From the NCBI GenBank assembly GCA_001281695.1, contig LJIE01000001.1, positions 3,867,521 through 3,931,520 on the forward strand: DNA of 64,000 nt, read 5' to 3'. The stretch's first letter is position 1; each line of letters starts with the position of its first letter. The position numbers and the translations under genes were made by a program. This DNA is from a bacterium 336/3. GTDB lineage: Bacteria > Bacteroidota > Bacteroidia > Cytophagales > Thermonemataceae. A model generated the notes under the pieces. That model worked only from the letters and a program-made list of their open reading frames with translations. It was not told the DNA's origin and did no database searches. This document shows, one piece after another, positions 1-64,000 of this stretch.

Positions 1-102
1 AACAGTAATTACTAACTACTGATAACTGATAATTCATCACTTATAACTCAAAATACTGCTTATATGCTTTTTAATTATAAATACGGAGGACAAACGAATG
101 TA

Positions 103-1713
103 ATGAGCAATGCAAATCAGACAGCAATGTCATTTGCTCCTGATACATTGCGTGAGCCTACTTTTTTTGTAGGGAAGTTGGATAAAAAGATTTCTTTCAG
201 GGAAGCTATTTCTGCATTGCATCATGTAGTAGTTTCCGATTTGCGTTTTAAGCCTAAAGATAAAACAGCTTACAAAGAGTGGGCAGCTGCCCAAGAATCT
301 ATTTGGCTTTCAGAATATATGGATTCTTTGCAAATAGACAAAGTAAATGAACGAGTGAGCCAAGTACGTCAAGAATTAAACGAAGTTTATAAAGAAAAAG
401 ACAAACATTTAGGACCTTTCAACAAAGCCAAAAAAGAATATTTCAATTTCCTTTATGAAAAAGATAAAGAAGCTTGGTTTGTTTTAGACCCTGTGATTAC
501 GGTACATCCAGATGAAGTATTTTTTGAGTGTTTCAGTCAGGATGAATCTACTTATGGAAAATTAAGCTGTAGTTATAATGTTTTCAAAGAAATTAATGAG
601 TTTGAGTGTGGAACAACTAATATAGATTACTCTTCAACACTTTATAATGAATTTCAGAAAATCAGAAATTATAAAGAAACTGATTTCAAAATAGACCCCA
701 GTGGTTTTGAAGTACAAACTACCAATGAAGATTCTTACAAAGAAGTCAAAATTGATTTACCAGACTCATGGGTAAGAGGTTTTTTACAAGTGAGTTCGGC
801 GATGACTATGCCTGCAAGTACATTTCATTTGCATCCATTGGATGTATTTAGTTTGTGTCAGTTCTTGAGACGTTTTAAAGAAAAAGTAAGCCCTCGTTCA
901 TTAAGGTTCATTTTAGAGCCTGATAAACCTATCAAAATTATTGTAGAGCCTTGGAATAAAGAATTGGTTTTCAAACGTTCTATTTATGGTGGTGATAAGC
1001 CACAAGAAGTTAGACTTTGGGGAAGAAGACGTTTGTTAATTTTAGAAAGACTGATACCTATTGCAAAAACTTTTAAAGTAGTGTTATTGGGTTCAGGTTT
1101 GCCTTCGTTTTTTATTGCTGATTTAGAAAATGATATGTCTTTTACACTTGGTCTTTCAGGCTGGACAGCCAACGATTGGTCAAGAGCTGGAAACTTCGAT
1201 TTGATGGCTCCCAGAGCAGAAGTAGATAGTTATACACAACAAAAAGTATTCAATGGTCTCAAACAAAACTGGTTTGAAACTTCAGGGGCTTTGGCTCGCC
1301 GTTTGAATTTAGATAACAATGTAGTTGCTTCGGCTTTGGCAGCTTATACACAAGCAGGCAGAGTGATTTATGATTTGAATTTGGGTGTTTATCGTGTACG
1401 AGAGCTTGCAAGAGAGCCCTTACCTATGGAGCAACTCCGTTTTGCAAGCCCACAAGAAGAAAAAGCAACAAAATTTCTAAAAGAAAACAAAGTACAAGTT
1501 ACAACCGAACAAAAAGGTAATGGCATTTTATTGAAAGGCAAAGTGATTGATGGTAGTAGAACTTACCATACGACTGTTCTGATTGATAATGATGACCGAA
1601 TCATTGATGCTACTTGCGAGTGTGGTTTCTTTTTGGTCAATAAACTCCGAAAAGGACCTTGTGAACACATTTTGGCAACCCGAATGTATTGGAACTTAAT
1701 AAAATCTTCGTAA
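103..1713 (+). CDS. SWIM zinc-finger family protein
   Basis: Encodes 536 residues. A SWIM-type zinc-binding motif closes the protein (C505, C507, C520, H522 in a C-x-C-x12-C-x-H pattern). SWIM domains bind nucleic acid or protein partners. The remaining about 500 residues are not recognised; a stretch near residues 360-430 looks like a winged-helix fold. I start at 103, behind GGAGGA (85-90), rather than at an in-frame ATG at 64 that lies upstream of that site. An out-of-frame ATG at 98-100 is followed at once by TAA and overlaps the chosen start. A strong terminator follows. Bacterial SWIM proteins often sit near MoxR/VWA genes, but the upstream neighbour is outside this window. Confidence 0.75.
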   Translation: MSNANQTAMSFAPDTLREPTFFVGKLDKKISFREAISALHHVVVSDLRFKPKDKTAYKEWAAAQESIWLSEYMDSLQIDKVNERVSQVRQELNEVYKEKDKHLGPFNKAKKEYFNFLYEKDKEAWFVLDPVITVHPDEVFFECFSQDESTYGKLSCSYNVFKEINEFECGTTNIDYSSTLYNEFQKIRNYKETDFKIDPSGFEVQTTNEDSYKEVKIDLPDSWVRGFLQVSSAMTMPASTFHLHPLDVFSLCQFLRRFKEKVSPRSLRFILEPDKPIKIIVEPWNKELVFKRSIYGGDKPQEVRLWGRRRLLILERLIPIAKTFKVVLLGSGLPSFFIADLENDMSFTLGLSGWTANDWSRAGNFDLMAPRAEVDSYTQQKVFNGLKQNWFETSGALARRLNLDNNVVASALAAYTQAGRVIYDLNLGVYRVRELAREPLPMEQLRFASPQEEKATKFLKENKVQVTTEQKGNGILLKGKVIDGSRTYHTTVLIDNDDRIIDATCECGFFLVNKLRKGPCEHILATRMYWNLIKSS

Positions 1714-1721
1714 CACAAACG

Positions 1722-1747
1722 AGGCTACTTTTCAGTAGCCTTTTTTT
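1722..1747 (+). terminator. Rho-independent terminator after the SWIM gene
   Basis: A perfect 8-bp stem (AGGCTACT, 1722-1729, with AGTAGCCT, 1734-1741) and a TTTC loop are followed by a run of seven T. It lies 8 nt after the stop codon. Confidence 0.9.
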
Positions 1748-1803
1748 ATGCTTTTGAAATATATTTTTGTGTATTCTAAACGTTCTATATAAAAATATGA
1801 TTT

Positions 1804-2946
1804 ATGAACAATCAAAAACATTTATTCCAACTTCCTGATGATATTCATTATCTAAATTGTGCCTATATGTCTCCTCTTCTAAAATCTGTAGAAGATGTAG
1901 GCATCGAAGGGCTTATCCGAAAGAGGAATCCAACTACCATTCGCCCCAAAGATTTTTTTGAACAAGCTGAAGAATTAAAAGAAAATATTGGAAAACTCAT
2001 TAGTTCTAAAGCTACAAATATAGCTCTTGTACCTTCTGTATCGTATGGAATGGCATCAGCTATTAACAACTTACCTTTAAATAACGGAAATAAAGCTATA
2101 GTGTTGGAATATGAATTTCCAAGTGGGTTTTACACTTTACAAAAGTGGTGTGAAAAAAATGCCAAAAATCTTCAAATTATTAAAGCTCCTGAATCTAAAG
2201 AAAAGCGTGGCAAAAATTGGAATGAGTCTCTTTTAGAGGCTATCAATGCTGATACTGCTGTCGTGGTGCTTTCAAGTGTACATTGGACAGATGGAACAAA
2301 ATTCGATTTGGAAGCCATTGGCAAAAAATGTAGAGAAAATAATACTTTTTTTATTGTAGATGGAACGCAGTCTGTTGGAGCTACCTCTATTGATGTTGTA
2401 ACTTGCAATATTGATGCTTTAGTATGTGCTTCTTATAAGTGGTTATTTGGTCCTTACTCTATGGGTTTTATATACTTCAGTGAAAGGCTTTTTGGAGGCA
2501 CCCCTCTTGAAGAAAGTTGGGTAAATAGAAGCAATGCTCATAATTTTGCAAAACTTACAGACTATACAGATGAATATACTTTAGGAGCTGGCAGATATAA
2601 TGTTGGAGAAACAGGGAATTTCATTTTATTACCCATGTTCAATGAATCTATTAAGCAATTATTAAAGTGGGATGTGAAACATATCGAAAAATATGCCGAA
2701 AATCTTACCCAACCATTGATTGAATTCTTAAAAAACAGTCCTTATCATATTGAAGAAGATACATATAGAAGTAAACACCTTTTTGGGATTTCTCTACCAG
2801 AAAATATTGATCTTGAGAATTTATTGAAAGAATTGGAGGCTAATAGAATATATGTTTCTGTCAGAGGCTCATCTATACGTATTTCAACGAGTGTGTTTAA
2901 TACAACACAAGATATTGATACATTGATTAATACATTAAAATTTTAG
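1804..2946 (+). CDS. Class V aminotransferase-fold PLP enzyme
   Basis: This 380-residue protein has the class V aminotransferase fold (cysteine desulfurase, kynureninase and isopenicillin N epimerase relatives). The motif VDGTQSVGA carries D186, which should hold the pyridine nitrogen of PLP. The motif CASYKW carries K212, the expected Schiff-base lysine. The C-terminal small domain ends in the usual VSVRGSSIRIS pattern. No cysteine loop typical of NifS/IscS is obvious, so an epimerase- or kynureninase-like activity fits better than desulfurase. The substrate cannot be told. It stands alone after a terminator and faces a convergent gene whose stop is 2 nt away. Confidence 0.85.
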   Translation: MNNQKHLFQLPDDIHYLNCAYMSPLLKSVEDVGIEGLIRKRNPTTIRPKDFFEQAEELKENIGKLISSKATNIALVPSVSYGMASAINNLPLNNGNKAIVLEYEFPSGFYTLQKWCEKNAKNLQIIKAPESKEKRGKNWNESLLEAINADTAVVVLSSVHWTDGTKFDLEAIGKKCRENNTFFIVDGTQSVGATSIDVVTCNIDALVCASYKWLFGPYSMGFIYFSERLFGGTPLEESWVNRSNAHNFAKLTDYTDEYTLGAGRYNVGETGNFILLPMFNESIKQLLKWDVKHIEKYAENLTQPLIEFLKNSPYHIEEDTYRSKHLFGISLPENIDLENLLKELEANRIYVSVRGSSIRISTSVFNTTQDIDTLINTLKF

Positions 2947-2947
2947 G

Positions 2948-3442
2948 TTATGGAAAAGTTAATCCACTCATTTCTGTATAGTCAAAAAGATTATCAGACA
3001 TGATGTTATTTGTAAAGTCAGTACTGGTAAGAAGTGATTCAGAAAAATTGGTTTGATGAAAAATACAACTCTCAAATTGCATCCATCTCAAATAAGAATA
3101 TATCATTTGGGCATTTGTAAAATTGGAACGAATGCCTTTCACTTCATAAAAATTAGAGTATTTAAGGTTTGTATCTGAAAAATTGCAATCAATCAGGATT
3201 GCTTTTTCAAAAATACAAGCCTCCAAATTGCATCCTGAAAAATTCATATTTTTTAGTTCAGTCCCTCTAAAGTTAAAATTAGAAAGATTCAATCCATTTA
3301 AATCTAAGTTTTTAAGTTTTACATTTTGGAAATCAACCTTTTCATCTTGGGTAAGCATAGTACAAAGACGTTCAAAATCACCTCTTTTGAACTTACTTTT
3401 ATCTCCTGCTATTTCCACAGAACGAATTAAATGAAATTTCAT
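2948..3442 (-). CDS. Pentapeptide repeat protein
   Basis: Encodes 164 residues. From about residue 40 onward the sequence follows the A(D/N)LXX pentapeptide rhythm (NLDLNGLNLSNFNF and similar), which folds into a right-handed quadrilateral beta-helix. There is no signal peptide. Some relatives (Qnr, McbG) shield DNA gyrase, but most have no known role and nothing here points to a target. It is 7 nt downstream of an acetyltransferase gene on the same strand and is probably co-transcribed with it. Confidence 0.85.
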   Translation of the reverse strand: MKFHLIRSVEIAGDKSKFKRGDFERLCTMLTQDEKVDFQNVKLKNLDLNGLNLSNFNFRGTELKNMNFSGCNLEACIFEKAILIDCNFSDTNLKYSNFYEVKGIRSNFTNAQMIYSYLRWMQFESCIFHQTNFSESLLTSTDFTNNIMSDNLFDYTEMSGLTFP

Positions 3443-3449
3443 ATTATCT

Positions 3450-3947
3450 TTAATCTAAACCTACTACAGGGCTACGCCTTTCCAACATTACTGTATCTCT
3501 CCAAATGCCATTCATTTTCCCTATTTTCTCTCGATAACCTATCTTTCTAAAACCTGCTTGCTCATGTACTTTGATACTAGCTTTATTTTCTGGAAAAACA
3601 CCTGACTGAAGCGTCCAAATACCTTCTTTTTCACTATCATGAATGAGTTTATCTAAAATTTGAAGACCTATTTTACGCCCTCTGTACGCATATGCTACAT
3701 ATACACTCACTTCTGCTACACCTTCATACACACATTGCCCTGAAACAGAGGTAAGAGCAGCCCATCCTACTATTTTATTATCTATTTCAGCTACTACTCT
3801 ACAAGTTTTAAGATGCTCTTTATCCCAACCTTCCCATGTGGGAGGCTCTTTCTGAAAGGTTGCATGCCCTGTTTGTATGCCTTCTTTATAAATATGAGCA
3901 ACCTGTTGCCAGTCTTCAGGTTGCAAATTACGTAATACAATGTCCAT
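3450..3947 (-). CDS. GNAT N-acetyltransferase, phosphinothricin acetyltransferase-like
   Basis: This 165-residue single GNAT domain opens with the family-typical IVLRNLQPEDW and has the acetyl-CoA pyrophosphate loop YRGRKIG near residue 95. The middle segment GHATFQKEPPTWEGWD matches the phosphinothricin/methionine-sulfoximine acetyltransferase subfamily (Pat/MnaT). Such enzymes N-acetylate small amino-acid analogues with acetyl-CoA in the cytoplasm. The true substrate is unknown. It lies directly upstream of the pentapeptide gene and is divergent from the next secreted-protein gene. Confidence 0.85.
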   Translation of the reverse strand: MDIVLRNLQPEDWQQVAHIYKEGIQTGHATFQKEPPTWEGWDKEHLKTCRVVAEIDNKIVGWAALTSVSGQCVYEGVAEVSVYVAYAYRGRKIGLQILDKLIHDSEKEGIWTLQSGVFPENKASIKVHEQAGFRKIGYREKIGKMNGIWRDTVMLERRSPVVGLD

Positions 3948-4008
3948 AAAGGTTTTTTTTATACTCTCACAATTTATAAATTTGGATAATTATACCAAAA
4001 GAATCTCT

Positions 4009-5127
4009 ATGAAAATTATTCTTCTTTTATGGTTGTATATTTACACTTCATTAATTTTTGGGCAAAGAGTTCATTACTCATCTGTCATCTATCCTCAAGA
4101 TTTACCTCAATGGGAGTATAAAGATTTCATTAAGTATAATGCAAAAAAAGTATCTGCTTTTGGTTATGAAACTAATTATTTGAGGAAACTGAAGCGTAAA
4201 GGGACATTGTTGTATCAAAAAGAACTTGATAAATCTAATAACAAAATATTTGGTATTAATAGTCTTAGACTTTTATCTACACATGGAATAATACCTTCTT
4301 TGAGCAAGTGGAAATTTGAAAACTTTTATGCTAAGAATGGACTTCTTATAAAAGAAATTTATTACCCTTTTTATGATGATTTAGAATTATCCATAAAGAG
4401 CTATAAAGAAATTTTTTATGACTATCAAAAATATCTTTTAATCAATCAGACAACCAAAATACATCAGATTGATACCTTTCTAAAAAAGCATGATATTAGT
4501 TATGATATAAAAAAATATGTTTATAACCAAGAAGGTAATGAAATCGCTCACTATCATTCTGAAAAGAATGAATATTTTAAAGAAAATATATTATTAGAAA
4601 CAGAATATTCTGACTCAGTTAGTTTAGTATATGAGAAAAAATATAAAGATAGTCTATTAGAAAATATTACTTACTACACATACAATGATAAAATTCATTC
4701 AAGAAGCCATTTTTTTTATAATCAGAATCTTCGTATTAAAACTCAAATAGACTCCATTTGGCATTATCAAACGGACATACCTTATTTAGAGGAATTTATT
4801 GAGTTTGAATATTCTGATATAGGTAAAAAAGAGACACAAATCCGTTATAATGAACAAAAAAAGATTATATCTACAAGTGTGATAGTGTATGATAAAGAGA
4901 ATAGACTTCTAAGTAATTGTTATTCAGGCGATAATTATCCAGAAAACTGTTCTTATCAAAGCTATACTTATCAAAATAATCTTTTAAAAAGTAGTACATT
5001 CAAGTCAGATTATACCCATGTAAAAACGCTTTTTTTCTACAATACCAAGGGTCTTTTAACCGAAGAAAGAATTTATATAAATGAAAAACTTCAAAGTGCT
5101 GTCAAATACTTTTACGAATATGATTAA
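4009..5127 (+). CDS. Secreted protein of unknown function with tyrosine-rich strands
   Basis: Encodes 372 residues beginning with a clear Sec signal peptide (MKIILLLWLYIYTSLIFGQ). I chose the ATG at 4009 because an in-frame ATG at 3940 would put 23 unrelated residues before the signal and overlap the divergent acetyltransferase gene. The mature part has recurring tyrosine-rich strands (YEKKYKD, YTYNDK, YSGDNYPE). These resemble the YD/MORN-like beta repeats common in secreted Bacteroidota proteins. No enzyme motif is seen. Its stop overlaps the stop of the convergent lipoprotein gene by 4 nt. Confidence 0.7.
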   Translation: MKIILLLWLYIYTSLIFGQRVHYSSVIYPQDLPQWEYKDFIKYNAKKVSAFGYETNYLRKLKRKGTLLYQKELDKSNNKIFGINSLRLLSTHGIIPSLSKWKFENFYAKNGLLIKEIYYPFYDDLELSIKSYKEIFYDYQKYLLINQTTKIHQIDTFLKKHDISYDIKKYVYNQEGNEIAHYHSEKNEYFKENILLETEYSDSVSLVYEKKYKDSLLENITYYTYNDKIHSRSHFFYNQNLRIKTQIDSIWHYQTDIPYLEEFIEFEYSDIGKKETQIRYNEQKKIISTSVIVYDKENRLLSNCYSGDNYPENCSYQSYTYQNNLLKSSTFKSDYTHVKTLFFYNTKGLLTEERIYINEKLQSAVKYFYEYD

Positions 5128-5462
5128 TATTTACATTTTTTCTGCCCTTCTTTGAGGAGTTCTGCGTATTTCCTTTCTTCGCCCTTATATTTTTCAGAAA
5201 TTTCTTGGACAGCATTAGCGTAGGCTTCAAGATCTTTGTTGGCTTCATCTAGTTCTTTGAAAATTTCTTCAGAAGGGTTTTGTCCATTTTCCTTCATTTT
5301 GGATATTTTTCTTGAAATTTCAACCTGTTTTTTCTGCCCTCTACAAAACATTTCCACAGCTTTGGCTACATCTGTTCGCATTTCAGTACTTGCCTCATTA
5401 CCTGTTATTTGCTCGCAAGAAATGAGAATACTCCACATCAAAAATAATATGATATAATGCAT
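5124..5462 (-). CDS. Small lipoprotein, coiled-coil
   Basis: Encodes 112 residues. The start at 5462 gives an N-terminus MHYIILFLMWSILISC that is a lipoprotein signal with the lipidated cysteine at residue 16. An upstream in-frame ATG at 5540 would run into the preceding gene. The mature part is charged and probably helical (KEDL-type heptads, residues 40-110). The function is not recognised. It lies 22 nt after the DUF3592 gene and is probably expressed with it. Confidence 0.65.
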   Translation of the reverse strand: MHYIILFLMWSILISCEQITGNEASTEMRTDVAKAVEMFCRGQKKQVEISRKISKMKENGQNPSEEIFKELDEANKDLEAYANAVQEISEKYKGEERKYAELLKEGQKKCKY

Positions 5463-5484
5463 AATACAAAATGTTTGAATAACG

Positions 5485-5922
5485 TTAAGAGTTGTATTTT
5501 TTTGCCTTTTGCAGAAAACGCCATCTAACAAATAAACCAAACAGCATTAAGAACACACCAAATATGCCTAAAAATATTTGTCCAAAATTTCGCTCCCAAA
5601 AAGCATTTATTCTTGCATTTTGGGGGTCATCTTTATGGTAAATCACCTCCACCTCTTGCCCTATCGTATAATTAAATAAATCTTTGTTTTGGTCTAAATC
5701 ACTAATGAAAGTATATTCATTGCCTTCCAGAGTTTTAAATTTTATGCGTGGTGACCGATAAATAGCCTTTTCTTCAATTTCAACAACTATTCCTTTTACT
5801 TTGATACCATTTGTATCTAAATCTTGTAATTTGAGTAAAAACGAAAATCCATAAATTGCAACGACTAAGCCCAATATAGAAAGAACAAAGCCTACATAAG
5901 AAGCATTTTTATAAGCATTCAT
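5485..5922 (-). CDS. DUF3592-type membrane protein
   Basis: Encodes 145 residues with two hydrophobic helices (about residues 9-30 and 113-133) flanking a periplasmic beta domain. The domain carries the DUF3592 pattern, including YTIGQEVEVIYHKDDPQNARI. Proteins of this family are inner-membrane proteins of unknown function. The lipoprotein gene follows closely on the same strand. Confidence 0.7.
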   Translation of the reverse strand: MNAYKNASYVGFVLSILGLVVAIYGFSFLLKLQDLDTNGIKVKGIVVEIEEKAIYRSPRIKFKTLEGNEYTFISDLDQNKDLFNYTIGQEVEVIYHKDDPQNARINAFWERNFGQIFLGIFGVFLMLFGLFVRWRFLQKAKKYNS

Positions 5923-6087
5923 GTTTGTCTTTATTTTTAGTGTTCAAACAAATTTATAAAAATTCTTGAAAAAAGCAAGAGCTTCTAATACACCTATACA
6001 TTGTAATTTTAAAATATTTTTTGTAGTTTGGTTATTATTTTTCTGAATTAATTCAGCTTTATTTCTATAACTTTTAATGTTATATCT

Positions 6088-6594
6088 ATGCAAAAAACAG
6101 CTTATTTTTTATTTTTAGGAATATTGATTACTATTTTCAGTTCTTTTACTGGTTGTCAAAAAAAAGAAAAATATATTGATGGTTTAAAAGCTTCTGCTAT
6201 TTATCCCACATTTCAGAAACAAGGTTTTCAATTGGATAGTGGTGAAACTATGATGTGGCGTAAACTTAATCGTTGGAATCTTTATAAACCCTCTAATACA
6301 ATTCGTACATATAGCCTTTTAATATTGGGAGACTCTGATAACGAAGTGTTTCAGATAGAAGCAAAAGCTCTATCCAATGATGTAACAGACGATACCAAAG
6401 CTTTTTTTTCTGCCCTTATCAAATCTCTCAATTATACCAATGCAAAACCCACAGAAACAGAAAAATGGATATTGGATAATTTAGGAAAAAATGCAGAATA
6501 TGAAGCTGGAGGGGTAACCTTTCAGTTATATAAAACCAGTGAAACTAAATCTGAAATTGGTTTAAAAATTTATCTAAAAGAAAATAAACGATAA
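6088..6594 (+). CDS. Lipoprotein of unknown function
   Basis: Encodes 168 residues with a lipoprotein signal ending in SFTGC (cysteine at residue 23). The remainder is soluble, without a recognised domain. It is a single gene with a shared terminator to the convergent ABC-F gene. Confidence 0.65.
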   Translation: MQKTAYFLFLGILITIFSSFTGCQKKEKYIDGLKASAIYPTFQKQGFQLDSGETMMWRKLNRWNLYKPSNTIRTYSLLILGDSDNEVFQIEAKALSNDVTDDTKAFFSALIKSLNYTNAKPTETEKWILDNLGKNAEYEAGGVTFQLYKTSETKSEIGLKIYLKENKR

Positions 6595-6595
6595 C

Positions 6596-6624
6596 AAAAA
6601 AGGCTGTAAATACAGCCTTTTTTC
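6596..6624. terminator. Bidirectional terminator
   Basis: The stem GGCTGTA (6602-6608)/TACAGCC (6611-6617) is flanked by an A run on the left and a T run on the right. It can therefore end transcription from both convergent genes. The right end touches the stop codon of the ABC-F gene. Confidence 0.85.
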
Positions 6625-8264
6625 TATTTCTTTTTACGTTCAATCTCTTTGAGATTATTCATCTTTTTGAGTTGCAGAAATCCATTGATGTCATAAAGAT
6701 GCTCTTTGACTTGCTTGTTTCCAAACTCATATACTTTTTCGGCAAGTCCATCCAAGAAATCACGGTCGTGAGATACTAAAATGACTGTTCCATCAAAATC
6801 TTTCAAAGCACTTTTCAAAATATCTTTGGTTCTCATATCCAAGTGGTTGGTAGGTTCATCTAATATCAGCAAATTGACAGGCTCTAAAAGCAATTTAATC
6901 ATGGCAAGACGAGTTTTTTCACCTCCAGAAAGTACTTTTACTTTCTTATTGATGTCATCACCACTAAACATAAAAGCACCCAAAAGGTCTTTAATTTTAG
7001 TACGAATATCTCCTACTGCTATTTCATCAATCGTTTGAAAAACTGTAATGTTCTCATCTAACAAAGAAGCCTGATTTTGAGCAAAATATCCTATCATGGC
7101 ATTATGCCCCAAAGAGAGTTTTCCTTCGAAATCAATTTCACTCATAATAGCCTTGATCAGTGTAGATTTACCTTCACCATTTTTTCCTACAAAAGCTACT
7201 TTTTCCCCCCTCTTGATTGTCAGTGATGCATCAGAAAATACCACATGATCTCCATAACTTTTTGAAAGTCCTTCCACTGTCAATGGATAATTTCCAGAAC
7301 GTGGTGCAGGTGGAAATTTAAGGCGTAAAGCAGATGTATCTTCTTCATCTACCTCCAAAATTTCGAGTTTTTCAAGCATTTTTACCCTTGACTGCACCTG
7401 AAGTGTTTTAGAATATGTTCCTTTGAAACGCTCTATAAACTCTTGTACTTCTGCAATCATTTTTTGTTGCTCATCAAAAGCTTTTTGTTGCTGCTCACGT
7501 CTTTCTTTACGAAGTTCTAGGTATTTTGAGTAATTTACTTTATAATCATAAATACGCCCCATTGTGACTTCAATGGTTCGGTTGGTGATGTTATCAATAA
7601 ATGCTCTATCGTGAGATATTACAATTACAGCTTTTGCTGAGTTAATCAAAAAGTCTTCTAACCATTGAATAGACTCTATATCCATATGATTGGTAGGCTC
7701 ATCGAGGAGTATCAAGTCTGGGTCTTGAAGCAAGATTTTAGCCAATTCGATACGCATTCTCCAACCACCACTAAAATCGCTCGTAGGTCTTGAGAAATCT
7801 TCACGAACAAAGCCTAAACCTAAAAGTACTTTTTCTATTTCTGCATCATAATTTATTTGCTCAATAGTGTAGAATTTCTCACTCAAAGCAGAAACTTTTT
7901 CAATAAGTTCGTAGTAACTTTCCGAATCGTAGTCTGTACGAGTTTCAAGCTCTTTATTAAGTACTTCTATTTCTTGTTCCATGTTTTTGAGATCTGAAAA
8001 AGCCTTTGTAGCTTCTTCAAACACAGACAAGTGGTTTTCTGTCATCAGATGTTGTGGTAAATAAGCTATTACAGCATCTTTAGGGGCAGAAATTCTGCCT
8101 TTTGTAGGTGTATTGACACCTGCAATAATTTTAAGTAATGTGGATTTACCAGCCCCATTTTTACCCATGAGGGCAATTCTATCTTTAGGGTTTACAACAA
8201 ACGAAATATCTTTGAAAAGTGCTTTTCCACTAAATTCAACGGTAAGGCTATCAACCGAAATCAT
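6624..8264 (-). CDS. ABC-F family ATPase (ribosome-associated)
   Basis: Encodes 546 residues with two ABC ATPase domains and no membrane segments, the ABC-F layout. Domain 1 has Walker A GKNGAGKS (34-41), signature FSGGW and Walker B LILLDEPTNHMD. The charged linker (about 235-310) is helical, as in Uup/EttA/YdiF. Domain 2 has Walker A GKNGEGKS, signature LSGGEKT and LLILDEPTNHLD. ABC-F proteins bind the ribosomal E site to regulate translation, rescue stalled peptides or give antibiotic protection. The subgroup cannot be fixed here. Upstream, CAAAAATA (8292-8299) reads as TATTTTTG on the minus strand and could be its -7 box. Confidence 0.9.
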   Translation of the reverse strand: MISVDSLTVEFSGKALFKDISFVVNPKDRIALMGKNGAGKSTLLKIIAGVNTPTKGRISAPKDAVIAYLPQHLMTENHLSVFEEATKAFSDLKNMEQEIEVLNKELETRTDYDSESYYELIEKVSALSEKFYTIEQINYDAEIEKVLLGLGFVREDFSRPTSDFSGGWRMRIELAKILLQDPDLILLDEPTNHMDIESIQWLEDFLINSAKAVIVISHDRAFIDNITNRTIEVTMGRIYDYKVNYSKYLELRKERREQQQKAFDEQQKMIAEVQEFIERFKGTYSKTLQVQSRVKMLEKLEILEVDEEDTSALRLKFPPAPRSGNYPLTVEGLSKSYGDHVVFSDASLTIKRGEKVAFVGKNGEGKSTLIKAIMSEIDFEGKLSLGHNAMIGYFAQNQASLLDENITVFQTIDEIAVGDIRTKIKDLLGAFMFSGDDINKKVKVLSGGEKTRLAMIKLLLEPVNLLILDEPTNHLDMRTKDILKSALKDFDGTVILVSHDRDFLDGLAEKVYEFGNKQVKEHLYDINGFLQLKKMNNLKEIERKKK

Positions 8265-8315
8265 GCAAAACTATATTTTAAATTGAAGGCACAAAAATAC
8301 AAATTTTATAAATAA

Positions 8316-8346
8316 AAAGAGGCTTATTTTATAAATAAGCCTCTTT
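8316..8346 (-). terminator. Chromosomal terminator originally downstream of tRNA-Arg
   Basis: A perfect 14-bp stem (8316-8329 with 8333-8346) has a T-rich tail on the minus strand. It lies 4 nt outside the left copy of the tRNA-end repeat. It therefore probably served the tRNA-Arg gene before the island was inserted. Confidence 0.8.
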
Positions 8347-8350
8347 AATA

Positions 8351-8372
8351 TTTTGTGAACTCGTAGGGAGTC
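8351..8372. repeat. Left attachment site of the genomic island (attL)
   Basis: These 22 bp are identical and in the same orientation to 39192-39213, the 3' end of tRNA-Arg and its first trailing bases. Positions 8356-8372 correspond to the last 17 nt of the tRNA. Homology stops abruptly at 8373. This is the signature left by a tyrosine recombinase inserting at a tRNA 3' end. Confidence 0.9.
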
Positions 8373-8428
8373 AAATAACAGCCTTAAAAATACATTCAAC
8401 ACAGTTTTTTAAAAATTTAAGGCAGTTT

Positions 8429-8450
8429 TTGGGGTAGTTTTGTATAAAAT
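8429..8450. repeat. Possible integrase arm site, left end
   Basis: The reverse complement (core ACAAAACTACC) matches 39026-39048 near the right island end with one insertion and one substitution. Paired subterminal sites of this kind are where tyrosine integrases bind their arms. The tract around it (8373-8618) holds no gene that I can see. Confidence 0.4.
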
Positions 8451-8618
8451 TTATGAACAAACATCTACTATTCTTAAATCACAATTGCATGTTACAACAT
8501 CTATTTTTTACAATTTTAAGAAATTCAATCTAAAATATTACATTAGTAAAACTCTCACATAAGTTCTATAATATACTTTAAATGCTGTTTTGGTGCTTTA
8601 ATTTATTGAAATATTTTT

Positions 8619-8682
8619 TTTTATTACATGATTGCAAAATCAGGGATTCCCTGATGCGTGGAATATTTTTATTCCTTAGATT
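8619..8682 (+). repeat. Left copy of the 64-bp inverted repeat bracketing the defence cassette
   Basis: The reverse complement matches 22735-22798 over 64 bp, with a perfect 31-bp core (8631-8661). Inside the core lies a 17-nt dyad (arms ATCAGGGA and TCCCTGAT around a central T), which looks like a protein-binding operator. It is 129-192 bp upstream of hsdR. It may be a shared operator for the two converging operons, or the end of a mobile cassette. Confidence 0.85.
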
Positions 8683-8706
8683 AGCATAAAAGTTTATGAG
8701 GTTTTT

Positions 8707-8805
8707 TTGCTAAAAATAGACCTTGCAAAAAAGTTTTCAAAAGAAATAGCAGAAATGATTATAAAACTATGCTCCATAGAAAAAAATGAAATAAAGAGTT
8801 TGTAA
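8707..8805 (+). other. Possible 32-codon leader ORF before hsdR
   Basis: An open frame from TTG (8707) to TAA (8803-8805) ends 5 nt before the hsdR start. Its product would be an amphipathic, lysine-rich peptide (core KKFSKEIAEMIIKLC). A T7 run at 8702-8708 separates it from an out-of-frame ATG at 8696, so slippage could also supply a start. The other operon has a similar short ORF in the same position. Chance is a real alternative. Confidence 0.2.
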
Positions 8806-8810
8806 AAGCT

Positions 8811-11624
8811 ATGAGTACAAATAAAAATCAAAACCCTGAACAAATTGCTCGTGATAAAATAGATAATATGCTCACAGAAGCGGGCTGGATTATACAATCT
8901 AAAAATGCTATTGATTTAGGTGCAGGCAAAGGTGTTGCTATCAGAGAATATCAGGTAGGAACAAAATTTGCTGATTATGTATTATTTGTAGATAAAAAGC
9001 CCATAGGAATTATCGAGGCTAAAAAAGAAGAGGATGGATACCAGCTCACAACGGCAGAAGACCAATCTACTGAATATGCTAATGCAAAATTAAAGTACCT
9101 AAATAATGACCCCTTACCTTTCATTTTTGAAAGTACAGGCACTATTACTCGTTTTAGAGATGCCAGAGACCCCAAACCAAGAGGCAGGAACATTTTTTGG
9201 TTTTTTAAACCTGAAACCCTTGCTGATTGGTTAAAAAAAGACAAAACTTTAAGAGCAAGACTTCAGGATATTCCTGTATTGAATGAAACAGGGCTAAGAC
9301 CTGCCCAAATCAAAGCTATTAATAACCTTGAAATATCATTCAAACACGCCAGACCCAAAGCCCTTATACAAATGGCAACTGGAGCTGGAAAAACCTTTAC
9401 AGCTGCTACTTTCATTTACCGTTTGCTGGAACATGCCAAAGCCAAACGTATCTTATTTTTGGTAGATACTAAAAACTTAGGAGAACAAGCTGAACAGGAA
9501 TTTATGGCTTTCCAACCCAATGAAAGCAACAGAAAATTTACAGAGCTTTACAATGTACAAAGACTCACATCAAGTTATATTGCTTCTGATAGTCAGGTAT
9601 GTATTTCTACTATTCAAAGAATGTATGCCATTCTGAAGGGCGAAGAATTAAATGAGGGTGCAGAAGAAGACAACCCTAATGAATCTTCTTGGTTAAAAGA
9701 GCAACAAGAAAACAAACAGGCTTTGCCCATTGAATACAACCCTAATGTATCAATTGAACAATTTGATTTTATTGTGGTTGATGAATGCCATCGTTCTATT
9801 TATAACCTTTGGAAACAAGTTTTAGATTATTTTGATGCCTTCTTAATTGGCTTGACTGCCACTCCTGACAAACGTACTTTTGGTTTCTTTGAAGAAAATG
9901 TAGTGAGTGAATATACTTACGAACAATCAGTAATTGATGGCGTAAATGTACCTTACGAAGTTTATACCATTGAAACTGAAATTTCGCAGAAGGGAAGCAT
10001 AGTTAAAGCAGGCTGGTGGATAGATAAAAGAGATAAGTTCACTCGAAAAACCCGCTGGCAACAAGAAGATGAAGATACTATATATACAAAAAATGATTTG
10101 GATAAAAATGTGGTAAATCAAAGTCAGATTAGAAATATCATCAGAGAGTTTAAAAATGCTCTTCAGACAACTATTTTCCCCAACCGAAAAGACGAAAAAG
10201 GCGAATATGAAGTACCTAAAACTTTAATTTTTGCCAAAACTGATAGCCATGCAGATGATATTATCAAAATAGTCAGAGATGAGTTTAATGAAAGTGATGA
10301 GTTCTGCAAAAAAATCACTTATAAAATTCAAGAGGATCCAAAATCAGTCTTAAATCGTTTTCGTAATGCATACTATCCACGCATTGCTGTAACAGTAGAT
10401 ATGATTGCAACAGGTACAGACGTAAAACCATTGGAAGTACTGCTTTTTATGCGTGATGTAAAAAGTATCAACTATTTTGAGCAGATGAAAGGTAGAGGTA
10501 CACGTACTATCAACAAAGATAGTTTTCAGATGGTATCTAAAACGGCACAAGCTAAAACACATTTTGTCATTGTAGATGCAGTGGGTGTTACCAAATCGAA
10601 AAAAAACGATAGCAGACCTTTGGAACGAAAACCTACCGTAGCACTCAAAGACCTTCTGGGAGCTATTACGATGGGAGTAACTGATGAGGATTTATTTTTA
10701 TCCTTAGCAAACCGTTTGATTCGTTTGGAAAAAGAAATTACTGAAAAGGAAAAAGAAAAGTTATTGGAATTTTCTAAAGGTAAAAGCCTCCGACAAATCA
10801 GCAAAGAGCTGTTAGCTGCTTTTGATAAAGATGAAATAGAAGAAAAAGCTAAGGCTATCATAGAGGCAATACCTGAGCAAAACCGTACCCCTGAAAAAAT
10901 AGTAGAAGCTCAGCAACAAGCTCAAAAGGAATTGATTGATGAGGCATCTTCCACTTTTAATGGAAAATTGAATGATTATATTGATCATGTACGACAAACA
11001 CACGAACAAATCATTGATACATATAACATTGATACCGTTACCAAGTCGGAGTGGAATACTGCCTCAGTAGATAAAGCAAAAGAAATTGTAAAAGATTTTA
11101 GCGACTACTTGCTTGCCAACCAAGATGAAATAAAAGCTCTCACTATTTTTTACAAACAACCTTATAACCGAAGAAACATTACTTTTAAAATGATAAAAGA
11201 GGTCTTTGAAAAACTGAAAATGGACAAACCAACTCTTGCCCCACAATACGTTTGGGAGGCTTACAAACAATTAGAAAACGTAAAAAGCACCCAACCAACA
11301 GACGAACTCACAGCTTTGGTTTCTTTGATACGCAGGGCTTGTGGTATTGACAAGGAGTTACAAGCCTTTGACAAAACCATAGACGAAAATTTTAAAACGT
11401 GGATTTTTAAACAAAATGCAGGAAAACATAATAGATTTACACCTGAACAAATGGAATGGCTCAGAGAAATTAAAAACCACGTAGTTAATTCCTATCACAT
11501 AGAAATAGATGACCTTGACTATACACCTTTTGATGAGAAAGGAGGAAAAGGTAAAATGTACCAGCTTTTTGGCAAAGAAATGAATGAAATTATTGATGAA
11601 CTTAACGGAATATTAGTAGCTTAA
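8811..11624 (+). CDS. hsdR: Type I restriction enzyme R subunit (HsdR)
   Basis: Encodes 937 residues. An N-terminal PD-(D/E)XK nuclease domain carries DYVLFVDKKPIGIIEAKK (the ...D...E-A-K catalytic pattern, about residues 50-70). The SF2 translocase domains carry Walker A ATGAGKT (about 188-194), the Walker B box VVDECHRS (about 321-328), motif III LTATP and motif VI MKGRGTR. The C-terminal domain resembles that of the EcoEI/EcoKI group. With HsdM and HsdS it forms a complex that translocates and cuts unmethylated DNA. It heads an operon with hsdS, a DUF262 gene and hsdM, and all family motifs are intact. The inverted repeat and a short leader ORF lie upstream. Confidence 0.95.
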   Translation: MSTNKNQNPEQIARDKIDNMLTEAGWIIQSKNAIDLGAGKGVAIREYQVGTKFADYVLFVDKKPIGIIEAKKEEDGYQLTTAEDQSTEYANAKLKYLNNDPLPFIFESTGTITRFRDARDPKPRGRNIFWFFKPETLADWLKKDKTLRARLQDIPVLNETGLRPAQIKAINNLEISFKHARPKALIQMATGAGKTFTAATFIYRLLEHAKAKRILFLVDTKNLGEQAEQEFMAFQPNESNRKFTELYNVQRLTSSYIASDSQVCISTIQRMYAILKGEELNEGAEEDNPNESSWLKEQQENKQALPIEYNPNVSIEQFDFIVVDECHRSIYNLWKQVLDYFDAFLIGLTATPDKRTFGFFEENVVSEYTYEQSVIDGVNVPYEVYTIETEISQKGSIVKAGWWIDKRDKFTRKTRWQQEDEDTIYTKNDLDKNVVNQSQIRNIIREFKNALQTTIFPNRKDEKGEYEVPKTLIFAKTDSHADDIIKIVRDEFNESDEFCKKITYKIQEDPKSVLNRFRNAYYPRIAVTVDMIATGTDVKPLEVLLFMRDVKSINYFEQMKGRGTRTINKDSFQMVSKTAQAKTHFVIVDAVGVTKSKKNDSRPLERKPTVALKDLLGAITMGVTDEDLFLSLANRLIRLEKEITEKEKEKLLEFSKGKSLRQISKELLAAFDKDEIEEKAKAIIEAIPEQNRTPEKIVEAQQQAQKELIDEASSTFNGKLNDYIDHVRQTHEQIIDTYNIDTVTKSEWNTASVDKAKEIVKDFSDYLLANQDEIKALTIFYKQPYNRRNITFKMIKEVFEKLKMDKPTLAPQYVWEAYKQLENVKSTQPTDELTALVSLIRRACGIDKELQAFDKTIDENFKTWIFKQNAGKHNRFTPEQMEWLREIKNHVVNSYHIEIDDLDYTPFDEKGGKGKMYQLFGKEMNEIIDELNGILVA

Positions 11625-11628
11625 CAAA

Positions 11629-13182
11629 ATGACAAACAACGATAAAAATGATTGGGCAGAGTGTACTCTAAATGAATTAATTTCACAAGATGGTATTTTT
11701 TGTGATGGTGATTGGGTTGAAAGTAAAGACCAAGACAAATACGGAAATATTCGTTTAATACAATTAGCTGATATTGGAGATGGGATATTTAAAGACAAAT
11801 CAAATCGATTTTTAACTTATGAGAAAAGTATAGAATTAAATTGTACGTATTTAAAAAATGGAGATATTCTTCTTGCAAGAATGCCTGAGCCGCTAGGTAG
11901 AGCTGCAATCTTCCCTTTTAGAGAAGATGAGAAATATGTAACTGTTGTTGATGTAGCAATAATTAGGACAGCAAATCAATACATTTCTAATAAATTTTTA
12001 CTTTTTATTATTAATAGTCCTTTTATACGTAAAGAGATTGCAAGTTTACAAAGTGGTTCTACAAGAAAAAGGATTTCAAAGAATAATTTATCTAAAATAT
12101 TATTCCCTCTTGCCCCACTCCCAATTCAACGAGCCATAGTAGCTAAAATAGAGGCATTATTTTCGGATTTGGATAAGGGCATAGAGAGCCTCAAAACTGC
12201 CCAAGCCCAACTCAAAATCTACCGCCAAGCTGTGTTAAAAAAAGCTTTTGAGGGAGAACTCACCAAAGAATGGAGAGAGAAACAAACAAACTTGCCTACT
12301 GCTGAAGAACTTTTACAACAAATAAAAGAAGAACGAAATAAATGGTTAGATATTGAAATTTTAAATAGTAATAGTGAAGCTAAAAGGATAAAGGCAAAAC
12401 TTAAAAAATTAGATATAAAAATTTCAAATACTGATTTGCCTCAAAACTGGTGTTGGTCTACTTTTATTAACTCTTGTTTATTTGTGATTGATTGCCATAA
12501 TAAAACCGCTCCTTATGAAAGCGAAGGCATATTTTTAGTACGTACAACAAACATTCGAGAAGGTAAATTAGATTTAGTAAATGAAATAAAATTTGTATCT
12601 GAAAAAACATATAAATACTGGTCAAAAAGAGCCGTTCCGCAATCTGGCGATATTATTTTTACTAGGGAAGCACCAATGGGCAAAGCTGCAATTATTCCAC
12701 AACAAACTAAAATATGCTTGGGGCAAAGAACTATGTTGCTGAGAACTATTCAACAATTTCTCAATAATAAATATTTGTTCTATAATATTTTGAGTGAGAT
12801 ATTTCAACAAAGAATGTATAAAGATGCAATAGGAACAAGTGTAAAACATTTAAGAGTAGGAGATGTAGAAAATCTAATATTTCCTTTATGTTCACCCCAA
12901 GAACAAACCCAAATCGTCCAAGAAATAGAAAGACGTTTATCCGTCTGTGACAAAATAGAACAAAGCATTACCGAAAGCCTCGAAAAATCAGAGGCATTAC
13001 GCCAAAGCATCTTAAAAAAAGCATTTGAAGGCAAGCTATTAAGCCAAGCAGAAATAGAACAATGTAAAAAAGAAGCAGATTATGAACCTGCATCAGTACT
13101 ATTAGAAAAGATAAAAGCCGAAAAATTGGCAAAAGAACAAGAAAATAAGAAGTCTAGTATCAAATCAAAAAAAGACAAGTAA
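11629..13182 (+). CDS. hsdS: Type I restriction specificity subunit (HsdS)
   Basis: Encodes 517 residues with the standard two-half layout. Target recognition domain 1 (about 8-165) is followed by a conserved helix (LPIQRAIVAKIEALFSDLDKG). Domain 2 (about 265-420) is followed by the second conserved helix (SPQEQTQIVQEIERRL). The two domains read the two halves of a bipartite DNA site. It starts 4 nt after hsdR, so translation is likely coupled. The C-terminus has an extra lysine-rich tail. The recognition sequence cannot be predicted from the sequence alone. Confidence 0.95.
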   Translation: MTNNDKNDWAECTLNELISQDGIFCDGDWVESKDQDKYGNIRLIQLADIGDGIFKDKSNRFLTYEKSIELNCTYLKNGDILLARMPEPLGRAAIFPFREDEKYVTVVDVAIIRTANQYISNKFLLFIINSPFIRKEIASLQSGSTRKRISKNNLSKILFPLAPLPIQRAIVAKIEALFSDLDKGIESLKTAQAQLKIYRQAVLKKAFEGELTKEWREKQTNLPTAEELLQQIKEERNKWLDIEILNSNSEAKRIKAKLKKLDIKISNTDLPQNWCWSTFINSCLFVIDCHNKTAPYESEGIFLVRTTNIREGKLDLVNEIKFVSEKTYKYWSKRAVPQSGDIIFTREAPMGKAAIIPQQTKICLGQRTMLLRTIQQFLNNKYLFYNILSEIFQQRMYKDAIGTSVKHLRVGDVENLIFPLCSPQEQTQIVQEIERRLSVCDKIEQSITESLEKSEALRQSILKKAFEGKLLSQAEIEQCKKEADYEPASVLLEKIKAEKLAKEQENKKSSIKSKKDK

Positions 13183-13190
13183 AATAAATT

Positions 13191-15038
13191 ATGGAAATAG
13201 CACCAGATAAACAAAATATAGATAGAGTATTTTCTAATATAACCTATCACATAGACTTCTATCAACGTGATTACAAATGGACAACAGAGCCAGTATTGCG
13301 ACTCTTAGATGATATTTTTTTTATGTTCAACCAAGAATATGAAAAGTCTAGTTCATTAGAGCCAAGTATCGAAACTATCATGGCTAAGTATTCATGGTAT
13401 TATCTCAATACCTATGTTACAAACAATATTGATGGTAAAGTATATATAGTAGATGGTCAGCAACGCTTGACAACTCTTACTATCATACTTATTAAGTTAT
13501 ATAATAAAGCAAAGGAATTAGCCTGTGAGAGTGATTTTATTGAATGGATAAATAGTAAAATTGCTGGGTTTAGTGGAGGGAAAAGATCTTACTGGATAAA
13601 CCATGAAAAATCACTAAATGTATTAAAAGATTTATTTGAGAATAAAAAGGAACATAAAGAAATAGATACATCAGCATCTATTACATCAGTAAATCTTTTA
13701 GCTAACTATTCAACCGTTTCAAAGTATATTGATGAGCAACTAGGAAATAAACATCGTTTTGAAACATTTGCATACTTCTTTTTATACAGACTTGTACTCA
13801 TTAATTTGTCTGTTGAAAAAACACAAGTACCTATGGTTTTTGAAGTGATTAATGATAGAGGGATTCGCCTAAAACCTTATGAAATTCTCAAAGGAAAACT
13901 ACTTGGACAAATTGACAAATTAGAGCTGGACAAGTTTAATTACAATCATTTATGGGAAAGTAAGGTGAAAACGATAAATGACTTCAAGGAGGACGAAATA
14001 GATACATTTTTTAGATATTACTTAAAATCAAAATACTCTAATACTCGTAAAGATGGGACATCATTTGATGGTGATTATCACAGGGAAATGTTTACCAACA
14101 GTATGGATAATACACTTCACCTAAAGCACAATCCTACTATGGTGAAGAATTTCTTGGATACCACTTTTACCTATTATACCACACTTTATATTAAAATACT
14201 TGATGCTTCTAAAAAACAAGATAAGCAATATCCTTCCGTATTTTTGAACAAATTAAATGAAATGGATGGACAGTTTTTACTCATCTTGTCTGCTTGTAAA
14301 CTAAACGACCCAGAAGAAGACGCAAAGATTGAAAAAGTTGCTTATGAAATTGATAGATTATTTTCTCTATTGCAACTTCAAAATTCCTATGATAGTAATT
14401 CCTTTTATGAACTCCTCTACAAAATATCATCTGAAATTAGAGATGGAAATGTAGATAAGATACGTAGTGTATTTGATAAATACTTGTTTGAGGAGTTAAA
14501 GAAAAAGAGAAATTCTGAAATAATAGAAGGACTACAATATACTTTTTTCAAGAACATAGGCATTAATCTAAATATGCGATTCAAGAGATATTTTTTTGCA
14601 AGGGTAGAGCAATTCTTAAGTGAAAATCTAAATCTTGGAATGAAGCACCCTTTAGATGATTTAGTATTGAGAACAGGTTCAAAAAAAGGCTTTCATATAG
14701 AACATATACTTTCTTATAATGAAGAAAACAAAACATTATTTGATAATGATGAAGTATTTGAACAAGAAAGAAATCGTTTAGGAGGAATTTTATTACTCAA
14801 AGGGCGTGATAATATATCTAGCAATAATGAACCTTATTCAAAAAAGTTAAAAACTTACGCCAATACTCTTTACTGGAATGAAACTTTACGTGAAGATACT
14901 TACAAATCAAAATTAGATATGAATGATCTAAAAAAGAAATTTAATCTTGACTTAAAGCCAATTAGTAAATTTGGGAAAGATGAGTTAGAAATGAGACAAA
15001 AATTATTATTTAATATCGCAAAATATATCTGGAAATAA
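13191..15038 (+). CDS. DUF262/DUF1524 (GmrSD-like) protein inside the hsd operon
   Basis: Encodes 615 residues. The N-terminal DUF262 domain shows IDFYQRDYKW (21-30) and VDGQQRLTTL (87-96), the ParB-like NTP-binding/hydrolysing signature. The C-terminal DUF1524 domain has a His-Me/HNH-like motif HIEHIL (about 502-507) and the downstream NRLGGILLL segment. GmrSD and relatives are nucleases that often target modified phage DNA (type IV restriction). It sits 8 nt after hsdS and 1 nt before hsdM, so it is part of the operon rather than a neighbour. It could be a partner nuclease covering phages with modified DNA, or a regulator of the complex. Confidence 0.85.
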   Translation: MEIAPDKQNIDRVFSNITYHIDFYQRDYKWTTEPVLRLLDDIFFMFNQEYEKSSSLEPSIETIMAKYSWYYLNTYVTNNIDGKVYIVDGQQRLTTLTIILIKLYNKAKELACESDFIEWINSKIAGFSGGKRSYWINHEKSLNVLKDLFENKKEHKEIDTSASITSVNLLANYSTVSKYIDEQLGNKHRFETFAYFFLYRLVLINLSVEKTQVPMVFEVINDRGIRLKPYEILKGKLLGQIDKLELDKFNYNHLWESKVKTINDFKEDEIDTFFRYYLKSKYSNTRKDGTSFDGDYHREMFTNSMDNTLHLKHNPTMVKNFLDTTFTYYTTLYIKILDASKKQDKQYPSVFLNKLNEMDGQFLLILSACKLNDPEEDAKIEKVAYEIDRLFSLLQLQNSYDSNSFYELLYKISSEIRDGNVDKIRSVFDKYLFEELKKKRNSEIIEGLQYTFFKNIGINLNMRFKRYFFARVEQFLSENLNLGMKHPLDDLVLRTGSKKGFHIEHILSYNEENKTLFDNDEVFEQERNRLGGILLLKGRDNISSNNEPYSKKLKTYANTLYWNETLREDTYKSKLDMNDLKKKFNLDLKPISKFGKDELEMRQKLLFNIAKYIWK

Positions 15039-15039
15039 C

Positions 15040-16557
15040 ATGACCGAATCAATTATTATATCCAAAGTATGGAATTTTGCCAATGTCCTCAGAGATGATG
15101 GTGTGGGCTATGGTGATTATTTAGAACAAATTACCTATTTGCTATTCTTAAAAATGGCAGATGAATTCAATCAGCCCCCATACGACAAAGGACTAAAATT
15201 TCCCAAACTCAAAGATGAACAAGGCAAAGAGTTACCAAACGCAGAAACCTGCGACTGGCAAACCCTTTCACAAAAAAGAGGTTTAGAGTTAGAAACCTTT
15301 TATAACCAAATGCTCCGCAGTTTAGGCAATGAAAAAGGTATTTTAGGTCAGATTTTCACCAAAAGTCAAAATAAAATTCAAGACCCTGCCAAACTCTTAA
15401 AAATCATTGATATGATTGATAAAGAGCAATGGAATTTGATGGGTGCAGATATTAAAGGAGGAATATATGAAGGACTTTTGGAAAAAAATGCTGAAGATAC
15501 CAAAAGTGGTGCAGGGCAATATTTTACACCTCGTGCCTTAATCAAAGCTATTGTGGCTTGTGTTCGTCCCAAACCTATGCGAACTATCATAGATCCTTCT
15601 TGTGGTACGGGTGGTTTCTTTTTAGCAGCCTACGATTTTTTAAAGAAACAGGGATTAGACAGAGATGAAAAAGAGTTTTTGAAAAATAAAACCTTTTATG
15701 GCAATGAAATTGTAGCCAATACTCGTCGTTTGTGTTTGATGAATATGTTTTTACATAATATAGGCGAAATAGATGGAGAAAGCCTTATTTCTTCCGCTGA
15801 TGCTCTGATTGCTGATAATGGCACCCGTTATGATTATGTACTGGCAAATCCACCATTTGGTAAAAAAAGCAGTATGACCATTACCAATGAGGAAGGCAAT
15901 CAGGAAAAGCAAGACTATATTGTCAATCGTCAGGACTTTGTCGCTACTACTGCCAACAAACAGCTCAACTTTTTGCAACATATCAAAACACTTCTAAAAG
16001 TTACAGGTCAGGCAGCTGTAGTATTGCCAGATAACATACTTTTTGAGGGAGGTGCAGGTGAAACAGTACGAAAAGAACTATTGAGAACTACTGAATTACA
16101 TACAATTTTGAGGCTTCCGACAGGTATTTTCTATGCACAGGGTGTAAAAGCGAATGTATTGTTTTTTGATAATCAGCCAGCTTCCAAAGACCCTTGGACA
16201 AAGGAAGTATGGATATATGACTATCGTACTAACATCAGCCATACTTTGAAGAAAAATCCTTTAACTTTTAACGATTTAGAAGATTTTATTCAGTGCTATA
16301 ATCCTGAAAATCGTAATAAAAGAGTAGAAACTTGGAGTGAAGCCAATCCTGAAGGCAGATGGCGTAAATTTACTTATTCAGAGATTATAGAAAGGGATAA
16401 AACCAATCTGGATATTTTTTGGATAAAAGATAAAAGCCTTACTGATTTAGACAATTTGCCAGATCCTGATGTATTGGCAAATGAAATCATTGAAAACCTA
16501 GAGGCTGGCTTAAATAGTTTTAAAGAAATAATGGAAACTATCAATGGAGATGAATAA
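15040..16557 (+). CDS. hsdM: Type I N6-adenine DNA methyltransferase subunit (HsdM)
   Basis: Encodes 505 residues. The HsdM N-terminal helical domain (VWNFANVLRDDGVGYGDYLE) is followed by the methylase fold with motif I DPSCGTGGFF (about 185-194) and motif IV NPPFG (about 270). These bind S-adenosylmethionine and flip the adenine. With HsdS it protects host DNA by N6-adenine methylation. The order R-S-DUF262-M is unusual because hsdM is last. A bidirectional terminator follows. Confidence 0.95.
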   Translation: MTESIIISKVWNFANVLRDDGVGYGDYLEQITYLLFLKMADEFNQPPYDKGLKFPKLKDEQGKELPNAETCDWQTLSQKRGLELETFYNQMLRSLGNEKGILGQIFTKSQNKIQDPAKLLKIIDMIDKEQWNLMGADIKGGIYEGLLEKNAEDTKSGAGQYFTPRALIKAIVACVRPKPMRTIIDPSCGTGGFFLAAYDFLKKQGLDRDEKEFLKNKTFYGNEIVANTRRLCLMNMFLHNIGEIDGESLISSADALIADNGTRYDYVLANPPFGKKSSMTITNEEGNQEKQDYIVNRQDFVATTANKQLNFLQHIKTLLKVTGQAAVVLPDNILFEGGAGETVRKELLRTTELHTILRLPTGIFYAQGVKANVLFFDNQPASKDPWTKEVWIYDYRTNISHTLKKNPLTFNDLEDFIQCYNPENRNKRVETWSEANPEGRWRKFTYSEIIERDKTNLDIFWIKDKSLTDLDNLPDPDVLANEIIENLEAGLNSFKEIMETINGDE

Positions 16558-16589
16558 ACCTATTGAAACTATATTTCTAAAGTAAAGAT

Positions 16590-16623
16590 AATAGGGCTTA
16601 TAATCTATAAAGCCCTATTTTTT
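16590..16623. terminator. Terminator between the converging defence operons
   Basis: The stem AATAGGGCTT (16590-16599)/AAGCCCTATT (16610-16619) is followed by T's on the plus strand. It overlaps the stop codon region of the converging TPR gene and ends the hsd operon. Confidence 0.8.
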
Positions 16624-18723
16624 ATATTGATTTATCAAATCTTGAAAATCTTGATCTTTGTGATATAATTTAAAATCTTCATTATTTTCTACAAATTCAG
16701 TAGATACTTCATTTTTTGCTAAAGAAGTATTCAAATATTTCAAGGACTGCATTTTATCCCCTTTTATTGCATAAACCCTTGATATATTATAATAATTTCC
16801 TCCATATTCAACAGCCTGTAAGAATACATTGATAGCCTGTTCATATAATGCCTCTGCTTCTGTACCTACTTTAGTTTGTGCTAAATCAACCAAAGTTACT
16901 CCTAAAAAATCAAGAATTAAGTGATTATTAGGTTTTATATTAATTGTTTTTTGATACTTCTCAATAGCTTGTAGATATAACTCTTCTGCCTCTTTTCCTT
17001 GTTTTAACTTAGCTAAATTAGTTAATATAAATCCCCAATAAAGAAGAGCTTCATAATAGTCTGATTTGATATTAATTGCTTGTTGATACTTCTCAATAGC
17101 TTGTAGATATAACTCTTCTGCTTGTTTTATTTGAGCTAAATTAGTTAGTATAAATCCCCAGCCAAAAAAAGCTTCATGTTTATCTGGTTTGATATTGATA
17201 ACTTGTTCAAACTTCTCAATAGCTTGGTAGTATAACTCCTCTCCCTCTTGTTCTCTTTTTGTTTCAGCCAAACTGATTAACATAAATCCCCAGCCAAAAA
17301 AGGCTTCATGTTTATCTGGTTTAATATTAGTTGTTTTTTGATACTTCTCAATAGCTTGTAGATATAACTCTTCTGCCTCTTTTCCTGTTTTTAATCTAGC
17401 CAAAAAGCTTAGAGAATGCCCCCAGTTATAAAAAGCTTCATATTTATCAGGTTTGATATTGATAGCCTGTTTATATTTCTCAATAGCTTGTAGATATAAC
17501 TCTTCTGCCTCTTTTCCTTGTTTTATTTGAGCTAAATCTATTAAAGTAGCCCCCAAGTCATTAAAAATCTCATAAAAGTCAGGTTTGATATTGATAGCTT
17601 TTTCAAACTTCTCAATAGCTTGTAGATATAACTCTTCTGCCTCTTTTCCTGTTTTTAATTTAGCTAAAAAGCTTAAAGAACTGCCCCAATTATGAAAAGC
17701 TTGATATTGATTAGGTTTGATATTAATTGCTTGCTGATATTTCTCAACAGCTTGCTGATATAACTCTTCTGCCTGTTTGCCCTCTTTGAGTTCAGTTAAA
17801 CGAAATAATGTATCTCCTAAATTAATAAAAACCTCATAGAAGTCTGGTTTGATATTGATAACTTGTTGATACTTCTCAATAGCTTTTAGATATAATTCTT
17901 CTGCTTGTTTTACATCTTTTGTTTTTGCTAAACTTACTAAGGTACTTCCATAATTATTTAATGCCTCATAATAATCAGATTTAATACTGATCACTTTATC
18001 AAACCTATCAATTGCTTGTTGGTATAGTTCTTCCTTTTCTTTTCCCTCTTTGAGTTCAGCTAAGTACCCTAATATAACTCCCCAGTTATAAAAAGCTTCA
18101 TGAGAGTCTGACTTGATATTAGTTGTTTGTTCAAACTTCTTTATTGCATGTAGATATAGTTCTTCCTTCTCTTTATCATCTCTAAGTTGAGCTAGATGAT
18201 TTAATATAATTCCCCAGTTATAAAAGGCTTCATGAGAGTCTGATTTGATATTGATTGTTTGTTCAAACTTCTCTATCGCCTTTAAATATACGTCTTCTCT
18301 TATTTTCCTTGAGGTTATTTTACCTAAATGAATCAAGGCACCTCCCCAATTATGAAAAGCTTCATGAAAATCAGGGTTTATACTGATGGCTTGTTGGAAT
18401 TTCCTAATAGCTTGTCGATATAACTTCCTAGCTTGTTTTATATCTTCTGTTCGAGCTAAGTTTGCTAAATTAGTTCCCCAGTTATAAAGAGCCTGATAAA
18501 GGTCTGGTTTTAGTTCTAAAGCTGTTTTATATCTTTTATTTGCAGATGATAGTTTATTTAAAAGAGTAAGCAATGCACCTCTAGAAAAATACTTAAGAGC
18601 TTCTCTTTCTAAAAGTTTATCTTTATCAGAAGTATTACCAAGTTTTTCTATTTTCTTATGAGCCTCTTCTAATTGTTTCTTTAACTCAGTTACTTCACTG
18701 GATTCTTTATTCAGATTTTTTTT
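16615..18723 (-). CDS. Tetratricopeptide repeat protein, probably the C-terminal part of a SIR2-TPR fusion
   Basis: About 700 codons are open. Thirteen TPR units of about 47 residues (pattern LYLQAIEKYQQAINIKPD...EAFYNWG) fill most of the chain. They are preceded by about 35 residues of coiled coil (ELKKQLEEAHKKIEKL). The first usable start is TTG at 18573, but clear coding sequence continues about 50 codons further, up to an A10 run (18716-18725) at the end of the SIR2 gene. This frame is -1 relative to SIR2, and a stop (18724-18726) closes it just before the run. No ATG or GTG occurs in that extension. TPR domains usually sense or scaffold, and here they probably act as the sensor half of the SIR2 effector. 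A frameshift mutation is the alternative. Confidence 0.8.
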   Translation of the reverse strand, partial: KKNLNKESSEVTELKKQLEEAHKKIEKLGNTSDKDKLLEREALKYFSRGALLTLLNKLSSANKRYKTALELKPDLYQALYNWGTNLANLARTEDIKQARKLYRQAIRKFQQAISINPDFHEAFHNWGGALIHLGKITSRKIREDVYLKAIEKFEQTINIKSDSHEAFYNWGIILNHLAQLRDDKEKEELYLHAIKKFEQTTNIKSDSHEAFYNWGVILGYLAELKEGKEKEELYQQAIDRFDKVISIKSDYYEALNNYGSTLVSLAKTKDVKQAEELYLKAIEKYQQVINIKPDFYEVFINLGDTLFRLTELKEGKQAEELYQQAVEKYQQAINIKPNQYQAFHNWGSSLSFLAKLKTGKEAEELYLQAIEKFEKAINIKPDFYEIFNDLGATLIDLAQIKQGKEAEELYLQAIEKYKQAINIKPDKYEAFYNWGHSLSFLARLKTGKEAEELYLQAIEKYQKTTNIKPDKHEAFFGWGFMLISLAETKREQEGEELYYQAIEKFEQVINIKPDKHEAFFGWGFILTNLAQIKQAEELYLQAIEKYQQAINIKSDYYEALLYWGFILTNLAKLKQGKEAEELYLQAIEKYQKTINIKPNNHLILDFLGVTLVDLAQTKVGTEAEALYEQAINVFLQAVEYGGNYYNISRVYAIKGDKMQSLKYLNTSLAKNEVSTEFVENNEDFKLYHKDQDFQDLINQYKK
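16950..18420 (-). repeat. Tandem near-identical TPR-coding DNA repeats
   Basis: Blocks of about 140-147 bp recur with long identical stretches (for example the coding of EKYQQAINIKPD and EELYLQAIEK). This is recent amplification within the gene, so unit number may vary between strains by recombination. Confidence 0.75.
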
Positions 18724-19535
18724 TTAATTGATAACAATTCATCAATAATCGAATTAATTTCATCAAAGTTTGAGATATTGATTGGTGTAAGAAAATCAAG
18801 AGTGCTATCCAAAGTCTTATTTGTGATTATAAAGTGTTTTTGGTTGTACTCTCTTTGAAGCCTCTTTACTTCCTTAAAAATATTGTTTATTTGGAAATCT
18901 CCCATTCCTACCCCAATAAAGAGAATTGTTTTATTGATAATGATATTCTTTAATACCAATAGTGAATGTTCTGCATCTCTATCCTGATTTTCATAAAGGT
19001 TTTTATAATTTGATGGAAATAAGACCATAGAATCAGCATCCTCGAAACAACCATGCAGTTTAAAAAGTAATGGAGCATCTTTATCTTTATGCTTTGTTAA
19101 CTCATAGTTTCTTCCTTTATAAGCTTTACTCCTTCTAAGTTCTGGAACAGCTTCTTCAAATGCAGTATCATAGTTAGTAGTTATAATCTTTTTTGATAAC
19201 TCAAACAACTTTTTGTGCAAGTCATAGTCGTTTTTATCACTTAGAATTAAAAATTTTTTAATAAAATTATAAATATCTTTTTTAGACAATTCAGAGTCTG
19301 ATTCTATTAAGTCTAAAACTTTAATAGGATCATACCTTTTGATTAGAGGCATTAGGTCATTTACTTCATGTCCTTTGCTTTGTAAGTCATTCAGAATATT
19401 AACTACTAAGTTACTCCAACCTTCCAATTTTTGATTATCCACATTTTTGAAATTAAAAGATAATCCAGCACCAACAAATACGATTAAATCATTATCGTTT
19501 ATTGCTTTTATTAGATCCGTAGGTATTTTATTCAT
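18711..19535 (-). CDS. SIR2-like (NADase-type) effector protein
   Basis: Encodes 274 residues forming a complete SIR2-family domain. It has GAGLS (22-26) for NAD binding, TTNYD (119-123) with catalytic N121, KLHG with H161, and a late GVGMGD nucleotide motif. SIR2 domains in defence proteins (ThsA, DSR2, Sir2-pAgo) deplete NAD to stop phage growth. A strong AGGAGG (19541-19546 in reverse) sits 5 nt before the ATG, unusual for this lineage. The last codons run through an A10 tract and stop. The next frame continues as the TPR protein, so the effector is probably made both alone and as a fusion of about 975 residues. Confidence 0.88.
   Translation of the reverse strand: MNKIPTDLIKAINDNDLIVFVGAGLSFNFKNVDNQKLEGWSNLVVNILNDLQSKGHEVNDLMPLIKRYDPIKVLDLIESDSELSKKDIYNFIKKFLILSDKNDYDLHKKLFELSKKIITTNYDTAFEEAVPELRRSKAYKGRNYELTKHKDKDAPLLFKLHGCFEDADSMVLFPSNYKNLYENQDRDAEHSLLVLKNIIINKTILFIGVGMGDFQINNIFKEVKRLQREYNQKHFIITNKTLDSTLDFLTPINISNFDEINSIIDELLSIKKKI
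18716..18725 (-). promoter_or_regulatory. A10 slippage tract at the SIR2/TPR junction
   Basis: Ten consecutive A's (minus strand) span the last lysine codons of the SIR2 gene. The downstream coiled-coil/TPR frame is open from this run on, in the -1 frame. Runs of this length are known to cause transcriptional slippage and -1 ribosomal frameshifting, and are also mutation hot spots. Confidence 0.55.
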
Positions 19536-19550
19536 TTTAACCTCCTTTTA

Positions 19551-20192
19551 TTAGAATATAGTATTCTTTATTATTATTTTATGACTTTCATCAAAACCTC
19601 GTAATATTTCTAGAGTATTATCTTTATCCTTATTTTTTGAAAGATAAAGACAATCAAAAGCATTCTTGCTTGGACTACCTGCATTTCCAAAATAATGTAT
19701 ATGAGTTTTTTTATAAGCAGATGTAACTGATTTTGCATAAATATGCTCAAAGAATAAAAGTGTATCATCTGTACTCTCATCTACTACACAAGCACAATCT
19801 TCTAGTCTTCCTCCTTCAATCAAATCTTTACTCTTCCAATCCTTTCTTGTATAAAGAAATAAATCTTCAAGCAATGTGATTCTAAACCAGGAGTGTTTCA
19901 GTGTGTGTTCGTCTTTATCCTTATTTTCATTCTCTTCTATAATGAAAAAATACAGATGTTCTCCTGCCGATTTCAACTTCTTTATACTTGTTACATTTGG
20001 ATCATCTTTTATTTTATCATAAATTTCTCTTTCAGAACGAATATTTTCAGGTTTATCAAATTTAGCTGGCTTAACATCCTCTTCTCTCTCAAAAATGAGT
20101 ATATAGTTTATATTTTCTTCTACTATAACTCGTTCTTTCGTTTCGGAGTCATAAATATGCCCATGTTGAAATGTAATATTGATTGAACGCAT
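19551..20192 (-). CDS. Unknown protein of the SIR2 operon
   Basis: Encodes 213 residues, soluble, with no signal peptide or membrane segment, rich in charged residues (several KDKD stretches). I do not recognise the family. The first 40 residues look like beta strands (INITFQHGHIYDSETKERVIV). The C-terminal half has IHYFGNAGSPSKNAF and hydrophobic strands. It lies 15 nt upstream of the SIR2 gene and 21 nt downstream of the small nuclease-like gene, so it is clearly in one operon with them. Partner or trigger-sensing roles are possible, but nothing in the sequence proves one. Confidence 0.7.
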   Translation of the reverse strand: MRSINITFQHGHIYDSETKERVIVEENINYILIFEREEDVKPAKFDKPENIRSEREIYDKIKDDPNVTSIKKLKSAGEHLYFFIIEENENKDKDEHTLKHSWFRITLLEDLFLYTRKDWKSKDLIEGGRLEDCACVVDESTDDTLLFFEHIYAKSVTSAYKKTHIHYFGNAGSPSKNAFDCLYLSKNKDKDNTLEILRGFDESHKIIIKNTIF

Positions 20193-20213
20193 ACCCAGTT
20201 ATTTTTTAATATT

Positions 20214-20741
20214 TTACTTAATTACCTTTAAATCAAAATAGAAAACTCCATCTTCATCAGAATAAGCTGCAAACATATATCGCTCTTCAGGATAAGAAGG
20301 GAAATTGTCTATGATAGTTTTTAGTTCACTTATTGTGTTTTTTAAGGAGTCATTATCTTTTGCTTGAAAAATCATAAGTTTATATTGAGCCTTGGCTACA
20401 AGAAGTTTCTCAAAATCATTTTGTATTTCTTGAGGGTTATAATCCCATTCACACTCAACAGCTAGATGTATTCTTTTCAAATGCCTAAAATCACCCCCTC
20501 CTGAATAAATATATAATGTAACATCAAATAACCATTCTATCCAATCTTTATTCTCAACACTTGAAGCAGCTAAACATATATCACTTCCTGCATTTACTTC
20601 ATTTTTCAACTCACATAAAGCTGTTTTAATAGTAGAAGTCCAACCAGTTCTAGAGCTATCTCCTGCATTGTATAAATCAACAATACAAGTATCTAGAACT
20701 TCTTGTATTCTAATCTCAAATCTATCAAAAACAGGTTCCAT
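20214..20741 (-). CDS. Small protein with possible PD-(D/E)XK-like fold
   Basis: Encodes 175 residues. The core WLFDVTLY (D73) followed by HLAVECEWD (E96, E98) and then NDFEKLLVAKAQYKLMIF has the strand-strand-helix order of restriction-endonuclease-like folds. An E-x-E replaces E-x-K, so it may be a degenerate or unusual nuclease. This is a pattern judgement without a search. It lies between the GHKL ATPase and the 213-residue protein in the leftward operon. Confidence 0.6.
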   Translation of the reverse strand: MEPVFDRFEIRIQEVLDTCIVDLYNAGDSSRTGWTSTIKTALCELKNEVNAGSDICLAASSVENKDWIEWLFDVTLYIYSGGGDFRHLKRIHLAVECEWDYNPQEIQNDFEKLLVAKAQYKLMIFQAKDNDSLKNTISELKTIIDNFPSYPEERYMFAAYSDEDGVFYFDLKVIK

Positions 20742-20872
20742 TTTTATGTGATTTTAATAATGTAATATAGTTTTTTAGGTTTTACACTTGGACAGTCAAT
20801 CTAAATAGAAACATAAAATTCTAAGTTTGAAAGTTATCCTCCTAATAAAAAACTTGTATTAGCCACAGTTTC

Positions 20873-22561
20873 CTACTTTGTTTGTCTTGGTCTAAAGTCT
20901 ATGTTTAATTTTTCTTTTAAGAAGTCTTTTAGAACATAAACTACAATTCGTCTTTCATCTCTTGGATCATCAAGGAAATATCTTGTATGGTCTGTTGTTG
21001 ACTCTGGATTTACAATATGCAGAACTCGTTTTTTTTCTTGAATATCAACTATTTCATCTCCATCTAATATCTTGGTATCCCAACAAACAATACTATGTAA
21101 ATATTCAAAAGAGTGATTAAATGTCTTATCTAAGAAATTTTTTAGCTCAACATAGTAAATTCTAGATTGATCAATAGATAAATTATTTTTTTCTTTTACG
21201 AGTATATCAATGCCTGTATTTGTATTATAGTCAATCATTTCAAATGGAAACAAATCAGGCTCTAATATTGAAAGTTGCATTAGAAGAGCATGAACACCTG
21301 ATTCAAGTTGAGGCTCATAAAGTTTTACTCCCTTAAATTCGGCAACTTTTTGTTTAAGAGCATATTTCTTTCTCCTTTCATATTCTCGCTTTTCTTTTTT
21401 AACTGTATCATATCCTTTTGCTTCTCCCTGCAACCAATCTAATATTGCATATTCATCACTGTTTATAATTGAATCATATATTTCTCTTACTTTTTTTTCA
21501 ATATCTTGTAGAATTTCAGGAGTGGTTGCTTCTACTGAACCTCTATTTGCTGTTAACTTAAAATTTTGACAATTAAAAAACGCATGAAATTTTGTATATT
21601 CGCTTCCTTTTGAAACTATCCATTCATTTTTTCTCTGAATTGGGATAAAATCCTTTGTCAACCACAAACCATATCTGTCCTGAATAGTATAAGAATCATC
21701 TGGTGCTTTATAACCTTGCCTTCTTAACATTGGATTATAGCTATATTTTATATTTTTACCTTCAACATAAAATACAGATTGATATTTAATATGTGGGAAA
21801 TTGGGCAGTATTCCTACTTCTATCCACTTTTTACAGAAATAGTCAGGTGCATTATTGTTGTGGATTTCAAATAGTTTATTCGCAGTATCGCTTTCTTGTG
21901 GGAAGATATGCCCGAATTCTATTTGTTCTGGAGTATCAACATCTAACCCTTTTAAACTAATCTTATAATCATTAAATGTTGTTATATCAAAAACTTTGTC
22001 AATAGCCCCAAATTTTGTTTTCCAAAGAATATAATCTTTGAGTATTGCATGTTTAAATGCACTATACTTATTTAAGTTGTAACCAATTATTTCAATTTCA
22101 GTCCCTGACTTATCTAATTCTGAATCTGTTATTTCATATTCATATGTTGGAATGATATTTTGGTTTAAACTTTTATAAATATCCTTCATTTTTGCTTTGA
22201 TGCATTTTCCGTTTTTATAAGTAGTTAAATTTACTTGCCTACTATGAAAATACACTTTTGTTCCATGTCCTTTTTCTCCAATAACATCTTTATCCCCAAT
22301 TTTTGTCGAGTTTCCTAAGTCAAAAAAACTTTCCAATTCATCTTCATTCATACCTTTTCCGTTATCTTTAATAATAACTCGAAATAATTCTTCTCCAAAA
22401 TGATCAACAATGTCAAAATGTAAGCATATTAGGTTTGAACGAGCATCAATACTATTACTAATTGCTTCTCTAACAATTTCAAGTGGATTAGCAAAGTTAT
22501 TTGCAATCTCTTTAAACTCATTTACCTGATTTACCTTTGGTGTCTTGCTTTTAATACCCAT
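20873..22561 (-). CDS. MORC-like GHKL ATPase with C-terminal PD-(D/E)XK nuclease domain
   Basis: Encodes 562 residues. The N-terminal GHKL (Hsp90/MutL/MORC-type) ATPase has the N-box REAISNSIDA (E32, N36), the G1 box KDNGKGM (D66, G68, G70) and the G2 box GEKGHGTK (95-102). A second, S5-like part runs to about 350, and a lysine-rich helix follows (380-410). The C-terminus has the nuclease-like pattern GIDIL (D452)...YVELKN (E472, K474). GHKL ATPases of this build occur beside restriction systems and are seen as ancestors of eukaryotic MORC proteins. They may clamp DNA with ATP and cut it. It is first in the leftward operon, downstream of the right 64-bp repeat. Confidence 0.82.
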   Translation of the reverse strand: MGIKSKTPKVNQVNEFKEIANNFANPLEIVREAISNSIDARSNLICLHFDIVDHFGEELFRVIIKDNGKGMNEDELESFFDLGNSTKIGDKDVIGEKGHGTKVYFHSRQVNLTTYKNGKCIKAKMKDIYKSLNQNIIPTYEYEITDSELDKSGTEIEIIGYNLNKYSAFKHAILKDYILWKTKFGAIDKVFDITTFNDYKISLKGLDVDTPEQIEFGHIFPQESDTANKLFEIHNNNAPDYFCKKWIEVGILPNFPHIKYQSVFYVEGKNIKYSYNPMLRRQGYKAPDDSYTIQDRYGLWLTKDFIPIQRKNEWIVSKGSEYTKFHAFFNCQNFKLTANRGSVEATTPEILQDIEKKVREIYDSIINSDEYAILDWLQGEAKGYDTVKKEKREYERRKKYALKQKVAEFKGVKLYEPQLESGVHALLMQLSILEPDLFPFEMIDYNTNTGIDILVKEKNNLSIDQSRIYYVELKNFLDKTFNHSFEYLHSIVCWDTKILDGDEIVDIQEKKRVLHIVNPESTTDHTRYFLDDPRDERRIVVYVLKDFLKEKLNIDFRPRQTK

Positions 22562-22566
22562 ATTTT

Positions 22567-22674
22567 CTATTTTAGTATTGCTATATTTTTTAATGTTGTA
22601 ATCAACTTGTGAATTAATTGCTGTAATACTTGCACTATTTTATAAATGAATTGAGCCATTAATACAAGACACAT
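22567..22674 (-). other. Possible 35-residue leader ORF before the GHKL gene
   Basis: An ATG-TAG frame of 35 codons ends 5 nt before the GHKL start, the same spacing as the short ORF before hsdR. The product would be hydrophobic and helical (core FIYKIVQVLQQLIHKL). The two short peptides are not similar in sequence. It could be a coupling leader, or it could be chance. Confidence 0.25.
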
Positions 22675-22734
22675 AGTATTTTTTATAATATTTACTTTTT
22701 TTATTAGTGTTTAATTAAATATCAATTTCTCCTC

Positions 22735-22798
22735 AATCTAAGTAATAAAAAACTCCCACGCATCAGGGAATCCCTGATTTTGCAATGGTGTAATAAAA
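22735..22798 (-). repeat. Right copy of the 64-bp inverted repeat
   Basis: This is the reverse complement of 8619-8682, with a perfect 31-bp core at 22756-22786 that includes the CAGGGATTCCCTG dyad. It lies 174-237 bp upstream of the GHKL gene. A further partial match (AAAATCAGGGA) occurs at 23041-23051. Confidence 0.85.
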
Positions 22799-23084
22799 TA
22801 ATTTTTCAGTAATTTTTTTTAGTAGAAAATACTAAAAGGAAAGAATAAGTAGCAATAATAGAATTAATTTTTGGTGTAATATTTTATATAAAATTCAATA
22901 AAAACACCAATATTAAATGTTGCAACATTTAATATATTAAGAGCTAAAGAGGTATTGAAGTGTAAAACTTGATTAAAGAAATTATCTCTCCTAGCCTGTA
23001 ACTTGTCCAAAATTTTTCTTTTATCAGCTCTAAAATTTATAAAATCAGGGAGTATTAAATTTCATACTTATGTAAAACTTTATT
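22799..23084. other. Non-coding tract between the defence cassette and the immunity-like row
   Basis: No gene is seen. It contains a 26-bp perfect palindrome (listed separately) and a partial copy of the operator-like dyad at 23041-23051. It is very AT-rich. Confidence 0.6.
22910..22935. repeat. 26-bp perfect palindrome
   Basis: The two 13-nt arms (ATATTAAATGTTG and its complement) meet without a loop. The centre TGTTGCAACA resembles GCATGTTACAACATC near 8483-8497 outside the left repeat, so the similarity of the two cassette ends may reach beyond 64 bp. It is a likely protein-binding site. Confidence 0.6.
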
Positions 23085-24188
23085 TCAATCAGTATCTGTT
23101 CCTATAATTGAATAAACTTTGTTAGTATGGATATGAATACAAACTATGCCTATATCCCAAGATAGTTGCCTATAAAACCAAGTATTGGAGATAAATTCAA
23201 ACCAAACAAAGTTGTCAAGTTCGTGAATTATTGATGGAATGTTTTTCTTCTCAAAAGAAATTCCACACATTCCAAGAAATGAATGCCAAGCTTTTAATCT
23301 GCCATAAGCACCTAGTTCACCTCTTGAATATGCTCCTCCATTGGATGCAGTAGAATAAAGCATTGAAAATATTCTATTTGGAGTAGCCTGAGCAATTTTC
23401 AATATTGTCTTCTCTTCAAATTCAGCTTGATATAAAGTGCCTATGATTTCTTCTATTGGTATTTCAGGGCGATTCATTTTACCACACCGAAATTCTGCTT
23501 TACCATTGGAATTGAGTGTCCAGTCATCCAAAACTGATAGGCATTGCTTTTCTAAAAAAGGCTCTATCATTAATTCTATATTCATATTTGATGAAGCCTC
23601 CTTTTCTGTATAATCTATTGGAGTTTGATTATTAAATAAAGGTGTAGGTTTCCCGTAAGAATAATAGCTAAAATCTATTGAATAGAGTTTTGTTTCAATG
23701 GTTGTTAATTGTAAAGGAAGATTAGATAATCTAGATTTCCCAAGTCTTTCGGCTATTTTATCTAATCTTTTATCTCCAAAAAATAATTCTTTTCTAATTA
23801 CTAACTCATGAAGAATCATCCAGTAAAAACCATGTAATGCAGAGTCATCATACATGTCTATTTGATCTGTTAAATCTTTCTTATCTTGATAAGCAAGCAT
23901 GGATGCGATAGTTCGAAGATCTAAGCTATGAATATATTTTCTTACCAACTTGAAAGAACGATTAATATTTTCTTGCCCTAAAGTTATTGCTAAAGACCTA
24001 AAAATAAACTCTTTTTGGTTTTTGATTATACTTTCTTCAATGCCATGCTCCTTCATAGCATCATCAAGACTTGTATATAATTCATAAAGAATCTCTGGAC
24101 TTCGCTTCCAAATTATGATTTGTTCTTGAAGCTCTTTATAGTTAGTAGCGTTTTTAAGTTTTTGAATAAATTCTTCTATATTATTCAT
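23085..24188 (-). CDS. Unknown protein, possibly DUF6183-like
   Basis: Encodes 367 residues, soluble and helical in the first half (LKNATNYKELQEQIIIWKR). A conserved-looking block follows, NRIFSMLYSTASNGGAYSRG then LGAYGRLKAWHSFLGM (about residues 270-305). That block reminds me of DUF6183 proteins, whose role is unknown, but I am not sure of the assignment. No signal peptide. It is the first gene after the cassette boundary, on the minus strand. Confidence 0.6.
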   Translation of the reverse strand: MNNIEEFIQKLKNATNYKELQEQIIIWKRSPEILYELYTSLDDAMKEHGIEESIIKNQKEFIFRSLAITLGQENINRSFKLVRKYIHSLDLRTIASMLAYQDKKDLTDQIDMYDDSALHGFYWMILHELVIRKELFFGDKRLDKIAERLGKSRLSNLPLQLTTIETKLYSIDFSYYSYGKPTPLFNNQTPIDYTEKEASSNMNIELMIEPFLEKQCLSVLDDWTLNSNGKAEFRCGKMNRPEIPIEEIIGTLYQAEFEEKTILKIAQATPNRIFSMLYSTASNGGAYSRGELGAYGRLKAWHSFLGMCGISFEKKNIPSIIHELDNFVWFEFISNTWFYRQLSWDIGIVCIHIHTNKVYSIIGTDTD

Positions 24189-24346
24189 AATAGTAACTAT
24201 TACACATAATGTTTTTCAAATTTGCATTTGGGCAGGCTTTTATTACTGAACTTGATAAGAAGCATCAAAAGATTTGTTATGAAATCGCATAGAAGCAAAT
24301 AACTCCAAGTTTGCATGTTAGATGATAGAAATATTGGTAAGCTTTT

Positions 24347-24922
24347 TTATTGTTTAGGGTAAGTCAAATACTCCTTTTCTATCTTGTCTAAACAACTTTC
24401 AATTGTATCAATAACAAAGTTTCTATCAACAATTACAGAAAATAATTTACCTATTTTGTCTGCTGGGCATGGTTCTCTCCAACCTTTCCAAAGAAACTTT
24501 ATTTTTCCATCTAATTCTATTATTGTAATCAGATATGCATCTGTCGTTTCATCAATTGAAATATGGCAATTAACCCAGACCTTATTATCTAAGACTGGTA
24601 AATGTTTGTATTTATCCTTATGCTGCTCCTCAAGTTGATTAGACTTCCAAACGAGTTCAAATAGTTCTTCGTCAGTTTTATTTGAAAATTCAGTATGGGA
24701 AATTGAATCAAAATTATTTTTAATTTGGTCTTTTATATGTTTTAGCGAACTTTTCCATGAACTCAAAAAACAGGGTTCTTCTGGATCACCAATTATTTGT
24801 CCACCCAATACTAAATGACAGAAAGCATAATAATATCCATTATCTTTATATGTATAGCCAGGAGCATACCTTATTGCAAAAGTATTTTTATCACCTATAT
24901 ATGTCTCATTCTGTGTAGTCAT
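24347..24922 (-). CDS. Imm42-like immunity protein
   Basis: Encodes 191 residues. The start IGDKNTFAIRY, then YYYAFCHLVLGGQIIGD, follows the pattern of immunity protein family Imm42, which neutralises polymorphic toxins delivered by neighbouring cells. The late segment WVNCHISIDETTDAYLITIIE also fits. No toxin gene is adjacent, so it would be an orphan immunity gene protecting against toxins of other strains. Family assignment is from memory of the motif. Confidence 0.55.
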   Translation of the reverse strand: MTTQNETYIGDKNTFAIRYAPGYTYKDNGYYYAFCHLVLGGQIIGDPEEPCFLSSWKSSLKHIKDQIKNNFDSISHTEFSNKTDEELFELVWKSNQLEEQHKDKYKHLPVLDNKVWVNCHISIDETTDAYLITIIELDGKIKFLWKGWREPCPADKIGKLFSVIVDRNFVIDTIESCLDKIEKEYLTYPKQ

Positions 24923-25027
24923 AAAAATTGTAGCAGATATTTAGCAACTATCTAAATAATAATATTATGCTATAAACTATTTTGGAACATGAGATTTGCC
25001 TTTTAGATATTGTTAGTTTATGCTCTT

Positions 25028-25423
25028 TTATTTTTCATTCATTCGTTTTGTAATAAAATTATCTTTCTTAAGATCATAGAATGTTCCACTTGCTGAAGTA
25101 CCAATTTTTTTATTGTTTGTATTTATGTTCAATATTGTATCTGTAAAATGTATTCTAATTTTGTCCCACCCAGCCCCTTTCCATAGTTCAGGATTGTCTG
25201 CATTTTGAATTTCGTTCATTATAGACATTAATTCTTTTTTGTCAGTTATAACAAACATCGCATTTTTGGCATATTGAAATGCCTTACCTTCATGTTTAAA
25301 ATATTCAATTTTCTTAGGTATCCCTAATTTTTGAATTTTCCCATTTTGGTCAAAAGTCAACTTTTTTCCAGAGCAGTTTGTCAAGAACAATAAAATAATA
25401 AGAATTGAAAAAAAATTAGTCAT
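25028..25423 (-). CDS. Small lipoprotein of unknown function
   Basis: Encodes 131 residues with a lipoprotein signal ending LLFLTNC (cysteine at 17). The mature part is a small soluble domain with no recognised motif. It belongs to the leftward row of small envelope proteins in the island. Confidence 0.6.
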   Translation of the reverse strand: MTNFFSILIILLFLTNCSGKKLTFDQNGKIQKLGIPKKIEYFKHEGKAFQYAKNAMFVITDKKELMSIMNEIQNADNPELWKGAGWDKIRIHFTDTILNINTNNKKIGTSASGTFYDLKKDNFITKRMNEK

Positions 25424-25542
25424 CTTTTAAGATTGTTGGTCTGTAATGGTTATAGTTAATGGTTAACTTTGCATTCAAGCAAACTTAGAAACCTCAATTT
25501 TGTGTATGGTCACCAATACAAAACTCGTATTATTACAAGCAT

Positions 25543-26148
25543 TTACTTTCCATTGCAGGTTTTTAAGTATTTTGTATACTCGTCTATAAACTTATCACGT
25601 TGCTTTTTATAGTCTTCAACACTTTCAAAATTTCTATATTCAGGTTTCATGTTATTGAAATAGAAATAAACTGTTACCCCATTGCCAGGAAACATAACAA
25701 ATGTCCCTAATGTACTTCCTGTTTCAATTGTTGCTCTGCTAAACCCATAAACCTTATAACCATTAAATTCAAGTTTAATAAGATCTTTTGTTTCCATATT
25801 CTGTGAATGTGAATTTAAATACTTCAAGTTATCAAGAAGATTCTTTTTGTCTTTTTCGTAGGATTTTTTGTCTGAAAGTTCAACTTTCAAATTTACAAAA
25901 GGTGCATTCTTTTCATTGTTATATAAAACTCTGTAACCATCCATTCGTGTTACTTCTACTTCTCCCTTATCAGTTTTCACAATCCTAAATTTTTCCGAAG
26001 CTTCAGGAAGTCGGTCTGGGTCGGTAGCAGTCAAATTTGTGGCATTCTTAAATGAAATGTAACATTGTCCAATTTCATTTTTGGTTGTAAAGCTTATGAG
26101 AATGCCTGTCAGGAAAATTGTTGAAAATAACATCAATTTTGATTTCAT
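25543..26148 (-). CDS. Secreted protein of unknown function
   Basis: Encodes 201 residues with a signal peptide (MKSKLMLFSTIFLTGILISF). The mature domain has alternating strands and helices (VTRMDGYRVLYNNEKNAPFV, LIKLEFNGYKVYGFSR). The family is not recognised. It resembles periplasmic single-domain proteins often found as orphan immunity or accessory genes in Bacteroidota islands. Confidence 0.6.
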   Translation of the reverse strand: MKSKLMLFSTIFLTGILISFTTKNEIGQCYISFKNATNLTATDPDRLPEASEKFRIVKTDKGEVEVTRMDGYRVLYNNEKNAPFVNLKVELSDKKSYEKDKKNLLDNLKYLNSHSQNMETKDLIKLEFNGYKVYGFSRATIETGSTLGTFVMFPGNGVTVYFYFNNMKPEYRNFESVEDYKKQRDKFIDEYTKYLKTCNGK

Positions 26149-26253
26149 ATTTTGCTTATTTTTTAAGTGTTTATTTTATTTCCTTAATATTGATACTAAT
26201 GTTTTGTATTAGATGCCTTCACTTATACTTTATCGTTTTGAACCTCATTAAAA

Positions 26254-26652
26254 TTAATCATTGGTCAAAATATTGTCAGTCCATATTTGCCTCATCAATG
26301 GAGAGATTCTCCAACAATCTTCAATATTTTCATTATCCCAACAAGCCCAATAATGAATGGTGTATTCGTGAAGTTTAAAGTCTGTTTCTAATATTGGTTT
26401 TATTCTTTCACAATATTTTACAAATAGTTCTTCAGTACTTTGGTCTTCTGTTGCCTGAATGATAAATTCCATTAAAATGAATTTCTTATCTTCATCTTCT
26501 GTCAATCTATAATGTAAAATATACTGTTCAATGTCTTCAGGATTTCCTTCTGTATAAGACCAGTCTTGCATAGAAGAGTCATGTGGAATATTTAGTTCTT
26601 CTGATAACTCATCCATTGCTTTTCTTGTCCCACATCTAAACTTTGGCTCCAT
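26254..26652 (-). CDS. Unknown acidic cytoplasmic protein
   Basis: Encodes 132 residues. I start at 26652 (MEPKFRCGTRKAMDEL) because an earlier in-frame ATG at 26727 would overlap the preceding lipoprotein gene. The protein is acidic and tryptophan-rich (MQDWSYTEGN, IHYWACWDNENIEDCWRISP), a composition typical of toxin-immunity proteins. The family is not recognised. Confidence 0.6.
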   Translation of the reverse strand: MEPKFRCGTRKAMDELSEELNIPHDSSMQDWSYTEGNPEDIEQYILHYRLTEDEDKKFILMEFIIQATEDQSTEELFVKYCERIKPILETDFKLHEYTIHYWACWDNENIEDCWRISPLMRQIWTDNILTND

Positions 26653-26689
26653 TTTATTCTGTTTATTTTTACAATGCCTGCAAAAGTTT

Positions 26690-27349
26690 TTACCATCTGT
26701 TCCAATAGTAAAAATCAGGTTCTTCACCCTTTTTATAAATTGCTATTCTCTCAATGGAGTTGTTGTGTCTGTTACAGTCAAAGGAAATTCCCTTTGAATA
26801 ATAGTTAAGATATATATTATTGGGATGGGTTTCTTCTTTTTCTGGCTTACCATACGTTTTTATAATTCTGTACAGGTTATCAGTCTTTAAATGTATTCCT
26901 TTATCTGTGATAGCATTAGCTGGATACAAAATGCCTATTTCTTCTATTTGTGAATCTGTGAAATTCTTTTTATTACCTCCAGTGGTGGTTGAAAGAACCA
27001 CAATTTTATTATTAAGAAAGAAAAATCGATTAGTATAATAAGTGGTAGTTTCCCCACATGCAATGCTTCGATTAAAATCGGACTGTTTTCTACATTTTTC
27101 TATAGCACTTTGTACTGTCATATTAAGATTAAGTCCGTTCACTCCTTGTCCTGCCTGTATAATAAAATTTGTTGTATCAATAGCTATTGGCTTTTTGTTA
27201 ATGGAATCTGTATTAATCTGTGTATTTTTCAATATGGTCATAGTTGCAGAAGAATCCATAGGAATAGAATTATCTGTACTGCTGGAATTGTTGGGAGATT
27301 GACAACCCCAAATTAAAAATGTCAGTATGATATAAAAGAGTCTCTTCAT
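26690..27349 (-). CDS. Lipoprotein of unknown function
   Basis: Encodes 219 residues. The start at 27349 gives the lipoprotein signal MKRLFYIILTFLIWGC (cysteine at 16). An upstream in-frame ATG at 27400 would add 17 unrelated residues. After a serine/threonine-rich linker a domain begins with GQGVNGLNLNMTVQSAIEKC. It looks like the small beta-sheet domain seen in many secreted proteins of unknown function. Confidence 0.62.
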   Translation of the reverse strand: MKRLFYIILTFLIWGCQSPNNSSSTDNSIPMDSSATMTILKNTQINTDSINKKPIAIDTTNFIIQAGQGVNGLNLNMTVQSAIEKCRKQSDFNRSIACGETTTYYTNRFFFLNNKIVVLSTTTGGNKKNFTDSQIEEIGILYPANAITDKGIHLKTDNLYRIIKTYGKPEKEETHPNNIYLNYYSKGISFDCNRHNNSIERIAIYKKGEEPDFYYWNRW

Positions 27350-27486
27350 TTTACAATATATATAAGGCTTATAGCAGATTTCAAAGTGAAATAACATCAA
27401 TGACTACAAATCAATAAGAGAAGCAACATATCTTGATACTGACACTCTAAGCATTATTGATTTTAATATGATGTTGGGTAGTTTTT

Positions 27487-27963
27487 TTATTTTTCATCAT
27501 AATTGGCGTACATTAATTTCTCATTATCAAATTTTAAATGAATCATTTTTTTTATTCTTTTTTTGAAGTAATCACCTACTCCAATTAATTTATTAAATTC
27601 ATCTTTTACTAAAAACCAGTTTAATTTTTCATCAGCAATTATTATATAAGCTTTAAGATAATCTTCAGGATATAAGCTATCAATAAAATCTATATTATCT
27701 TTATAGATTCTTTGCTCTTTATCTATTGGCAAAAAATAGTATTGATGCCCAAGTGTTGTTAATTTTTTCAACTGGATCAAAACATTTGTATGATTATAAA
27801 ATCTAATCTCATAAAAGTTGCGGAAACTAAATCCCCAATATCCATACTTTTCTAAAAATTCTTCTGAAGTTAAATTGTGTATATCATAGTATTCACCAAT
27901 ATCTATAGTTTTTGAGATTTTCTGGATAATCCTATTTTTTTCTATTTCATCAGTAATTTCCAT
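27487..27963 (-). CDS. Unknown cytoplasmic protein
   Basis: Encodes 158 residues, soluble, aromatic-rich (YGYWGFSFRNFYEIRFY). No signal peptide or recognised domain. Its size, composition and place in the row of small genes suggest an immunity-type protein, but this is inference. Confidence 0.55.
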   Translation of the reverse strand: MEITDEIEKNRIIQKISKTIDIGEYYDIHNLTSEEFLEKYGYWGFSFRNFYEIRFYNHTNVLIQLKKLTTLGHQYYFLPIDKEQRIYKDNIDFIDSLYPEDYLKAYIIIADEKLNWFLVKDEFNKLIGVGDYFKKRIKKMIHLKFDNEKLMYANYDEK

Positions 27964-28041
27964 TAGAGTCGTTTTTTGAGTTTTACTTATAAAATTTATT
28001 TAAAAGATGTAAAAGTCTATTAGAATACTACGTGTTGATTT

Positions 28042-29319
28042 TTACTCTTCTTTCAGTAGCTTTCTCGTTTCCAAGTAACTATCAAATGGTAGTTCGTTTC
28101 TAATTTTGTCTGATAAAACATTATTTGCCATTAGCAATTCTAGTATTCCATTTCTATGAATGCCACAATTCATTTTACTGTATAAAATTTCAAGTGGTTC
28201 TTTACACTCTAATGTTTTGTTGGCTCTATAAATACTAGTATAAGTCCCAGCAAGATTTTCGATAATGTCTTCATCATTAAATTTAGTTGCAATATCACAT
28301 AATATCCTAAAGTCTCCTTTTTCGTAATTTGAAATTAAAATTTCCAAATATTTGTAAGGTCGTTTTGATTTTTGAATATTTTTCAGTAAAAACTGCCTAA
28401 TTGAATTACTTTTTAAGTGTTTCAATGCACCTATTGCGTATTCTGTAATTCTATTCTTAGAAGATCTTTTTTTTGCTAAATCTAAAATAAACTCACTATC
28501 AAATGGAAATTTTTGATAGTTAAATACTATTAGAAGTTTTTCTATATTGGTTTTATCCTTTTCAACAAGCAGTCTGTTTGCTATTAAATTTACTTCATCT
28601 TCAGATATTTGTTTTATTCTTTTTAAAGGCAAAAACTTGACATTTAGAATTGCATCTACAATGTCTTTATATTGAATATTACTTCTCTCATTTCTATGCT
28701 TTTCTTGTATGCTTTTCGTTTTAGAAATCATATCCAGATAAAGTCGGATATGTTTGTTTGTTTTTGAAGCTTTTTCAAGAATTTCGTAAACTTTTAAATC
28801 TTTATTATCATCTTGAAAACATCTTATAATATAGTCATCTTGAGAGTTATTAGGGTTTTCTGCTATATATTTCCCAAACTTTTCTGCAATAAATAAAAGC
28901 CCGTTAAGTCCATCAAGTGTTAAAATTTCTTCATACCCAACCCAATCAGAACCTTCAATGGGATTACTTAAAAATCTTTCATAAATCGCTTGCTTTGCTT
29001 CTATATCACCTTGTTCTGCATAAAGTTTAACAAGGTCAAACAAATGGGTTAAATTCCAAGTATGATTTTGTTCAGTTGCCAAACCTTGCAAAACTGCTTT
29101 ACGAATTTTGGTTTTCTGTTTACAAATAGAAATTATATCAAAAATATACTTCGCTCTGCTTCCTTCACTTTGCCCATCATATGCGAAAATATTTAATGCC
29201 CCTTTAATAATTTGATTTGAGAAGTCAATTTCAGGATTATCTCTTACTATCAGATATGCTTCTCCTGTCCCACGTTTTAATGAGTTCAAAAATTGTCGTT
29301 TTATGTTGGTTGTTGTCAT
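28042..29319 (-). CDS. HEAT-like repeat protein of unknown function
   Basis: Encodes 425 residues that appear all-helical, with repeated helix pairs (for example AVLQGLATEQNH, AIGALKHLKSNSIRQFLL, YLEILISNYEKGDFRILC) of the HEAT/ARM type. No catalytic motif or signal peptide. Such solenoids bind other proteins. Similar proteins are frequent in immunity-gene rows of Bacteroidota. The 280 bp upstream (29320-29599) show no convincing gene. Confidence 0.6.
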   Translation of the reverse strand: MTTTNIKRQFLNSLKRGTGEAYLIVRDNPEIDFSNQIIKGALNIFAYDGQSEGSRAKYIFDIISICKQKTKIRKAVLQGLATEQNHTWNLTHLFDLVKLYAEQGDIEAKQAIYERFLSNPIEGSDWVGYEEILTLDGLNGLLFIAEKFGKYIAENPNNSQDDYIIRCFQDDNKDLKVYEILEKASKTNKHIRLYLDMISKTKSIQEKHRNERSNIQYKDIVDAILNVKFLPLKRIKQISEDEVNLIANRLLVEKDKTNIEKLLIVFNYQKFPFDSEFILDLAKKRSSKNRITEYAIGALKHLKSNSIRQFLLKNIQKSKRPYKYLEILISNYEKGDFRILCDIATKFNDEDIIENLAGTYTSIYRANKTLECKEPLEILYSKMNCGIHRNGILELLMANNVLSDKIRNELPFDSYLETRKLLKEE

Positions 29320-29599
29320 TATTCTAAAATGGATAGTAATTTATAAATATACATACCCCTATTCTCTCAAAAATCACGTTAAAATCTACATTTTAACATA
29401 AAACACTATTTATCAAATAATTATGTTAGAAATAGCACAGTATATGTTCTATGTTATTCTTAATGATCTGAGCAATAAAATATTTATCAAACCTTTATCT
29501 AAATTTGCATATTATATGATAAAAAGCATGTTTTACTATTTTCTGAGGCTAAGTCTGAGTTGTTCAATAAGTATATTGTTATGTACAGAGTTTCATCAA

Positions 29600-30715
29600 T
29601 TATAAAGTTTCCCAATCTTTAAACTCAAACCATTGTTCTTTATTTTTTTTCACTTTCTTAATTATTCGTTTTGGTGGGTTACTCCATCGTTTGGTTTTTG
29701 GATTATAAATTTTATATCTGTTATTGTCATAGTAGATTATTCCTTTTTTATCACAAGCTTCGATAATTTTCACTTTAATTAAAAAGTCTTTATCATTACA
29801 TTTTGTTATAATCCCTTTAGCAATGCAAATATTATCATCATCTTTATTTTCCTGCTCTTTACTTACATATCCCTTATTGTAATTGAACTCAAGTGTATCC
29901 CCTATCTTATATTCCGAAAACTCATCTTGATTTCTTTTTAATTCTGCTTTTTTGGAGTCATCCCAATACTCTTGATAGTATTTTACTTGTTCTTCAAGTT
30001 TAATCTCTTTGTTATTTAAATATCTATGATAACTTTCTAAAATAATTCCAGACATATCATCAGGATGATAAATTCCTAAATTGTTAAAATATTCTGAAAG
30101 TCTGGAACCTGCCCAAAGACGCCAGTTATTTCTCATCCACGTTCCAAATCCGAAATGAACTCTTCCTCCAAATTCTTTTTCTTTAAGACTTTTTACTTGA
30201 ATTTTTATGCTATCATTCCAGAAAGTATCAATTTGATTGAAGCAGTCCTCCAAATTTTTAGGGATATAGACTCCATCTAGTGTGTCTGTTACATACTTCA
30301 TTTTATTTTTTGCATCTAATCTTTTTTGTTGCTCTAAAAACTTATTAAGTATTTCCTTTTCATTAATTTTTCCATTTAGTAATTTTTGTCGAAATGCATA
30401 CAGTAATACTTTAGAATGATATTCATAAATCCCTTTTCTTTCTAAATATTTAGTGATTTCTGGATTTCCGTTTTCGTAACTTGTCCAATTAAATATCGTT
30501 TTATAATTTTTGTATGGTTCTTGTTCAGCAAATGGATAAACTGCATAAATAAGGCTATCTTCGTGAATTGATTTAATTTTAGTTTTCAAGTCTTCTGAAC
30601 AATCTTTATCCAGATATTGTACAGTTTGTTTTAAATTTTTCGGTAGTTTATTTTGTCCAAATAAATTCAGAGATGTCAGAACTGTAAGTATTAATATTCG
30701 TATTAGTGTTCTCAT
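29600..30715 (-). CDS. Secreted DUF6794-like protein
   Basis: Encodes 371 residues with a signal peptide (MRTLIRILILTVLTSLNLFG). The central region reads PKNLEDCFNQIDTFW, then MRNNWRLWAGSRLSEYF, then HPDDMSGIILESYHR. I associate this with DUF6794, a Bacteroidota family of unknown role. The C-terminal 80 residues look like a small beta-barrel (GDTLEFNYNKGYV). It may be a tandem of the family domain and an extra module. Confidence 0.6.
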   Translation of the reverse strand: MRTLIRILILTVLTSLNLFGQNKLPKNLKQTVQYLDKDCSEDLKTKIKSIHEDSLIYAVYPFAEQEPYKNYKTIFNWTSYENGNPEITKYLERKGIYEYHSKVLLYAFRQKLLNGKINEKEILNKFLEQQKRLDAKNKMKYVTDTLDGVYIPKNLEDCFNQIDTFWNDSIKIQVKSLKEKEFGGRVHFGFGTWMRNNWRLWAGSRLSEYFNNLGIYHPDDMSGIILESYHRYLNNKEIKLEEQVKYYQEYWDDSKKAELKRNQDEFSEYKIGDTLEFNYNKGYVSKEQENKDDDNICIAKGIITKCNDKDFLIKVKIIEACDKKGIIYYDNNRYKIYNPKTKRWSNPPKRIIKKVKKNKEQWFEFKDWETL

Positions 30716-30975
30716 AGCATTACAAATAGCTTATATATTAAAGCAATATACATTTTTATAGGTAAATCAGAAAGTTAATACACATTAGATATTCTTGTAT
30801 GGTAGACTGATAAAAAGAAGTAAGAATTTTATCTGCTGTTTATTTTTCTAAAATCCGCAGAAGAATGGTAATCTTTCAGAATTTGCATCAATGAGCTTTT
30901 GAAACTTTAAGATTCTCCCAACACTAAAGTTTTTAGTTGCTTAAATATTTCAAATTGTACTGACTACAACCTATA

Positions 30976-31773
30976 TTATCGTATATTTTTATTAATTCTC
31001 TTAAGTACTTTCTTTTCGAACACTGATTTAACATATGCCCTTTGTGCTTTAAGAGTTCTTCCATCAGGATTATGATTTAAATTTACATAACTCCAGCAAC
31101 CTAATGAAACTTCAACAGTACTATCAAATCTATTAAAGTCTCGGATTAGTATTACTAGATTAGTAATTGAATCATTAAGATTCCTTATTTCAGAATGCTC
31201 ATCATAATACTTAGTATCGTGATAATGAGAAAAACTAATATTTAATCCACTATTCTTCAATTCAGAAATTAAGCTGTCTCGTGAAAAGTGCTTAATATGA
31301 TATACTGCTGAATCTTTATCAAAACAAGTAACTTCTCCTTTGCTAGTTGCCATAAAGGCAAATACAGAAATCACAAGAGGAATAAAAGGTGTTAGATGTA
31401 ATGTAACTAATCTTTCTTTAATTGTTTCTATCTGAAATGCAAATGGCAAAATCAGTAGTGCCATTAAGTCCGTATAATCAACGGTTCTTTGTAAATACCA
31501 AAGTCTTATATCATTCCAAAAATCTATGAATATTTGACTAGCAGGTGATTTCCAAAGAGTAAAAAGAACTCCAGTAAACCAGAATATATCTTTCTTATAT
31601 TTTGGAAATAGTGATGTCCAAAATAGTGGAAATATAAAGAGACCCGCAAAGTCTGAGAGTTTTCCTGTCAACCAATTCCCATAAAGTTCTTTTAGAACAA
31701 AATCGTTTAAAAGAAGAATTATCAATCCAATGATAAAATAATAAGAAGTCAGTATTTTTAATCTTTGTGTCAT
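30976..31773 (-). CDS. Multi-pass membrane protein of unknown function
   Basis: Encodes 265 residues. Four to five hydrophobic helices occupy about residues 10-155 (YYFIIGLIILLLNDFVL, LSDFAGLFIFPLFW, FIPLVISVFAFMA). A soluble domain of about 100 residues follows. The helical part is reminiscent of small integral membrane proteins in Bacteroidota without known function. The 260 bp upstream hold nothing I recognise. Confidence 0.6.
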   Translation of the reverse strand: MTQRLKILTSYYFIIGLIILLLNDFVLKELYGNWLTGKLSDFAGLFIFPLFWTSLFPKYKKDIFWFTGVLFTLWKSPASQIFIDFWNDIRLWYLQRTVDYTDLMALLILPFAFQIETIKERLVTLHLTPFIPLVISVFAFMATSKGEVTCFDKDSAVYHIKHFSRDSLISELKNSGLNISFSHYHDTKYYDEHSEIRNLNDSITNLVILIRDFNRFDSTVEVSLGCWSYVNLNHNPDGRTLKAQRAYVKSVFEKKVLKRINKNIR

Positions 31774-31842
31774 TTTAGAATGTAATAAAACTATTTTATG
31801 AACCTTTCCATCTTATTGAAATAAGTTTCATTGAATGGCTAT

Positions 31843-32352
31843 TTAATGCCTTATTATTAACTTCCAATTAAATGATGTTTCAGTCTCTCCTATTTTAATA
31901 AAATCATTTTTTTCAAGTACTTTCGATGAGGCAATATTTGTTTTGTCTGTTGAAGCAATCATAGCTTTTACGATTTGCTGTGTTTTTGCCCACTCAATCA
32001 TTCCTCTTACTACTTCTGTCATATATCCCTGTCCCTGAAACTCATCATAGGTTCCATATCCAATTTCTATTTCTCCCTCTGCATTTGGTTCACCAACTAT
32101 GCATAAGTCTCCAATCATTTTGTTTTCAGTTTTTGAAATTGCTGTCCAAAGAGTTGAATACAAATAGTTCTTTGTATGATCTGCCACATTTGGGAGTATT
32201 GTATTTTCTAATGCTTCTTTTAACTCCTCTGAAATCGTTCTTGATGTTCTATTCAGATTCAGTTCTTCCTCTAGTGAGTTGTCACATTTAGCATATTTAA
32301 CTAACTGGTCGTAAGTCAATGGTTTTATGATTAGTCTATCTGTTTCTATCAT
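31843..32352 (-). CDS. GNAT acetyltransferase, RimJ/RimL type
   Basis: Encodes 169 residues. It opens with METD-type MIETDRLIIKPLT and has the acetyl-CoA loop FQGQGYMTE (about 114-122) and the late TNIASSKVLEKNDF helix. These are hallmarks of the RimJ/RimL branch, which acetylates N-terminal amines of proteins or small amines. Its target is unknown. It closes the leftward row and is the gene nearest the mobility module. Confidence 0.85.
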   Translation of the reverse strand: MIETDRLIIKPLTYDQLVKYAKCDNSLEEELNLNRTSRTISEELKEALENTILPNVADHTKNYLYSTLWTAISKTENKMIGDLCIVGEPNAEGEIEIGYGTYDEFQGQGYMTEVVRGMIEWAKTQQIVKAMIASTDKTNIASSKVLEKNDFIKIGETETSFNWKLIIRH

Positions 32353-32580
32353 TTAATTAAAATGAGTTATTGATTATAAATTATATCAATTAAAAAAAAG
32401 ATATATCAAACACCAAACAATTTTTATACATATCATTTTAAAAACTATTCTTTTATCAGTTTTAAAACTTTATAAAATCAGATAGTTATGAAATTTTATT
32501 ACAAATATTTACACAAATATTTGATTATCAAGTATTTATATATTATATTTGCAATATTAATCACTTTAAAACCTATAACT

Positions 32581-33252
32581 ATGGAACAAACATTAGAAGA
32601 ACAAATAGTGGAACTAAGAAATCAAGGTTTCTCCTATGATGAAATAGCTTCACAACTTGGAACAAATAAAACAAAAGTATTTAGAGTTCTTAGAAAAGCG
32701 GGGTTTCATGAAATGGATGAAACAATAGAGCAAGAACTTTATGAAACAAGTGAAACGTTGGAACAGAAATTTCAAAAATTGAAACAAGAATTTGAAACGT
32801 TTCGAAACACCTTTGAAACCTCGCATAAAAATAGTGAAACAGATATTGAAATGTTTCAAAACAAGATACCAAGAGATATACGTGAACATATAGTATTTGC
32901 TTTATCTGATATTGAGAATTACATTATATATCCAAAATATTTTAAAAAGGATAAATTTGATAAATTAAGAGTAGGCATCACTTCAGCTATTTGTCGTTAT
33001 ATAGAATTTGGAGAGGATATGAAAATAGATGTTTTTAGATTGCCATTATTCAAATTATTTGTAGAGTTCTATTTTCTTGTATTTTTCTCTACAATCAAAT
33101 CAAAAAGTATTTCTCTTTCTCCTGAATATGATTTAATTGCTGATGTTTATCCTCCGAATATTCTTCATGAGAATATGTTTAAAGAAATGTATCAGATTTT
33201 TTATGAAAAAGAATACGAGGAAGAAGTGGTAGAAGAGGAAATTGAAGAGTAA
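32581..33252 (+). CDS. HTH DNA-binding protein with coiled coil
   Basis: Encodes 223 residues. I start at 32581 (MEQTLEEQ) since the earlier in-frame ATG at 32488 would add a hydrophobic stretch unlike a DNA-binding protein. Residues 6-42 form a resolvase/sigma-like helix-turn-helix (QGFSYDEIASQLGTNKTKVFRVLRKAGF). A coiled coil follows (about 48-90), then a helical domain and a very acidic tail. It is probably a regulator or replication/partition accessory of the island. The coding DNA has an unusual density of GAAAC words (32754-32866). It ends in a strong terminator. Confidence 0.65.
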   Translation: MEQTLEEQIVELRNQGFSYDEIASQLGTNKTKVFRVLRKAGFHEMDETIEQELYETSETLEQKFQKLKQEFETFRNTFETSHKNSETDIEMFQNKIPRDIREHIVFALSDIENYIIYPKYFKKDKFDKLRVGITSAICRYIEFGEDMKIDVFRLPLFKLFVEFYFLVFFSTIKSKSISLSPEYDLIADVYPPNILHENMFKEMYQIFYEKEYEEEVVEEEIEE

Positions 33253-33255
33253 TAC

Positions 33256-33284
33256 AAATAAACCCGCAATAAGCGGGTTTATTT
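33256..33284. terminator. Bidirectional terminator
   Basis: A perfect 12-bp stem (33256-33267 with 33273-33284, core ACCCGC/GCGGGT) with a 5-nt loop lies between the converging HTH and XRE genes. Confidence 0.9.
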
Positions 33285-33305
33285 ATTGGTAAAACTGCGG
33301 TGATA

Positions 33306-33812
33306 TTAAGATTCATCTTCTGGATTAGGCAAAGCATTTAACAATATGCCTTGCAAAGTTTTTTTATTTATTGAAACATTATATTTAGATAACTCTTTTT
33401 CAAGTTCATTAGTGTATATTTTGGCATAATTTTCAGAGGTTTGGTTCTTACTTTTCTTAAATTTGATCATTGTATTGCTTAAAACATTAGAAATTACCAA
33501 AGATGAGGTTTCTGCCATAATCTCCATTTTTTCCTTCTCAGAGCGTAAATATTCTATTTCTCGCTCTAATTCCCTTATTTTTTTATCTTTTTCGATAGTG
33601 GCTTGCGAACTTTGCTCATCAAATAATATTTCTTTAACACCAACACCCAAGAAGTCTGCAATCTTTTGCAAATTCTCTATGGTGAGTGCCGTTTTCCCAT
33701 TTTCAATCTTATTATAGCTTGAACGGACTAAACCTAAGTGATTTGCCAAGTCATCTTGTTTTAATCCTTTTAATTCTCTGATTTCCTTTATTTTACGATA
33801 AACTTTTTCCAT
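33306..33812 (-). CDS. XRE-family transcriptional regulator
   Basis: Encodes 168 residues. Residues 4-62 are a classical HTH-XRE domain (LKGLKQDDLANHLGLVRSSY then LQKIADFLGVGVKEIL). A coiled coil follows (about 70-100) and a helical tail. Such proteins act as repressors that keep islands and prophages quiet. It is divergent from the small RHH-like gene, with an inverted repeat between them that could be its operator. Confidence 0.85.
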   Translation of the reverse strand: MEKVYRKIKEIRELKGLKQDDLANHLGLVRSSYNKIENGKTALTIENLQKIADFLGVGVKEILFDEQSSQATIEKDKKIRELEREIEYLRSEKEKMEIMAETSSLVISNVLSNTMIKFKKSKNQTSENYAKIYTNELEKELSKYNVSINKKTLQGILLNALPNPEDES

Positions 33813-33829
33813 AGTGCAAATATAGAAAT

Positions 33830-33851
33830 AAAGTTTTTTTAAAGAAACTTT
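33830..33851. promoter_or_regulatory. Candidate operator of the XRE regulator
   Basis: AAAGTTT (33830-33836) and AAACTTT (33845-33851) form an inverted repeat with an 8-nt spacer, in the intergenic region between the divergent XRE and RHH-like genes. Confidence 0.45.
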
Positions 33852-33926
33852 GCTAAAAATTTGAAATTAATTTAAAATTTACAACATTTGTAACGTAAAA
33901 ATAAACTTGTTTCTAATAAAGAAATC

Positions 33927-34121
33927 ATGGAAAACGTAAAACATCTGAACGTGCATATTCCTCTTGTGATGGATGACCAAATCAAGGAAATATGTCAAAA
34001 GAGGAAAAAACAAGGTATGCCCAATTCTACTATGCGAATTGTAGTGGTAGAACTTTTGGCTAAAGCCTTGGAACTTGAAAAGAAGGAAAATGAGCCTAAA
34101 AGGTTTGATTTCAATGATTAA
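33927..34121 (+). CDS. Small ribbon-helix-helix-like protein
   Basis: Encodes 64 residues. LNVHIPLVMDDQIKEICQKR followed by a second helix (MRIVVVELLAKALELEKK) fits the ribbon-helix-helix (CopG/MobC-like) fold, which inserts a beta strand into the DNA major groove. In such elements these proteins act as copy-control repressors, mobilization accessories or excision factors. No relaxase is visible nearby. It lies between the regulator and the integrase. Confidence 0.6.
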   Translation: MENVKHLNVHIPLVMDDQIKEICQKRKKQGMPNSTMRIVVVELLAKALELEKKENEPKRFDFND

Positions 34122-34609
34122 GGTAGCGTTCAAAAGAACGGATATAGTGAGGGCTTGCCTCTTTACAACACAAAACCCAACCATTCGCAGTAGTTGGGTC
34201 TCGTAAAACTTAAAATTGTTTGTAACAATGATTCTCAAAAAAATGAAAAAAAAGCCTAAAAAGCAAGTATTCTGGGTAAAACTTGCAAGGCAACCCAAGC
34301 ATATCAGAGAGGTAATCTCTCAGGTACTTTTACTTTCAGAGTTCAAAAGGTTCGAACCTCCTGATTTGAGCTGTTTCATGTCAAAAGTTCTCCAAAAGAA
34401 ATGAGAAGTTCAGGAATATTGCCAAATTTCTTTAAAAGAAACAAAAGTGTTCAACCTCTCGCCTATAGGCGGGGGAGGTTAAGAACTAACTAACATCTGA
34501 TGTGGATGTGATAAACCTCCTGAAAAATCCCAATGAAACACTTAAATACATTCACCAACAAAGAACAGTCTAAATATTACACTATGAAGCTCAAATCCCA
34601 TTTTATTAT
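34122..34609 (+). other. Non-coding or poorly coding tract before the integrase
   Basis: It holds a 7-bp hairpin ACCCAAC/GTTGGGT (34175-34199), a G/C-rich imperfect hairpin (34453-34480) and a 12-bp palindrome AGGTTCGAACCT (34348-34359). A doubtful 58-codon frame (34228-34404) encodes a lysine-rich peptide (KKPKKQVFWVKLARQPKH). Folded leader RNA or recombination-directionality sites are possible. Confidence 0.4.
34228..34404 (+). CDS. Doubtful small basic protein
   Basis: Encodes 58 residues with a lysine-rich start and no recognised domain. It sits just upstream of the integrase, where excisionase-type genes are often found, but the sequence gives no HTH support. Confidence 0.25.
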   Translation: MILKKMKKKPKKQVFWVKLARQPKHIREVISQVLLLSEFKRFEPPDLSCFMSKVLQKK

Positions 34610-35923
34610 ATGTCTATGAAAAAATTAAATATATCCTACTCACGTCATAAAAACGGCTTTTTGTACTGTCAAATCTATTTTGATAGTACAAAAGCCAATT
34701 TTAGTACAGGCATCAAGGTAAATGACAAAGAGTGGTTGAATGGAAAGCCAAAAGGCAAGAACTCAGTACAAGTTCAAAAGAAACTAGGAGGCATCAAAGC
34801 TGACTTACAAAAATGCTTTGATTATCTGAAGATGAAAAATGAACATGAACAAACCATTTTTACACCTCAAGAACTTAAAGACTTTTATCTAAAAAAGCAC
34901 ATAAACAATGCTATAAAGCATCAAAAATCTGTACTTGACATTCTATCAGAACTTACTGAATCGAAGCTCTCAGAAGGCATCATAAAGCCTCAGAGTAAAA
35001 CAAGGAGTCAGACTAAGATAAACAATATCAAAAGGTATTTTGAAAGCATATATAATCTACGAATCAGTTTTGATGAAATTGATTATTCATTCTTAGAGAA
35101 AATGATAAAATTCTTGCGTGAGGAGAATTTTACTACAAAAAAAATTCAATCACCCAAGAAAAATACCTACCTCAAAAAATACATTCAGTTTCTTACAGAA
35201 GGTAATGAATATGCTTTGCAAAAAGGCTATTGTAGTAAGATGATTCCTAAGTATAGGAAATTCAAGAGCGATGCCTCCGAAACGCATTACTTGATGATGA
35301 ATGAATTAAAAGACCTCATTAATTTGGATTTATCCAAACACAATGATAGCGAGCTTTCAAAAGTTCGTGATTTATTCGTTTTTATGGCTTATACAGGTTT
35401 TTTATGGTCTGACTGCCTAGCCTTCAAGCCAAAGGAGCATATTATAACCTCTAATGATGGAACAAAGGTTTTTGCTAAACCACGAGTAAAAACAGGTTCT
35501 TATCAACACATTCCAGTATTTCTTGAAGCCAAAAGCATTTTGGAAAGATACGACTATCAACTGCCCCTAGGGACTGAGCAGATTTATAATAGGAAAATAA
35601 AGATTCTTTGTGAAATGGTTGGTGTTCCCAATGCTAAGACTGTAACCATGCGTTCTGGACGAAGAACTGCTGGCATGATTTGGCTTTATTCAGGCATTCG
35701 CCTTGAGGTGGTAAGTAAAATGTTAGGACATAAGAACATTTCTACGACTCAAAGACATTATGCGAAAATTTTGAATGAAAGTGTTTTGGCAGAAACTGCT
35801 CATCTGATAAATATTCCACAGGAAACGCCCCAAGTCCCGAATATAGAACCCAATGAAATGCTTGCTTTAATGAAAGAGCAAACTCTTTTATTGAAAAAAA
35901 TAGCTCAAAATCAAAACCAATAA
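34610..35923 (+). CDS. int: Tyrosine recombinase (integrase) of the island
   Basis: Encodes 437 residues with the Bacteroidota integrase layout: arm-binding domain (1-100), SAM-like core-binding domain (100-205) and catalytic domain (215-405). Catalytic residues seen are R351 (within MRSGRRT), H374 (LGHKN) and nucleophile Y384 (RHYAKI). The usual first arginine is missing in TGFLWSDC, as in CTnDOT-type integrases. The first His of HxxR is replaced by R348. It probably drives insertion at the tRNA-Arg end. It lies 3.3 kb from the right attachment site. Confidence 0.92.
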   Translation: MSMKKLNISYSRHKNGFLYCQIYFDSTKANFSTGIKVNDKEWLNGKPKGKNSVQVQKKLGGIKADLQKCFDYLKMKNEHEQTIFTPQELKDFYLKKHINNAIKHQKSVLDILSELTESKLSEGIIKPQSKTRSQTKINNIKRYFESIYNLRISFDEIDYSFLEKMIKFLREENFTTKKIQSPKKNTYLKKYIQFLTEGNEYALQKGYCSKMIPKYRKFKSDASETHYLMMNELKDLINLDLSKHNDSELSKVRDLFVFMAYTGFLWSDCLAFKPKEHIITSNDGTKVFAKPRVKTGSYQHIPVFLEAKSILERYDYQLPLGTEQIYNRKIKILCEMVGVPNAKTVTMRSGRRTAGMIWLYSGIRLEVVSKMLGHKNISTTQRHYAKILNESVLAETAHLINIPQETPQVPNIEPNEMLALMKEQTLLLKKIAQNQNQ

Positions 35924-35925
35924 AG

Positions 35926-35962
35926 AAAGCCTTTCAAGTTCTCGACTCTTTGAAAGGCTTTT
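35926..35962 (+). terminator. Terminator after the integrase gene
   Basis: A 12-bp stem (AAAGCCTTTCAA, 35926-35937, with TTGAAAGGCTTT, 35950-35961) lies directly behind the stop codon. The T tail is short. Confidence 0.75.
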
Positions 35963-35993
35963 AAGATACATTTAGCAAAAACATTGTAAAAAT

Positions 35994-37499
35994 ATGGAAA
36001 ACAATGAGTTAATCCAAGAAAAAGCAGAAAATAGTGAAGATTTTTTACTCTCCAAAGAAAAGTTTTGGACTGTACATATCCAAAAAAATAAAGCCAAACA
36101 GATTACAATCAGCAATCTTAGAATTATTAGTATTCTGAAAGGATTAGGCTATTATCGACATGATTTGGACAATGATGCCCATACATTTGTACATATTGAG
36201 AACAACATAGTCAGAGAAGTATCTGAAAAAACTATCAGAGATGTATTTTTTTCTCATATTGAAAAGATGCCTTCCAAATTAGAAAAAAATCTAACTAGAG
36301 ATGAACTCCTCGAAAAACTACATGCTGGTATTGATTCTTATCTATCCAAGTCAAAATTAGAAAGATTAAACCTCAATACTCCTTTAATGTTTGTTCAAGA
36401 TACCAAAGAACAAGCCTTTTTTTTCTTTAAGAATGGATATGTGTGTGTGGATAAGGACAAGATTGAGCTTAAACCTTATTCAGAGCTACATGGATTTATT
36501 TGGAAAAATCAGATTGTAAATAAAGAACTTACAATAAAAGCCATCAATGAAAAGGAATTATCTCAGAATGGTGTTTTCTCAAAGTTTGTTTCATTTATCT
36601 CTAAACAAGATGATCCAAGAGTTCGACAGTTAGCTTCACTCATGGGCTACTTACTACATAATTATAGGCATGGTAAAAGGAAATCTGTATGTTTTACAGA
36701 CAGCAGTTTGGAAGATTCCAACAATGGACGCTCAGGTAAAACACTCCTTGCTAAATCGCTTGGCAAGCTAAAATCTTATACTGAAATAGCAGGAAAAGAC
36801 TTTGATCCCAAAAACAAGCATAAATATCAAAGTTGTCAGCTAGACACTCAAATAGTCCATATTAATGATGCCAGAAATAACTTTCAATTTGAAGCTCTCT
36901 ATAATGATATTACAGAGGGCTTAAACGTTGAAAAAAAGAACAAAAATCCTTTTATCATACAGCCCAGAATGATTATCAGTTCTAATAAGCCTTTGCGTAT
37001 AGAGGGAGCATCAGACAGAGATAGAGTAGTAGAGTTTGAACTTGATAATTACTTCTCAGATAGGCACTCCCCTATCAATGAATTTGGACATATCTTTTTT
37101 GAAGAATGGGATCAAGAAGAATGGAATAAATTCTACAATTTCATGTTTTGGTGTATCAAAGAATATTTCAATACAGGACTCCAAGAACCTGAAAACACCA
37201 GCCTCCCCATCAGAAAGATAAGAAATGAAACTTCCATCGAGTTCTTTGAATGGATAGAATTGAAGTCAGAAGAATTTATAGAATCTATTACAAAGCAGGC
37301 TTGGTTCGATAAAAAAGAATTATTCAATGAGTTCAAGAATCAAAATCCTGATGAAAATGAAAAGTTAAAGCAAAGAACCTTCACAGTATGGTTCAAAAAG
37401 TATTGTGCTTACAAGAAGCTAAAGGTGAAAGAGGAAAAGAGGAGAAATCCTGTTAATCCAAAGGAGTTTCTTGAATTAATTGCATTTGAGCCATTCTAA
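35994..37499 (+). CDS. SF3-type helicase / replication initiator-like ATPase
   Basis: Encodes 501 residues. The C-terminal half carries NNGRSGKTLLAK (Walker A, about 242-253), IVHINDAR (Walker B-like) and IISSNKPL (motif C with the sensor asparagine). This is the superfamily 3 helicase pattern of phage and plasmid replication proteins. The N-terminal 200 residues are not recognised and could bind the origin. It lies between the integrase and the iteron-rich tract, with the primase-like gene beyond, which suggests autonomous replication of the excised island. Confidence 0.8.
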   Translation: MENNELIQEKAENSEDFLLSKEKFWTVHIQKNKAKQITISNLRIISILKGLGYYRHDLDNDAHTFVHIENNIVREVSEKTIRDVFFSHIEKMPSKLEKNLTRDELLEKLHAGIDSYLSKSKLERLNLNTPLMFVQDTKEQAFFFFKNGYVCVDKDKIELKPYSELHGFIWKNQIVNKELTIKAINEKELSQNGVFSKFVSFISKQDDPRVRQLASLMGYLLHNYRHGKRKSVCFTDSSLEDSNNGRSGKTLLAKSLGKLKSYTEIAGKDFDPKNKHKYQSCQLDTQIVHINDARNNFQFEALYNDITEGLNVEKKNKNPFIIQPRMIISSNKPLRIEGASDRDRVVEFELDNYFSDRHSPINEFGHIFFEEWDQEEWNKFYNFMFWCIKEYFNTGLQEPENTSLPIRKIRNETSIEFFEWIELKSEEFIESITKQAWFDKKELFNEFKNQNPDENEKLKQRTFTVWFKKYCAYKKLKVKEEKRRNPVNPKEFLELIAFEPF

Positions 37500-38122
37500 G
37501 GCTGATAAAAGAAAAACCCATAATGGTTTTTATATATTATATATATACCCCTCTCTCCCTATTTTTTAAAGAATAATAAAGAACAGAGGCACAAATCTGA
37601 GTATCAATATTTTAGACAAACAACACATAAATAACATTTCATGTTTATAAGACACAAAAACAGTAAAATACTGATAATGAATATTTAGCAAAAAAAAACA
37701 TAAGGCACACACCTGATTATGAATATTTTATGCGTAATAATTCCACTTGAATGATAGAGAATATTTTTTGTGCGTTATAGTGCTTTATGAATACTTATAA
37801 TTAAAATCTTAATAATCAACATATTATATCTTTTTTTTATAAATTTTAGAACCTCTTGTTCCTTATGATAACTGATTGTTCTTTACCTGTTCCTTATATA
37901 AAATATTGATATTCAGTTTTGTACCTCTGTGCATTAAGAAATGGAGAAAAATATATAGGGAGGGTAGTATTTTAGTAACACTTGATTTAGCGATGAATTA
38001 GAAAATTATAATCCTGATTATTAATACTTTACAAAAAATAAATACTTGTATTTTTCATATTTCAAAACACTGATAACCAATATTTTACACTCATTAAATC
38101 ACTATAAATCTATTATAACTTT
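37500..38122 (+). other. Putative replication origin (iteron-rich AT tract)
   Basis: This 623-bp gene-free tract contains at least six copies of a 19-nt unit close to CTGATTATNAATATTTTA. They are at 37597-37615, 37671-37689, 37713-37731, 37898-37916 (inverted), 38014-38032 and 38070-38088. A longer imperfect inverted repeat pairs about 37547-37613 with about 37900-37965 (both hold CAGAGG(C/T)ACAAA next to an iteron). Lying between helicase and primase genes, it is the best candidate for oriV. Confidence 0.65.
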
Positions 38123-39001
38123 ATGAAACCAATATCTGAAATTGAGAAAGCTAAGAGTTATCCTATCCGAGAACTTCTCAGTGATTACGGACACCAGCCT
38201 ATTAGAGAGTCAAATGGTACACTCTTATATCAAAACCCTTTGAGGACTGAAAAAGAACCCAGTTTTTATGTCTATCCTGCTACCAATACTTTCTGGGACT
38301 ATGGAAGTGGAGAAAAGAAGTATTCAGTCATAGATCTACTCATGCTTTTAGAAAACATCAGCTTCCCAAAGGCTGTGGATATGATTTTGGAAAAGAATTT
38401 TTCCTTTATCAGTCCTGTACTATCTAAAAAAGAACCTCAGGAGAAATACTTTAAAGTAGACAGTATTAAGCCCCTATCTAATCCTTACTTCATTAAATAT
38501 GTAGAGAAACGTAAAATAAACATTGAGTTTGCAAAAAAATATCTGAAGGAAATATATTACAAAACCTCACAGAATCAACCTCAAAGTTACTTTGGAATAG
38601 GTATGGAGAATCAAAGTGGAGGCTTTGAAGTAAAAAATAGTAAATCAGGCAAATACTACTGTTTGGGTTCAAAAGATGCTACCATCATTAAAAATCCACA
38701 ATATAGAACATGGAGTATCTTTGAAGGTATGTTTGATTTTCTAGCATCCATGACCTATTTCAAGAAGCTTATTGAATCCAATGTCATCATTCTACACACA
38801 ATCAATACAGCTGAGAAAATACTCGAAGTACCCACTCCTGATACTGAAAAAGTCTATTTGTTTTTAGATAATGACTCCGCAGGAAGTAAAGCAACTGACC
38901 AACTCACCAGCCATTTTAGCCAATTTTTCCAAGTGATAGATTGTCGTGGATCTTATCAGGATTATAAAGATTTTAATGATTTTTTGATGCTAAAAAAGTA
39001 G
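38123..39001 (+). CDS. TOPRIM primase-like protein
   Basis: Encodes 292 residues. The N-terminal part follows the CHC2 primase zinc domain (YQNPLRTEKEPSFYVYP then TFWDYGSGEKKYSVIDLLML) but lacks the zinc-binding cysteines. The C-terminal TOPRIM domain shows WSIFEGMFDFLAS (E of motif 1) and YLFLDNDSAGSKAT (the DxD motif). It should make primers for island replication together with the SF3 helicase. Such short primases are common in Bacteroidota mobile elements. It is the last gene before the right end. Confidence 0.8.
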   Translation: MKPISEIEKAKSYPIRELLSDYGHQPIRESNGTLLYQNPLRTEKEPSFYVYPATNTFWDYGSGEKKYSVIDLLMLLENISFPKAVDMILEKNFSFISPVLSKKEPQEKYFKVDSIKPLSNPYFIKYVEKRKINIEFAKKYLKEIYYKTSQNQPQSYFGIGMENQSGGFEVKNSKSGKYYCLGSKDATIIKNPQYRTWSIFEGMFDFLASMTYFKKLIESNVIILHTINTAEKILEVPTPDTEKVYLFLDNDSAGSKATDQLTSHFSQFFQVIDCRGSYQDYKDFNDFLMLKK

Positions 39002-39025
39002 CTTTGTAAGTATTTCATAATCAAT

Positions 39026-39048
39026 ATTTTATAACAAAACTACCGCAA
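39026..39048. repeat. Possible integrase arm site, right end
   Basis: Inverted match of 8429-8450 (core ACAAAACTACC), 25 bp after the primase stop. A further iteron-like CATAATCAATATTTTA overlaps it. Confidence 0.4.
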
Positions 39049-39079
39049 TTTAAAATTCAAAGTGTGAATTATTAATATG

Positions 39080-39118
39080 AAGCCCTTAAATTACTCATTT
39101 ATAGTAGTTTAAGGGCTT
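39080..39118 (+). terminator. Terminator after the primase-like gene
   Basis: A long stem (AAGCCCTTAAA..., 39080-39095, with ...TTTAAGGGCTT, 39103-39118) is followed by an A/T-rich tail. Confidence 0.7.
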
Positions 39119-39162
39119 AAAAATTTTCTCTTTTTTAGATACCTTTTCAAATTTTAGGCAAA

Positions 39163-39195
39163 AAAAGTGCCTCTATTGAACGTAGAGGCACTTTT
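39163..39195 (-). terminator. Island-borne terminator of tRNA-Arg
   Basis: A perfect 13-bp stem (39163-39175 with 39183-39195, core AGTGCCTCTA) with a 7-nt loop and a T run on the minus strand lies immediately after the tRNA. It is inside the island and differs in sequence from the chromosomal terminator at 8316-8346. Confidence 0.85.
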
Positions 39196-39213
39196 GTGAA
39201 CTCGTAGGGAGTC
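39192..39213. repeat. Right attachment site of the genomic island (attR)
   Basis: These 22 bp are identical to 8351-8372 and overlap the last 17 nt of tRNA-Arg. The island (about 30.8 kb) lies between the two copies. The intact tRNA gene is on this side. Confidence 0.9.
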
Positions 39214-39270
39214 GAACCCCAAACCTTCTGATCCGTAGTCAGATGCTCTATCCAATTGAGCTACGAGTCC
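39197..39270 (-). tRNA. tRNA-Arg (anticodon ACG)
   Basis: The 74-nt cloverleaf folds well: acceptor GGACTCG/CGAGTTC (one G-U), D-arm GCTC/GAGC, anticodon stem TCTGA/TCAGA with loop CTACGGA, T-arm with loop TTCGACT, and discriminator A. CCA is not encoded. The ACG anticodon (read as ICG) decodes CGU/CGC/CGA. It lies 47 nt downstream of rpsJ on the same strand and is the integration target. Confidence 0.95.
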
Positions 39271-39316
39271 AAATTGGATTGCAAATATAGGAACTTACAT
39301 TTACAATCCAAAAAAA

Positions 39317-39622
39317 TTATACTTTAATTTTTACATCAACACCACTTGGTAACTCCAATTTCATCAAAGCATCTACAATTTTAGGGCTTGTTGAATAAAT
39401 ATCAATCAATCTTTTGTAAGTACAAAGTTGGAATTGCTCACGAGATTTTTTGTTTACGTGAGGTGAACGCAATACTGTAAAGATTTCTTTACGAGTAGGC
39501 AAAGGAATTGGTCCGCTTACTACAGCACCATTGTCTTTCACAGCCTTCACGATTTTAGCAGCAGATTTATCTACTAAGTTGTGATCGTAAGATTTTAATT
39601 TAATTCTAATTTTTTGGCTCAT
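39317..39622 (-). CDS. rpsJ: 30S ribosomal protein S10
   Basis: Encodes 101 residues with the typical S10 start ([17 protein letters not shown]), the GPIPLPT loop and the [14 protein letters not shown] segment. It is part of the small-subunit head and, in other bacteria, also of the NusB-NusE antitermination complex. It is the last gene of the str operon here. In most relatives the S10 cluster (rplC and others) follows, but here tRNA-Arg follows. Confidence 0.97.
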
Positions 39623-39763
39623 TTTTTTTTGAGTTACAGATACTCTTTTGTATCAAATGATAGACGCTGTTTTGATAAAACACTTTTGAAAGCGTCATTT
39701 ATTCCAAAAGTATTTTTAATATTGAAAAGTACAGAGTTTTAAGGCTCTGTACTTTGTATAATC

Positions 39764-41890
39764 TTAGTTAGCTTTTGCTCCTTTTACGTCAGCAATTACT
39801 TTATCTGCAAAGTTCTGAGGAACGAAGTCGTAATGCGAAAACGTAAGTGTTGCTGAAGCACGACCAGAAGAAATTGTACGCAAAGTAGTAACATAACCAA
39901 ATAGTTCTGATAAAGGAACATCAGCTTTGATTACTTGAGCACCACCTTTTGTATCCATTCCTTTCATTAAACCTCTTCTACGGTTCAAGTCACCAGTGAT
40001 AGGACCAGTAAACTCATCAGGAGTTACTACTTCTACACCCATGATAGGTTCCATCAATCTTGGAGTAGCTTTCTTAGCAGCCTCTTTGAATCCAATAGAT
40101 GCAGCCATCTCGAAAGAGAATGAATCCGAGTCCACATCATGGTAAGAACCATGGAACAAACGAACTTTCATTGAATCAATAGGATAACCAGCCAAAGGAC
40201 CGTTTTTCATAGCAGCTTCAAAACCTTTCTGAACTGAAGGGATAAATTCTCTTGGAATCACACCACCTACAATATCATTTACAAATTCCAAACCAGCTTT
40301 ATCATCTTCACGGGGACCGATTTCAAATACGATATCAGCGAATTTACCACGACCACCTGATTGTTTCTTATAAACTTCTTTATGTTCTACAGTTCCTGTA
40401 AGAGCTTCTTTATAAGCTACTTGAGGAGCACCTTGGTTCACTTCAACCTTGAATTCACGCTTCATACGGTCTAAGATGATTTCCAAGTGCAATTCACCCA
40501 TACCACGTAATATAGTTTGTCCTGTTTCTTGGTCAGTGAAAATACTCAAAGTAGGGTCTTCTTCTAAAAGTTTTGCAATTGCAATACCCATTTTATCTAC
40601 ATCAGCTTGTGTTTTTGGCTCAATAGCATAACCAATTACAGGCTCAGGGAAACTCATTGATTCTAAAACAATAGGACTGTTTTCATCACAAAGTGTATCA
40701 CCTGTCTTGATATCTTTGAAACCAACACCAGCACAAATATCACCAGCTTCTACTCTATCAATAGGGTTTTGTTTGTTAGCGTGCATTTGCATCAAACGAG
40801 AGATACGTTCTTTTTTACCAGTACGCATGTTCAATACATAAGAACCAGCGTCCAAAGCACCAGAATATACACGGAAGAAACACAAACGTCCTACATAAGG
40901 GTCAGTTGCAATTTTGAATGCCAAAGCTGCAAAAGGCTCTTTTACATCAGGTTTACGCTCAATTTCACCTTCTGTATCAGGGTTGATACCTTTAGCAGGA
41001 GGTAAATCTAATGGAGAAGGTAAGAATTCGCAAACAGCATCCAATAAAGTCTGAACACCTTTGTTTTTAAAGGCAGAACCACACATTACAGGTTGCATTG
41101 TCATATCAATTACTGCTTTACGAATAGCTGCACGCATTTCTTCAGGAGTAATAGAATCTGCATCTTCAAAGAATTTCTCTAATAATTTATCATCGTAAGA
41201 AGCTACAGCCTCTACCAAGTTTTGTCTCCACTGAACAACTTCTTCTTTTAAGTCCTCAGGGATAGGAATCACTTGGAAGGTTCTTCCTTCATCAGATTCA
41301 TTCCATACAATTGCTTGATTTGTAATTAAATCTACTACACCTTTAAATGTCTCTTCAGCACCAATGGGAACTTGCAAAGGAACAGGATTACCACCTAATT
41401 TCTCTTTAATTTCCTTAACAGCTTTGAAGAAGTCAGCACCAGCTCTATCCATTTTGTTTACGAAACAGATACGAGGCACATAGTATTTATCCATTTGTCT
41501 CCAAACTGTTTCAGATTGAGGCTCAACGCCAGAAACAGAACAGAACAAAGCGATAGCACCATCCAATACACGCAAAGAACGTTCTACCTCAACAGTAAAG
41601 TCCACGTGACCAGGGGTGTCAATCAAGTTGATGCTAAAAGTTTTAGTATCTGGTGTCATTTCTCCTTGTACAGTTGGGTAGTTCCAACGGGTAGAAGTAG
41701 CAGCCGATGTGATAGTAATACCACGCTCTTGCTCTTGCTCCATCCAGTCCATTGTTGCAGCACCTTCGTGTACTTCACCAATTTTGTGCGTTTTACCAGT
41801 ATAGTAGAGAATACGCTCAGAAGTGGTTGTTTTACCTGCATCGATGTGAGCAGAGATACCAATATTTCTGAGATACTTTAAATCAGCCAT
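39764..41890 (-). CDS. fusA: Elongation factor G
   Basis: Encodes 708 residues. G1 [12 protein letters not shown], the switch-2 motif DTPGHVDF and the guanine motif NKMDRAGAD are present, followed by domains II-V in full. It catalyses GTP-dependent translocation of the ribosome. It is located between rpsG and rpsJ as in the classical str operon, with 141 nt to rpsJ and 37 nt from rpsG. Confidence 0.98.
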
Positions 41891-41927
41891 TGTTGTATGG
41901 TTTTATGAGTATATATAAATAATGAAA

Positions 41928-42395
41928 TTAGAATTTAAAATGAGAGAATGCTTTGTTAGCTTCTGCCATTCTGTGAGTATCATCTTTCTTCTTCACAGCA
42001 GCACCTTCACCTTTAGCAGCTGCTATAATTTCACTTGATAAACATTCTTTCATGGTTTTATCGTTACGCATACGAGCATATTTGATAAGCCATTTGATGC
42101 CTAAAGAAGTTTTACGATCAGGGCGAACTTCTGTAGGTACTTGAAAAGTAGCACCACCCACTCTACGGCTTCTTACTTCTACACTAGGCATTACATTGTT
42201 TAATGCTTTTCTCCAAACTTCTAAGCCATCTTCTTTTGTTTTTTCAGCTACCATATCAATGGCATCATAAAATATAGTATAGGCAATACTTTTCTTGCCA
42301 TCGTACATCAAGCTATTTACAAACTTGGTTACCAGAGTATCCTTAAATTTAGGATCAGGTAATACGTATCTTTTTTTAGGTTTTGCTTTTCTCAT
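41928..42395 (-). CDS. rpsG: 30S ribosomal protein S7
   Basis: Encodes 155 residues, the normal length. The start [17 protein letters not shown] and the conserved core [17 protein letters not shown] identify S7, which nucleates assembly of the 16S rRNA 3' domain. It lies 141 nt after rpsL. Confidence 0.98.
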
Positions 42396-42536
42396 ATTTG
42401 TTGTAGTTACTCAACCGAAACTCTATCGGCTGTTGTTCTTCACATTATAATTTTAAATGAAGTTGGCTTTTAGCCTGTGAATTTAGTAATTAATTTCCAA
42501 GAGATGCATAGCATCATTGATTACTAAATCTTTAAA

Positions 42537-42959
42537 TTATTTTTTCTTACCTGCGGGTTTGCCTTTTCCAGTCGCAGCTACCTGTCCTGGTTTAGGGCGT
42601 TTTGCACCATATTTAGAACGGCGTTGGCGACGATTTGCCACACCAGCAGTGTCTAATGCACCACGTACAATGTGATAACGAACACCAGGTAAATCTTTCA
42701 CACGACCACCACGAATCAAAACGATTGAGTGTTCTTGAAGATTATGACCTTCACCTGGAATGTAGGCAATTACTTCTTGTTGGTTAGACAAGCGTACTTT
42801 GGCTACTTTACGCAAAGCCGAATTTGGCTTTTTAGGCGTAGTAGTATATACCTTTGTACATACGCCACGCTTTTGAGGGCAAGCATCAAGAGCAGGCGAC
42901 TTGGATTTCGCTTTCTTTACTTCCCTTCCTTTTCTTACTAGTTGCTGTATAGTAGGCAT
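42537..42959 (-). CDS. rpsL: 30S ribosomal protein S12
   Basis: Encodes 140 residues. The decoding-site loop [16 protein letters not shown] and the loop [13 protein letters not shown] carry the lysines that are wild type in streptomycin-sensitive bacteria. The C-terminal tail is lysine/glycine-rich and longer than in E. coli. It is the first gene of the str operon, behind a consensus Bacteroidota promoter. Confidence 0.98.
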
Positions 42960-42997
42960 TTATTAATAAATTTTGGATTATTTTAATTTTTGAAGTG

Positions 42998-43028
42998 CAA
43001 AGGTACAAAGAAAAAATCATTGTACAAA
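42998..43028 (-). promoter_or_regulatory. Bacteroidota-type promoter of the str operon
   Basis: On the minus strand TTTG (43025-43028) is followed after 19 nt by TACCTTTG (42998-43005). This matches the Bacteroidota primary sigma consensus TTTG-N19-TAnnTTTG exactly. The rpsL start is about 40 nt downstream. Confidence 0.7.
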
Positions 43029-43075
43029 TTTTTTCTCAAAATTTGCATTAGATGAGTCCTGATTTTCAAAATGAT

Positions 43076-43104
43076 AAAGCCTACTTGATAACTAAGTAGG
43101 CTTT
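43076..43104 (-). terminator. Weak terminator after the 76-residue protein gene
   Basis: An 11-bp stem (AAAGCCTACTT with AAGTAGGCTTT) and 7-nt loop, with only a short T tail on the minus strand. Confidence 0.5.
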
Positions 43105-43138
43105 AAGATTAGGTATTTTTTTGATTTACAGCACAATG

Positions 43139-43369
43139 CTAAGCCAACACAGCTACTGGTAGTTCCATTTTATATAATTCTTGAATTGTTTTTTTTACAG
43201 CTTCTACCAATTCATTCTCTAAATTGATGGTGTTGGCAGGAGTTTCTAAATCCGCCAAACCTAAGCTTTTAGTTCTAAACAAATCTAAATTTTTCATAAC
43301 TACTCTTTGCCATGCAACAGGTGAAATGTTTTCATCACACCATTTTTTTATGCTCAATGCATTTGCCAT
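43139..43369 (-). CDS. Small protein of unknown function (76 residues)
   Basis: Encodes 76 residues. The first half (IKKWCDENISPVAWQRVVMKNL) is shared with the frameshifted gene immediately upstream, so this is the intact member of a tandem pair. The second half is helical (ENELVEAVKKTIQELYKMEL). No signal, cysteine pattern or known family. A peptide precursor or toxin/antitoxin-like role is possible but unsupported. Confidence 0.6.
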   Translation of the reverse strand: MANALSIKKWCDENISPVAWQRVVMKNLDLFRTKSLGLADLETPANTINLENELVEAVKKTIQELYKMELPVAVLA

Positions 43370-43387
43370 AATTTTATTATTAAATTT

Positions 43388-43625
43388 TTAAACAAAAACC
43401 AACTCTGCTACTAACTGAGTTTGGTACAATTCTTCTACACAAGATGCTATAATTACATAAGCATCCTCAGACAACACTTAATGTTGCAACAGGGTTCATC
43501 AAGTCAGAAAGTTCAAAACCATATTCTCTTAATTGAGGCAATGATTTTACAACAACTCTCTGCCAAGAAACAGGCGAAATATTTTCATTGCACCAATTTT
43601 GGATTTTTTCAGCAGAAATCATCAT
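43388..43625 (-). pseudogene. Frameshifted paralogue of the 76-residue protein
   Basis: Starting at 43625, the product begins MMISAEKIQNWCNENISPVS, then WQRVVVKSL, close to the downstream protein, but stops at 43467-43469 after 52 residues. In another frame the DNA goes on with SEDAYVIIASCVEELYQTQL and ends at 43388-43390, matching the C-terminal helix (VEELY versus IQELY) and restoring a length of about 76-78. The shift lies within 43467-43482. It is a recent inactivation or, less likely, programmed frameshifting. Confidence 0.6.
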
Positions 43626-43792
43626 AGCTTATTATTTTCAAGAATGAAAAGTTTAAAGGTATTGGTGCTCATTTTTATTTACTAATCAAACATATTATTT
43701 ATAGAATAGTTTTGATTTAGCATACAAATTTATAAAAAATATGAAGATAAACAATTTTTTTTTCATGAACACCAGCTTTGCGTATGTACCTT

Positions 43793-45634
43793 TTAGAACT
43801 GAAAGTATATAAAAGGTTGTATACCCGATGCTCTTATTTGAACAAAAACAAAGAATATCCACAAAAAAACAAAAAAAGCCTTCACTAAATCTGGAGTTTT
43901 AACAAATAAGTTTTGTATGTATTTCTTACTTTTTTGAGGTATGAAGTGTAAAAAATAGGCTAAAAATAAGAGTATAAAAACATTTTTATAACCTATCAAA
44001 ATTTGTATAATCAGTTGTGATTGAAATGAATAGGCTATTTTTTCTAACATGGTTCTAACAACTACCAAAGCATCCAATTCTTCATTTCCATTGATGCTGA
44101 TAGGGGTAGCTCTAAAAAATATCCAACAAAAACACACAAAATGAAAGGTTAGTATTTGTGTTAAAAATATGTATATTTTATTTTTTTGAAAAAAATCTTT
44201 TTTGTTTGTGAATTCCATCCAAGATTTATGAACCCCCAAAGCCAAACCATGCAAGCCCCCCCAAATAATGAAACGCAGATGACTCCCATGCCAAAGCCCT
44301 CCTAAAAGCATGGTAAGCATTAAATTAGCATCCGTACTGAGAGCTATTCTACGTTTTTTACTCCAAATAGCTGAAAGCCACATCAAAAATACAAAAGCAA
44401 TACAATACAAAGAAGCCCAAGCTTTTTGAGTATAAAGTAACCCTGCCCAAAATACCATGATATGTAATCCTACATATCCCCACATATCTTTGTAGTTTTG
44501 TAGCCAAATTATCCAAAATAGCATGGTTAAAGCTATAAACCCAACAGATGCCCACTCAAATCCATCAATAAAAAGGGCTATCACCAGAAAAGTTGGAAGC
44601 ATTAGGTATGTAAACCAAGAAGCTCTTTTATTCCCACCAAGAGATATATACAAATAATCTCTAAGCCATGTAGAAAGCGAAATATGCCACTTTCGCCAAA
44701 AATCTGTAATATTACCAGCCTTATAGGGTTGGTCAAAATTAATACTCAGTCGAAATCCGAACAATAAGGCAAGCCCAATGGCTGTATCTGTATAACCTGA
44801 GAAATCGAAATAGATTTGAATAGCAAAACCATACACTCCCATCAAATTTTCGAAACCTGTATAAGCAAAAGGGTTTTCAAAAATTCGGTTTACTAAATTG
44901 ATACCCAGATAATCTGCAATTAGTTTTTTGGTAAGCCCTCCTATAATCAAAATTAAAGCTCTATTAAAATCATCTTTAGATACTTGATAAGGGGCTTTAA
45001 TTTGTGGTAGAAAATCTACTGCTTTTACAATAGGACCAGCTACCAAATGTGGAAAAAATGTAACAAATAATGCAAAATCAAAAATACTGTCCAAAGCTTT
45101 TAATTTGCCTCGATAGATATCAATGGTATAACTAAGTGTTTGAAAAACATAAAAAGAAATACCTACAGGCAATATAATTTGCGTAATATCAAAATTACTA
45201 CCTGTGAGTGAATTGGATAATTTAGCTAAGTAATCTACTGATACAAAATTGGTATGGAATACATAGTTGATAAAATCTGTAAATAAATAAGCATACTTGT
45301 AATAGGCTAATAATCCTAAATTACAAACAAGACTCATAACAAGCCAAAAGGTTTTCCCCACTCTTGACTTTGCTTTCTCCATAAATCCAGCAAAGTAAAA
45401 GTCTGTAATAGTACTAAAAACCAACAGCCAAAAGTAAAAACCACCTGATTTATAATAGAAAAACAAACTAATTATCAATAACCAAAGGTTTTTGATAAAA
45501 ATATTCTTATAAATCAAACTATAGAAAAAAATGGCTATTAAGAAAAAAACCCAAAACAATGGTTGCAAAAAGTCCCACGGAGCTTCTTTATTAAAGCTAA
45601 AAAATTGTATTAAATCTGTCCAGCCAAACTGCAT
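43793..45634 (-). CDS. MBOAT family O-acyltransferase (AlgI-like)
   Basis: Encodes 613 residues with about 12-14 membrane helices. The MBOAT signatures are present: DFWRKWHISLSTWLRDYLY, then LLGGLWHGSHLRFIIWGG with the likely catalytic His of GGLHG. AlgI-type enzymes move acyl groups across the membrane onto exopolysaccharide or peptidoglycan. The partner esterase (AlgJ/X-like) is not adjacent, so the acceptor is unknown. It is 159 nt from the frameshifted small gene and divergent from the nuclease gene. Confidence 0.9.
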   Translation of the reverse strand: MQFGWTDLIQFFSFNKEAPWDFLQPLFWVFFLIAIFFYSLIYKNIFIKNLWLLIISLFFYYKSGGFYFWLLVFSTITDFYFAGFMEKAKSRVGKTFWLVMSLVCNLGLLAYYKYAYLFTDFINYVFHTNFVSVDYLAKLSNSLTGSNFDITQIILPVGISFYVFQTLSYTIDIYRGKLKALDSIFDFALFVTFFPHLVAGPIVKAVDFLPQIKAPYQVSKDDFNRALILIIGGLTKKLIADYLGINLVNRIFENPFAYTGFENLMGVYGFAIQIYFDFSGYTDTAIGLALLFGFRLSINFDQPYKAGNITDFWRKWHISLSTWLRDYLYISLGGNKRASWFTYLMLPTFLVIALFIDGFEWASVGFIALTMLFWIIWLQNYKDMWGYVGLHIMVFWAGLLYTQKAWASLYCIAFVFLMWLSAIWSKKRRIALSTDANLMLTMLLGGLWHGSHLRFIIWGGLHGLALGVHKSWMEFTNKKDFFQKNKIYIFLTQILTFHFVCFCWIFFRATPISINGNEELDALVVVRTMLEKIAYSFQSQLIIQILIGYKNVFILLFLAYFLHFIPQKSKKYIQNLFVKTPDLVKAFFVFLWIFFVFVQIRASGIQPFIYFQF

Positions 45635-45736
45635 AAAAATAAAAACAAAAATGTAAATTTATGATTTGGAAACAAAATTCAAGAATTTCAATAGATATTT
45701 TTTAAATTGCAGTTTTTTAGAACCCATTTATAGAAC

Positions 45737-46732
45737 ATGGCAAATCCTTTAATTAGTAAAGCAAAAACTTATACTACTCGTTTTTTAATCTTTGGCGGGG
45801 TATCTTTTTTATTGTTTTATGTTTTTGCATCAAATGAAATCTTAAAATCAACTCTTGGAGCAATAGAAAATGTTTTCCCTAATCAAAGTATTACTAGCAC
45901 ATTATATAACTGGAAAGTAGATTATTTCTCCAAAAAGACATCTAATTCTTCTACAAAATCCCAAAAAGAAATTGAAAAAGAGTTTGAAGTTGATAATCAA
46001 AAAAATACAAACCAAGAAAAAAAGAAACCTTCTTATACCAATGATGAAAACATTGAAATCCCTCAATCATCTTATAAAGATGAAATCATCAAACATACTT
46101 ATTATACATTGGCTTATGTAGAAGAATATGAACAAGCTCGTTGGGTAGCATATAAAATGAGCAAAAAAAACTTAGAAAAAAATGTAGATAGAAAAGATGA
46201 ACGTTTTGAACCAGACCCCAAAGTAACTACAGGTTCGGCTGTTCATGCAGACTATAATGGTTCAGGATATGATAGAGGGCACCTTGCTCCTGCTGGTGAT
46301 TTTACAGGAAATCATACGATGATGACTGAAACATTCTATATGAGCAATATGAGTCCACAACGCCCTTTGTGTAATCGAGAAACGTGGAGACTTTTAGAAG
46401 AACAAACAAGACGTTGGTGTGAAAAAAAGAAAGAAATTTATGTTATTTCAGGACCTGTATTTGGTGAAAATATGCCGAAAATTGGTAGAAAAAATAAAAT
46501 TTCTGTCCCTCCTGCTTATTTTAAAATTATTTTCAGTGAAAAAGAACAAAAAGCCATTGCCTTCATCGTTCCGAATGTAAATAAAAAGGAGGAATATAAA
46601 CAATATCAAGTAAGTATTGATGAAGTTGAAAAACAAACAGGCTTAGATTTTCTTTCATTATTACCTGATGATATGGAAAAGAAAATAGAAAGTTCCACCA
46701 GTATAGAAAGTTGGTTTGGAGCAAAAAAATAG
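45737..46732 (+). CDS. DNA/RNA non-specific endonuclease (NUC1 family)
   Basis: Encodes 331 residues. An N-terminal hydrophobic segment (FLIFGGVSFLLFYVFA, 15-30) anchors or exports it. After a lysine-rich linker (65-110) comes the beta-beta-alpha-Me nuclease domain with DRGHLAPAGDF (D179, R180, H182) and the metal-binding asparagine in MSNMSPQ. Such enzymes degrade extracellular or periplasmic nucleic acid with Mg2+. It is followed after 32 nt by slyD on the same strand. Confidence 0.9.
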   Translation: MANPLISKAKTYTTRFLIFGGVSFLLFYVFASNEILKSTLGAIENVFPNQSITSTLYNWKVDYFSKKTSNSSTKSQKEIEKEFEVDNQKNTNQEKKKPSYTNDENIEIPQSSYKDEIIKHTYYTLAYVEEYEQARWVAYKMSKKNLEKNVDRKDERFEPDPKVTTGSAVHADYNGSGYDRGHLAPAGDFTGNHTMMTETFYMSNMSPQRPLCNRETWRLLEEQTRRWCEKKKEIYVISGPVFGENMPKIGRKNKISVPPAYFKIIFSEKEQKAIAFIVPNVNKKEEYKQYQVSIDEVEKQTGLDFLSLLPDDMEKKIESSTSIESWFGAKK

Positions 46733-46764
46733 CAAATACATTTTTAAATATAAAAAACAACATC

Positions 46765-47280
46765 ATGATTATTTCTCAACATCATGTGGTAACTGTTAGT
46801 TACCAACTTTTCACTCCAGAAATATCTGGTAATGAAAAATTCATAGAACAAACAACCGATGATTCACCTCTTGAGTTTATCGTGGGTATAGGTCAGTTGC
46901 TCCCTGATTTTGAACAAAATCTTTTAGGGAAAAAAGTAGGTGATATGTTTGATTTTCATATTACAGCAGAAAATGGTTATGGTTTACCTGACCCCAGTGC
47001 AGTGGTTGATATTCCAAAAAATGTTTTCTTTGATGAAAACGGAAATTTTGATAACGAAACATTTCAAGTAGGTAATACCATTCCAATGGTGAACAGTCAA
47101 GGTCATAGAATGACTGGTATTGTTAAAGAAGTTTCCAACGAATTTATAAAAATGGATTTCAATCATCCTTTGGCTGGTTCTGGTTTACACTTCAAAGGAG
47201 AAGTTTTGGGCGTTCGCCAAGCAGACCCTTCAGAGTTAGCTCATGGGCATGTTCATGGACCACATGGACATGATCATTAA
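46765..47280 (+). CDS. slyD: FKBP-type peptidyl-prolyl isomerase, SlyD-like
   Basis: Encodes 171 residues. I start at 46765 (MIISQHHVVTVSYQL); an in-frame ATG at 46711 overlaps the nuclease gene. The FKBP domain (FIVGIGQLLPDFEQNLLGKK, NGYGLPDP) is interrupted by the insert-in-flap chaperone domain (75-130). The C-terminus is histidine-rich (HGHVHGPHGHDH), as in SlyD, and should bind nickel or zinc. The family catalyses proline isomerization and aids folding and metal delivery. Confidence 0.92.
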   Translation: MIISQHHVVTVSYQLFTPEISGNEKFIEQTTDDSPLEFIVGIGQLLPDFEQNLLGKKVGDMFDFHITAENGYGLPDPSAVVDIPKNVFFDENGNFDNETFQVGNTIPMVNSQGHRMTGIVKEVSNEFIKMDFNHPLAGSGLHFKGEVLGVRQADPSELAHGHVHGPHGHDH

Positions 47281-47290
47281 TACAAAAAAA

Positions 47291-47322
47291 AGAGGCTCTA
47301 AAAAAATAGAGCCTCTTTTTTT
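47291..47322. terminator. Bidirectional terminator after slyD
   Basis: A 10-bp stem AGAGGCTCTA/TAGAGCCTCT (47291-47300, 47307-47316) is flanked by A and T runs. It serves slyD and the convergent flippase-like gene. Confidence 0.9.
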
Positions 47323-47329
47323 ATATTAT

Positions 47330-48346
47330 TTATTCTGATTTTTTCTTTTGAATAAACCAAACTAGTATAAAGGCTATTCCTCCAAAAACAAGGATAACAA
47401 GCGTTTGAACAATATGCATAAATGTGCTGATTGTATTACTCAACACAATATTTTGTTTAGCATCTTTTACAATATTATAGCTTTCGAGTGTTTTTCCTAC
47501 CAAAATATTATAAGCCCCTACACCACCTTGTACAGGCATTGCCATACCTATTCCGCCCATTACCAATATTGCTAAACCTTGTACAGGTGTAAGCACAGCC
47601 GTTTCGGGTGTTGCAAAAAATAATACATAAGCCATCAGATAATACAAAACCCAAATAAGTATTGTAAAAGCGATAAAACTCCATTTGTTTTCTAGTTTTC
47701 TGATACTCAAGACTCCTTCCCAAATTCCTTTTAAAAATGCTCCCACTTTACTCTGAAAAAACACTCTGATCTTATTTCTGAGAACATAAATCCCTATCCC
47801 TCCAGCAATCATCAAAAAGCCTAAAATACCTATTACCAAATAAACTTTATCTGAAGGAATGCCACTCCACACCTTACTGATGAATCCGAAAAGAATATTA
47901 CTGATTCTGTCAAATTCTAAAACTAAAACCAATAAAACCAATGAAAAAAGAATGATTACATCAATGATACGCTCCGTAACAACTGTTCCAAAGGTAATTT
48001 GAGCAGGAACACCTTCCATTTTCTGAAGTGAGCCACAACGAACTACTTCCCCAGCTCTTGGCAAAGCCAAATTTGCCAAATAACCCACCATCACTGCCAA
48101 AAATGAAGTAAACCAGCCAACATTGTAACCCAGTGGCTTTAAGAGCATTCGAGAACGATAGCCTCTTGCCCAATGGCTTACAAGTCCAAAAAAACAAGAA
48201 AGGATTATCCAGAGTGGATTTGCTTCAGAGAATATTTTTTTGATAAGAGCAAAGTCCACATTAGGCAGAACCACAAAATAAAAAAGGGCAATACCAATGC
48301 CCAAAGGTAAAATATACGATAAAAAAATCTTAAATATGTTTTTCAC
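47330..48346 (-). CDS. Lysylphosphatidylglycerol synthase TM-domain / YbhN-type membrane protein
   Basis: Encodes 338 residues with about eight membrane helices. The conserved features ANLALPRAGEVVRC and MPVQGGVGAYN belong to the UPF0104/LPG_synthase_TM family. Members move or transfer lipids, and the isolated TM domain is of uncertain function and may act as a flippase. It is co-directional with the next membrane-anchored gene, 36 nt apart. Confidence 0.85.
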   Translation of the reverse strand: MKNIFKIFLSYILPLGIGIALFYFVVLPNVDFALIKKIFSEANPLWIILSCFFGLVSHWARGYRSRMLLKPLGYNVGWFTSFLAVMVGYLANLALPRAGEVVRCGSLQKMEGVPAQITFGTVVTERIIDVIILFSLVLLVLVLEFDRISNILFGFISKVWSGIPSDKVYLVIGILGFLMIAGGIGIYVLRNKIRVFFQSKVGAFLKGIWEGVLSIRKLENKWSFIAFTILIWVLYYLMAYVLFFATPETAVLTPVQGLAILVMGGIGMAMPVQGGVGAYNILVGKTLESYNIVKDAKQNIVLSNTISTFMHIVQTLVILVFGGIAFILVWFIQKKKSE

Positions 48347-48382
48347 AAAAAATATGGTTTATCAAGATGGTTGTTAAAATGC

Positions 48383-48931
48383 TTAAAAATGTTTTCGATT
48401 GAGAAGTTCATTTACTATCAAAGCATTCTTAAATGTATCTTTGTTTTTTAAAATATTGGCAAACTTACTTGATTTTTTCTTATGGATTTGGTAGGCACTT
48501 GATTTTCCTATATTTGCCCTTTGTTGTTTAGTTAATCCTTTTTCACCTTGAAAAACTTCTTTAACCTGGCTTTCAGGGGTATATTTAGAAATAGTTACTT
48601 GTTTTTCTTTTTTAGTTTCTTTTTTAATTTCATAAGGTTTAAAATGTTGGTCTTTATTTCTCTCTATTTCAGTTAAACCTTTCTCTTTACCAACTACATC
48701 ACCTTGAATAGTTGGTATTTTTTTGCTCTTTTCTTGAGTAGTGGTAGTAGTTTGTTGTTCTTTAGCTTCATTAATCTGCTTGGTGATTTGCTTAAGCAAA
48801 TCCTCAAATCCTCCTGTTTCGGCTGGAGTATTGGTTGGTTCGGGGTTTTGGGGTTGTTTTTTAGAGAATAATCTTACTAAAAATACCAAAACAGCTACAA
48901 TAATAGGCAGATATTCAAAAATGTTATCCAT
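48383..48931 (-). CDS. Membrane-anchored protein of unknown function
   Basis: Encodes 182 residues. The start at 48931 (MDNIFEYLPIIVAVLVFLV) gives an N-terminal membrane helix. A longer frame to 48985 has no support. The rest is charged and low-complexity, with a lysine-rich C-terminal segment (QIHKKKSSKFANILKNKDTF) that looks conserved. It is divergent from smc (79 nt between starts). Confidence 0.65.
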   Translation of the reverse strand: MDNIFEYLPIIVAVLVFLVRLFSKKQPQNPEPTNTPAETGGFEDLLKQITKQINEAKEQQTTTTTQEKSKKIPTIQGDVVGKEKGLTEIERNKDQHFKPYEIKKETKKEKQVTISKYTPESQVKEVFQGEKGLTKQQRANIGKSSAYQIHKKKSSKFANILKNKDTFKNALIVNELLNRKHF

Positions 48932-49010
48932 TTTTTTCAGACGTTTATACGATTCAAATCTAAAAAAATAATTGTAAATTTGCACTCTAAAATTTCATTT
49001 CAAGAAAAAA

Positions 49011-52000
49011 ATGTTATTAACCAAGTTAGAAATCAAGGGCTTCAAGAGTTTTGGAGATAAAGTTGTTATCAATTTTGATGAAGGGGTAACAGGTATTGTA
49101 GGGCAAAATGGTTGTGGGAAGTCGAATGTAGTGGATGCGATTCGTTGGGTGCTTGGCGAGCAAAAAACAAAAGCCTTGCGTTCTGACAAAATGGAAAATA
49201 TCATTTTCAACGGTACACGCAAACGTAAGCCTTTGCATTTGGCAGAAGTTTCTCTAACATTTAAAAATACAAAAAATATTATTGCTACAGAATATTCTGA
49301 GGTAACCATTACACGCCGTTTGTATCGCTCTGGTGATAGTGAATATTTACTCAATGGGGTTACATGTAGGCTGAAAGACATTACCAATCTTTTTTTAGAT
49401 ACAGGTATTGGTTCAGATAGTTATGCCATTATTGAACTTAAAATGGTAGATGAAATTCTGAATGACAAAGAAAATTCTCGTAGAAATCTATTTGAAGAAG
49501 CTGCTGGTATTTCAAAATTTAAAGTTCGTAAAAAAGAAACTCTTAAAAAACTTGAAGATGCCGACCAAGATCTGGCTCGTGTAGAAGACTTATTATTTGA
49601 ACTTGATAAGCAACTCAAAACGCTTGAAAAACAGGCAAAGAGAACTGAAAAATATTTTCAAACCAAAGAACAATACAAATTAGCAAGCATTGAGTTTGCT
49701 AAAAAAAGCATCAGCGATAAACGTGAATTGATGTTACATTTAGCTGGGCAACTCAATCAGGAAACAGATTTAAAAATCAATTTACAAAAGCAAATTCTTG
49801 AAAAAGAGGCTTTTTTGGAAAAAGAAAAAACTGATTTAATTCTAAAAGAAAAAACGGTTTCTTCTCGTCAAAAATCTGTCAATGAGTTTATCAACGAAAT
49901 CAGACAATACGAAAACGAAAAGAAAATCAAGAATGAACGAGTGAAAATGCTTGGGGAAAAAAGGCTATCACTCATAGAACAGATTATTCAGGATAAAGAA
50001 CGTGAACAAGAGTTTACACATCAAATCAGTAATTTACAGATAGAACGTACTTCTGCTGAAAAAATGATGCGTGAATCGTGGATTGAGCTTGAAACTATCA
50101 AGGCTGAATATGAAGCTCAACAACAAAAAACACTAGCATTACAACACGAAAACAAAGACCTTATACAAAACCTGAACACCAAGCAACAGCAAGTTTTTTC
50201 CTTAACTAAAAGTTATGAGATTAAGCAGGCTCAAATTGTAGGCTTGGAACAAGAACTTGTTAAAAGTAAATCAGAAAGTACCCAAAGAAACGAAGATTTA
50301 GCTTTATACGAAGAACAATTAGCAGATTGTAGAGAAGAATTACAGGAACTCAGAGATGGGCTTGAACGCCTCCAAACAGACGAAAACGATTTACAAAGTC
50401 GTTTACAAGATTTATTAGATGAAAATGATAGTCTTAAAGAAATCTTGATTGCTAAAAATAGAACACTAGATGCTAAAAAGAACGAATACAATTTAACAAA
50501 ATCATTGGTAGAAAACTTAGAAGGCTTTCCTGATGCCATTAAGTTTTTAAAGAAAAATCCAGATTTTGATGCCAATACGCCTTTACTTTCTGACATTTTT
50601 ACTTGTGCTGATGTTTATAAACCAGCCGTAGAAGCATTCTTAGATAATCTTTTGGGTTATTATGTTCTTGAAACGAGCCAGCAAGCTTTAGGAGCTATTG
50701 ATTTGCTTTTCAATGCTAAAAAAGGAAAAGCAAATTTCTTTGTTTTAGAAAACTTAAAAAATACAAAAGCTAACACTTCCAAAATTTCAGGAGCAGAAGC
50801 TCTCATGGATATTGTGGAATTTGACAAAAAGTACCTAAACCTTTTTACTTATCTATTTCAAAATGTTTTTGTAGCTGAAGAGTCTGAGTTGAAAAATCTT
50901 CAAAAGAAAAACCCAGAAGCTGTTTTTGTTGCTAAAAACGCAAAAATTATCAGCAGAAATGCAAGTATTTCTGGAGGTTCAGTAGGTGCTTTTGAGGGTA
51001 AAACCATTGGAAGAACCAAACAACTTGAGATTCTTAAAACTGAAATTGAAACATTAGAGTCTGAAATACAAGATATTAAAGAACAAACTGAAGCTAAACA
51101 AGCAGAAATTCAGGAACTCAAAAATGCTTCGTACAAAGATGAAATCAGAGAAACACAAGTGCTTTTCAATAAGAAAAACGAACAGTTTATTTCGCTTCGT
51201 ACCCGTACCGAACAACTCCAAAGCTTGATTGAAAACACTGGAGAAAAAAGTGAAGATTTGGAAAATAAATTAGAAAAAGCCAAAGAAGAGCTTAAAAATT
51301 TACAACCTGAAATAGAAAATCTTGAGAGAGAACTCAAGATTTTACAAGAAAATAATCATGCTCAAGCTGAGTTTTTAGCCAAAGAAAATGATTTACTTTC
51401 ACAGAAATCAGGAGTTTTTAATCAGCAAAATTTGCGTTACCATCAACAAGAAAACCGTGTTCAGAGTATCGAACAGGAAATGAAATTCAATGAAAGTGGT
51501 GTAGAAAATTTGAGAAATCGTTTGCAAAAAAACAACGAAGAACTTTCAAGAGTAAGTATTGAAATAGAAGGACTTGAAGAAATTGCTGAAAGCCAAGATG
51601 ACAGCCTTGTAGATATGTACAAGCAAAAAGATGACATGGAAAAAGGCCTAAACGAGGCAGAAAAAGAATATTATGCAGCCAGAGGAAATATAGACAGAGA
51701 AGAAAAAGAAGTTCGAGAACTCCAACGTAAACGTGAAAATCTGGACTCTTTGGCTTCTGAAATTCAGAATAAAATCAATGATACCAAACTTGCTTTTGCA
51801 AGTACAAAAGAACGCCTTTCTGTGGAGTTTAATGTGGATTTAGATGTTCTGATGAATGAAGAAAACCTTCAAATTTCTGAAAAAACAGAAGAAGAACTCA
51901 GAGCAGAAGTACAGCGTTTCAAAAATGTTTTGGATACCATTGGAGCTATCAACCCAATGGCTATGGAGGCATACCAAGAAATCAGTGAAAGAAATAATTT

Positions 52001-52568
52001 TATTTTAGCTCAAAAAGATGATTTAGTAAAAGCTAAAAACTCTCTTCTTGAAACCATCCATGAAATTGATACAGTAGCCAAAGAAAACTTCCTGACTACG
52101 TTTGCAGCCATCAGACAACACTTTCAGACAGTTTTCAGGTCTTTGTTTACAGAAGAAGACACCTGCGATTTGATACTCGTAAACCCTGATAATCCACTCG
52201 AAAGCCCCATTGATATTATTGCCAAACCCAAAGGAAAACGCCCTTTGACCATCAATCAGCTTTCAGGAGGAGAAAAAACGCTGACAGCGACCTCTCTCCT
52301 ATTTGCCATTTATCTGATTAAGCCTGCCCCCTTCTGTATTTTTGATGAGGTAGATGCTCCATTGGATGATGCGAATGTAGATAAATTTACAAAAATTATT
52401 CGTAGATTTTCGGAGCAATCTCAGTTTATCATTGTGACCCACAACAAACGAACCATGGCAGCAACGGATATTATGTATGGTGTAACCATGTTCCCTGAAG
52501 ACCCTGGTGTTTCCAAACTTGTACCTGTAGATTTACGCAATCTGCAAGAAGAGTTTGCAAGTAATTAG
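49011..52568 (+). CDS. smc: Chromosome segregation protein SMC
   Basis: Encodes 1185 residues, the normal SMC length. It has N-terminal Walker A GQNGCGKS (31-38), a coiled coil (about 165-500), a hinge (about 505-660), a return coiled coil (about 670-1000), and the C-terminal signature LSGGEKTL with Walker B FDEVDAPLDD. SMC with ScpAB condenses and aligns sister chromosomes in an ATP-driven way. A -7-like box TAAATTTG (48975-48982) precedes it. Confidence 0.97.
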   Translation: MLLTKLEIKGFKSFGDKVVINFDEGVTGIVGQNGCGKSNVVDAIRWVLGEQKTKALRSDKMENIIFNGTRKRKPLHLAEVSLTFKNTKNIIATEYSEVTITRRLYRSGDSEYLLNGVTCRLKDITNLFLDTGIGSDSYAIIELKMVDEILNDKENSRRNLFEEAAGISKFKVRKKETLKKLEDADQDLARVEDLLFELDKQLKTLEKQAKRTEKYFQTKEQYKLASIEFAKKSISDKRELMLHLAGQLNQETDLKINLQKQILEKEAFLEKEKTDLILKEKTVSSRQKSVNEFINEIRQYENEKKIKNERVKMLGEKRLSLIEQIIQDKEREQEFTHQISNLQIERTSAEKMMRESWIELETIKAEYEAQQQKTLALQHENKDLIQNLNTKQQQVFSLTKSYEIKQAQIVGLEQELVKSKSESTQRNEDLALYEEQLADCREELQELRDGLERLQTDENDLQSRLQDLLDENDSLKEILIAKNRTLDAKKNEYNLTKSLVENLEGFPDAIKFLKKNPDFDANTPLLSDIFTCADVYKPAVEAFLDNLLGYYVLETSQQALGAIDLLFNAKKGKANFFVLENLKNTKANTSKISGAEALMDIVEFDKKYLNLFTYLFQNVFVAEESELKNLQKKNPEAVFVAKNAKIISRNASISGGSVGAFEGKTIGRTKQLEILKTEIETLESEIQDIKEQTEAKQAEIQELKNASYKDEIRETQVLFNKKNEQFISLRTRTEQLQSLIENTGEKSEDLENKLEKAKEELKNLQPEIENLERELKILQENNHAQAEFLAKENDLLSQKSGVFNQQNLRYHQQENRVQSIEQEMKFNESGVENLRNRLQKNNEELSRVSIEIEGLEEIAESQDDSLVDMYKQKDDMEKGLNEAEKEYYAARGNIDREEKEVRELQRKRENLDSLASEIQNKINDTKLAFASTKERLSVEFNVDLDVLMNEENLQISEKTEEELRAEVQRFKNVLDTIGAINPMAMEAYQEISERNNFILAQKDDLVKAKNSLLETIHEIDTVAKENFLTTFAAIRQHFQTVFRSLFTEEDTCDLILVNPDNPLESPIDIIAKPKGKRPLTINQLSGGEKTLTATSLLFAIYLIKPAPFCIFDEVDAPLDDANVDKFTKIIRRFSEQSQFIIVTHNKRTMAATDIMYGVTMFPEDPGVSKLVPVDLRNLQEEFASN

Positions 52569-52639
52569 GTTTTTCTTTTAGTCATTCCGAACATAGTGAG
52601 GAATCTCTATTTTTGATTTTTAATTAAAACTTTTTTATT

Positions 52640-53464
52640 ATGACACCTATAGATTCTGTTTTGATTTCATGTGCTACTTCATTGACTATTTTAGGTTTAA
52701 CTCCTATTATTCATTGGTTTAGAAGCCGTATTAGTAAAAAACAAGAATTGATGGCTTCTAAACAAATGTTTTATAGTTGGATTGATAATTCTGTTAAGAC
52801 TATAAGTCCATTTACAACAAGATTGGAAAACTTCAAAAAAGAAATTGAAAATTTAGAAAACTTTATTTTACCATACCTAAATACCAATAAATTATTATTT
52901 GATAAGTTAGATGAGTTTAAGTTAAAAGATTTAATGCAAATTTATTCAATTAATACAAGGGATAAAGATGTTATAAAAAAAACTGATTATTTAAGGAATT
53001 TAGTTGAAACAAAGGATATAATTATCAATAATGAAAAACAAATATTAGAGTTTTACTCAATTTTTAAATCTCAAATAACAGAATTAAATAATAAGTGGAA
53101 TCAAACTTTTGATAAATTCAGAAATATTGTAATAGATAATTATTCCATACTACCCAACTCAGTAAAAGAACTCTATAAAGATTTTAAAACTATCAATATA
53201 ACTTCTAATCAAGATACTATTGAAAAATTGTTAGTTTTTTGTGAGGAAAATATCAATGAAGAACATTCGAGTATCTATAAGGAAATGTGGAAAACTTTAC
53301 ATGATTTACAAAATGTTTGTTTATTGTTTTCTAATAATAGACAGATGGCTGTTCAACATATTAACATTTTAATTGAAAACTTTAATCAGAATTTTCAACA
53401 CATGAGAAAAGAAAATGAAAGATTAAATAATATGAAGTTAAAATGTACATTACTCATTAAATAG
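52640..53464 (+). CDS. Membrane-anchored coiled-coil protein of unknown function
   Basis: Encodes 274 residues. An N-terminal hydrophobic segment (VLISCATSLTILGLTPII, 7-24) is followed by a long helical, lysine/asparagine-rich domain. No family is recognised. Its base composition is more AT-rich than that of the flanking smc and LOG genes. It lies just before a truncated copy of the LOG gene start, so it may have come in with the same rearrangement. Confidence 0.6.
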   Translation: MTPIDSVLISCATSLTILGLTPIIHWFRSRISKKQELMASKQMFYSWIDNSVKTISPFTTRLENFKKEIENLENFILPYLNTNKLLFDKLDEFKLKDLMQIYSINTRDKDVIKKTDYLRNLVETKDIIINNEKQILEFYSIFKSQITELNNKWNQTFDKFRNIVIDNYSILPNSVKELYKDFKTINITSNQDTIEKLLVFCEENINEEHSSIYKEMWKTLHDLQNVCLLFSNNRQMAVQHINILIENFNQNFQHMRKENERLNNMKLKCTLLIK

Positions 53465-53486
53465 TTTTTATAAAACTCATTACACC

Positions 53487-53564
53487 ATGAAAGTCTGCAT
53501 TTACTGTGCCTCCAGCAATAAAATTGACAATGCTTATTTTGAAGCAACTGAAAAACTTACCTGA
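53487..53564 (+). pseudogene. Truncated duplicate of the LOG-family gene start
   Basis: The first 72 bp (53487-53558) match 54043-54114 with four substitutions, encoding the same N-terminus (MKVCIYCASSNKIDNAYF). Then homology ends and a stop follows after 25 codons. The intact gene lies 480 bp downstream. Confidence 0.85.
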
Positions 53565-53628
53565 AGATTTTCTATCATTTTAAATAGTTATAGTTGTATT
53601 AAAAATTCTTTGGTTAAAAAACTACATC

Positions 53629-54030
53629 ATGCAATCTTTCTCTATTCATTCAGAAACTGATTTTTTTAATCAAAGCATTTGGAATAGCTTTTATCAGAAA
53701 ATTAATGCGTTAGATGGTTTTAAAGACATTTTACCTCCTCAAATTAGCTGGAAAGAAGAAACGCTCAATCCTGAATCTTTTATGTATTATCGTTGTGCAA
53801 CAAGTCATATTGTAGCACCACAAAAATATTCCATAGATGCCTGTATTTTGTTAGAAAATGATTTATCTTATTATTCTAATCAGCTAATGCATTTGAAGGT
53901 TTGGAGTTTTAACGATTCATGGTATAAAATTGAAATTGAGTACGAAATTGAAAGTTTTTTACTAAAAGTATCATATCAGATTCCTCAAAATCTTGAAAAC
54001 ACATTGCATCAAATTTTTACAAATATTTAA
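53629..54030 (+). CDS. Unknown protein inserted before the LOG gene
   Basis: Encodes 133 residues, soluble, tryptophan/tyrosine-rich, no signal peptide. The family is not recognised (core FKDILPPQISWKEETLNPES). It occupies the interval between the truncated and complete copies of the LOG gene start, and so probably arrived with the duplication. Composition and size are like those of immunity proteins. Confidence 0.6.
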   Translation: MQSFSIHSETDFFNQSIWNSFYQKINALDGFKDILPPQISWKEETLNPESFMYYRCATSHIVAPQKYSIDACILLENDLSYYSNQLMHLKVWSFNDSWYKIEIEYEIESFLLKVSYQIPQNLENTLHQIFTNI

Positions 54031-54042
54031 CATTTCAATCCC

Positions 54043-54621
54043 ATGAAAGTCTGTGTTTACTGTGCGTCCAGCAATAAAATTGACAATGCTTATTTTGAAG
54101 CAACCGAAAAACTTGCCAAAGAACTCGTAAAACAAAATATTGAGGTGGTTTATGGCGGTGGTGGAACGGGATTGATGGGCAAACTCGCTGATGTAGTCCT
54201 TGAAAATAGTGGAAAAATAAAAGGGATTATGCCCAAATTTATGAATGAGGTAGAATGGGGACACAAACAAGTAACAGATTTTGAATATACCGAAACCATG
54301 CACGAACGCAAAGCCAAGTTTTTAGAGGGTATTGATGGAATCATTACGTTGGCTGGTGGTACAGGTACTCTAGAAGAAGTTTTAGAAGCCATTACTCTCA
54401 AAAAATTAGGCATTTTCACAAAACCAATTGTCATTTTAAATACAAAAGGCTACTACGACCCTCTCAAAACCATGCTTGAGCGTTGTGTGGAGGAAAACTT
54501 CATGGGTGCTGTACATCTCAAAATGTTCGATTTTGTAAATGAACCCGAAGAAGTGATTCCAGCCATTCAAAATGCTATGCCTTGGGATAAAGATGCTATC
54601 CATTTTGCTGCTATCAAGTAA
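54043..54621 (+). CDS. LOG-family protein (TIGR00730, cytokinin-type phosphoribohydrolase)
   Basis: Encodes 192 residues with the Rossmann-like fold. YGGGGTGLMG (45-54), MHERKAKF and the signature GGTGTLEEVLE are the nucleotide-binding and catalytic motifs that define the LOG family. Members hydrolyse nucleoside 5'-monophosphates to base and ribose phosphate, and some act on cytokinin ribosides. The bacterial housekeeping role is not settled. Nine nt downstream a small membrane gene follows. Confidence 0.92.
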   Translation: MKVCVYCASSNKIDNAYFEATEKLAKELVKQNIEVVYGGGGTGLMGKLADVVLENSGKIKGIMPKFMNEVEWGHKQVTDFEYTETMHERKAKFLEGIDGIITLAGGTGTLEEVLEAITLKKLGIFTKPIVILNTKGYYDPLKTMLERCVEENFMGAVHLKMFDFVNEPEEVIPAIQNAMPWDKDAIHFAAIK

Positions 54622-54629
54622 TTTTAGTT

Positions 54630-54977
54630 ATGGAAAATATATATTTGTATTTAGGGCTTACTTTTATATTGATGCATGAAATGGACGCTATTCGTTGCAA
54701 AGAGTGGCGTATATTCCCTGGTCTTTCTTTGTTAGATGATAAACTTGGGCAGACTATTTTTATATTTGCTCATGTACCCTTATTTTTTATCATTTTTTAC
54801 TTTTTAGAAAATATGGCTTTTCAAAAAGGTCTAGATATTTTTCTAATCATTCATTGTTTTCTCCATATCCTATTTTTAAAACATCAAAAAAATGAGTTTA
54901 AAGACTGGACTTCATGGTCTATTATCATATTGGCAAGTATTTTCGGTGGGCTAGATTTGTTTTTTAGATTTATATAA
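54630..54977 (+). CDS. Small membrane protein, DUF6713-like
   Basis: Encodes 115 residues with three to four hydrophobic helices. The motif FILMHEMDAIRCKEWRIFPG at the N-terminus is what I associate with DUF6713. The HEMDA acid/His pair is unusual in a membrane helix and may bind metal. Function unknown. It is probably co-transcribed with the LOG gene. Confidence 0.6.
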   Translation: MENIYLYLGLTFILMHEMDAIRCKEWRIFPGLSLLDDKLGQTIFIFAHVPLFFIIFYFLENMAFQKGLDIFLIIHCFLHILFLKHQKNEFKDWTSWSIIILASIFGGLDLFFRFI

Positions 54978-55021
54978 ATAAAAAAAGCAAAAAAGATGTT
55001 TTATGATAAAATATCTTTTTT

Positions 55022-55312
55022 ATGGAACATACACAAAAAGTCTTGGTAATTGGCAGACACCAAGATATGATGCAGAAAGTCTTAAAAATGCTTCAAAATG
55101 AAGGTTATGAAGCTATTGGAGAGCTTACCAATGAAAATGCCATTACTACATTCAAGCAAAATAATATTCAGGCTGTTGTTATTGGAGGAGGTGTAGATAC
55201 AGAAAGCAGAAACTTATTCCATACAGAATTTTCAGCATGGAATCCAGAAATAAAAATCATTGATGCTCACCCTCAAACAGTGTTATCAGATTTAGCCAGT
55301 ATTTTTCAATAA
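55022..55312 (+). CDS. Small receiver-like alpha/beta protein
   Basis: Encodes 96 residues. Alternating strands and helices (KVLVIGRHQDMMQKVLKML, AVVIGGGVDTESR) resemble a shortened response-regulator receiver domain, but the phospho-acceptor aspartate is replaced by glycine. It may be a non-phosphorylated signalling or structural protein. Placement after the DUF6713 gene (44 nt) suggests one transcript. Confidence 0.6.
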   Translation: MEHTQKVLVIGRHQDMMQKVLKMLQNEGYEAIGELTNENAITTFKQNNIQAVVIGGGVDTESRNLFHTEFSAWNPEIKIIDAHPQTVLSDLASIFQ

Positions 55313-55353
55313 AATATGCAAAAACAACGTTCGAATTGGTATATCTCAAAAAT

Positions 55354-56256
55354 ATGCTTAAAAATATATTTGTAGCCTGCTTAGCAATAATCATTATTGT
55401 TTTATCTTATTCGTGTACTCCATCTGCACAGAAAATCAGAACCATCAAAAAAGAGAAATACGAACTCAAAATTGCTCCCAATCAAAAAGCTATTTTGATT
55501 GTTTTTCCTTGTTATCCATGTGATATAGAGCATACAAAACATGAGGCTAAATTTTTAGAAAATATAGAAAAAGAAGGTATTACAACACTGCTACTCAATA
55601 TCAATCAAAAATTATGGCTCACACAAGCCGAAAAAGAAGAATATAGTAAACTCATCAACAAGATTTTAGACAGTAATAAAGTAGAAAAGAAAAACATTTT
55701 TTTAGGTGGTTTTTCAAGTGGTGGCAATGTTGCTGTTATTTTAGCAAATTATTTATTAAAAAATCGTGATGTCATTCAACCTAAGGGAATTTTTGCAGTA
55801 GATTCACCACTTGATATAGAACAACTTTATAAAAATGCTCAAAAAGGCATCATAGAAAAAGCCTCTGAAGATTCTTACAACGAAAGTGTTTTTATCGTAA
55901 ATTTAATTGAGCATAATTTTGGTAAGTCACCTGAAAACTTAGCCAAACTTAGAGAGTTTTCTGCTTTTTTACTTTCAGAAAACTCTACGACCAATATGGA
56001 TTATTTAAAAAATATCAAAGTACGATTTTATACAGAACCCGCTTTAGAGTGGCAGAACAAAAACAGAAACAAGTCTTATGAAGATCTCAATGCCTATATA
56101 CTCGAAAAAGCCTATGATTTATTGCGTAGCCTAGGCAGTCATTCCATAGAATTTATTAAAACTGAAAATAAGGGTATCAGAGCCAATGGAACTGTTCATC
56201 CACATTCTTGGAGTATTGTGGATAAAAACCATTTATTAGTTTGGTTAAAAGATTGA
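55354..56256 (+). CDS. Lipoprotein with alpha/beta-hydrolase fold
   Basis: Encodes 300 residues. I prefer the ATG at 55354 to the TTG at 55336. The N-terminus is a lipoprotein signal ending LSYSC (cysteine at 21). Downstream, GGFSSGGNVAV is a nucleophile elbow with the catalytic serine (about residue 120), and a late HPHSW segment may supply the histidine. The fold is that of secreted esterases or peptidases. The substrate is unknown. Confidence 0.7.
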   Translation: MLKNIFVACLAIIIIVLSYSCTPSAQKIRTIKKEKYELKIAPNQKAILIVFPCYPCDIEHTKHEAKFLENIEKEGITTLLLNINQKLWLTQAEKEEYSKLINKILDSNKVEKKNIFLGGFSSGGNVAVILANYLLKNRDVIQPKGIFAVDSPLDIEQLYKNAQKGIIEKASEDSYNESVFIVNLIEHNFGKSPENLAKLREFSAFLLSENSTTNMDYLKNIKVRFYTEPALEWQNKNRNKSYEDLNAYILEKAYDLLRSLGSHSIEFIKTENKGIRANGTVHPHSWSIVDKNHLLVWLKD

Positions 56257-56358
56257 CAAACTCTGTTTTTCAAAGTTATTGATAATATAAATAAAAAAAA
56301 CTCTTTACCTATATTCTTTTTTTTCTTACCTTTTTAGAAAAAAATTGGACAAATCTTT

Positions 56359-57453
56359 ATGAACAAACAGAATAGAATTGGAGGTTACAGAGCTGGTGGC
56401 TCTTCCAACAATGCAAAAAAGAAATCTTCTAAAAAATTTACAAATGAAGAACTTCCTCCTATTGTAGATTTACGCAAGTTTATGACATCAGTTGAAGAGC
56501 AAGTGGGCAATAGTTGTGTTGCCAATGCTTTTGCAGGAGCTTATGAGTATCTAGCAAAAAGGCATTTAGGTGATTCTGGTGATGTAAGTAGGCTTTTTAT
56601 TTACTACAATGCAAGAGCAGCGGAAGAAATGCAAGATGAAGACTGTGGTTCAATTATGAGCCATGCCATTGAAGGTCTCAAAGAGTATGGAGCTTGTGCT
56701 GAAGATGTGTGGCCTAATAATGAGGATATGATTATAGAATCTCCACCTGATGAAGCTTACGAACATGCAGCTCGTTTTACTATCGAAGAAGCAGAATACA
56801 TTGAAACAGATTTAGACCTTTGGAGACATACGCTTGCAGAAGGCTATCCCATTGCATTTGCTCTAAACACCTTTGAATCTTTTGATGAGGCTAACCAAAA
56901 TAAAGGCAAAGTACCTATGCCTAAAAAAACAGATAATGTACGTGAAACACATGGCTGGCATGCCATGCTTTGCGTAGGCTACTCTGATAAGGACAAAATG
57001 TTTATTGTTCGGAATTCTTGGGGTGAACAGTGGGGAGATAGAGGATATTGTTATATTCCTTATGCTTATATGATTCATCAAGAATACAATGGACATGATT
57101 CTTGGATTATCAAATCTGTGAGTGATTTAGAATTTAGCAGTGATATTTGGGTTGAAGATGAAGGCTCTTATTTAGCAGAAGAAGGGGCTTTTGTACTCTA
57201 CGACTTTTACATTACATGCGAAGACCCCGAAGATTTTGCAGCACAACTGGAAAATCTCTGTTTGGAATATGTAGAATCAGAAGAAGATTTTTATTTCGAT
57301 TATGAGTACGACGAAACTTCTTTAGAGATTTCTAATTTTGAAATCAACACTGAAGCATTAGATGATTTTATTGCAGATTTAGAACAATTGTGTGAAGAAT
57401 ATGCTATTGATGGTGAATATAATTTCACTTATGATGGAGCAGAAGAAGAATAA
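56359..57453 (+). CDS. C1A (papain-like) cysteine peptidase with acidic C-terminal repeat
   Basis: Encodes 364 residues. The catalytic site is complete: Q48 and C53 in QVGNSCVANAF, His in THGWHAMLCVGYS (about 200) and Asn in VRNSWGEQWGDRGY. There is no signal peptide and no obvious propeptide, so it may act inside the cell or be exported by another route. The C-terminus (about 280-364) has two copies of an acidic unit (FAAQLENLCLEY... and FIADLEQLCEEY...), which may bind calcium or a partner. A terminator follows. Confidence 0.88.
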   Translation: MNKQNRIGGYRAGGSSNNAKKKSSKKFTNEELPPIVDLRKFMTSVEEQVGNSCVANAFAGAYEYLAKRHLGDSGDVSRLFIYYNARAAEEMQDEDCGSIMSHAIEGLKEYGACAEDVWPNNEDMIIESPPDEAYEHAARFTIEEAEYIETDLDLWRHTLAEGYPIAFALNTFESFDEANQNKGKVPMPKKTDNVRETHGWHAMLCVGYSDKDKMFIVRNSWGEQWGDRGYCYIPYAYMIHQEYNGHDSWIIKSVSDLEFSSDIWVEDEGSYLAEEGAFVLYDFYITCEDPEDFAAQLENLCLEYVESEEDFYFDYEYDETSLEISNFEINTEALDDFIADLEQLCEEYAIDGEYNFTYDGAEEE

Positions 57454-57472
57454 TGTAAATCTTTTTTATATC

Positions 57473-57504
57473 AAGGCTATGAATTTGTTTTCATAGCCTT
57501 TTTT
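57473..57504. terminator. Bidirectional terminator after the peptidase gene
   Basis: An 11-bp stem (57473-57483 with 57490-57500) and T tail. It separates the peptidase from the convergent histidine kinase. Confidence 0.85.
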
Positions 57505-57509
57505 CTAGT

Positions 57510-58850
57510 TTAAACGATAGGCAAGTAGATTGTAAATGTAGAACCAATACCTAAAGTAGTATTTACTTCAATACGTCCACCCATACGTTTAATAATTTTA
57601 TCTACAAGATACAATCCCAAACCATTTCCATTGGATAGTTCCGAACCACGATAAAACATTTCAAATATTTTAGGTAATTGGTCTGGATGAATACCTGTTC
57701 CATTATCTTCTACTTCTATAATTATATTTTTGTTTTGAGAGAATATACGTGTATGTATATACTGCTCTTGATGATTATGATGCAATACTCTGAAGATGAT
57801 ACTATTCTCTATAAGGTTTTCAATAACAATATGCATAAGGTATGCATAAGAATACAAGGATAAGTTAGATTCTATATCAAAATATAAATGTACACTGTTT
57901 GTAGAAGCAATGTTTTCAAATTTATGCTCAATATTTTTTTGGGTTTTGACAAAATCTATTTCACTTTTTTCTTCTTCTTGATTAATAAGATTTACTATAA
58001 GGAGCTTTTCTAATGTTTTATTCATATTTTGAGCTGTTCTTCGGAGCATATCAAAATACCCTTTGGCTTCCTCATCTTTTACATCCTGTTGTGCTATTTC
58101 TGATAACCCTAATAAACTGGCTATAGGGCCTTTGAGGTCATGTGAAGCTCTATAAATAAATAAATCTAATTCTTTATTGGCAATGGTTAATTCTTTAATC
58201 TTGTTTTCTAAGCTTTCGTAGAGTAAAGCATTTTCAATAGAAATAGCTATTTGTGATGACAGAATATCTAAAATGGCAATTCTATTATCTGTAAAAACAC
58301 CCGCCACCAAATTGTTTTCTAAATATATAACACAACTTAATTCTCCTTTTCGGATTACAGGAAAACAAAGAACAGATTTTGGTTTTGATTTCTGAATGTA
58401 TAAGTCATGGTTATAAAGCAGGTCTTCTGAGGCATTTTTGATAACTACATTTTTACGTGTTCTTGCTACATAATTGATAATAGATAAAGGTAAACTCTGT
58501 TGATATTTGTTAACAGAAAGTTTATATTCTATCTGCTGGTCATCCGTTGTTCCTTTTACCAATACTTTTAACTCTCCCAATTCGTAATCTATTAGGTATC
58601 CTTTTTCAGCCCCAGCATTCTCTATAACAATTTTAAGCATATTTTTTAATAGACTTTCTAAGACTATTTCTTTGGAAATCGCTTGAGATGCTTTAAGAAT
58701 GCTATTTAGATCTATAATATTAGATGCATTACCTGAATTGGTAGTAGCGATAGTGGTTAGTTCTGCAAATAATGAGTTTTTACTAATTTCTTCTGTTAAG
58801 AGATAAGAATACTTTTGAATAATAATTCTTTTTTTCTTTTTGCTCCCCAT
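57510..58850 (-). CDS. GAF-sensor histidine kinase, C-terminal part of a split signalling protein
   Basis: Encodes 446 residues: GAF domain (about 60-215), HisKA with H237 in RASHDLKGP, and an HATPase domain with N-box ENLIENSI, G1 VEDNGTGI and G2 GNGLGLYL. It begins ILKASQAISKEIV, a sequence that in relatives lies in the middle of one very long Ser/Thr kinase-AAA-GAF-histidine kinase protein. Its ATG lies inside the end of the upstream gene (55-bp overlap, -1 frame). It may be translated by coupling or by frameshifting at the A7 tract in the overlap. Confidence 0.85.
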   Translation of the reverse strand: MGSKKKKRIIIQKYSYLLTEEISKNSLFAELTTIATTNSGNASNIIDLNSILKASQAISKEIVLESLLKNMLKIVIENAGAEKGYLIDYELGELKVLVKGTTDDQQIEYKLSVNKYQQSLPLSIINYVARTRKNVVIKNASEDLLYNHDLYIQKSKPKSVLCFPVIRKGELSCVIYLENNLVAGVFTDNRIAILDILSSQIAISIENALLYESLENKIKELTIANKELDLFIYRASHDLKGPIASLLGLSEIAQQDVKDEEAKGYFDMLRRTAQNMNKTLEKLLIVNLINQEEEKSEIDFVKTQKNIEHKFENIASTNSVHLYFDIESNLSLYSYAYLMHIVIENLIENSIIFRVLHHNHQEQYIHTRIFSQNKNIIIEVEDNGTGIHPDQLPKIFEMFYRGSELSNGNGLGLYLVDKIIKRMGGRIEVNTTLGIGSTFTIYLPIV

Positions 58851-61800
58851 TGATCATATAAATAATATGCCCTTTTAAGATATAATTTTGCAAAGTCAAA
58901 CTTTTGAAGTGATAGCCAAAACTTGGCTGCTAACTCATGAGCAATAGCTTCATTGTAGACAAACTCATTTTCTTCAGCACCTTTAATGGCCTTATCATAC
59001 AAATCCATTGCTTCAAGCGTATTACCTTTAACACGAGCAAGTTCAGCTTCTACCAAATAATACTTATGTAAGAAGTTTTCTGGGCAACTATCTGCCCAAG
59101 CCTTCATTTGTTTTTGGTTATCATTTATTTGTTGTAGAATATCATTTTGTTCTTCTATATCAATATTTTCAAATGTTTGAAGTAAACTTAGTGAGTAAAA
59201 GAAATTATATTCTATATTGAAAAAAGAGCCTGTTAAAACAAAAATAAATTGAGATGCTTCTATCAATAAGCTTTTAGCCTTATAGAATTCATCATAGAAA
59301 CAGTATACAATTCCTTTTAGTGTAAGAAAAACCCCTAATGGTAAAAACTCATTTCTTTGTTTCATTACTTCAATCTGATTTTCATCAAAAAAATTGTTAG
59401 TAAAATGAAACATACTTTTTGTATCGCCTAAAAGATTATCTAAAATCACTTTTGTAGCTGAGAGGGAATCAAAAGAAGCTCTATTGTTAGTTTTTTGAGC
59501 GAATCTGATATATTCTGTAACTTGTTGATTGATAATTTGCAAATTTTTTCCTTGAAAAAAAGGATTAAGTGTTTTATGAACCAATAAAAAACCTGCAAAT
59601 TGTAGCTCTCCTGAATCTACACCTGCTTGAAAACCTAAATTATTCAGTCTTTCTGCATAAGAAAGGTGTTTGGTCCAAATGGTAATAAAATTGGCAAAAA
59701 TATTACAACTTTTACATAACTGAGAAAGGCTATTAAATTCTAAGCTTAAATCATAAGCAAGTTTACCAAACTGATAACCTGCTTGATAATTACCCATTAC
59801 AGCACAAAGCACTACCCCATAACCAAAATATGCAGAAGCAGACTCTGGTACATTGCCATGTTTTACTGATAGTGAAACTGCTTTTAAATTAAGTAATGTC
59901 CATAGGCCTTTATCTGTATAAAATGCAGAGGTTTGCATATTCATCAATACTGCAATAGCCAATTTATTTTTTGTATCATTTAATTCTGGTAATTGAATTA
60001 AAGAATCTATCGTTTTACCTTCTAATAATTTTCCTATCTCCTGTATTTCCGCTCCAATTTGAATCTCTATCTGCTCAATAGAAAAAGGCATATCTAAAAG
60101 GTGTAAAGCTTTAATTCCATATTCTGTAGCAGCATGATAATCACCTTTCATGGTGATGTGTAATATCAGACGATTATACAAAGTAGCTTTATCAAACTCC
60201 GAATCAGCTAAACTTAGTAGTTCATTAGAAATCTCTAAACTTTGCTCTAAATTACCATTCAAAAATTCTAATTCTGATTTTCTTAATAATAATTGATATT
60301 TTAGCTCATCATCAGAGATTGCATATTGATTGAAAAGATTAAATGCCTGATTAATATATATCAATGCTGCCTCAAATGCTGTTGCTTGAGTTGTTAAATG
60401 ACAAGCTTCTAAATTTAATTTTATCAATGTAATGATTTCATCATTTTGGATATGTGTTTGCCCTTGATTAAAATGATTAGCAATGTCCAAAAGTCCCACA
60501 TTTGATGGTTCTTTTTGAAATATATTATGGAGAAGTTTAGCTATTTTATAATGAAAAACGCTTTTTTTATCTTCTTCAATTAACGAATAAACAGCTTGCT
60601 GAATGCGATCATGGACAAATTTGTATTCGTAGTTTTTATATGTAAAGTCCTCTGCTTGAATAATCTCATCATCTAACATAAATATCTTACCTTCCGAAGG
60701 TATGATAAAACCTTCGCTAATAGCTTTTCCCAAATGAAAAAAAGTGTCTATAAGAGACCTTTCATAAATAATTGATAGTGTTTTTAAATCAAATTTATTA
60801 CCAATGCATGCCGCTAATTTCAAGACATCTTGTGTAGAATCATCTAAGCTTTGTATTTTGGATGCCATGAACTCTACTATGTTATTAGGTAAATGCAATT
60901 TTTTTATTTGAGCCATATCCCACTTCCATACCTTTCTATCAAAATCAAATTTTAATAAATTATTTTCATGAAGAGCTTTTAAGAAATGAGTTACAAAAAA
61001 TGCATTGCCTTGTGTTTTATTAAATATCAACTCGCTTAGAGCAATGGTTTCATCTACCTGACATTTTAATGTATCAGCAACCAATTGATTGGTATTTTCT
61101 TGTGTAAGGTTTTGTAAATGAATATGATGATAAAACTTGTTATTTGCTAAATTATTTAAAATTTGTTGTAATGGGTGTGTTTCATGGATTTCATTGGTTC
61201 TATAAGCCCCTATTATCATCAGATGTGACTGACGATAGTCGTCCATCACTTCCTTGATAATATTGAAAGATGCTATATCAGACCATTGAAGGTCATCTAA
61301 AAAGATAACCAATGGGTGTTCTTTAGAAGCAATGGTATTTAGAAATTTTTGGAATACAGTTTTAAATCTATTTTGAGCTTCTGAAGGTGCTAAGATTTCT
61401 ATATCTGGTTGGACACCCATAATAAGCTCTAACTGAGGTATCACATCTGTTAGAATCTTTCCGTTGGGCTTGAGAGCCTGATTTAAAATAGCCTTCCAAT
61501 ATGCTAGTTTTTCTTGGCTTTCTGTTAACAAAATATCGACCAGTTCAGTAAAAGCATGATTAATAGCACTATATGGAATATTTCTTTGTAATTGTTCGAA
61601 TTTTCCTGAGATAAAGTATCCTTTACTTTCTGTGATAGGTTTGTGTATTTCGTGTATGAGAGCTGTTTTTCCAACGCCCGAATAGCCTCCAACCATTACT
61701 ATCTCGTTGTTACCTTTACTTGCATTCCCAAAGGCTTGTATCAAGGTTTGTATTTCTTTTGCTCTACCATAAAGGAATTGATTGATTTGAAATCTGCCTG

Positions 61801-62671
61801 AATGGTCGTTCTCACCAATACCTACTAATGTGATTTTATCATACTTTTTAAGTTGTTCTAAACAGTTTTCCAAATCTTTTTTGAGTCCTTGTGCAGATTG
61901 ATAACGATTTTCTGCATTTTTCTCTAAAAGTTTTAAAATAATATTAGAAATTATCACAGGAACAGAAAATGAAGTATTTTCTAATAAATGAGGAGCCTGA
62001 GGTGTTTTTGCCAAATGGCAGTGTACAAGTTCAGCTGCATCTTGGGATTCAAATGGTAAATGTCCTGTAACTATTTCATAAAAAGTTATACCCAACGAAT
62101 ATAAATCCGAACGGTAATCTACAACACGATTCATTCTTCCTGTTTGTTCAGGAGAAATATAGGCAAGCGTACCTTCTAATGTTTCAGGGCTTTCTAATTT
62201 TTGGTTTTTTAAATCCATGTTTACAGCCATTCCAAAATCTATTATACGAATAGATTTCTTGGCTATATCAACAAGTATGTTGTTACTATTGAGATCTTTA
62301 TGAATAATATTTTTTTGGTGTATTTCACCCAAAATTTCTGTAATTGCAATAGAAATTTCAAGAAACGACCTTAAATCAAATAATTTTTGCTTAATAGCGT
62401 CTTTAATACTACATCCATCAAAATATTCTAACAATAAAGCATGACGATTATTTATCTTTATGTGTTTGTACCCTTTTCTGATTCCAGTAATATCTACTTT
62501 AGTTGTATAATCTAATTCATTTTTGAGTTGTACAATTTGTTTAGTACTAGGAAATTCCGATTTAAGTACCTTTATAACAATAGGGAGTTGATATTCACCA
62601 CTTTCTGTGTAGTAAATTTGGGAATTTACAGTATTAGCTATTAACTTTGCATTGTTAGGAATATCTTGCAT
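58796..62671 (-). CDS. Ser/Thr protein kinase - AAA ATPase - TPR signalling protein
   Basis: Encodes 1291 residues. The protein kinase domain (about 1-270) has catalytic K34, HKDLNSNN (D126, N131) and DFG (145-147). An AAA/STAND-like ATPase follows with Walker A GGYSGVGKT (328-336) and Walker B LVIFLDDLQWSD. The region from about 640 to 1285 is TPR-like helices. The domain order matches cyanobacterial and Microscilla trifunctional kinases, which continue into GAF and histidine kinase domains. Here those lie in the next gene in a shifted frame. The kinase is intact and probably integrates stress or nutrient signals. Confidence 0.88.
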   Translation of the reverse strand: MQDIPNNAKLIANTVNSQIYYTESGEYQLPIVIKVLKSEFPSTKQIVQLKNELDYTTKVDITGIRKGYKHIKINNRHALLLEYFDGCSIKDAIKQKLFDLRSFLEISIAITEILGEIHQKNIIHKDLNSNNILVDIAKKSIRIIDFGMAVNMDLKNQKLESPETLEGTLAYISPEQTGRMNRVVDYRSDLYSLGITFYEIVTGHLPFESQDAAELVHCHLAKTPQAPHLLENTSFSVPVIISNIILKLLEKNAENRYQSAQGLKKDLENCLEQLKKYDKITLVGIGENDHSGRFQINQFLYGRAKEIQTLIQAFGNASKGNNEIVMVGGYSGVGKTALIHEIHKPITESKGYFISGKFEQLQRNIPYSAINHAFTELVDILLTESQEKLAYWKAILNQALKPNGKILTDVIPQLELIMGVQPDIEILAPSEAQNRFKTVFQKFLNTIASKEHPLVIFLDDLQWSDIASFNIIKEVMDDYRQSHLMIIGAYRTNEIHETHPLQQILNNLANNKFYHHIHLQNLTQENTNQLVADTLKCQVDETIALSELIFNKTQGNAFFVTHFLKALHENNLLKFDFDRKVWKWDMAQIKKLHLPNNIVEFMASKIQSLDDSTQDVLKLAACIGNKFDLKTLSIIYERSLIDTFFHLGKAISEGFIIPSEGKIFMLDDEIIQAEDFTYKNYEYKFVHDRIQQAVYSLIEEDKKSVFHYKIAKLLHNIFQKEPSNVGLLDIANHFNQGQTHIQNDEIITLIKLNLEACHLTTQATAFEAALIYINQAFNLFNQYAISDDELKYQLLLRKSELEFLNGNLEQSLEISNELLSLADSEFDKATLYNRLILHITMKGDYHAATEYGIKALHLLDMPFSIEQIEIQIGAEIQEIGKLLEGKTIDSLIQLPELNDTKNKLAIAVLMNMQTSAFYTDKGLWTLLNLKAVSLSVKHGNVPESASAYFGYGVVLCAVMGNYQAGYQFGKLAYDLSLEFNSLSQLCKSCNIFANFITIWTKHLSYAERLNNLGFQAGVDSGELQFAGFLLVHKTLNPFFQGKNLQIINQQVTEYIRFAQKTNNRASFDSLSATKVILDNLLGDTKSMFHFTNNFFDENQIEVMKQRNEFLPLGVFLTLKGIVYCFYDEFYKAKSLLIEASQFIFVLTGSFFNIEYNFFYSLSLLQTFENIDIEEQNDILQQINDNQKQMKAWADSCPENFLHKYYLVEAELARVKGNTLEAMDLYDKAIKGAEENEFVYNEAIAHELAAKFWLSLQKFDFAKLYLKRAYYLYDQWGAKRKKELLFKSILIS
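58829..58835 (-). promoter_or_regulatory. A7 slippage tract in the kinase/histidine kinase overlap
   Basis: In the upstream gene's frame the heptamer reads A AAA AAA followed by G. A -1 slip here would read straight into the histidine kinase frame and create one 1730-residue protein. A second A5 run lies 1 nt upstream. Confidence 0.4.
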
Positions 62672-62748
62672 AACTATAAAAAGCCTTATACAAATCAGGT
62701 TGTTTTAAAGATAATAATTTTTTATAAAAATCAAATAGTAAAAATAAT

Positions 62749-63399
62749 ATGAATATTGAAAATATTTTGGAACAAGGTATTACTTTTAGCTTGCTTCAAG
62801 AAAATCAGATACATCAAGCTACCGAATGTTTTACTTTGTCCTTTCAAAGAGAACCTATGGTAAAGGCTTTAGAAATCCCTTATGAAGACTTTTATAATTT
62901 TGCTTTTAATGTATGCAAAAAAGCTTTGGAACAAGATATGGCTTTGGTAGCAATACATGAAGAGAAAGTTGTAGGGATAAGTATTCTTCAAGATGCTTTA
63001 GAAGACGAACTCACTTTTGATAACCTTCATGAAGGTTTAGATATTATATTTTCATTGTTGGGTGGACTACAACAAAAATATATTGATGACTACCATGTTA
63101 CAGAGAAAGGTAAAGTAATTGTGGCATTTACTGTTGGTGTTGATAAAGACTATGAAGGTAAAAATCTTACATTTCCTTTATTTGATATTACTGTCAAACA
63201 AGCTAAAAAACTTCATTATGAAAAAATGATTACAGAAGTAACAGGTATTTATTCCCAAAACTTTGCTAAAAAAAGATTTCAATTTAAGCCTTTGTTTGAG
63301 CTTCGTTACAAGGATTTTGAATACCAAGGAGAAAAAGTATTTGCCAAATTCCCTGAAGGGTCAAATCCAACATGTGTCCTCATGGAAAAAGTATTATAA
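62749..63399 (+). CDS. GNAT-like acetyltransferase (paralogue 1)
   Basis: Encodes 216 residues. The central segment VIVAFTVGVDKDYEGKNLTFPL resembles the GNAT acetyl-CoA-binding strand and loop, and the layout matches the incomplete gene that follows. The pyrophosphate loop (YEGKNLT) is less canonical than usual. It is divergent from the kinase gene (77 nt between starts). Possibly acetylates a small metabolite. Confidence 0.65.
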   Translation: MNIENILEQGITFSLLQENQIHQATECFTLSFQREPMVKALEIPYEDFYNFAFNVCKKALEQDMALVAIHEEKVVGISILQDALEDELTFDNLHEGLDIIFSLLGGLQQKYIDDYHVTEKGKVIVAFTVGVDKDYEGKNLTFPLFDITVKQAKKLHYEKMITEVTGIYSQNFAKKRFQFKPLFELRYKDFEYQGEKVFAKFPEGSNPTCVLMEKVL

Positions 63400-63427
63400 A
63401 ACCTATTATCACTTAAAAATTGTAACT

Positions 63428-64000
63428 ATGCTTCATTATCAACTACCCTTTGAACATCAAGATATACATTACGATACTATTCAAGAAACTGATAGAGATC
63501 AAGTTATCAGTATTTTGACAAATTATTTTGGTCCTTTTGAGCCCATGAATCATAGTGTGGGTATCACAACACAAGATTTTGCTAAGTTTGCTGAATTAAT
63601 GACAAACTATGTGATAGAAAAAAAGCTTTCTTTAATCGCTAAAGATAAAAAGACTCAAAAAGTGGTATCTGTAACTATTCTAAAAGATTTTGTAGAGGAT
63701 TTACCAATTGATGTCCCAGAAGTTTGTCCTAAACTTTTACCAGTATTTGCTCTTATGGGTGAACTTGTAGGGCGTTATCTTGAAGAAAACCCTAATATAG
63801 AAAAAGGATACATCATGGAGTTATTGGTAGGTATTACTGTTCCTACTTATTGGAATAGAGGAATTTCTACAATTTTATGGGGAGCTAGCGAAAATGTAGC
63901 TTCTAAACATGGTTTTCAGAAAATAGTTTCTTGTGTAACGGGTTTAGCAAGTCAACATATTACTTTACAAAAACTTCATTATCAAGACTTTTTTTCTATC
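63428..64000 (+). CDS. GNAT-like acetyltransferase (paralogue 2, cut by window end)
   Basis: The frame opens at 63428 (MLHYQLPFEHQDIHYD) and is still open at the last base, 191 codons. MELLVGITVPTYWNRGISTI contains the acetyl-CoA loop (WNRGIST). The layout parallels the preceding protein, so the two are probably old tandem duplicates. The start is 28 nt after the previous stop. The C-terminus is outside the window. Confidence 0.65.
   Translation, partial: MLHYQLPFEHQDIHYDTIQETDRDQVISILTNYFGPFEPMNHSVGITTQDFAKFAELMTNYVIEKKLSLIAKDKKTQKVVSVTILKDFVEDLPIDVPEVCPKLLPVFALMGELVGRYLEENPNIEKGYIMELLVGITVPTYWNRGISTILWGASENVASKHGFQKIVSCVTGLASQHITLQKLHYQDFFSI

Follow-up and report, generated by a model that had tools for sequence, protein, structure and literature searches.

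A single-chain GmrSD-family gene in the hsdS-hsdM junction of strain 336/3: a candidate nuclease for modified DNA in an apparently exchangeable slot of a type I operon

Introduction

What is a gene of the GmrSD family doing between the specificity and the methyltransferase genes of a type I restriction-modification operon? The question is raised by a locus of bacterium 336/3 (Bacteroidota, Cytophagales, Thermonemataceae), which we analysed in a stretch of 64,000 nucleotides (contig LJIE01000001.1, positions 3,867,521 to 3,931,520), hereafter called the window. A first-pass annotation had described there an R-S-DUF262-M operon and had suggested that, type I systems normally leaving modified phage DNA uncut while GmrSD-like enzymes attack it, the linkage of the two would close this escape route. 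The idea seems plausible and is already in print, complementary roles of type I and GmrSD systems having been proposed with the description of TgvAB (PMC11411939).

Embedded GmrSD-type genes in type I loci are likewise known. Type I domains are reported to be enriched near GmrSD genes, with RloF as a noted case (PMC4619093), the hsd loci of Campylobacter jejuni contain the rlo and mlo genes (PMC5183652), and two C. jejuni strains are described with unlike DUF262 proteins at one locus (PMC8713573). The survey presented here extends the rlo/mlo observation. In a literature search covering titles, abstract openings and passages, we found no description of the Bacteroidota slot or of the single-chain S|M form.

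Results

The hsd operon and its embedded gene

The open reading frames of the announced operon lie exactly where the first-pass annotation had placed them, all on the + strand and in the order hsdR-hsdS-X-hsdM (8811-16557), X being the name given here to the embedded gene and to its product. The intergenic gaps are of 4, 8 and 1 nt, the last two as had been reported for the flanks of X.

8811..11624, + strand: hsdR, type I restriction/translocase subunit, 937 aa (Pfam: ResIII 137.9 bits, EcoEI_R_C 131.5, HSDR_N 31.3)
11629..13182, + strand: hsdS, specificity subunit, 517 aa (Pfam: Methylase_S 78.5 bits, two stretches)
13183..15039, + strand: S|M junction slot, holding different genes in related operons
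13191..15038, + strand: X, single-chain GmrSD-family protein, DUF262 + helical linker + DUF1524, 615 aa, ATG start
15040..16557, + strand: hsdM, N6-adenine methyltransferase subunit, 505 aa (Pfam: N6_Mtase 237.1 bits, HsdM_N 59.4)

The three type I subunits are thus all encoded in one operon according to Pfam, and restriction and methylation activities are predicted for it. This hsdM is the only HsdM_N match in the host genome (4.7 Mb), and X is one of three matches to PF03235. A single transcript probably serves X and the Hsd subunits; a promoter scan gave no excess over shuffled sequence (29 found, shuffled mean 37.2). A chance packing of open reading frames is excluded, since X is conserved over its full length in distant organisms and GmrSD-family genes recur in the same junction.

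Domains, motifs and fold of X

The GmrSD-like identity attributed to the embedded gene is borne out by both Pfam domains, the N-terminal GmrSD_N/DUF262 at 86.7 bits (cut-off 33.2) and the C-terminal GmrSD_C/DUF1524 at 36.2 bits (cut-off 23), and by intact motifs: YQR at 24-26, DGQQR at 88-92, NDRG at 221-224, E504-H505-I506 and N541. The two marks of the family, the DGQQR nucleotide motif and the histidine of the His-Me/HNH site, are therefore both present. When X is aligned with 28 relatives, DGQQR (D88-R92), Q25 and R26 are invariant in all 29 rows, Asp22, E504, H505 and N541 are each kept in 28, and position 24 is Tyr in 23 rows and Phe in 6. PADLOC matched X over most of its length to Orf5 (87 bits) and, with a slightly lower score, to HEC-06 (80 bits, E 3.6e-23; residues 5-561 of X on model positions 9-532 of 569).

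The AlphaFold2 model of X (mean pLDDT 89.4, pTM 0.81) is closest to DndI (9jfl: Z 21.4, 527 aligned, rmsd 9.0) and to SspE (7drs: Z 19.3, rmsd 21.9), followed by BrxU (7p9k: Z 10.1, 413 aligned, rmsd 20.0, 13% identity); the rows scoring below BrxU were mostly helical-repeat look-alikes and were not used, and the high rmsd values may come from differing domain angles. The Foldseek list for the model includes DndI and SspE; BrxU is absent from it. A profile search of the PDB gave DndI 9jfl as the best match (E 9.8e-26), then an 818-aa DUF262 protein (20yv, E 5.8e-20), SspE (2.3e-14) and BrxU (0.0017), and did better than a single-sequence phmmer search, which returned weak SspE matches only.

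A reader of self marks?

These resemblances raise the main rival to a nuclease that attacks modified DNA. In analogy with DndI and SspE, X would read a mark of the host itself, either HsdM adenine methylation or an in-trans phosphorothioate, which would spare self DNA or switch X on, and unmarked foreign DNA would be nicked. Besides the profile and fold matches, two residues of the hydrophobic sensing patch of DndI/SspE, described as P-x-Y-Q (residues as given in PMC11662687), speak in its favour, Y24 and Q25 being present in X. The patch is incomplete, however: its proline (P23 in DndI) is replaced by Asp22 in X and is Asp in 28 of the 29 rows, and the Tyr gives way to Phe in the 6 rows mentioned above.

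The host genome can be read on both sides. Contig C3 encodes SspA-, SspB-, SspC- and SspD-like proteins (PADLOC E 4e-166, 1e-118, 0 and 1e-93), so that a phosphorothioate mark could be at hand; our earlier supposition that the host is devoid of a phosphorothioate system was dropped when this SspABCD-like locus was found beside another DUF262 gene. The locus (L251, G000:C3:17000-35000) also contains a PbeA-like helicase, a protein matching PD-T4-6/Stk2 models and a short DUF262 protein. X stands in the hsd operon and not beside dnd or ssp genes, the C3 locus being non-adjacent. Against the rival, the Ssp-like locus has a PbeA-like protein of its own, and the IPxYQR form is found in a further DUF262 protein of the host (L250:8998-10869). 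DndC was not found in the host genome; the same model matched 5 of 14 control genomes, none over cut-off. The SspD model matched at E 1e-3 or better in 7 of the 12 X-carrying genomes, Methanolobus among them, but strongly in the host only (1.6e-55), the matches in 6 of the other 11 being weaker (1.7e-15 at best, in Methanolobus); as 7 of the 14 control genomes are also matched, such weak matches carry little information. Furthermore, relatives of X accompany unrelated types of HsdM and often lie in runs free of hsd genes, as detailed below. On balance we consider the reading of a self mark unlikely.

Relatives of X inside and outside type I operons

Relatives were collected by a pattern scan of GTDB species genomes (best 80 of 250 loci), by scans at E 1e-20 or better, which found 5 of 390 genomes of the order and 10 of 395 of the phylum (the host counted each time), and from four plasmid records. 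With the window, and after short duplicate loci had been dropped, the set comprises 108 rows: 90 full-length proteins (82 of single-chain type and 8 of TgvB type), 8 of TgvA type and 10 fragments. The R, S and M context labels were assigned with purpose-built iterated profiles. Three loci removed by an overlap filter stand outside all counts. In two of them, L058 and L074, X has R, S and M genes beside it, and in the third, L081, an R gene; the hsd-context count is for this reason if anything low.

In this set, which derives in part from the best 80 of 250 loci, both M and S accompany 23 of the 90 full-length rows (21 of single-chain type) in a same-strand run. The run is free of hsd genes for 40 rows and contains some hsd gene but not both M and S for 3, and a further 24 rows reach the end of the contig or locus. 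The 23 occupy six junction types: S|R in 10 cases, after S as the last hsd gene of the run in 5, M|S in 4, S|M in 2 (the window and Methanolobus), before R in 1 and R|M in 1, the last being of TgvB type.

Relatives similar over the whole length of X occur in distant organisms, among them a Methanolobus MAG (66% identity) and Pelagicoccus (60%). The group of the window X (starred branch, 95) unites the S-X-M arrangement of Methanolobus, a ResIII-type cluster (L104), R-M-S-X in Pelagicoccus and M-S-X-R in Desulfuromusa and Nitrosomonas. In the last three organisms X is 58-60% identical to that of the window whereas the HsdM is so at only 26%, 31% and 28%, respectively, in local alignments, which indicates that X travels without its HsdM. 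A neighbouring group holds a Mucilaginibacter plasmid copy (56.5%) and L012. The 21.8 kb inspected around the plasmid copy are free of annotated hsd genes, and a cytosine methyltransferase and a PLD-type restriction endonuclease are annotated on the other strand a few kb off. In L012 the relative shares a cluster with a DrmD/HmaA-like helicase and an Eco57I-type methylase.

The tree of X has 96 rows, namely the 90 full-length proteins and six slot proteins found via HsdM; rows shorter than 540 aa and those of TgvA type were left out. On it the hsd label needs 21 changes, at least 15 of them on starred branches, from which we deduce that relatives of X have repeatedly entered or left type I operons. 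The label is weakly clustered (shuffled mean 25.2 changes; 18 of 500 shuffles as low). The 24 rows reaching a contig or locus end were scored as non-hsd; with these rows omitted, 20 changes remain necessary. The 8 rows of TgvB type stand apart in a starred clade. This tree and the HsdM tree presented below are both quick ones, in which the positions of L202, L211, L216 and L224 are unsure because of long branches.

These relatives are found alone, in clusters of other defence genes and in unrelated type I operons, which argues that X is probably a self-contained cassette and not an Hsd subunit. A search for a phage origin by tblastn gave no match in 50,697 phage records. The possibility that X replaces HsdR in Methanolobus was rejected: the C-terminus of R lies upstream at the end of the same contig of this metagenome bin, with one co-oriented gene and three open reading frames of the opposite strand between it and hsdS, and the remainder lies on another contig.

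The same observations bear on the view of X as a guard of the type I system. PrrC, the guard of EcoPrrI, is a published precedent for an effector gene embedded in a type I locus (PMC12707154), and the gaps of 8 and 1 nt are in keeping with such a bond; HsdRMS would hold X off until a phage antirestriction protein releases it. A specific HsdRMS interface is nevertheless improbable with close relatives lying apart from hsd genes, on the plasmid stretch and elsewhere, as well as in unrelated hsd operons, and the HsdM and X trees disagree. We therefore regard a guarding role as very unlikely.

The S|M junction as a variable slot

The question can be turned round by asking what else occupies the junction. 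A search with the window HsdM through the 395 and 390 genomes scanned above, with a limit of E 1e-100, gave 70 distinct places including the window, many of them near-copies from one genus with empty slots. Slot genes were counted as same-strand candidate open reading frames of at least 140 aa, and S and M were called adjacent when the gap was below 60 nt. The order is S..M in 55 places and M-S in 5, with 10 left unassigned. One or more open reading frames are inserted in 34 of the 55 S..M junctions, S and M are adjacent in 17, and 4 have a gap with no qualifying frame.

GmrSD-family genes occupy 7 of the 55 slots (the window, L202, L211, L216, L217, L224 and L225), and the insertion, which the first-pass annotation had wished to see surveyed across hsd operons, is thus not unique to strain 336/3. 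Pfam recognises both domains in L211, L217 and L225 and the N-terminal one only in L202 and L216. In L224 (5477-7609), GmrSD_N is fused to a C-terminal Schlafen AlbA_2 domain, with no GmrSD_C match. The six other proteins are at most about 28% identical to the window X over long stretches, and the sole close pair among the seven is L217 and L225 (49%).

The other occupants are varied. A McrB-type AAA and McrC pair is found in L227, and Septu PtuA/PtuB in L228 and L231 (PADLOC) and L226 (blastp cluster); in L231 (2807-5338) the PtuA and PtuB models both match a single 843-aa chain. Schlafen-like AlbA_2 proteins occur in L177 and L229 (Pfam) and in five more slots by cluster, Fic genes in L198 (Pfam) and three more by cluster, a RhuM-Fic gene in L200, YhcG in L197, UDG in L210 (Pfam) and L225 (cluster), and a NO VEIN C-terminal domain in L220. 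IS200-like or REP-associated-transposase-like genes are present in L174, L235, L172, L194 and L196, the last three below the NCBIfam cut-off. Several slot genes match no Pfam family, and those of L218, L237 (8327-9997) and L195 had no match in the libraries tried. Beside its GmrSD and UDG-family genes, the slot of L225 contains a gene (5819-9052) for a 1077-aa TIR-EVE-KAP NTPase protein, possibly a modified-base reader domain joined to a TIR effector.

At the R|S junction, cargo is present in 25 of 45 assigned places, and none of it is of the GmrSD family. A gene pair recurs there, its first member encoding a PDC-M41A-like protein of about 295 aa and its second a DUF5131-type protein of about 243 aa, in L178 (library match) and in L180, L185, L194, L224 and L227 (blastp cluster).

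From these gene contents, the hsdS|hsdM junction in this HsdM family looks like a variable, exchangeable slot. Could X then be a mere passenger, the slot being a tolerated and easily recombining landing place in which X gains expression and mobility with no functional link to type I restriction? The great variety of the contents, transposase-like genes included, the 17 empty slots and the replacement of cargo between operons with 98-99% identical HsdM would all fit. On the other side, much of the identified cargo belongs to defence-type families, and GmrSD-family genes recur in slots from separate branches of the HsdM family. We hold a passenger status to be quite unlikely.

Exchange of cargo between related operons

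The replacement of cargo is best followed in L224 and L225, of which the HsdM proteins are 98.4% identical and the slot contents do not align. At the DNA level, the shared part of hsdR aligns (91%) up to 13 nt short of the gene end, hsdS aligns in two stretches, the last of which stops 6 nt before the gene end, and hsdM aligns (92.5%) from 3 nt before its start, while the R|S contents, the S|M contents and the remainder of hsdS do not align. Both slots hold a GmrSD-family gene, the proteins sharing 31% identity over 83 residues only. Similarly, L202 (a GmrSD_N gene and a PD-(D/E)XK gene) and L203 (a Fic gene) have HsdM proteins 99.0% identical, and L216 (a GmrSD_N gene) and L218 (a gene of no known family) 91%. 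The sister operon of the window, L172, has an 89% identical HsdM and an HsdS that is 81% identical over residues 415-505 (91 residues near the C-terminus), with a 226-aa REP-transposase-like gene in place of X.

In the HsdM tree (68 rows; L207, L210 and L211, below 380 aa, left out), seven rows bear the GmrSD label, which has to change 6 times, starred branches imposing every one of these changes. The X proteins of the window and of Methanolobus are sisters (support 90), but the HsdM of Methanolobus stands outside the window's clade; it groups with 14 rows from Bacteroidota, of which 13 have an empty slot and one is of unassigned order, away from the window (starred, 99). This placement suggests that X probably entered the slot separately or was swapped later. 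A co-inheritance of R-S-X-M in the host and Methanolobus, to which their identities (R 63%, X 66%, M 70%) and common gene order had pointed, was rejected on the basis of this tree.

The pattern is that expected of an exchangeable slot, and the mechanism of exchange can be pictured as follows. Homologous recombination at the conserved ends of hsdR, hsdS and hsdM would exchange whole defence modules (GmrSD, McrBC, Septu, TIR-EVE, Schlafen-like or Fic) along with HsdS recognition domains, the junctions of R-S-M operons acting as exchangeable cargo slots, so that one type of event would alter both the site specificity and the backup effector, even between phyla and between domains of life. We put forward this general scheme, including the list of swappable modules, tentatively, giving it slightly less than an even chance of being right.

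A putative tRNA-Arg island

The operon lies on a putative tRNA-Arg island with the following parts.

8351..8372, + strand: putative attachment repeat of 22 nt that reproduces the 3' end of tRNA-Arg, at the left edge of the putative island (script search; 18 nt lie inside the tRNA)
34610..35923, + strand: phage-type tyrosine integrase of the putative island (Phage_integrase 25.1 bits, below the cut-off of 27.1; Phage_int_SAM_5 24.4, above the cut-off of 22.3)
39192..39213, + strand: the other 22-nt repeat copy, lying at the tRNA-Arg 3' end (script search)
39196-39270, - strand: tRNA-Arg

The 22-nt direct repeats and the integrase suggest a tRNA-Arg island of about 31 kb, with the hsd operon at its far end, one repeat copy lying about 440 nt upstream of hsdR, and a SIR2-like gene aboard. 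An empty tRNA-Arg site was sought in 7 genomes of the same genus or family, in which the marker protein had no match at E 1e-150; weaker relatives of the integrase are present in 4 of these 7 (best 38% identity). On the opposite strand, at 18711-22561, lie genes for a SIR2-like (SIR2_2, ThsA-like) protein, two proteins matching no Pfam family (19551-20192 and 20214-20741) and an ATPase of HSP90/MutL type (20873-22561), which the BbrUII model matches at a score far under its cut-off. This cluster is a possible defence system.

Discussion

The explanation we favour, and consider reasonably probable, is that X is a self-contained nuclease of the GmrSD family, carried as exchangeable S|M cargo on the putative tRNA-Arg island and restricting modified foreign DNA in parallel with the type I system. 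The N-terminal DUF262 domain would bind an NTP and probe the state of the DNA, and the C-terminal His-Me/HNH domain would cut. The target would be foreign DNA that HsdR leaves uncut and of which the bases are modified, probably hypermodified. X and the type I enzyme would then act side by side, each covering the blind side of the other and with no physical complex between them. X would presumably tolerate type I adenine methylation, since its relatives coexist with many HsdM/HsdS types.

The modification-dependent reading draws on the family membership of X, on its independence from any one hsd system and on the parallel with TgvAB. Several observations speak against it, among them the SspABCD-like locus of the host and the methyltransferase and endonuclease genes annotated near the Mucilaginibacter copy. 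The closest relatives by fold and profile, DndI and SspE, act on DNA devoid of the host phosphorothioate, which is the opposite logic, and the match to BrxU is weaker than theirs (Z 10.1 against 21.4 and 19.3; profile E 0.0017). Furthermore, the embedding is by itself no proof of complementation, nor does residence in the slot predict modification-dependent restriction, given the hsd-free relatives of X and the Fic, Schlafen-like, Septu and transposase-like genes found in the same slot. Thus, of the complementary restriction first suggested for this locus, family membership, type I embedding, recurrence and the TgvAB parallel lend support to the general idea, and the notion of a linked pair is made less certain by relatives that often stand alone and by a slot that holds other genes.

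The pairing of type I and GmrSD-type functions is then not a curiosity of Vibrio or Campylobacter, and in one operon family a fixed junction acts as a variable slot for defence cargo. The hsd junctions would be a practical hunting ground for antiphage genes still to be discovered. Do embedded effectors complement type I restriction, or do they guard it? The hsd slots offer a testable system for this question.

How does X compare with the known systems? DndI (9jfl) and SspE (7drs, 6jiv) share with it the two-domain fold, the YQ pair and the DGQQR motif, but they sense phosphorothioate, and their patch proline is an Asp in X. BrxU (7p9k) is a type IV enzyme with the GmrSD-family fold and, like X, the companion of another system, in its case BREX, although its structural match to X is weaker (Z 10.1, rmsd 20.0, 13% identity). 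HEC-06 resembles X as a single protein of DUF262+DUF1524 type embedded in another defence system, the Hma clusters (PADLOC, PMC11411939), and the helicase next to the relative in L012 is itself DrmD/HmaA-like; in the case of X the host system is of type I, and the match to Orf5 is slightly better. HEC-06 and BrxU are both reported to work independently (PMC11411939).

The hsd loci of C. jejuni follow an R-[rlo]-S-[mlo]-M plan similar to that of the window, with open reading frames at both junctions and with RloF as a DUF262 protein (PMC5183652, PMC4619093); RloF lies in the R|S junction, however, whereas X lies in the S|M (mlo) junction and in another phylum. The best-studied parallel is TgvAB of the Vibrio cholerae island VPI-2, a two-protein GmrSD system inside a type I operon that restricts hypermodified Tevenvirinae and of which the five-gene arrangement gave 79 hits among 41,142 genomes (PMC11411939). 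As in the window, GmrSD-family genes with DUF262 and DUF1524 domains lie within the type I operon; TgvAB differs in requiring TgvA (DUF262) as well as TgvB, while the operon of X has one DUF262 gene and no TgvA-like partner. TgvAB alone is reported to protect against Tevenvirinae, 10- to 100-fold less than the whole cluster for several phages, which its authors ascribe to expression, and the protection is kept in an HsdR active-site mutant (PMC11411939).
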